Shown here: positions 1 to 20,064 of the stretch, in pieces
How positions within the stretch are numbered: the first letter of the stretch is position 1
Layout of the letters: each line of letters begins with the position of its first letter
Assembly: GCA_017462125.1 (NCBI GenBank)
Contig: JAFTRQ010000073.1
Span: forward strand, 1-20,064
Length of the DNA: 20,064 nucleotides
Reading direction: 5' to 3'
From: Clostridia bacterium
GTDB taxonomy: Bacteria > Bacillota_A > Clostridia > Oscillospirales > CAG-272
Made by a program: the position numbers and the translations under genes
Notes under the pieces: model-generated
Databases searched by the model: none
Told to the model about the DNA's origin: nothing
The model's input: only the letters and a program-made list of their open reading frames with translations

Positions 1-109
1 CACCCATAAGCATGAATGCAAAGTTGATTACGAAATAAATCGCAGAAAAGATGCCAATGGTGATTAAATCTTTTCCCTTCATTCGCATTGAGTTTTTTGA
101 ATTATTCAT
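1..109 (-). CDS. MptD-family putative ECF transporter S component (5' part only)
   Basis: Only the first 36 residues are inside the window; the gene continues past the left edge. The ATG is complementary to 107-109 and has a textbook ribosome site (AGGAGG within 111-120) one short spacer away. The N-terminus reads MNNSKNSMRMKGKDLITIG and then runs into a hydrophobic helix (IFSAIYFVINFAFMLMG). The KDLITIGIFSAIYFV opening is typical of the MptD/Trep_Strep family of putative energy-coupling-factor S components, which are membrane subunits that bind a small substrate and work with an EcfT/EcfA module. Assignment rests on this short segment and on the neighbouring ABC transporters. It has its own probable promoter and a leader palindrome (121-142). 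The substrate cannot be deduced. Another polytopic membrane protein with a similar start is possible. Confidence 0.6.
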   Translation of the reverse strand, partial: MNNSKNSMRMKGKDLITIGIFSAIYFVINFAFMLMG

Positions 110-120
110 GTAATCCTCCT

Positions 121-142
121 TTGGTTAGCATCGTCTAACCAA
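121..142 (-). promoter_or_regulatory. Palindromic leader element, site 1 (TTGGTTAG-N6-CTAACCAA)
   Basis: Perfect 8-base arms (121-128 and 135-142) are separated by 6 bases, directly abutting the ribosome site of the ECF S-component gene. The same core (GTTAG-N6-CTAAC) recurs just 5' of the ribosome sites at 8130-8151 and 12964-12985. Its 22-bp size and symmetry fit an operator for a dimeric TetR- or MarR-type repressor. In RNA it would form an 8-bp hairpin next to the Shine-Dalgarno sequence. No cognate TetR/MarR regulator gene is present in the window. Confidence 0.65.
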
Positions 143-182
143 TTGCTGTAAAATTAACGCCGTCTGTCGGGCGTCTTTGAAT

Positions 183-235
183 ATTATATATTTTTCTTCA
201 AATTTTTCTGCTCTAATTAGCCTTTTATGCTCCAA
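183..235 (-). promoter_or_regulatory. Probable promoter of the ECF S-component gene with AraC-type upstream element
   Basis: On the minus strand a perfect -10 TATAAT lies at 188-183. There is no TTGACA-like -35; the -35 position instead carries GAGCAGAAAA (213-204). Farther upstream are AAAGGC and TTGGAGC (235-229). The same three blocks in the same order precede the -10 of the ABC pair at 3902-3957. A good -10 with a poor -35 and a shared upstream element is the usual look of an activator-dependent promoter. The AraC-family gene at 3999-4955 is the obvious candidate activator (inference). Confidence 0.55.
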
Positions 236-334
236 GCAGACATTTTTTTGTAATCCGATATACTCTCAGTATAGTTGGTATTCCTTCTTGGGCAGAAAAA
301 CTGTCTAAAAAACAATGATACTGCCGCCATACTG

Positions 335-362
335 ATGGGGCAAGAGAAAAATCTTGCCCCAT
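335..362 (-). terminator. Strong hairpin, probable terminator of the YbtPQ-like ABC operon
   Basis: Perfect 11-bp stem (335-345 with 352-362) and a 6-base loop lie 16 bases past the stop codon of the preceding minus-strand gene. No U-run follows directly; the nearest T tract on the minus strand is about 23 bases on (312-307). It may therefore be a terminator with a displaced tract or an mRNA-stabilising 3' hairpin. Confidence 0.5.
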
Positions 363-378
363 TACGAACATAATAGTG

Positions 379-2112
379 TTACAGCTTCCAGCTTGCGGCG
401 GCTTCTCTTGCGTTGACAAAACGCCTATAGATGCCATCCTGTTGCATAAGCTCGTCGTGCTTGCCTTGCTGAACGATACGACCTTGCTCGACTACAAGAA
501 TCTGATCGGCATTGCGAACCGTTTTGAGTCGGTGGGCAATCATAATAATGGTTTTCTCGCTCGTCAGTGCCTCGATAGCCGTGACAAGATCCTTTTCGTT
601 CTCCGGGTCTACGTTGGCGGTTGCTTCGTCCAAAATAATGATGGGGGAATCCTTCATCATCGCTCTTGCGATGGAGATACGCTGTTTTTCGCCTCCCGAA
701 AGGCTTGCGCCGCCCTCACCTATGACCGTTTCATAACCGTCTGGCAACGCCATAATGAAATCGTGACAGCAAGCCTTCTTGGCTGCCTCGATCACCTTTT
801 CCATCGGTGCGTCGGGCTGACCGAAGCGGATATTGTTGGCAACGGTGTCCCCGAACAGGTACACGTTTTGGAATACAAAGCTGAAATTCTTCATTAAGCT
901 GTCCATACTGTATTCCCGCACGTCCGTACCGCCGAGCTTCACCGAGCCATCGTTTACATCCCAAAAGCGAGAAACCAAATTGCAAAGCGTAGTTTTGCCG
1001 CCTCCGCTTGGGCCTACGATCGCCGTGGTTGACTTCGCCGGAATATGAACGCTGATGCCGTCGATGATCTTGCGATCATCATATGAAAATGCAATATTCT
1101 CTACGTCGATATCGAAGGTGGAAGGCTTTTTATCTTCGCCGTCGATATCCATCGGTTTCACATCAAGAATTGCCTGTGCCTTATCCACGCTGGCATCCAC
1201 CGTGCGAAGGAGCGCGGAATAATTACCTGCCGAGTCAAGACTTGCATAGACCATAAAGGCAGAGATCATCATGCCGATGCAGACGATCAGCTCCATCGTG
1301 CCGTTCAGATAAAACCAAACGGACAGAAGCGCCATGACAACGCCCGTCATTTTCGTTACCAAGGATTGAACCGCCATATACGGTATAAAGGTCTTTTCAA
1401 GTGTGATATTGCAATCCACGTTTTCGTCTATAGCATCGTTCAATGCTTTTGAGGTAGAGCCTGTCAGATTATAGGCTTTGACCTCCGTGATTCCTTGTAT
1501 GTATTCAAGCAGCTTCTCCACAAGCGAGCTGTCTGCCGCCAGTTTTCTCGGTGACAATGCTTCGGATTTCTTCTGCATACGGCTGTTGACGAGGAAGAAC
1601 AGAACGATACCAATCAGAACAACAATTCCAATGCGCCAATCGTACACGAGAAGCATACAAGCAATCAATAAGGATGTCAGAATGCCTTGTGTTGTGAGCA
1701 TCACCACTCTTGTCGCAATATCTCCGAGCTGCTCCATGGTGTTGGTGGTGACGGAGGTAATATATCCAAGGCTGTTTTTATTGAAATAACCCATTGGAAC
1801 GTAACGCAGATGTTCTGCAATTTCAATACGTTTTCCTGCGGCAGTACCGTATCCAGCCTCGCATTGAAGCATGGTTGAACGGTATTTAACGATGAATGCA
1901 CCGAGAACGCTGATAACACAAATTCCGAGACTCGCCCAAATTGTTGCGGGCGTAACGCCTTTGCCGAGAACAGCACCGAGCATTACGATAATGGCGGGAA
2001 TTTTCAAGGCTTCAAACAGTGCCATGATCACGCCGTAAGCAATGGAACGGTAGAATTTTCCTTTGTTTTCCTTGCCGCAAAAGTTGAAGAATTTATTTAA
2101 GATTTTAAGCAT
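379..2112 (-). CDS. ABC transporter, fused permease-ATPase half, YbtQ/IrtB-like (second of pair)
   Basis: A half-size ABC protein of 577 residues: an N-terminal six-helix membrane domain (about residues 15-310) and a C-terminal nucleotide-binding domain with Walker A GPSGGGKT from residue 367, signature LSGGEKQR, Walker B IIILDEATA and H-loop IAHR. I place the start at MLKILNKFF because GGAGG sits 8 bases upstream; an in-frame upstream ATG lies inside the preceding gene and has no ribosome site. The first 8 bases overlap the end of the partner at 2105-3871, so the two are translationally coupled and probably form a heterodimer. The Walker B extension LDEATANVDPENE resembles the YbtP/YbtQ and IrtA/IrtB group, which have exporter folds but import ferric siderophores. 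Import and iron are inferences; a generic multidrug-type exporter is the alternative. Confidence 0.9.
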   Translation of the reverse strand: MLKILNKFFNFCGKENKGKFYRSIAYGVIMALFEALKIPAIIVMLGAVLGKGVTPATIWASLGICVISVLGAFIVKYRSTMLQCEAGYGTAAGKRIEIAEHLRYVPMGYFNKNSLGYITSVTTNTMEQLGDIATRVVMLTTQGILTSLLIACMLLVYDWRIGIVVLIGIVLFFLVNSRMQKKSEALSPRKLAADSSLVEKLLEYIQGITEVKAYNLTGSTSKALNDAIDENVDCNITLEKTFIPYMAVQSLVTKMTGVVMALLSVWFYLNGTMELIVCIGMMISAFMVYASLDSAGNYSALLRTVDASVDKAQAILDVKPMDIDGEDKKPSTFDIDVENIAFSYDDRKIIDGISVHIPAKSTTAIVGPSGGGKTTLCNLVSRFWDVNDGSVKLGGTDVREYSMDSLMKNFSFVFQNVYLFGDTVANNIRFGQPDAPMEKVIEAAKKACCHDFIMALPDGYETVIGEGGASLSGGEKQRISIARAMMKDSPIIILDEATANVDPENEKDLVTAIEALTSEKTIIMIAHRLKTVRNADQILVVEQGRIVQQGKHDELMQQDGIYRRFVNAREAAASWKL

Positions 2113-3871
2113 GAACGGCACCTCCTTCCACTGTATCCTTGACCGAGATATGCGCGTCCCACATATCTTTATACAAGCCGCCGCTTTCAAGCAGCTCCGT
2201 ATGTGTTCCCGATTCGACCACGTTGCCGTTTTTGATCACGAAAATACGGTCCGCATCCTGAATGGTTGACAAACGGTGTGCAATCACGATAAGCGTTTTA
2301 CCTTGAACGAGCTTTGCCACGGATGCCTGAATAATGGCTTCATTTTCGGGATCGGTATAGGCGGTAGCTTCGTCAAGGATCACGATAGGCGCATCTTTGA
2401 GCATAGCACGGGCAATGGCGATTCGTTGCCGCTCACCGCCCGAAAGGTGTCCGCCGCTGCCGCCGACAACGGTATCGTAGCCTTTGTCAAGTCCCATAAT
2501 AAAGTCGTGACAGCCGCTTTTTCTTGCGACTTCTTCTACCTCTGCATCGGTGGCTCCCGCGCGCCCCATACGGATATTTTCACGGATGGTATCGTCAAAG
2601 AGATAGTTGTCCTGTGCGACGTAAGCGACCTTACGGTTGTATTCCTCCAAAGAGAGCTCGCGGATATCCACACCGCCGATCTTGATACTGCCGCCCTTTA
2701 CATCCCAAAGCGAGGCGATCAGCTTTGCTATCGTGGACTTGCCGCTGCCGCTTGGACCGACCAAAGCGCAGACCTTGCCGCTCGGTATCTCCATATTAAT
2801 GCCGTGGAGAACCTCTTTTTCGTGATAACCGAAGGTAATATCAGTAAGCACAATAGAGTTATCTGCGGGAGTTGCCTTATCCTGTTTGGGACGAACCAAT
2901 TCTTCCTGTGTCAGAATACTTGTAACTTCGCCTACGATCGTACCGAGCTTTGCCATATCATCGGAATAACCCATCACGGTGATCAGCGGTTGAATGAGTC
3001 CGACCGACAGCAGAATGATCATAATAAAATCAATCGCCGCAAGAGTGCCGTTCATTACAAACAGACCGCCGAGGGGGAGCACCGTGATCATCGTACAAGG
3101 AGCTAAAACCATAGCAAGCGAGAACGGGATGTTGTTTTTCCGCATCCATTCCACATAGCAGGATGCACCATCCTTTGCCGCCACCGCGAAACGCTCATAG
3201 GAAGCGCCGGCTTTGCCAAACGCCTTGATGACCTGAATACCGTTGATATACTCCACAGAGGTATCGTTGAGTGTTTTCGTCTTGTTGATGGCATTCTGGT
3301 AGCTCTCCGCATAGCCGAACATCATGGTGCAGTAGCACAGAAGTCCGAGAACGAGCGGAATCAAGGTAATCAGAGCCATACGCCAATCAATGGTCAGCAT
3401 ATAAACAAACACACAAAGAGGGGCGAGCAAATTGGAGGTAAACTCCGGCAGAATGTGTGCCAATGTGGTTTCGATGCTGTCAAGACGCTCCATCATAATA
3501 TTCTTCAGCGTTCCCGATGGCGTATCCTTGACATAGCCGAGAGGGACACGGGAGAGCTTATCGCAAAGTTGCTTGCGAACCTCACCCAGCACGTGGAATG
3601 TTGCAACATGGGAGCAGGTGGTGGAGATGTTGTGTCCAACGATCTTACCGATAAAGCAAAGTGCTATCCAAAGTCCCTGCATCAGATAGAATGACCATTC
3701 TCGATTACCCTCCACAAGATTGCGGATGATATTGCCCGTCAGTATAAACGGCACAATACCGCACTGTACGCCGAACACCGCAAGCAGAACGCTTGCAACA
3801 TACAGCTTCTTCTTCCGACCGGCAAAGGACATGACCCACCCAATCGGTGATGTTTTCTTTTCTTTCTTCAT
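2105..3871 (-). CDS. ABC transporter, fused permease-ATPase half, YbtP/IrtA-like (first of pair)
   Basis: 588 residues: a membrane domain followed by an ATPase domain with Walker A GPSGSGKST from residue 372, LSGGERQR, Walker B IVILDEATA, and the LDEATAYTDPENE stretch typical of the YbtPQ/IrtAB subgroup. An ATG 9 codons further upstream (3898) is in frame but has no ribosome site and sits only 3 bases from the -10 TATAAT at 3907-3902, so transcription would begin about there. The start chosen (MKKEKKTSP) has AGGAGG at 3888-3883, 11 bases away. It is first in a two-gene operon with the half-transporter at 379-2112. The AraC gene lies immediately upstream, an order that recalls ybtA-ybtP-ybtQ. 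Substrate and direction are not shown by the sequence. Confidence 0.9.
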   Translation of the reverse strand: MKKEKKTSPIGWVMSFAGRKKKLYVASVLLAVFGVQCGIVPFILTGNIIRNLVEGNREWSFYLMQGLWIALCFIGKIVGHNISTTCSHVATFHVLGEVRKQLCDKLSRVPLGYVKDTPSGTLKNIMMERLDSIETTLAHILPEFTSNLLAPLCVFVYMLTIDWRMALITLIPLVLGLLCYCTMMFGYAESYQNAINKTKTLNDTSVEYINGIQVIKAFGKAGASYERFAVAAKDGASCYVEWMRKNNIPFSLAMVLAPCTMITVLPLGGLFVMNGTLAAIDFIMIILLSVGLIQPLITVMGYSDDMAKLGTIVGEVTSILTQEELVRPKQDKATPADNSIVLTDITFGYHEKEVLHGINMEIPSGKVCALVGPSGSGKSTIAKLIASLWDVKGGSIKIGGVDIRELSLEEYNRKVAYVAQDNYLFDDTIRENIRMGRAGATDAEVEEVARKSGCHDFIMGLDKGYDTVVGGSGGHLSGGERQRIAIARAMLKDAPIVILDEATAYTDPENEAIIQASVAKLVQGKTLIVIAHRLSTIQDADRIFVIKNGNVVESGTHTELLESGGLYKDMWDAHISVKDTVEGGAVHA

Positions 3872-3901
3872 AACTGCAAAAGCCTCCTTTTCTGACATAC
3901 T

Positions 3902-3957
3902 ATTATACCGCTTTCGGCTTTTCTTTTCTGCTCCGATCTGACGGCCTTTGGCTCCAA
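3902..3957 (-). promoter_or_regulatory. Promoter of the ABC pair with direct repeats suited to an AraC activator
   Basis: A perfect -10 TATAAT lies at 3907-3902 on the minus strand with no TTGACA-like -35. GGAGC occurs twice as a direct repeat with a 21-base period (plus-strand complements at 3930-3934 and 3951-3955), so the proximal copy touches the -35 position. Two helical turns between half-sites, with the near one overlapping -35, is the classical geometry of AraC-family activation sites. The blocks TTGGAGC, AAAGGC and GAGCAGAAAA are shared with the element at 183-235. Confidence 0.6.
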
Positions 3958-3965
3958 AAAGAAGG

Positions 3966-3992
3966 AAAAGCGGCTCATAACGAACCGCTTTT
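3966..3992 (-). terminator. Intrinsic terminator after the AraC gene
   Basis: An 11-bp stem (3966-3976 with 3982-3992, one G-U pair) and a 5-base loop lie 6 bases past the AraC stop codon. On the minus strand the stem ends in UUUU and is followed by CCTTCTTTTT. It separates the long upstream operon from the ABC-pair promoter. Confidence 0.75.
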
Positions 3993-3998
3993 GATGAT

Positions 3999-4955
3999 TT
4001 ACAAATTATGATTCCGATACTCGTTCGGTGTCATGCCTATCACCGTCTTAAATGCGCTTGCAAACTTACTGCCGTTGTCATAGCCGTAAAGTCCTGCAAT
4101 CTCCAAAACGCTTTTGTCTGTGGTAATAAGCATTTGTGCAGCAGACTCCATTTTTTGCGTTCGGATGAAAGCATACAAGGAGACACCGTAAACCGCCTTG
4201 AAAGCATCCTTGATCTGCGTACCCGAGATATGGAACTGACTCGACAACTGTTCCAAGGTCAGTTTTTTATCCATATTGTCGGTGAGATACCGGCGCACAC
4301 ACTTTGCCAAGGAAACCTGCGCGCGAGAGACAAACCGCTCCTCACTTTTGTTCTTGACATCAAAGCCGAGGAGAAACAGCATCAGCTCCAGTATTTTAAC
4401 CTTGAAATATCCCTTTTTGATACTGTCGTGAACATCGTATAGCTCGGAGAAAACATGGTCGATGTGTTCGTTGGAGCGTACAACAAAGCCCTTGTTATCC
4501 GAGCAGAACTTTTGGGCAAGCGCTTCGGGGCTGACGTTTACATCGACGAGAAAGCAAGAGAGGCATTTGGGCGCTTCGTCAATGTCGATATAGATGCTGA
4601 CACCGTGATAATGGCTAAGCGGGAAATACGAGCCGTGTCCCACATCGTTTTTGTAAGCGATCGAGAGATCTCCTGCGGTGAGATAGATATATTCGTCCGA
4701 AAATTCACACTCGATTCTGCCTTCTCTGCAATGGTCGATCTGAATGACGTTTCCAAAGGAAACCGGCTCTATATGGCACTCCTGCATATGAACGTCGTTA
4801 TATACGAGTTCAATGCCGGGAAAGACCTTGTAGCAGGTCATCACAATGTCACCGCCATTTTTATCCGTAAGCCGATAAACCGTGCAATCTTCTTCTCTTG
4901 ATACGATCTCCACGCCGTTTCCGTATATATTTTTCTCCCTTTGCGTTGCCTCCAT
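3999..4955 (-). CDS. AraC-family transcriptional regulator
   Basis: 318 residues. The last ~105 residues (about 214-318) form the two-helix-turn-helix AraC/XylS domain: LTLEQLSSQFHISGTQIKDA for the first HTH, SVLEIAGLYGYDNGSKFASA for the second, closing with GMTPNEYR. The N-terminal ~200 residues are an effector or dimerisation region that I cannot assign to a named domain. The frame is open upstream to 5081, but that part overlaps a small membrane-protein gene (4982-5110). I chose MEATQREKN, which follows AAGGA at 11 bases; the start is less certain than the gene. It lies at the end of the exporter operon, just before the activator-type promoter at 3902-3957. Arrangement and family suggest it activates the ABC pair and perhaps the ECF gene in response to an imported ligand (inference). 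Confidence 0.9.
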   Translation of the reverse strand: MEATQREKNIYGNGVEIVSREEDCTVYRLTDKNGGDIVMTCYKVFPGIELVYNDVHMQECHIEPVSFGNVIQIDHCREGRIECEFSDEYIYLTAGDLSIAYKNDVGHGSYFPLSHYHGVSIYIDIDEAPKCLSCFLVDVNVSPEALAQKFCSDNKGFVVRSNEHIDHVFSELYDVHDSIKKGYFKVKILELMLFLLGFDVKNKSEERFVSRAQVSLAKCVRRYLTDNMDKKLTLEQLSSQFHISGTQIKDAFKAVYGVSLYAFIRTQKMESAAQMLITTDKSVLEIAGLYGYDNGSKFASAFKTVIGMTPNEYRNHNL

Positions 4956-4981
4956 GATCCGATTAGTCCTTCTGCTCCTTT

Positions 4982-5110
4982 TTATCGATTTCTTATCGCA
5001 TTTGGTTGATATCTTTTTCCAATATTTTTTGAGTGCGCCATACCGAAAATCAGTATCGCAACGACTGCGAGTGCGATCCAAAGTTCGGGAGTTTTCAATA
5101 CTTCAAGCAT
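4982..5110 (-). CDS. Small single-span membrane protein, 42 residues
   Basis: A short gene between the FtsX-type permease and the AraC regulator. The ATG (complement of 5108-5110) has GGAGG at 5123-5119, 8 bases upstream, one of the best ribosome sites in the operon, and begins 18 bases after the permease stop codon. The product starts MLEVLKTPELW, has one hydrophobic helix of about 14 residues (IALAVVAILIFGMA) and ends in a basic tail (KNIGKRYQPNAIRNR). It would sit in the membrane with the positively charged C-terminus in the cytoplasm. I do not recognise a family. Position suggests an accessory or regulatory subunit of the adjacent ATPase/permease pair, by analogy with small proteins that modulate transporters; this is inference. 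Confidence 0.7.
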   Translation of the reverse strand: MLEVLKTPELWIALAVVAILIFGMAHSKNIGKRYQPNAIRNR

Positions 5111-5128
5111 TGCAGGTACCTCCTATTT

Positions 5129-7399
5129 TTATTCCGCACCCTTGAGTGCTTCGACCATATCGATCTTCTTGTTCTTTCTTGCGACCATCAAACCGACGAG
5201 GAGTGAAACACCAAATGTCAGCGCAATACTGATCACAAAGGTTGACCATCCAAGCGCCAAGGACAGCTCGTATTCGCTGACAAGCGCGGTAACGAGAATT
5301 TTCAATACGCCAAGTCCTGCCGGAATACCGATGATCACACCGATCACGGTCAGCCATATATTCTGCGTAATCAGCAGCTTTCCGATGGCTTTGTCACGGA
5401 AACCAAGTACCTTCAAGGTGGCAAGCTCACGGTGACGCTCGGTATAGCTCATAACCCCGAGGTTATAGAGAACCACAAGTCCGAGAACGATTGCCGCCAC
5501 GGCGAGCACAACGATCATGACATTCATAATATCCATAAAAGTATCGTAGGAATCCATGATTGTCTGTTTGTCCTGTTTACCCGAGATCAAGGTCGAGTTT
5601 TCGACATCCTCGGAGGCTGTGTCGGAATAAATGGTATTGACCGCATATTCTACGCCAATGCTTTCCGCATAGGTGTCGGTCATCACGATGCTCTCGCTGA
5701 TGAGCGAACGGAAATATCCGGCGACCTTTGTGGTATAAGTTTCATCGCTTCCGTAAGGCGAGAACTCGATCGTATCTCCGATGCTTGCGGTATCCTTGAG
5801 ACGAAGACAGAGATATACTCCATCATCTCCAAGCGTCATCGGTTTGTTTTCCTCGGTCAGAAATCCGATCTTTTCGATGTCGGAATTGTAAATTTCAAGT
5901 GAAAGTGTTTTTCCCTCATAGCTGATCCCACTTGTAGATTGCCAATCTCCGTCAAGCTCTTCTGCAAGAGCGAACGCATCCTCTTTCGCCGTTCCCTCGG
6001 AGAGAATGACCTTGGTAGTATAGTTGCTCACGTCGTTGTCGAGCGTATCGAGGAAGAACATCATACTGTCGCGCATACCGAAGCTGCCCACGAGCAGAAG
6101 CGTACATCCTATCACGCCAACAAGCGTCATTGCCGAGCGTGCCTTGTGGCGAAGGATATCACGCGCGTTCCACTTCGTTCCGAAGGAGAGATTCTTCCAG
6201 AACGGGAGTTTTTCGATGATGCTCTTTTTCATTGCCTTTGGCGTATAAGGACGGAGTGCGTCTGCCGCCGTTCCTTTCAGCATTTTCTTGACCGACAGGA
6301 AACTGATCAGCGTAAGAAATACAAGCATCAGAACCATCACGGGAATGCAGAAGGCGGGCATATGCAAATTCCAATCGGGCATATCGAGATAAGTCCCCAT
6401 CATTCCGTTCGGGCTGATGATGATGGACGCCACGAGATAGCCGAGTACGATACCGAGAACCGTACCAATCAGACCAATCATAAGTCCGTAGGAGGTGTAA
6501 TGGAACAGTATCTTTCGGTCACGGAAGCCGAGTGCTTTGAGCGTACCGATCTGTACCTTTTCATTGGCGGCAATTCTGTGCATGGTAGTTACCATCGTTA
6601 AAATAGCGATGGCAAGGAACAGCACGGGCAAAATAGAACCCATTGTTTTTCCTTCCTCTGCTTCTCCTGTCACGCCTGCGTATGCTACGTGTTCGTTTTT
6701 AGAGGTAACGAGGAAGGTGGTTCCCGTAGCGTCCTTGATCTTTTCTTCAAGCTCTGCCTTGTCGATATCCGAGATGATATTGATCTGCGGATAGAATGCA
6801 AAGCCGAGTGCGTCCTTCAGATTGACCGGGGAGACGTAAGCAAATCCGAAGGCTTCATAATCGGGCATCAGCTGATTTTCATCTGCCACGGCGATGAGAT
6901 TTTCACCGCTTTTAACAAGTCCTACCACCGTATCCTTGATCTCTATTCCTTGGTAAGTCAAGGTCAGCTCGTCGCCAATTTTGATACCGTTAGCATACGC
7001 AAATTTGTCCGAAAGCCAGATACCTTCGGCATTTTCATTGTATTCCTCGCCGACCGTCACCAGCATAGTGGAAACGGTATAGTTTTCCGAAACGTTCAGC
7101 GCAAGGGATTTTTTCGTGTCCTTGATCCCGACGTTTACGCTAAAATATCTTGTCGCCGCATCTACGCCGTCGATGTCACCGATTGCCTTGATATCGTCCA
7201 CCGTAAATCCCGTTTCGGAATAGAGACGGTAATCGGCATATTTGGTTTGATCCATAAAGGAGAAGGCGTCCTTTTCCAGACTGTACCATTCGATATTGAA
7301 GCCAAGAAAAATACCGACACCGATGGCGATCATAATGACCATCGAAACAAACTGCGATTTATAGCTCCACGCGGTTCTGAATAATTTTCTGATTAACAT
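5129..7399 (-). CDS. Large FtsX-type ABC transporter permease
   Basis: 756 residues. An N-terminal transmembrane helix (about 17-40) is followed by a large extracytoplasmic domain (about 45-255) and a first FtsX membrane block whose cytoplasmic segment reads NEKVQIGTLKALGFRDRKIL. After a second helix near 425 comes another extracytoplasmic domain, then a C-terminal FtsX block with the matching segment RHRELATLKVLGFRDKAIG. The duplicated layout is that of long Firmicutes permeases of the macrolide/antimicrobial-peptide or lipoprotein type (MacB superfamily, type VII), not the short four-helix HrtB type. It starts 6 bases after the stop of its ATPase (7406-8107), so the pair forms one transporter. 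Such systems usually couple ATP hydrolysis to periplasm-side or envelope-side movements rather than to transport through the membrane; the substrate is unknown. Confidence 0.9.
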   Translation of the reverse strand: MLIRKLFRTAWSYKSQFVSMVIMIAIGVGIFLGFNIEWYSLEKDAFSFMDQTKYADYRLYSETGFTVDDIKAIGDIDGVDAATRYFSVNVGIKDTKKSLALNVSENYTVSTMLVTVGEEYNENAEGIWLSDKFAYANGIKIGDELTLTYQGIEIKDTVVGLVKSGENLIAVADENQLMPDYEAFGFAYVSPVNLKDALGFAFYPQINIISDIDKAELEEKIKDATGTTFLVTSKNEHVAYAGVTGEAEEGKTMGSILPVLFLAIAILTMVTTMHRIAANEKVQIGTLKALGFRDRKILFHYTSYGLMIGLIGTVLGIVLGYLVASIIISPNGMMGTYLDMPDWNLHMPAFCIPVMVLMLVFLTLISFLSVKKMLKGTAADALRPYTPKAMKKSIIEKLPFWKNLSFGTKWNARDILRHKARSAMTLVGVIGCTLLLVGSFGMRDSMMFFLDTLDNDVSNYTTKVILSEGTAKEDAFALAEELDGDWQSTSGISYEGKTLSLEIYNSDIEKIGFLTEENKPMTLGDDGVYLCLRLKDTASIGDTIEFSPYGSDETYTTKVAGYFRSLISESIVMTDTYAESIGVEYAVNTIYSDTASEDVENSTLISGKQDKQTIMDSYDTFMDIMNVMIVVLAVAAIVLGLVVLYNLGVMSYTERHRELATLKVLGFRDKAIGKLLITQNIWLTVIGVIIGIPAGLGVLKILVTALVSEYELSLALGWSTFVISIALTFGVSLLVGLMVARKNKKIDMVEALKGAE

Positions 7400-7405
7400 A
7401 TCCCA

Positions 7406-8107
7406 TCACCACTCGATCTCATCCGCGCTGATGGGATTTTCCTGTTCTTCATAGGATTTGATCTTACCGTTTTTTACACGCACCACCACGTCTGCCATCT
7501 TCGCAATATTTTGATTATGCGTAACGATTACGATGGTCTTGCCATAATTCTTCGCCATAGACAAAAGCAGTTTGAGAACAAGAACGCCTGTTTCGGAGTC
7601 GAGTGCGCCCGTAGGCTCGTCGCAAAGGAGAATCTTCGGGTTCTTCGCAAGCGCGCGAGCGATAGAAACACGCTGTTGTTCGCCTCCCGAAAGCTCCGAC
7701 GGAAAGTTATTCAGATGGTCGGACAATCCTACCTCCGCAAGCATCTGCTCTGCGGAGAGTGCATCGGGAGCGATCTCCTTAACAAGAGCCACGTTCTCCT
7801 TGACCGTCAGCGTGGGGATGAGGTTGTAAAACTGAAAGACAAAGCCGACCGTGGAGGCGCGGTAATCCGCAAGCTCGTTGTTCGTGAGCGTGGAGATATC
7901 CTTGCCGTTTACCTTGATCGTGCCGCTTGTCGGGCTGTCAAGACCGCCAAGCATATTAAGAAGCGTTGATTTTCCCGCACCCGAGGGGCCGAGAATAACG
8001 ACGAATTTGCCTTCCTCCAAGGTCATATCCACGCCGTCAAGAGCTTTGAGTTCGTGATCTCCCGTTTTATAAATACGGGTTACGTTCTGAAATTCTACAA
8101 GTGCCAT
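7406..8107 (-). CDS. ABC transporter ATP-binding protein, LolD/MacB type
   Basis: 233 residues, a complete stand-alone ATPase of usual family length. Walker A is GPSGAGKST (residues 40-48), with the Q-loop region [14 protein letters not shown], signature LSGGEQQR, Walker [13 protein letters not shown] and H-loop VTHN. The DEPTGALD and [11 protein letters not shown] motifs are typical of the LolD/MacB/FtsE group, which partners FtsX-like permeases, here the next gene at 5129-7399. The ribosome site is AAGGAA at 8118-8113. The 48-base gap to the preceding DUF454 gene contains a palindrome (8130-8151), so this gene may be a point of internal control within the long operon. Confidence 0.93.
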
Positions 8108-8129
8108 TTGCGTTCCTTCTTTCTTTGCA

Positions 8130-8151
8130 GCCGTTAGCGGTTGCTAACCGC
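8130..8151 (-). promoter_or_regulatory. Palindromic leader element, site 2 (GTTAG-N6-CTAAC)
   Basis: The core arms GTTAG (8133-8137) and CTAAC (8144-8148) flank 6 bases, with outer bases matching in part. It lies 11 bases 5' of the ribosome site of the ATPase gene, in the same relative place as the sites at 121-142 and 12964-12985. The sequence can also fold as GCGGTT-AGC-AACCGC. No promoter is evident beside it, so an operator at this spot would act as a roadblock or on an unrecognised internal promoter. Confidence 0.55.
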
Positions 8152-8156
8152 TTGGT

Positions 8157-8585
8157 CTAAATATTGCAATCGCTGTTTTGCGATTGCTCGATTTCATTTT
8201 CTTCTTTTGGTTTATATTTCTTCACGCCGAAGATGAAGTACAGAATGTGGAACAGCCATACACCGCTGAGAATTGCGCAAGGGATATACAAATCCTTGCG
8301 GAACATCATAAAGAAGCCAAATCCCATCAAAAGCGTAACGGTGATCATAATCTTGATCTTGGTGTGCCAAGTCATGCCTTGCCCCTTAACAAAGGATTCA
8401 AGATTGTTCTTATATAGCTTTGTTCCGATGAACCACTTATGTAATCTCTCCGAGCTTTTTCCAAAGCTGATCAGCGCAAGCATCAGAAAAGGAAACGCCG
8501 GGAGCATGGGAATGACTGCGCCGACAGCTCCGAGTCCAAGACCAATAAAGCCGAGGGTGAGCCATAATATTTTTTTAGCTTTCAT
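8157..8585 (-). CDS. DUF454 (YbaN-type) inner-membrane protein
   Basis: 142 residues. The N-terminal part, LGFIGLGLGAVGAVIPMLPA followed by FPFLMLALISFGKSSERLH, is the signature of the DUF454/YbaN family: a glycine-rich helix hairpin with a conserved proline loop, then a short amphipathic stretch. Two further helices follow (about 78-96 and 102-120) and a charged C-terminal tail. An in-frame ATG 14 codons upstream lies within the YgbA-like gene; I prefer MKAKKILWL, which has GGAG 10 bases upstream and overlaps that gene by 11 bases (translational coupling). The biochemical role of DUF454 is not established. In this operon it sits next to the YgbA-like protein and the CydDC-like exporters, which suggests an envelope or stress role. 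Confidence 0.85.
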   Translation of the reverse strand: MKAKKILWLTLGFIGLGLGAVGAVIPMLPAFPFLMLALISFGKSSERLHKWFIGTKLYKNNLESFVKGQGMTWHTKIKIMITVTLLMGFGFFMMFRKDLYIPCAILSGVWLFHILYFIFGVKKYKPKEENEIEQSQNSDCNI

Positions 8586-8925
8586 TTTGTTCTTTCTCCA
8601 ATCGTTTCTTTTCCTTTTTACTATCAATCACGTGCCTGATCGCCATAATCGGATGGCTGAATATCATCCGAGGTCCTGAAAAACGCATAACTTCTCGGAT
8701 TTTCTCACGCATTTCGGGCTTGTAGCAATGGACGCGGCAGTTGGAGCAAAAGGTCTTGGTTTCCATAAAGGGACACTTGTCGCTCCGCATCATAGCGTAC
8801 TGTGTCAGCGCCTCGCATTCGGGACAAAGTGTTTTCTTTGTCCCGTGCTTTTTCTTACAATAGAGGCTGATCATCAAGGCGACCGTGCGCTTTTCGCGCT
8901 CGCGCTTGGATTCAATTTTGTTCAT
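8575..8925 (-). CDS. YgbA-like nitrous oxide-stimulated promoter family protein
   Basis: 116 residues, soluble, basic at both ends, with seven cysteines (23, 34, 37, 51, 60, 63, 67) in the arrangement C-x10-C-x2-C-x13-C-x8-C-x2-C-x3-C. The core CPECEALTQYAMMRSDKCPF and FCSNCRVHCY, then a conserved YKPEMREKIREVMRFSGPRM segment, identify the family named after a nitrous oxide-stimulated promoter (E. coli YgbA is NO-inducible). The cysteines look like a metal or Fe-S site (inference). The ribosome site GGAGG lies 8 bases upstream inside the preceding ABC gene, and the two genes overlap by 14 bases. The family's molecular function is not established to my knowledge. Its place between CydC-like and DUF454 genes suggests a role in nitrosative, metal or tetrapyrrole stress. 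Confidence 0.88.
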   Translation of the reverse strand: MNKIESKREREKRTVALMISLYCKKKHGTKKTLCPECEALTQYAMMRSDKCPFMETKTFCSNCRVHCYKPEMREKIREVMRFSGPRMIFSHPIMAIRHVIDSKKEKKRLEKEQNES

Positions 8926-10597
8926 ACATCTTGCCTCCTTCTACACGATAAATTCGGTCTGCGATCGCCATCGTGGACTCACGGTGGGATACGAGAATAA
9001 TACTTTTCTTGTTCTTCTGCTCTTTGAGAGCTTTCAATATAATACCTTCGTTTATGCTGTCCACGTTGCTCGTCGGCTCGTCGAGAAGGATCAGCTCGCT
9101 GCCGCGCAGGAACGCACGGGCAAGTCCAATACGCTGTTTCTCACCTGCCGAGAGGTTATCTCCGAGTGCGCCGACCTTTGTTTTATATCCGTCGGGGAGT
9201 GTGAGGATAAAATCGTGGATAGATGCAAGCTTGCAAGCCGCTTCGATCTCTTCCTGTGTGGCATCGGGCTTGGCGATACGAAGGTTATCTTCAATGGTTT
9301 CGTCAAACAGATAGGTGACTTGGCTGACCATCGTGACGTTATCGAGCAGGCTGTCGCCGTCGAGGCTATCAATATCAATACCGTTATACTCGATGTTACC
9401 TTTACTCTTTTGCCAGAAGCGGAGTAAGAGCTTGAGAAAGGTGGATTTTCCGCATCCCGACTCACCGACAATACCGATGATCTCGCCCTTTTCGGTGTGC
9501 ATACAGATGTCGGTCAGCACCTCGGTTTCTCCGTCGTAGGAGAAGGAAAGGTCGGTTACTTTGAGGTCGTTATATTGGATTTTCTTGCCGTTCTGAACGG
9601 GAGTTACCGCAGGTTCTTCTGCAAGGAGATTCAGCACACGGTCGCCACTTGCAAAGGTCTGCGTGAGGTTTCCGGGCAGAGCCGAGATCGCAATCACTGG
9701 GCCGAACGAACCGAACACGGCAACCACGCCGATAACCATTCTGCCGACCGAGAGCATATCTGCGGCAACAAGAGCGATGCCGACCGAAAGCGTTGCGATA
9801 ATGAACAGAGATACGCAAAGTTCGGTTGCTGCACTTGCTTTGGTAATGTCATGCTTCATCGCCTTGATTTCACGGAGCAGAATGTCAGATCGGTCATTGA
9901 CCTCCTTTTCACGTTCCTTGCCTGCGTTGTTAAGAACGATATCCTTGATGCCTTTGATACTGTCAAGGAAGTAGGCATTAAAGCCTGCAAACTCGGCACG
10001 GTATTTCACGCCCGATGCTTTGAGCTTGGACGAGGATATGATCGGAACGATGATACCGATGGTAATAAATCCGAGGAGTGCGATCAATGCGAGATACCAG
10101 CTTGAAACAAATCCTACAAAGAGGAACACGCAGGTCGATACGATAACTGCGATACAAATGGGCGAGATCGTGTGCGCGTAGAATACTTCGAGCGTTTCAA
10201 TATCCGAAGTGATCATAGCAATGATCGAACCCTTTTGCTTGCTTTCGAGCTTCGCAGGGCAAAGCTCACGGAGTGCGCCGAAGATTTTATCACGGAGTAC
10301 CGCAAGCAAACGGAATGCGATATAGTGGTTGCTGTACTGCTCCAAATAGCGTAAGAGTCCACGAAGCACACCGCAACCGATGGCAAGTCCGATAATCAGT
10401 CCGTAAGAGAGCGCGATAGCCTCGCCGAGAGCCTTGGCAACGCCGATTGCACCCATCAAAGTAACGCCCATCGCGCAGATGAATCCGACCGAGCCGTTGA
10501 TCACGGCAAGGATCATAAAATAGGCAAGACTGCCGAGAAGGAGGATAAGATTCGCCATAATTACAGCGCCGCTTCTGCGAAGTTTTGGCTTTTTCAT
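8912..10597 (-). CDS. ABC transporter, fused permease-ATPase half, CydC-like
   Basis: 561 residues: six hydrophobic helices in about residues 13-310, then an ATPase domain with Walker A GESGCGKST from residue 378, signature LSAGEKQR, Walker B LILLDEPTSNVD and H-loop SHRES. It starts with an ATGA overlap to the upstream half-transporter (10594-12333) and has GGAGG 7 bases upstream, so the two are made together and probably form a heterodimer. The best general match is the CydC/CydD-type class of half-transporters (thiol and possibly haem export in E. coli), but no cytochrome bd genes are nearby, so I call it CydC-like only. Followed, with a 14-base overlap, by the YgbA-like gene. Confidence 0.9.
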   Translation of the reverse strand: MKKPKLRRSGAVIMANLILLLGSLAYFMILAVINGSVGFICAMGVTLMGAIGVAKALGEAIALSYGLIIGLAIGCGVLRGLLRYLEQYSNHYIAFRLLAVLRDKIFGALRELCPAKLESKQKGSIIAMITSDIETLEVFYAHTISPICIAVIVSTCVFLFVGFVSSWYLALIALLGFITIGIIVPIISSSKLKASGVKYRAEFAGFNAYFLDSIKGIKDIVLNNAGKEREKEVNDRSDILLREIKAMKHDITKASAATELCVSLFIIATLSVGIALVAADMLSVGRMVIGVVAVFGSFGPVIAISALPGNLTQTFASGDRVLNLLAEEPAVTPVQNGKKIQYNDLKVTDLSFSYDGETEVLTDICMHTEKGEIIGIVGESGCGKSTFLKLLLRFWQKSKGNIEYNGIDIDSLDGDSLLDNVTMVSQVTYLFDETIEDNLRIAKPDATQEEIEAACKLASIHDFILTLPDGYKTKVGALGDNLSAGEKQRIGLARAFLRGSELILLDEPTSNVDSINEGIILKALKEQKNKKSIILVSHRESTMAIADRIYRVEGGKMYEQN

Positions 10598-12333
10598 TTC
10601 GTCACCTCCGCGTAGCCTTCTTCAAGGTTCTTCTGTGTAGTATAAAGTTTGGCGTAACCCCCGCACTTTTCCATCAGCTCGTCGTGTGTTCCGCTTTCCT
10701 TCAGCTCGCCCGATTCCATATAGTAAATAAGGTCGGACGGAACTACGTTGGCAAGACGGTGAGAAATCACGATAACCGCCTTTTCTCTCGACAGAGCCTT
10801 GATATTTGCCATAATAATGGCTTCACTCTCGATATCAATATTGCTTGTGGCTTCGTCGAACACGTAAATGTCCTTGTTTGCCACGAGATTGACCGCAAGG
10901 GCGAGTCTTTGCTTCTGACCGCCCGAAATGTTGGCAGCATCCTCGGTGATCACCTTGTCAAGACCGCCGTTCTCACGGATGAAGTCAAGAAGATTGACCT
11001 TTTCAAGTACCGTATAGATTTCCTCGTCGGTCACGTTTTTATTGGCAAGTATAAAGTTTGCTCTGACCGTTTCATTGAAAATATATGTGTTGTAGCTTAC
11101 AACCGCAAGGTGCGAGTAGTAGGACTCACGGGAAAGGCTATCAAGCGCTTTACCGCCAACCGTGACAACACCTGATTTCGGTCTGAACGCGCCGAACAGC
11201 ATATTGACCACGGTGGATTTACCGCATCCCGATTCACCGACGATTGAGGTCATGCCTTGCTTAGGGAAGGTCATTGTCACATTCTTCAGCACGTCACGCT
11301 TGCCGTCGTAGGAGAAGGTCACGTTATCGACCTTGAGTTCGGTATCCTCTACCGCTTCTTCACCCCAAACGGGATCGGGCTGTTCAAGAAGCGAAAGTAT
11401 CTTCTTTCCGGCAGATGCACCGTTCATAGCGATATGGAACGCCGAGCCGAAGGCACGGAGCGGAAGGAAGAAGTCCACCGCTACAAGAATAAGGAACAGA
11501 GCCGCTACGGGAGATAAGCTCCAATTCGTTACGGCAATGATGGACATGGCAATACCAAGACCTGCGCCGCCGTATGCCACCAAATCCATAATGGTGGTGC
11601 TTGCGAGCTGCATCACAAGGACTTTCATTGTGATCTTGCGGAAATCCTCGCTCGTTTCGTTCATTTTGCCGTGCTGTGCTTCATCTGCTTTGAAAATTTT
11701 AAGCTCCTTGAGTCCCTGAACGCTGTCGAGGAAGGAGTCGCCCATGGAGGTGTACTTGCCCCAATATTTTGCAAAAATCCGCTTTGCCCATTTGGAAACG
11801 GCAACGATGGATACGGGGATCAGCGGAACACAGCAAAGCAGAACGAGCGCGACCTGCCATTGAATGCCGACCGTAATGCCAAACAGAATGAAGGGCGCGA
11901 GCATTGCGTAGAAGAACTGCGGAATGTAGGAGGAATAGTAGAGGTCGAGCTGCTCTACACCCTCCATCGAAACCTGCGTAAGCCCTGCCATGCTCATACC
12001 GTCGGTAGAGCGAACGCCGAGTTTGACAATCTTGTTGTAAACGCGCTCACGAAGGTCTTTCTTTGCCTTTCTGCCGAGGGTGTCTTTGAGATCACCGACA
12101 AGGCGAGTGGTCGTGTATCGGATTGCAATTCCGACCACGGCACAAACGGCAGGCCATAAGAAGATGACCGCCCCTCCGCTGTATTCGTTGTAATGTATGG
12201 CAAGGTTGATTGCCCAACAAATTGAGGCAGTTATACCTACGTTGGCGAACAATCCAACCACCATTAAAGCGACGGTGTAGAATATGTATTTCTTGTTTCC
12301 TCCGAGTAATCGGAGAAGGTTTTTATCGATCAT
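10594..12333 (-). CDS. ABC transporter, fused permease-ATPase half, CydD-like
   Basis: 579 residues. An N-terminal membrane domain is followed by an ATPase domain with Walker A GESGCGKST from residue 366, signature ISGGQKQR, Walker B IYVFDEATSNID and H-loop SHRLA. The usual Walker-B leucine is replaced by phenylalanine (VFDEATS), also seen in some CydD-type proteins. The start MIDKNLL is fixed by an ATGA overlap with the stop codon of the methyltransferase gene; a longer in-frame reading upstream would run inside that gene. The ribosome site is weak, so translation probably depends on coupling to the methyltransferase. It likely dimerises with 8912-10597. Substrate unknown; amino-acid, thiol or tetrapyrrole-like export are possibilities from the family. 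Confidence 0.9.
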   Translation of the reverse strand: MIDKNLLRLLGGNKKYIFYTVALMVVGLFANVGITASICWAINLAIHYNEYSGGAVIFLWPAVCAVVGIAIRYTTTRLVGDLKDTLGRKAKKDLRERVYNKIVKLGVRSTDGMSMAGLTQVSMEGVEQLDLYYSSYIPQFFYAMLAPFILFGITVGIQWQVALVLLCCVPLIPVSIVAVSKWAKRIFAKYWGKYTSMGDSFLDSVQGLKELKIFKADEAQHGKMNETSEDFRKITMKVLVMQLASTTIMDLVAYGGAGLGIAMSIIAVTNWSLSPVAALFLILVAVDFFLPLRAFGSAFHIAMNGASAGKKILSLLEQPDPVWGEEAVEDTELKVDNVTFSYDGKRDVLKNVTMTFPKQGMTSIVGESGCGKSTVVNMLFGAFRPKSGVVTVGGKALDSLSRESYYSHLAVVSYNTYIFNETVRANFILANKNVTDEEIYTVLEKVNLLDFIRENGGLDKVITEDAANISGGQKQRLALAVNLVANKDIYVFDEATSNIDIESEAIIMANIKALSREKAVIVISHRLANVVPSDLIYYMESGELKESGTHDELMEKCGGYAKLYTTQKNLEEGYAEVTK

Positions 12334-12947
12334 AATTTCATTTTCCGCGCCGTCACGCAGAGCCATCCTTTCTCGTTTTTGTCAATTTGAATATCCGTAA
12401 AGCCTGCATTCGCAAGAAATGCGCGAAGCTGCTCGCCGTTGTAGATGGTCATACCGTCGATCTTTTCAGCCCATTTATCGTCCTTGTTCGTATCTCCGGT
12501 GGATTCGTTGCAGATCATAAAGCATCCGTGTGGTGCAAGAACACGGTAGATTTCGCCCAAGCACTTTTCAATCTCCGGCCAAAAGTAGATGGTTTCAAAT
12601 GCGGTAACAACGTCGAAGCTGTTCTCGGAGAACGGCAGAGCAAGAGCACTACCTTCGATAACGTCGCATCTTCCGTCGGCAATTGCTTTTCGATTGACCT
12701 GTCGTGATTTCTCAACACTTACGGGCGAATAATCGAGTCCGCTTACACGACCGCGCGGACAAAGCGCAAGCATTTTTTTGATGTTGGCACCGCCACCGCA
12801 TCCAACGTCGAGGACGGAAGAATTCTCCGCAATCTTTATATGTTTCATCCCCCACTCAGCCATAGCGCTATGACCGCTGTTCATCATGGCAACCATGATC
12901 TTGCCGCCAAAGCCTTGGGGCTTTCTTGTATTTTCAAAAAATGACAT
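12330..12947 (-). CDS. Class I SAM-dependent methyltransferase
   Basis: 205 residues with a Rossmann-type methyltransferase core: motif I VLDVGCGGGAN (residues 45-55), the acidic residue after strand 2 in GLDYSP, motif for strand 4 FDVVTAFETIYFWP, and the IYRVLAPHGCFMICNES segment. This is the Methyltransf_11/UbiE-like group. I chose MSFFENTRK because GGAGG lies 5 bases upstream (12957-12953) and because the leader palindrome lies 5' of it; a start 10 codons further upstream would cover that leader element. It is first in the long operon and overlaps the CydD-like gene by ATGA. Methyl acceptor unknown; in this setting it could modify the molecule that the exporters carry (inference). Confidence 0.9.
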   Translation of the reverse strand: MSFFENTRKPQGFGGKIMVAMMNSGHSAMAEWGMKHIKIAENSSVLDVGCGGGANIKKMLALCPRGRVSGLDYSPVSVEKSRQVNRKAIADGRCDVIEGSALALPFSENSFDVVTAFETIYFWPEIEKCLGEIYRVLAPHGCFMICNESTGDTNKDDKWAEKIDGMTIYNGEQLRAFLANAGFTDIQIDKNEKGWLCVTARKMKL

Positions 12948-12963
12948 ACTAACCTCCAAAGAA

Positions 12964-12985
12964 TTGGTTAGCAACAACTAACCGC
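12964..12985 (-). promoter_or_regulatory. Palindromic leader element, site 3 (GGTTAG-N6-CTAAC)
   Basis: TTGGTTAG (12964-12971), 6 bases, CTAACCGC (12978-12985), located 6 bases 5' of the methyltransferase ribosome site and about 45 bases into the predicted transcript. The arm nearer the gene (CTAACC on the minus strand) could instead pair with GGTTAG at 12954-12949, which includes two bases of the Shine-Dalgarno sequence, so two mutually exclusive hairpins are possible. Confidence 0.65.
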
Positions 12986-12998
12986 ACATTTTTTAATT

Positions 12999-13030
12999 AG
13001 CGAACACCATAGCAGTTAGCGTTCGCTTAC
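12999..13030 (-). promoter_or_regulatory. Degenerate second operator and hairpin at the transcription start
   Basis: GTTAG-N6-CTTAC at 13015-13030 matches the leader palindrome at all but one base of the 5-base arms and covers the expected transcription start, 6 bases after the -10. The same stretch also contains a 7-bp inverted repeat, AGCGAAC at 12999-13005 with GTTCGCT at 13021-13027. A repressor bound here would block initiation. Confidence 0.5.
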
Positions 13031-13036
13031 TCGGAT

Positions 13037-13065
13037 ATTATATCATAAAATCTAAAAAATTACAA
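13037..13065 (-). promoter_or_regulatory. Sigma-A promoter of the long transport operon
   Basis: On the minus strand: -35 TTGTAA (13065-13060), 17-base spacer, -10 TATAAT (13042-13037). It gives a leader of about 80 bases before the methyltransferase start. Confidence 0.7.
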
Positions 13066-13107
13066 GATATACGGAAGAAAAGTAACAAAATCCTCCTCTT
13101 ATTTTTT

Positions 13108-13137
13108 GCGGACAAGCTGAAAAGCCTGTCCGTTTTT
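13108..13137 (+). terminator. Plus-strand intrinsic terminator without an upstream gene
   Basis: CGGACA (13109-13114) pairs with TGTCCG (13127-13132), extended by an inner GC/GC pair around a short loop, and is followed by TTTTT on the plus strand. On the minus strand it is followed by A residues, so it only works left to right. No plus-strand gene lies between the divergent operon start and this point. Confidence 0.65.
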
Positions 13138-13421
13138 CATTTGTTCAAAAATTTTTAACCGGAAGTTTGGCATTTACGGTAATTGTGCCGTAGAAGAACA
13201 CAACGGAAAAAACTCACTCAAACAAGCCAAAACCTTTAATAAGAGAACGGAAATTTTTGAAGAAATTTTCACAAACGATTGAATTTCACCCCTCTGAAAT
13301 TCCGAATAGGTGAAAGCACTTTTCAAAAATCCACGGTCAGAAGTAAGCAGAAGTTGTTAGAGAGAAAATTTGAAAAATTTTTGCCGCCTGCCTTGCAAAA
13401 ACGCTTTCCACGATGGGTTAG
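13138..13421. other. AT-rich gap without a recognisable gene
   Basis: I see no credible gene here. The stretch contains a perfect inverted repeat GAATTTCA-N6-TGAAATTC (13281-13302) and an imperfect direct repeat beginning TAGGTGAAAGCA at 13307 and again at 13419. No sigma-A promoter of good quality is visible. It could be decayed sequence upstream of the broken gene that follows. Confidence 0.5.
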
Positions 13422-13971
13422 GTGAAAGCAGTTTATCAAATGACTTACGCCATGCTGCAGGACAAAATGCGGCTTTCCGCCTGCCATATCAAAGGGGAGG
13501 AGGGCATGAAGGAAGCAAAAGCACTCAAAAATATCGAGTGGCAGGAGTTCTTTATCGCCTGTGATATGGCAGCGCATCTTTTTTGAGCTGGGAGAATACG
13601 AAAACGCCCTTGCTTCCTTCAAAGAAAGCGTGGATGTGATTGAGCGATTTATGTATCCCGACAAACAGGGCTATGATGCTTACCCGATCGGCGGCACGCA
13701 TGCGAATCACGCAATGACGATTTTGGATATCGCGGCGTGCATGGCTCGATTGGGCAGAACAGACGAAATCGATGCGCTGATCGAGAAGGCAAAGCATATT
13801 TATTTTGCTGCCTATGAACACATCGAGTTGCGTGACTACAATAAAACTATGCGTGGAATGATCGACTATTTCGCAAAAGAATATCATGAAAAGAAGTTAG
13901 ACGATTACAGGCCGCTTGATTTAAGCGAGATCGAACGGCGTGTAGAAGAAAAAAGCGCCAGAGCAAAATGA
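13422..13971 (+). pseudogene. Truncated, frameshifted TPR-like protein gene
   Basis: Two overlapping reading frames join into one protein if one base is removed from the T6 run at 13579-13584. The first frame runs from an in-frame stop just before 13422, through MKEAKALKNIEW (ATG at 13506), to a TGA at 13584. The second continues as FFELGEYENALASFKESVDV and ends at 13971. The helical pattern (AAHLF-ELGEYENALASFKES, then ACMARLGRTDEIDALIEKAK) resembles tetratricopeptide repeats as in the C-terminal part of HTH-TPR regulators. No DNA-binding N-terminus is present, so the gene is also 5'-truncated. A GGAGGAGG stretch precedes the ATG at 13506, so a short product is possible, but it would end at the frameshift. 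A sequencing error in the T run cannot be excluded. Confidence 0.6.
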
Positions 13972-13998
13972 CATTCGTATAGTCTCTCCCTTTTTTGC

Positions 13999-14020
13999 TA
14001 TTTAGAAAAAAATCTAAATA
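13999..14020. promoter_or_regulatory. Operator 1 of the SdpR-like repressor
   Basis: TATTTAGA-N6-TCTAAATA, perfect 8-base arms, just upstream of the -35. The arms are identical to those of the second site at 14055-14076. Confidence 0.75.
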
Positions 14021-14024
14021 TCAC

Positions 14025-14053
14025 TTGACAACCGGCGCACAGTATGCTATACT
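14025..14053 (+). promoter_or_regulatory. Sigma-A promoter of the sdpRI-like operon
   Basis: Consensus -35 TTGACA (14025-14030), 17-base spacer, -10 TATACT (14048-14053). It is flanked on both sides by identical-arm palindromes, as expected for an autorepressed promoter. Confidence 0.88.
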
Positions 14054-14054
14054 C

Positions 14055-14076
14055 TATTTAGAACAAATTCTAAATA
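14055..14076. promoter_or_regulatory. Operator 2 of the SdpR-like repressor
   Basis: TATTTAGA-N6-TCTAAATA, extended by one more pair (14054 and 14077), lying over the transcription start and touching the ribosome site (GGAGG at 14077-14081). Centre-to-centre distance to operator 1 is 56 bases. Confidence 0.8.
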
Positions 14077-14088
14077 GGAGGCTTACCC

Positions 14089-14400
14089 ATGCCCTTTGCC
14101 GATACCTTTACTGCACTGTCCGATCCCGTGCGCCGTGAGATCCTGCTCCTGCTGCGCGCCGGGCGGCTCACCGCCGGGGAGATCGCCACGCACTTTGCCG
14201 ACCGCATGACCGGCGCGACGGTGTCCTATCACCTCGCGAAGCTGCGCCGCGCCGACCTCGTCTTCGAGGAGCGGCAGAAAAACTACATCTATTACAGTCT
14301 CAACACCTCGGTCATCGAGGAAATGATGCTCTGGCTCGCCCAGTTCAGTGACGCCGTGCCGGGGCTCGATCCCGACAAGGCGAAGGAGGTGCAGTCATGA
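14089..14400 (+). CDS. SdpR-like ArsR-family autorepressor
   Basis: 103 residues, a single winged helix-turn-helix domain. The start FADTFTALSDPVRREILLLL and the recognition-helix region TGATVSYHLAKLRRADLV followed by the wing EERQKNYIYYSLN are typical of the ArsR group that includes SdpR of Bacillus subtilis. It has no cysteine pair for metal sensing, in keeping with an SdpR-type rather than a metal-sensing ArsR. The ribosome site is GGAGG 7 bases upstream. The gene overlaps the next, an SdpI-type membrane protein, by ATGA. In B. subtilis, SdpI holds SdpR at the membrane when the toxin SdpC is bound, which relieves repression; the same logic is likely here (inference), using the two palindromes around the promoter. 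Confidence 0.9.
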   Translation: MPFADTFTALSDPVRREILLLLRAGRLTAGEIATHFADRMTGATVSYHLAKLRRADLVFEERQKNYIYYSLNTSVIEEMMLWLAQFSDAVPGLDPDKAKEVQS

Positions 14401-15029
14401 CCCGCCGCGATTTTTGGCGCACGCTCATCCTGACCAGCGCCGTCTGCCTGCTGCCTCTTGCCGCCGGACTGCTCCTCTGGGGGATGCTGCCCGAGTCAGT
14501 GCCCGTCCACTGGAATACCGCCGGTGAGCCGGACGGCTACGCCTCCCGGGCGTTCGCTGTTTTTGCGCTGCCTGTGATCTTTCTTGCCATCAACCTCTTC
14601 ACTCACGCCTGTGTGCAGCTCGATCCGAATGCGCAGAAGGCCTCCCGCGTTATCCTGGCCATCGCCCATTGGACCAGTCCGGTCATGGCACTGCTCTGCA
14701 TGGGGATCGCCTACGCCTGGGCGCTGGGGACTGAGCTGGCCGTTGAGCGCATCGTGCCGGCCGGGGTCGGCGTGCTGATCGCCTTCATCGGCAACTATCT
14801 GCCCAAGTGCCGCCCCAACCGCACCATTGGCATCCGTGTCCCGTGGACGCTCGCCAGCGACGAAAACTGGATGCGGACTCACCGCTTCGGCGGCTGGCTG
14901 TACTTGGCGACCGGCATTCTCGTCGCGGTCGGCGGGCTCTGCGGCTTTGTGGCGATCCTCTTCGTCGCCCTGCCGCTCTTCTTCGTGCCGGTCGTGTATT
15001 CCTACGTTCTGCATCGGCAGGGCATTTAG
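14397..15029 (+). CDS. SdpI-family membrane protein (DUF1648 plus SdpI domains)
   Basis: 210 residues. Helix 1 is at about 9-30, followed by LPESVPVHWNTAGEPDGYAS, the DUF1648 signature, then several more helices. The C-terminal half has NRTIGIRVPWTLASDENWMR and THRFGGWLY, the SdpI-domain signature on a cytoplasmic loop, then two further helices. Family members act as immunity proteins against the SdpC toxin and as signal transducers that sequester SdpR. It is translated by coupling (ATGA overlap) to the SdpR-like gene, and a CPBP protease gene follows after 10 bases. No toxin gene of SdpC type is present in the window, so it may serve defence against neighbours' toxins or act as a membrane-stress sensor. 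Confidence 0.9.
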   Translation: MTRRDFWRTLILTSAVCLLPLAAGLLLWGMLPESVPVHWNTAGEPDGYASRAFAVFALPVIFLAINLFTHACVQLDPNAQKASRVILAIAHWTSPVMALLCMGIAYAWALGTELAVERIVPAGVGVLIAFIGNYLPKCRPNRTIGIRVPWTLASDENWMRTHRFGGWLYLATGILVAVGGLCGFVAILFVALPLFFVPVVYSYVLHRQGI

Positions 15030-15039
15030 GGGGGCGCGC

Positions 15040-15780
15040 ATGAAAAACTGGAAGAAATACCTTGTTTTCGCCCTTGCTATGGTGCCCCTCGCCGCCGTCG
15101 GCGGGTGGTTTGTCTCGCTCTATCAGCTCGACCTCTACGGTCCCGAAATGGAGGCGGAGGTTCTCGCACAGCTGGGCAGCAAGGCGGTATTTGCCGCAGT
15201 GTGTGCCGTACAGGCGGCGGCCTATGCCGCGGTCTGCGCCTTCCTCGGCGGGCTCATGGCCGAGAAGCTCAGCCTCTGGCGGCCGCTCCGCTTCGAGCGC
15301 CGGCCGCTGATGATTACGCTGGCTTTGTCGCTGGTCTGCGGCGTCCTGTTCAGCCTCGATTATTGGACCTTCGGCGCCGCGATGCCGGCGCTTCAGGCCG
15401 GCACCGCCGCCGGCCTGACCGTGAGCGGCATCATCTCTGCCGTCCTTTACGGCGGCATCGTCGAGGAGCTTCTGCTGCGCCTCTTCTTCATGAGCGGCGC
15501 TGCGCTCATCCTCGGCAAGCTGACCCGGCGGGAGGGGCAGGGCGTTCTGATCGCCGCCAATCTGATCGCCGCGCTGCTCTTCGCCGCTGGTCACTTGCCG
15601 GCGACAGCCGTCGCGTTCGGCGCACTGACCCCGCTGCTGATCGTCCGGTGCTTCCTGCTCAACGGCGGCTTCGGGCTGCTGTTCGGCGAGCTGTACCGCC
15701 GCTGCGGCATCGCCTACGCGATGCTCAGTCACATGCTGCTGCACCTCGTCAGCCGGGTGATCTGGGTGGTCTTTACTTGA
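15040..15780 (+). CDS. CPBP-family intramembrane glutamic protease
   Basis: 246 residues with six or more hydrophobic helices. The conserved CPBP (Abi/Rce1-type) motifs are present: GIVEELLLRLFF with the paired glutamates E142-E143 and R147, then AAGH with H185, then HMLLH with H231 and H235. Family members cleave substrates in the membrane or serve in bacteriocin maturation and self-immunity. I chose MKNWKKYLV: it has a G-rich ribosome site (GGGGGG) and begins 10 bases after the SdpI stop codon; upstream in-frame readings overlap SdpI. Third in an SdpR-SdpI-CPBP operon and closed by a strong terminator, so an immunity or envelope-stress role is likely. The substrate is unknown. Confidence 0.88.
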   Translation: MKNWKKYLVFALAMVPLAAVGGWFVSLYQLDLYGPEMEAEVLAQLGSKAVFAAVCAVQAAAYAAVCAFLGGLMAEKLSLWRPLRFERRPLMITLALSLVCGVLFSLDYWTFGAAMPALQAGTAAGLTVSGIISAVLYGGIVEELLLRLFFMSGAALILGKLTRREGQGVLIAANLIAALLFAAGHLPATAVAFGALTPLLIVRCFLLNGGFGLLFGELYRRCGIAYAMLSHMLLHLVSRVIWVVFT

Positions 15781-15794
15781 TTGCATCTGATTTG

Positions 15795-15842
15795 ATCGGT
15801 TTCGATTCCTGCAGGAATCGAAACCGATTTCTTTTGTTTTTC
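15795..15842 (+). terminator. Terminator of the sdpRI-like operon, perfect 34-base palindrome
   Basis: 15795-15811 and 15812-15828 are exact reverse complements (17-base arms, centre CTGCAG), followed by TTCTTTTGTTTTTC. The length of the perfect stem is unusual for a terminator. Confidence 0.8.
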
Positions 15843-15886
15843 TACCGAAAATATTACGGATATATTGTGAATTCCTGTTGATTTCC

Positions 15887-15916
15887 TTGACAAAGATATG
15901 CTGAATATGGTATAAT
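15887..15916 (+). promoter_or_regulatory. Sigma-A promoter of the MBL lipoprotein gene
   Basis: -35 TTGACA (15887-15892), 18-base spacer, -10 TATAAT (15911-15916), both perfect; the ribosome site GGAGG is at 15935-15939. Confidence 0.88.
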
Positions 15917-15946
15917 GAGCACAACACCCCAAAAGGAGGCACGTTT

Positions 15947-17665
15947 ATGCTTACTCGCCGATCTGCCATCCTGCCTGCTCTGCTGCTCAGCATGCTTCTC
16001 CTCAGCGGCTGCGGCGGCGCGTCGGATATGCCCGCTGTCACGACCGCCTCGCCCGAGACTACCGCCGCACCCGTCGAGCCGGCGACCATCAAGCTGGCCG
16101 CCAACGGCAAGGCCAACTTCGCGATCGTCCGCCCCGATTCGGCCACCGACGAGGAGGTCGCGACAGCGACCAACATCATCACCATCACCGAGGGTGCGGT
16201 CGGTGCGACGCCCGAGATCGGCACCGACTGGGCTATCCCCAAGGGCAAGCATGTCGCCGCCGACTTCGAGATCCTCGTCGGTCACACTGCCGCGGAGGAA
16301 TCGCAGGCCGTCTACCGCGAGCTGCCCTACGGCAGCTATACCGTCCGTGTGGTCGGCGACAAGCTGGTCGTCGCCGCCTGGAGCGACGACGGCTACCTAA
16401 AGGCCCGCAATCTCGTCTACCGCCTCATCAACAATTCCAGCGCTGACGGCGTCTGCGCCATTCCCGCCGACTACAGCGAGACCAAGACGCTGAGCAAGAC
16501 GCTCGACAGCGTCCCCGCCTTTGACGGCCTGGTCAGCCAGCTGGTCGACCTCGGCGACGAGTCGAACATGCTCTACATTCAGAATGCCGCGCCCGAGCAG
16601 TTTGAGGCCTACTGCGCGCAGCTGACGGCGGCCGGCTACACCCTGTACGCCGAGCATGAGGCAGCCGACAACGGCTTCGCCACCTTCCGCGGCGACCATA
16701 CACTGCACGTCTACTACACCAAATATGCCAAGGAAATGCGCATCATCGTCGATCCCGCCGACGCCGCGCTGCCCACCCGCGCCGATGCGGTCGGCGAGTT
16801 CAAGGAGATTACCACCCAGCAGGTGGTCATGATCGGCCTCAATTACACCGGCACTGATCAGGCGTCGAACGGCCTCTGCATGGCCTTCGTCCTGCCGAAC
16901 GGCAAGTTCATCCTGGTCGACGGCGGCTTCACCGTCAGCGAGACCGACTATCTCTACAATCGCCTCAAAGCGCTGGCCCCCGACCCGAGCAACATCGTCA
17001 TCGCCGGCTGGTTCCTGACCCACGCCCACAGCGACCACACGCCCGCCTTCAACGATTTTGTGACCCGCCACCATGATGACGTTACCATCGAGCAGGTGAT
17101 CCTCAACTTCGCGACCGAGGATCAGTATGATCTGAAGGAAACCGGCACCACCGAGACCAAGGTGCGTGACATTCTGGCCATCCTCGACAACACGCAGATT
17201 ATCAAGGCGCACACCGGACAGGTCTTCCACTACCCCGGCGCGTCGGTGGAGATGCTTTTCACCTTCGACGACTATCGCCCCAAGGCGCTGCCCTACGTCA
17301 ACGCCACCTCGCTGGTCTTCCGCGTCAGCCTGGGCGGGCAGACGACCATGGTGCTGGGCGATGCGTCGGAGCACATCACGCCGATGATCTGCAAAATGTA
17401 CGGTGCGTATCTGAAGAGCGACATCGTCCAGGTCTCGCACCATGGTTACGACGGCGGCACCACCGAGCTTTACAATCGCATCGGTGCCCACACCGCCCTC
17501 TGGCCGTCGGGACAGACCGTCTACGAGAAGCAGAACTACCGCGAGTGCAACCAGACGCTGATCCGCATCTCCCGCGATCTCTACATCGCGCGCAATGATG
17601 TCATCGGGCTGAGCCTGCCCTATACGCCGGTGGGAAACAATATCGGTTATGTTGAGCAGAAGTAA
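15947..17665 (+). CDS. Lipoprotein with C-terminal ComEC-like metallo-beta-lactamase domain
   Basis: 572 residues. The N-terminus has two arginines, a hydrophobic helix and the lipobox LLSGC with C22 as the lipidation site, followed by a Thr/Ala/Pro-rich linker, so the protein should be anchored on the outer face of the membrane. Residues ~50-170 (EILVGHTAAEESQAVYREL, then YTVRVVGDKLVVAAWSDDG) resemble the N-terminal domain seen in front of some secreted glycosidases. From about 290 on is a metallo-beta-lactamase fold: THAHSDH (H359, H361, D363, H364), LGDAS with D472, and VSHHGYDGG with H498-H499, the pattern of ComEC/Rec2-type and related hydrolases. Transcribed alone from a consensus promoter and ended by a bidirectional terminator. 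Substrate unknown; a phosphodiester or a cell-surface polymer are possible. Confidence 0.85.
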   Translation: MLTRRSAILPALLLSMLLLSGCGGASDMPAVTTASPETTAAPVEPATIKLAANGKANFAIVRPDSATDEEVATATNIITITEGAVGATPEIGTDWAIPKGKHVAADFEILVGHTAAEESQAVYRELPYGSYTVRVVGDKLVVAAWSDDGYLKARNLVYRLINNSSADGVCAIPADYSETKTLSKTLDSVPAFDGLVSQLVDLGDESNMLYIQNAAPEQFEAYCAQLTAAGYTLYAEHEAADNGFATFRGDHTLHVYYTKYAKEMRIIVDPADAALPTRADAVGEFKEITTQQVVMIGLNYTGTDQASNGLCMAFVLPNGKFILVDGGFTVSETDYLYNRLKALAPDPSNIVIAGWFLTHAHSDHTPAFNDFVTRHHDDVTIEQVILNFATEDQYDLKETGTTETKVRDILAILDNTQIIKAHTGQVFHYPGASVEMLFTFDDYRPKALPYVNATSLVFRVSLGGQTTMVLGDASEHITPMICKMYGAYLKSDIVQVSHHGYDGGTTELYNRIGAHTALWPSGQTVYEKQNYRECNQTLIRISRDLYIARNDVIGLSLPYTPVGNNIGYVEQK

Positions 17666-17666
17666 G

Positions 17667-17694
17667 AAAAAGTGCCGGGAGACCGGCACTTTTT
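17667..17694. terminator. Bidirectional terminator between converging genes
   Basis: AAAAAGTGCCGG (17667-17678), tetraloop GAGA, CCGGCACTTTTT (17683-17694): a perfect 12-bp stem with A-tract and T-tract, serving the plus-strand lipoprotein gene and the minus-strand gene ending at 17695. Confidence 0.9.
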
Positions 17695-17958
17695 CTATAG
17701 CTTGATGGTGACCTCCTCACCCTTATGCGCTTTTACCTCGACTAAGACCCAGTCGGGGTATTTTTTCCTGCATCGCTTGATCGCGCGGAAGAGCCGGCCC
17801 AGCTGTGCGCCGGTCAGCGTGATGCTGACGCCGGCGTTTTCCATCGCGGCCGATCGAGCTTTGTCTGCCATAAGCTGTGCCGTCAGGCGGTTGAGGACGA
17901 CGGCGGTGGGGAGGATGAGGTTGATGCGCCGGCCATTGGCATTGACGTGGATGCGCAT
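17695..17958 (-). CDS. Small hypothetical protein of an Oscillospiraceae-type gene pair
   Basis: 87 residues, starting MRIHVNANGRRINLILPTAV and ending KKYPDWVLVEVKAHKGEEVT-IKL. The N-terminus looks like a beta strand pair, the middle is helical and rich in basic residues (GRLFRAIKRCRKK), and the end is a two-strand W-V-L-V-E-V ... V-T-I-K-L unit. I have the impression that similar small proteins are common as uncharacterised genes in Oscillospiraceae and that they sit beside a partner ending in a like E-V-x-x-x-x-G-x-x-V-E-I pattern; here that partner is the broken gene at 17960-18331. The start has GGAG 4 bases upstream and lies one base after that stop codon. A longer in-frame reading to 18075 overlaps the partner and has no support. 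Function unknown. Confidence 0.7.
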   Translation of the reverse strand: MRIHVNANGRRINLILPTAVVLNRLTAQLMADKARSAAMENAGVSITLTGAQLGRLFRAIKRCRKKYPDWVLVEVKAHKGEEVTIKL

Positions 17959-17959
17959 G

Positions 17960-18331
17960 TCACTCCACCACAATTTCGACGATATCGCCGTTGGCCGATT
18001 GGACCTCGACCAGTCTGCCGATGACGCCGCGCTCGACCATCTCGAACAGCTTGGTATGCTTGGCATGGAGCGCATTCTTTACCTTACGGCTGGTGTCTTT
18101 TGCAAACCACTCGTTAAAATAGTTCTTTAGGGGCACAAAGTCACTCAGACCTTTTTCGGAATCTTCTCCCTCGCTGACGGCAATGAAACGGGTTTTGTTT
18201 TTCGGAAATATGAACTCCAGAAAAAATCCCATCATGATGTGTTCCCGTCCGAATCGGCTCAGGTCTTCTTGTGTCAAGTAGGAACTAAAAAAATATAAGG
18301 ATTTTTTGCAAAGAGTCCACAGTTTGTTCAA
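17960..18331 (-). pseudogene. Chimera: serine-recombinase fragment fused to the tail of a small host gene
   Basis: A 123-codon open frame made of three parts. Residues ~1-21 match nothing I know. Residues ~22-93 are the middle of a resolvase-type catalytic domain: DLSRFGREHIMMGFFLEFIF, TRFIAVSEGEDS, then FVPLKNYFNEWFAKDTSRKV, which align with the conserved DLSRxGR and NEWYAxDxSxK motifs of large serine recombinases. The catalytic serine, the N-terminal strand and the whole DNA-binding part are missing. The last ~29 residues (LFEMVERGVIGRLVEVQSAN then GDIVEIVVE) resemble the C-terminus expected of the partner of the downstream 87-residue gene. Base composition turns GC-rich at that junction, near 18050. 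No ribosome site is convincing. It looks like a scar of an earlier element joined in frame to a host gene. Confidence 0.7.
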
Positions 18332-18359
18332 GAACTGCGGACTCTTTACTCATCCTTAT
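18295..18359. repeat. Compound inverted repeat at the 3' end of the recombinase gene
   Basis: Three nested pairs of arms: ATAAGGAT (18295-18302) with ATCCTTAT (18352-18359), AAAGAGTCC (18310-18318) with GGACTCTTT (18339-18347), and CAGTT (18320-18324) with AACTG (18333-18337). The outer arm covers the recombinase stop codon. On the minus strand it lacks an adjacent U tract (A residues follow; a T7 run is at 18293-18287), so it may be a terminator with a displaced tract, the terminal structure of the element, or part of a recombination site. Confidence 0.7.
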
Positions 18360-19978
18360 GGAACGACCTTGCTGTTTTCTGCCTCATCGAAGATGTCACC
18401 AAACTTCCAGACTATTTCGATGTTGTCCTGATCATGGATATACATTGCCGAGATAAAAGCGTGAGCCAGCTCGTATGTCAGAGCTTCGTTCTTTCGGTAC
18501 TCCTTACAGACCGCATCCAGACGCTCATCGGAACAAGACTGTTCGGAGTCAAGCTCCTGCATTCTTTCGTGACCGCGCCGGATCGCTTCTTCGTTGTCCG
18601 CGATTTTAGCATCGGTAACTGTTTTCTGCCGGAGATATTCGTCTCTGGTTATGCTGCCGGATGTGTACTTCTCATAGAGCCTGAGCTTCACTCCCTTTAG
18701 CTGTTCGGACTGCATTTGCAGAGCGCGGATGTTATCTGCGCATTCCTTGATAGCAGTCTTTCGTAGATTGCCAACCTCACGGTTTTGAACTGCTTGCTTT
18801 TCAGCCAGCATGAGGAACTGTCCAATCGCGTTATAAGCTGCTGCCTCAAGTGTGATCTCGCTGTATCTCTCACCAACCGGACACTCTGTATCACGGTCAT
18901 GAGTAGAGTGATGACATTGATAGAAAACACTGCCATTCCTGAGCTTGCGTCTGGTCATTGCCCGTTTGCAGTTTCCGCAGCAGACAAGTCCCTTGAGAGG
19001 ATATAGTTTCTGCTTTCGTTCGGGCTTCTTTTCGCCGCCTCGGATGACCGCCTGAGCCAGCTTAAACTCTTCCTTGCTGATAATAGCTTCGTGCATACCC
19101 TCAACGATGATCCAATCCTCCTGATCCTGAGCAATGGATTTTCGAGAGCCTACGCCACCTGACTTGCGCTTATGCCCAACAGTCGCGCCGGTATAAACAT
19201 AGCTGGTGATTATCTTGTAAACCATAGATGCCGTCCAGCTTATCTTTTCGCTCATCCGGCTGAACTTATTCTTGTCAGGATGGTTACTTCTGAAATACTG
19301 TCCCGGCGTCGGGATGTTATCCTCATTCAAACCAAGTGCGATCTCAGAAGTATTGCTGCCGAGCAGTGCTTCATCAAAAACTCTGCGGACTATCTCAGCA
19401 GCCACCGGGTCCAGCTTGAGCTTGTTTCGGATTGTCGGATGAAGAATGTAGCCATAGGGCGCATAGCCTCCGACATATTTGCCTTGCTTCATCATCTGGA
19501 TTTTGGCAGTGGTGGTTTTGACAGAGAGGTCTTTGCTGTATGCCGCATAGATAATACTGCGCATAACAACCTCAAGTCCACCGGTTGTCCCTTTGTAGTC
19601 ATCGCTGTCATACCCGTCATTGATGGATATGAAGCGGACACCCATGAATGGGAAGGTACATTCGAGATAGTTTCCCGTTTCAATGTAATCACGAGAAAAA
19701 CGGGAGAAGTCCTTGACGCAGATCAGGTTGATCTCACCGCGCTTGACCTTTTCCATCATCTCCGTGAACTGAGGACGATGAAAGTTTGTCCCGGTATAAC
19801 CGTCATCCGCGAACTCAAGCCTCGGATATTTTGATAAAATCGGATGGTTGTCGAGATAGCGGTTGATAAGCATACGCTGATTGCCGATGCTGTCACTTTC
19901 CGCTTTGTTTCCGTAGCCGGTATCTTCATCAGCCATAGAGAGGCGAATATAGATGCCGATTGTATAGTCTTTGCTCAT
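18356..19978 (-). CDS. Large serine recombinase (TndX/TnpX-type site-specific integrase)
   Basis: 540 residues, a full-length large serine recombinase. The catalytic domain begins GIYIRLSMADED with nucleophile S14 in the R-L-S motif, continues through FADDGYTGTNFHRPQF, CVKDFSRFSRDYIETG and MRSIIYAAYSKDLSVK, and is followed by the recombinase domain (GGYAPYGYILHPTIRNKLKL to PTPGQY). A zinc-ribbon region has cysteines in GLVCCGNCKRAMTRR and QCHHSTHDRDTECP. A coiled-coil stretch (about 400-490) and a DUF4368-like tail follow. The ribosome site is AGGAGG (19991-19986), 7 bases from the ATG, and the ATG shares one base with the stop of the upstream gene (TAATG). Such enzymes integrate and excise conjugative or mobilisable elements. 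The gene's 3' end faces the scarred locus at 17960-18331, so an element end is probably close to 18262-18360. Confidence 0.95.
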   Translation of the reverse strand: MSKDYTIGIYIRLSMADEDTGYGNKAESDSIGNQRMLINRYLDNHPILSKYPRLEFADDGYTGTNFHRPQFTEMMEKVKRGEINLICVKDFSRFSRDYIETGNYLECTFPFMGVRFISINDGYDSDDYKGTTGGLEVVMRSIIYAAYSKDLSVKTTTAKIQMMKQGKYVGGYAPYGYILHPTIRNKLKLDPVAAEIVRRVFDEALLGSNTSEIALGLNEDNIPTPGQYFRSNHPDKNKFSRMSEKISWTASMVYKIITSYVYTGATVGHKRKSGGVGSRKSIAQDQEDWIIVEGMHEAIISKEEFKLAQAVIRGGEKKPERKQKLYPLKGLVCCGNCKRAMTRRKLRNGSVFYQCHHSTHDRDTECPVGERYSEITLEAAAYNAIGQFLMLAEKQAVQNREVGNLRKTAIKECADNIRALQMQSEQLKGVKLRLYEKYTSGSITRDEYLRQKTVTDAKIADNEEAIRRGHERMQELDSEQSCSDERLDAVCKEYRKNEALTYELAHAFISAMYIHDQDNIEIVWKFGDIFDEAENSKVVP

Positions 19979-20064
19979 TACATCGCCTCCTGAACTTCTT
20001 TGATACTCTGTACGGTCAGAGCGTAGATGTCACCGTATTTCATGACCAGCTCTACCGCGCCGCC
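19978..20064 (-). CDS. 3' end of an unidentified gene upstream of the recombinase
   Basis: The last 28 codons of a frame open to the right edge, ending VQSIKEVQEAM and a TAA whose last base is the first base of the recombinase ATG. The recombinase ribosome site lies inside this frame, so the two genes are coupled. The short tail (AVELVMKYGDIYALTVQSI) is not enough to name a family; in clostridial elements a small accessory gene or a second recombinase often stands here. Confidence 0.6.
   Translation of the reverse strand, partial: GGAVELVMKYGDIYALTVQSIKEVQEAM

Follow-up and report, generated by a model that had tools for sequence, protein, structure and literature searches.

Which regulator reads a short palindrome that recurs ahead of several ribosome sites in this 20,064-nt stretch of a Clostridia genome (the window), and does that regulator belong to this gene cluster alone? 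The repeated palindrome itself is confirmed. A pattern scan found three exact copies of GTTAG-N6-CTAAC (124-139, 8133-8148, and 12967-12982) and a fourth with one mismatch (13015-13030), all at the places reported in the initial annotation. The exact pattern appeared 0 times across 100 dinucleotide shuffles of the window, and the four sites with at most one mismatch compare with a shuffle mean of 0.31 and maximum of 2. Sites with up to two mismatches showed no excess in the window (5 observed vs. 4.66 expected), so we counted only those four. The copies had been described as near-identical 22-base units, which holds for the constant ten-base core and not for most of the remainder: the three exact copies share only the ten core bases and one spacer end (C on the plus strand), and their other spacer bases and outer bases vary.

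The four sites, which are unstranded and which we term iron boxes for reasons given below, lie ahead of genes on the minus strand. Box 1 immediately precedes the ribosome site of an ECF S-component-like gene (2..109; start only, cut by the window edge), whose product is 41% identical over 29 aa (E 2e-4) to a Trep_Strep protein encoded 3′ of a box in another locus (L104). Box 2 sits in the 49-bp gap between a DUF454 gene (8157..8627) and a LolD/MacB-like ATPase gene (7406..8107), which pairs with an FtsX-like permease gene (5129..7399; matches far below curated cut-offs); an ABC ATPase gene of locus L109 likewise has a box directly upstream. Box 3 is in the leader of an operon headed by a class I methyltransferase gene (12330..12947), next to which lie genes for CydD-like (10594..12366) and CydC-like (8912..10597; match below curated cut-off) ABC half transporters and a YgbA_NO family protein (8575..8925). 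The CydD-like transporter is 45% identical to one in locus L121 that is divergent from feoB, with boxes in between. The reported distances of 0, 11, and 6 bases between the exact copies and Shine-Dalgarno-like sequences were confirmed, and so was the reported location of box 4 across the point where transcription of the methyltransferase operon is expected to begin: it lies 48 bp from box 3 and 6 bases downstream of a promoter match, TTGTAA-N17-TATAAT with TG ahead of the second hexamer (13037..13065, minus strand; a consensus match only). A promoter consensus match was also sought at box 2, and none was found there.

Related genomes carry the same box. In 49 loci picked by their methyltransferase alone, 47 distinct sites had a spacer of six, one had a spacer of 0, and none had spacers of 1-5 or 7-16, i.e., 47/48 distinct sites across spacers 0-16 have the TTAG-N6-CTAA geometry. 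This is the spacing of a single IdeR dimer site, given as TTAGG-N4-CCTAA in a passage of a published study (PMC8464063). The inner G of TTAGG/CCTAA is present in only 6% of sites and an outer G/C occurs instead, so the box appears to be a variant of the DtxR-family operator. Compared with the IdeR/DtxR operator of Actinobacteria (TTAGGTTAGSCTAACCTAA), it shares TTAG/CTAA, the six-base spacing, the iron genes, and a DtxR-family protein, but the outer G..C replaces a mostly absent inner G, and where the actinobacterial operator is an overlapping two-dimer 19-mer, the sites here are single-dimer sites, often paired (most often 34-36 bp apart).

Beyond the methyltransferase loci, boxes in the relatives' genomes precede feoA/feoB, FTR1, DUF3793, the Trep_Strep ECF gene, and ABC transporter genes (families checked). 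The regulator is not specific to this cluster, and occurrence at other genes genome-wide, which the initial annotation had named as refuting its reading, was indeed found; many of these genes, though, are iron-uptake genes and look like the members of a regulon. In the closest relative by methyltransferase (G001), which has a single DtxR match, 8/9 exact sites are located at feoB, a CydD-like ABC gene, a DUF3793-flavodoxin locus, or a TetR-ABC locus. A DtxR gene adjoins feoA and/or feoB, with boxes, at nine loci (L139, L185, L187-L192, and L194). Of 32 FeoB genes, 9 are preceded by a box at no more than 1 kb; in 4/15 genomes no FeoB gene has one within 2 kb upstream.

Box number follows the DtxR-family gene. 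In 291 genomes of the class, with cut-offs set after the tables were seen and counts not kinship-corrected, genomes with a strong DtxR match had a mean of 3.83 boxes, those with a weak match 1.23, and those with none 0.65, while a reversed-pattern control gave 1.99, 2.26, and 1.70, respectively. Among the 55 box-rich genomes, 52 had a strong DtxR match, two (G229 and G250) had weak matches only, and one (G109) had no DtxR match at E 1e-6; conversely, the exact box was absent in 17/181 genomes with strong DtxR. Adjacency pointed the same way. In 15 genomes for which DtxR and box places were both among the matches listed (6 of the 21 box-listed genomes, with weaker DtxR, were left out), 13/16 DtxR genes among those matches were within 600 bp of a box, in 13/15 genomes, vs. 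0.04 expected under uniform placement. The contrast with TetR genes, whose counts follow, was weak in nine other genomes chosen through their methyltransferase loci, where 5/20 PF01325 matches over cut-off (5/29 in all) had an exact box no more than 1 kb away.

These tables bear on the proposal that a TetR or MarR repressor, as the initial annotation had suggested from the size and symmetry of the box, reads the palindrome, one such protein per operon. The box would suit TetR in size and symmetry, boxed operons are preceded by TetR genes at eleven loci (L001, L010, L012, L014-L016, L020, L021, L101, L105, and L113), and TetR genes near boxes, though a minority, exceed chance in both sets (5/96 within 600 bp, in 3/15 genomes, vs. 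0.23 expected under uniform placement; 6/58 within 1 kb of an exact box in the nine genomes). Yet the flanking TetR proteins of L001 and L015 are only weakly alike (E about 1e-4) while their box is identical, and the box-near TetR genes fall into at least two groups of weak mutual likeness. They adjoin transporter/methyltransferase operons, a place taken at other loci, the window included, by an AraC gene. Three genomes (G016, G017, and G019) have no TetR gene near an exact box and instead carry boxes near DtxR (G016 and G017) or feoA/feoB (all three), and inspection by eye of one set of the relatives' feo loci found no TetR gene. With box number and adjacency in the 291-genome sample following DtxR, TetR is unlikely to be the common reader. 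Fur would be the usual low-GC candidate, and the regulon is an iron regulon, with Fur-family genes in 239/291 genomes. The Fur regulon of low-GC Gram-positives has the same physiological role and target genes, but belongs to another protein family with another box, and we take the present site to be unlike a Fur box. Strong Fur (88 genomes) and strong DtxR (181 genomes) are largely mutually exclusive (19 shared; odds ratio 0.07), and the 69 genomes with strong Fur and without strong DtxR fall below the control in boxes (mean 0.90 vs. 2.25; 62 vs. 155 sites). Fur, anti-correlated with box number in the 291 genomes, was rejected as the box regulator and has a negligible probability.

A palindrome adjoining ribosome sites, as all three exact copies do, could also act as a leader RNA hairpin, bound by protein or controlling translation, rather than as a DNA site, and folding gives a pair of hairpins in each of these leaders (z -3.3, -4.4, and -2.5). 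The arms, however, lack covariation: the outer pair is G..C in 47/67 distinct TTAG-N6-CTAA sites and Watson-Crick in only 2 of the 20 others (A..T 1, T..A 1, A..C 8, G..T 8, T..C 1, C..T 1). Box 4 spans the expected transcription start, site-to-gene-start distances vary, and some sites lie between divergent genes (L060, L121, and L187). RNA control is very improbable. An Rfam search returned only matches below the gathering score. Another candidate is a DtxR-family regulator of the manganese-sensing MntR type. The short DtxR-family proteins, of about 120-150 residues (PF01325 and PF02742 both over cut-off in the two checked, from L139 and L158), leave no room for the SH3-like third domain of IdeR/DtxR; their nearest solved chains are MntR, DtxR, and IdeR, MntR being the nearest. 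With MntR (Bacillus subtilis, E. coli) they share the two-domain size and, in many, an Asp or Asn (D or N) where IdeR has Met10. In an alignment of 25 proteins, this position was D in 16, N in 5, and M in 4, so that 21/25 suit MntR; in a group of nine box-adjacent proteins from feo loci, it was M in 2 and otherwise D or N. Cys, not the Glu of MntR, occupied the IdeR Cys102 position in 24/25 of the alignment and in 9/9 of the box-adjacent group. The metal site is thus mixed, which leaves some room for manganese. Against it stand the feoAB and FTR1 genes of the regulon, which are iron and not manganese genes, the DtxR protein of G001, with M at position 10 and C at position 102, and repression by ferrous sulfate of feoB in the Faecalibacterium duncaniae feoA1A2BC operon, reported in a passage of PMC10781979; an MntR-type manganese regulator is, accordingly, improbable. 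One box-adjacent DtxR-like protein of G018 (L167 = L118) matches PF01325 and not PF02742, is without these metal ligands, and was left out of the alignment.

We therefore favor, at a probability of roughly 0.85, GTTAG-N6-CTAAC as the predicted operator of a short DtxR-family repressor that the host of the window would encode elsewhere in its genome. Comparative sequence evidence makes an iron-starvation program under a variant DtxR iron box the best reading of the cluster. The sequences show the sites, how far they and their exact spacing are conserved, which genes they accompany across genomes, and a statistical link to the DtxR gene; binding, the metal, repression, and the presence of this DtxR in the host of the window are inferred. 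In the mechanism we propose, an Fe2+-loaded DtxR dimer would occupy a single predicted box, with each of its winged helices contacting one of the two GTTAG arms, and paired boxes would take two dimers. In an iron-rich cell, boxes at promoters or leaders would then block the methyltransferase-CydDC operon, the LolD-FtsX pair, and the ECF gene, and in an iron-poor cell the freed boxes would release their transcription. Of the initial interpretation, the single regulator would stand, whereas the choice of TetR/MarR is probably mistaken and the regulator also serves genes outside the cluster.

A passage of a 2023 review (PMC10317159) has low-GC Gram-positives using Fur for iron and keeping DtxR-type regulators for manganese. 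For many gut Clostridia, Faecalibacterium and Blautia genomes included, our data point instead to an iron regulon of the DtxR type that has its own operator; the box-bearing lineages mostly lack the usual Fur, and a DtxR-family iron-sensing repressor most likely governs their iron-uptake genes. More broadly, we consider it fairly probable that in much of the class the role of master iron regulator falls not to Fur but to a short DtxR-family protein that reads a code of its own, RGTTAG-N6-CTAACY. Such a protein would act in relatives of Collinsella and Olsenella and in a Sphaerochaeta as well, and the methyltransferase, CydDC-like, and LolD-FtsX genes of the window would be new iron-starvation functions. 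Among the matches listed, literature titles and abstract openings contained no description of this box or regulon. If the DtxR reading is true, a 16-base pattern could be used to recognize iron-starvation genes in uncultured genomes, among them genes for methyltransferases and for transporters whose substrate is unknown, and "Fur or DtxR" becomes a directly testable question, lineage by lineage.

Two further observations concern individual loci. In a Faecalibacterium-related genome (G003), exact boxes head DUF3793-feoA-feoA-feoB. The same passage of PMC10781979 reports that the fused feoAB of F. duncaniae was not repressed, a contrast that is only partly clean, since a box with one mismatch lies upstream of the fused feoAB in G003. 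Within the window, control by one regulator, as first proposed, is supported for all the boxed sites through a single DNA-binding protein, but does not extend to the whole cluster: at up to one mismatch, no box lies upstream of the gene for the AraC-family regulator (3999..5081; its true start is probably near 4970), and none lies upstream of the first ABC pair (379-3898). That pair encodes exporter-fold half transporters (2105..3898, the first, and 379..2190, the second, true start uncertain), and the first is 85% identical to its counterpart in L001, which has a box 22 bp upstream.

The exact palindrome GTTAG-N6-CTAAC (the box) occurs three times in the window, at 124-139, 8133-8148, and 12967-12982, and 100 shuffles of the sequence produced no such copy; a fourth copy with one mismatch (0.31 expected for up to one mismatch) lies at 13015-13030, which bears out the three-copy palindrome and one-mismatch fourth copy described in the initial annotation; copies weaker than one mismatch showed no excess in the window. 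The fourth box starts six bases past a TTGTAA-N17-TATAAT promoter match, at a distance of 48 bp from the third. On the minus strand throughout, two boxes precede a methyltransferase gene, followed by CydD-like and CydC-like ABC halves and then YgbA_NO and DUF454 proteins; another precedes a LolD-like ATPase, followed by an FtsX-like permease, an AraC regulator, and an ABC pair; and another precedes an ECF S-component-like protein, of which the start of the gene lies in the window. From sequence comparisons, with genome-wide evidence drawn from relatives' genomes throughout, the box is most likely the predicted operator, in a variant form, of a DtxR-family iron regulator, and the window cluster most likely part of a putative iron-starvation programme.

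An alignment of 31 methyltransferases yielded 80 loci (the best 80 of 575 relatives), and at least one exact box was found in 33 of them, i.e., in 32 of 49 loci outside a mostly Bacteroidales remainder versus 1 of 31 within it. When x in GTTAG-Nx-CTAAC was varied from 0 to 16 across the 49 loci (825 kb, selected blind to the box), distinct sites numbered 47 for x = 6 and one for x = 0, and each of the fifteen other spacers yielded no site; in the remaining 31 loci, a single site had spacer 6 and another spacer 15. A gene resembling a reference set lies within 400 bp downstream of 37 of the 47 sites, and two more sites fall inside such a gene, a count that is partly circular because the set comprises 18 proteins from the window and boxed loci. 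Symmetrising 127 distinct sites, a set that takes in loci fetched for having a box, gave the profile RGTTAG-N6-CTAACY with inner G avoided (6%), and 13 of 30 neighbouring pairs less than 150 bp apart are spaced 34-36 bp.

In 19 genomes reached via methyltransferase loci, the pattern was counted 165 times versus 24 for its reversed control. We inspected 60 regions, 20 per batch, the last of the three batches comprising L185-L194, chosen for a known box (and, in nine of ten, a known DtxR gene), and ten regions chosen as lying in G109, G229, and G250, the box-rich genomes without a strong DtxR match; thirty proteins were checked for family and the remaining neighbours judged by eye. Boxes lie ahead of feoA (L114), feoB (L119), DtxR, feoA, and feoB (L139), FTR1 (L118), ApbE (L103), and a Trep_Strep ECF gene that itself follows an AraC gene (L104); they precede ABC pairs located after TetR genes (L101, L105, L113) and lie behind a 4Fe-4S protein gene in L107. 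A box also precedes DUF3793 in L100, L110, L122, and L137, with flavodoxin behind in L100, L122, and L137, and this protein is a candidate for an iron-starvation role. DUF3793 recurs behind a box in L126, there ahead of feoA-feoA-feoB (Pfam-checked in L100, L110, L126, and L137, by eye in L122). Some regions, e.g., L120, L128, L133, and L135, have box neighbours without an evident iron role, and those in L128-L131 could not be read clearly.

Among 15 of the 19 genomes (G004, G007, G009, and G012 left out), 32 FeoB genes were located; for 9 of them, each from a different genome, an exact box precedes the domain match by no more than 1 kb. Two Faecalibacterium genomes have their nearest box 1.5-1.7 kb ahead of FeoB, in one of these, G003, with DUF3793 and two feoA genes in between, and no exact box lies within 2 kb of any FeoB in G002, G011, G013, and G018. 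According to a published expression study, ferrous sulfate represses feoB of feoA1A2BC in F. duncaniae A2-165, while fused feoAB is not repressed (PMC10781979). The comparison here was made on other genomes: in the related G003, exact boxes head the DUF3793-feoA-feoA-feoB run and the sole box of fused feoAB carries one mismatch, and in G005 the 1.1 kb examined ahead of the fused gene contains no box, one-mismatch copies included.

As to the regulator, PF01325 matches occur in all 19 genomes, the family being common everywhere, and a DtxR profile (alignment A2) was scored against 291 genomes from the class to which G001, the closest relative by methyltransferase, belongs. Kinship ignored, the 181 genomes with strong, 47 with weak, and 63 with no match average 3.83, 1.23, and 0.65 boxes, versus 1.99, 2.26, and 1.70 control matches, and a strong match is found in 52 of 55 box-rich genomes; the exceptions are G109, G229, and G250, of which G109, without a DtxR match, is still boxed at feoA-feoB (L175; feoA by eye). 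Fur is strong in 88 of the 291 genomes, 19 of them also strong in DtxR, and the 69 with strong Fur alone of the two hold 62 boxes versus 155 control matches, kinship again ignored. Adjacency was compared for DtxR and TetR in 15 of 21 genomes with box places, those with a DtxR place among the matches listed: a box is no farther than 600 bp from 13 of 16 DtxR genes (0.04 expected), versus 5 of 96 TetR genes (0.23 expected). Against this contrast weigh nine other genomes, reached via methyltransferase loci, often with TetR alongside, in which the distance to a box is at most 1 kb for 5 of 20 PF01325 matches above the cut-off and for 6 of 58 TetR matches. The DtxR reading draws on three lines taken together: the association across the class, the boxes at feo genes, and operator geometry. 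For the last, PMC8464063 describes the 19-mer of IdeR, an actinobacterial DtxR-family iron regulator, as four CCTAA repeats with one monomer reading each repeat, and a one-dimer site as TTAGG-N4-CCTAA; rewritten TTAG-N6-CTAA, the latter has the geometry of the box, but its extra G/C is on the inner side and that of the box on the outer side.

Metal ligands are mixed. Iron choice is linked to Met10 and Cys102 (IdeR numbering), versus Asp/Asn and Glu in the manganese regulator MntR, according to PMC10317159. Of 25 aligned DtxR proteins from relatives, 24 carry Cys at position 102, and the Met10 position holds D (16), N (5), or M (4); nine box-adjacent proteins from the last region batch all carry Cys, with N in seven and M in two, and the single DtxR of G001 carries Met and Cys. 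In G018, a DtxR-like protein beside boxes and FTR1 has neither a metal-domain match nor the ligands, and two further PF01325 matches, one over cut-off, are present.

The methyltransferase of L006 (Claveliimonas), carrying a one-mismatch box, matches its counterparts in records named Anaerostipes, Agathobaculum, Avitreponema, and Blautia at 96.6-99.5% identity across 0.9-1.7 kb, and the box-bearing gene, judged by these identities, is evidently a case of recent horizontal spread among the loci compared (L004, L006, L007, L009, and L013). A stretch of 16.9 kb around the methyltransferase is 99.9% identical between L039 and L047, whose records are named Negativibacillus and Dorea. In the window, the boxed leaders (minus strand) each hold a second, unrelated stable hairpin shortly upstream of the box, with whole-leader folding z of -3.3 (105-180), -4.4 (8105-8205), and -2.5 (12945-13032), and may have an added RNA role. 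Finally, a 540-residue serine recombinase at 18356-19978, with Resolvase, Recombinase, and zinc-ribbon domains, suggests a mobile element adjoining the cluster.
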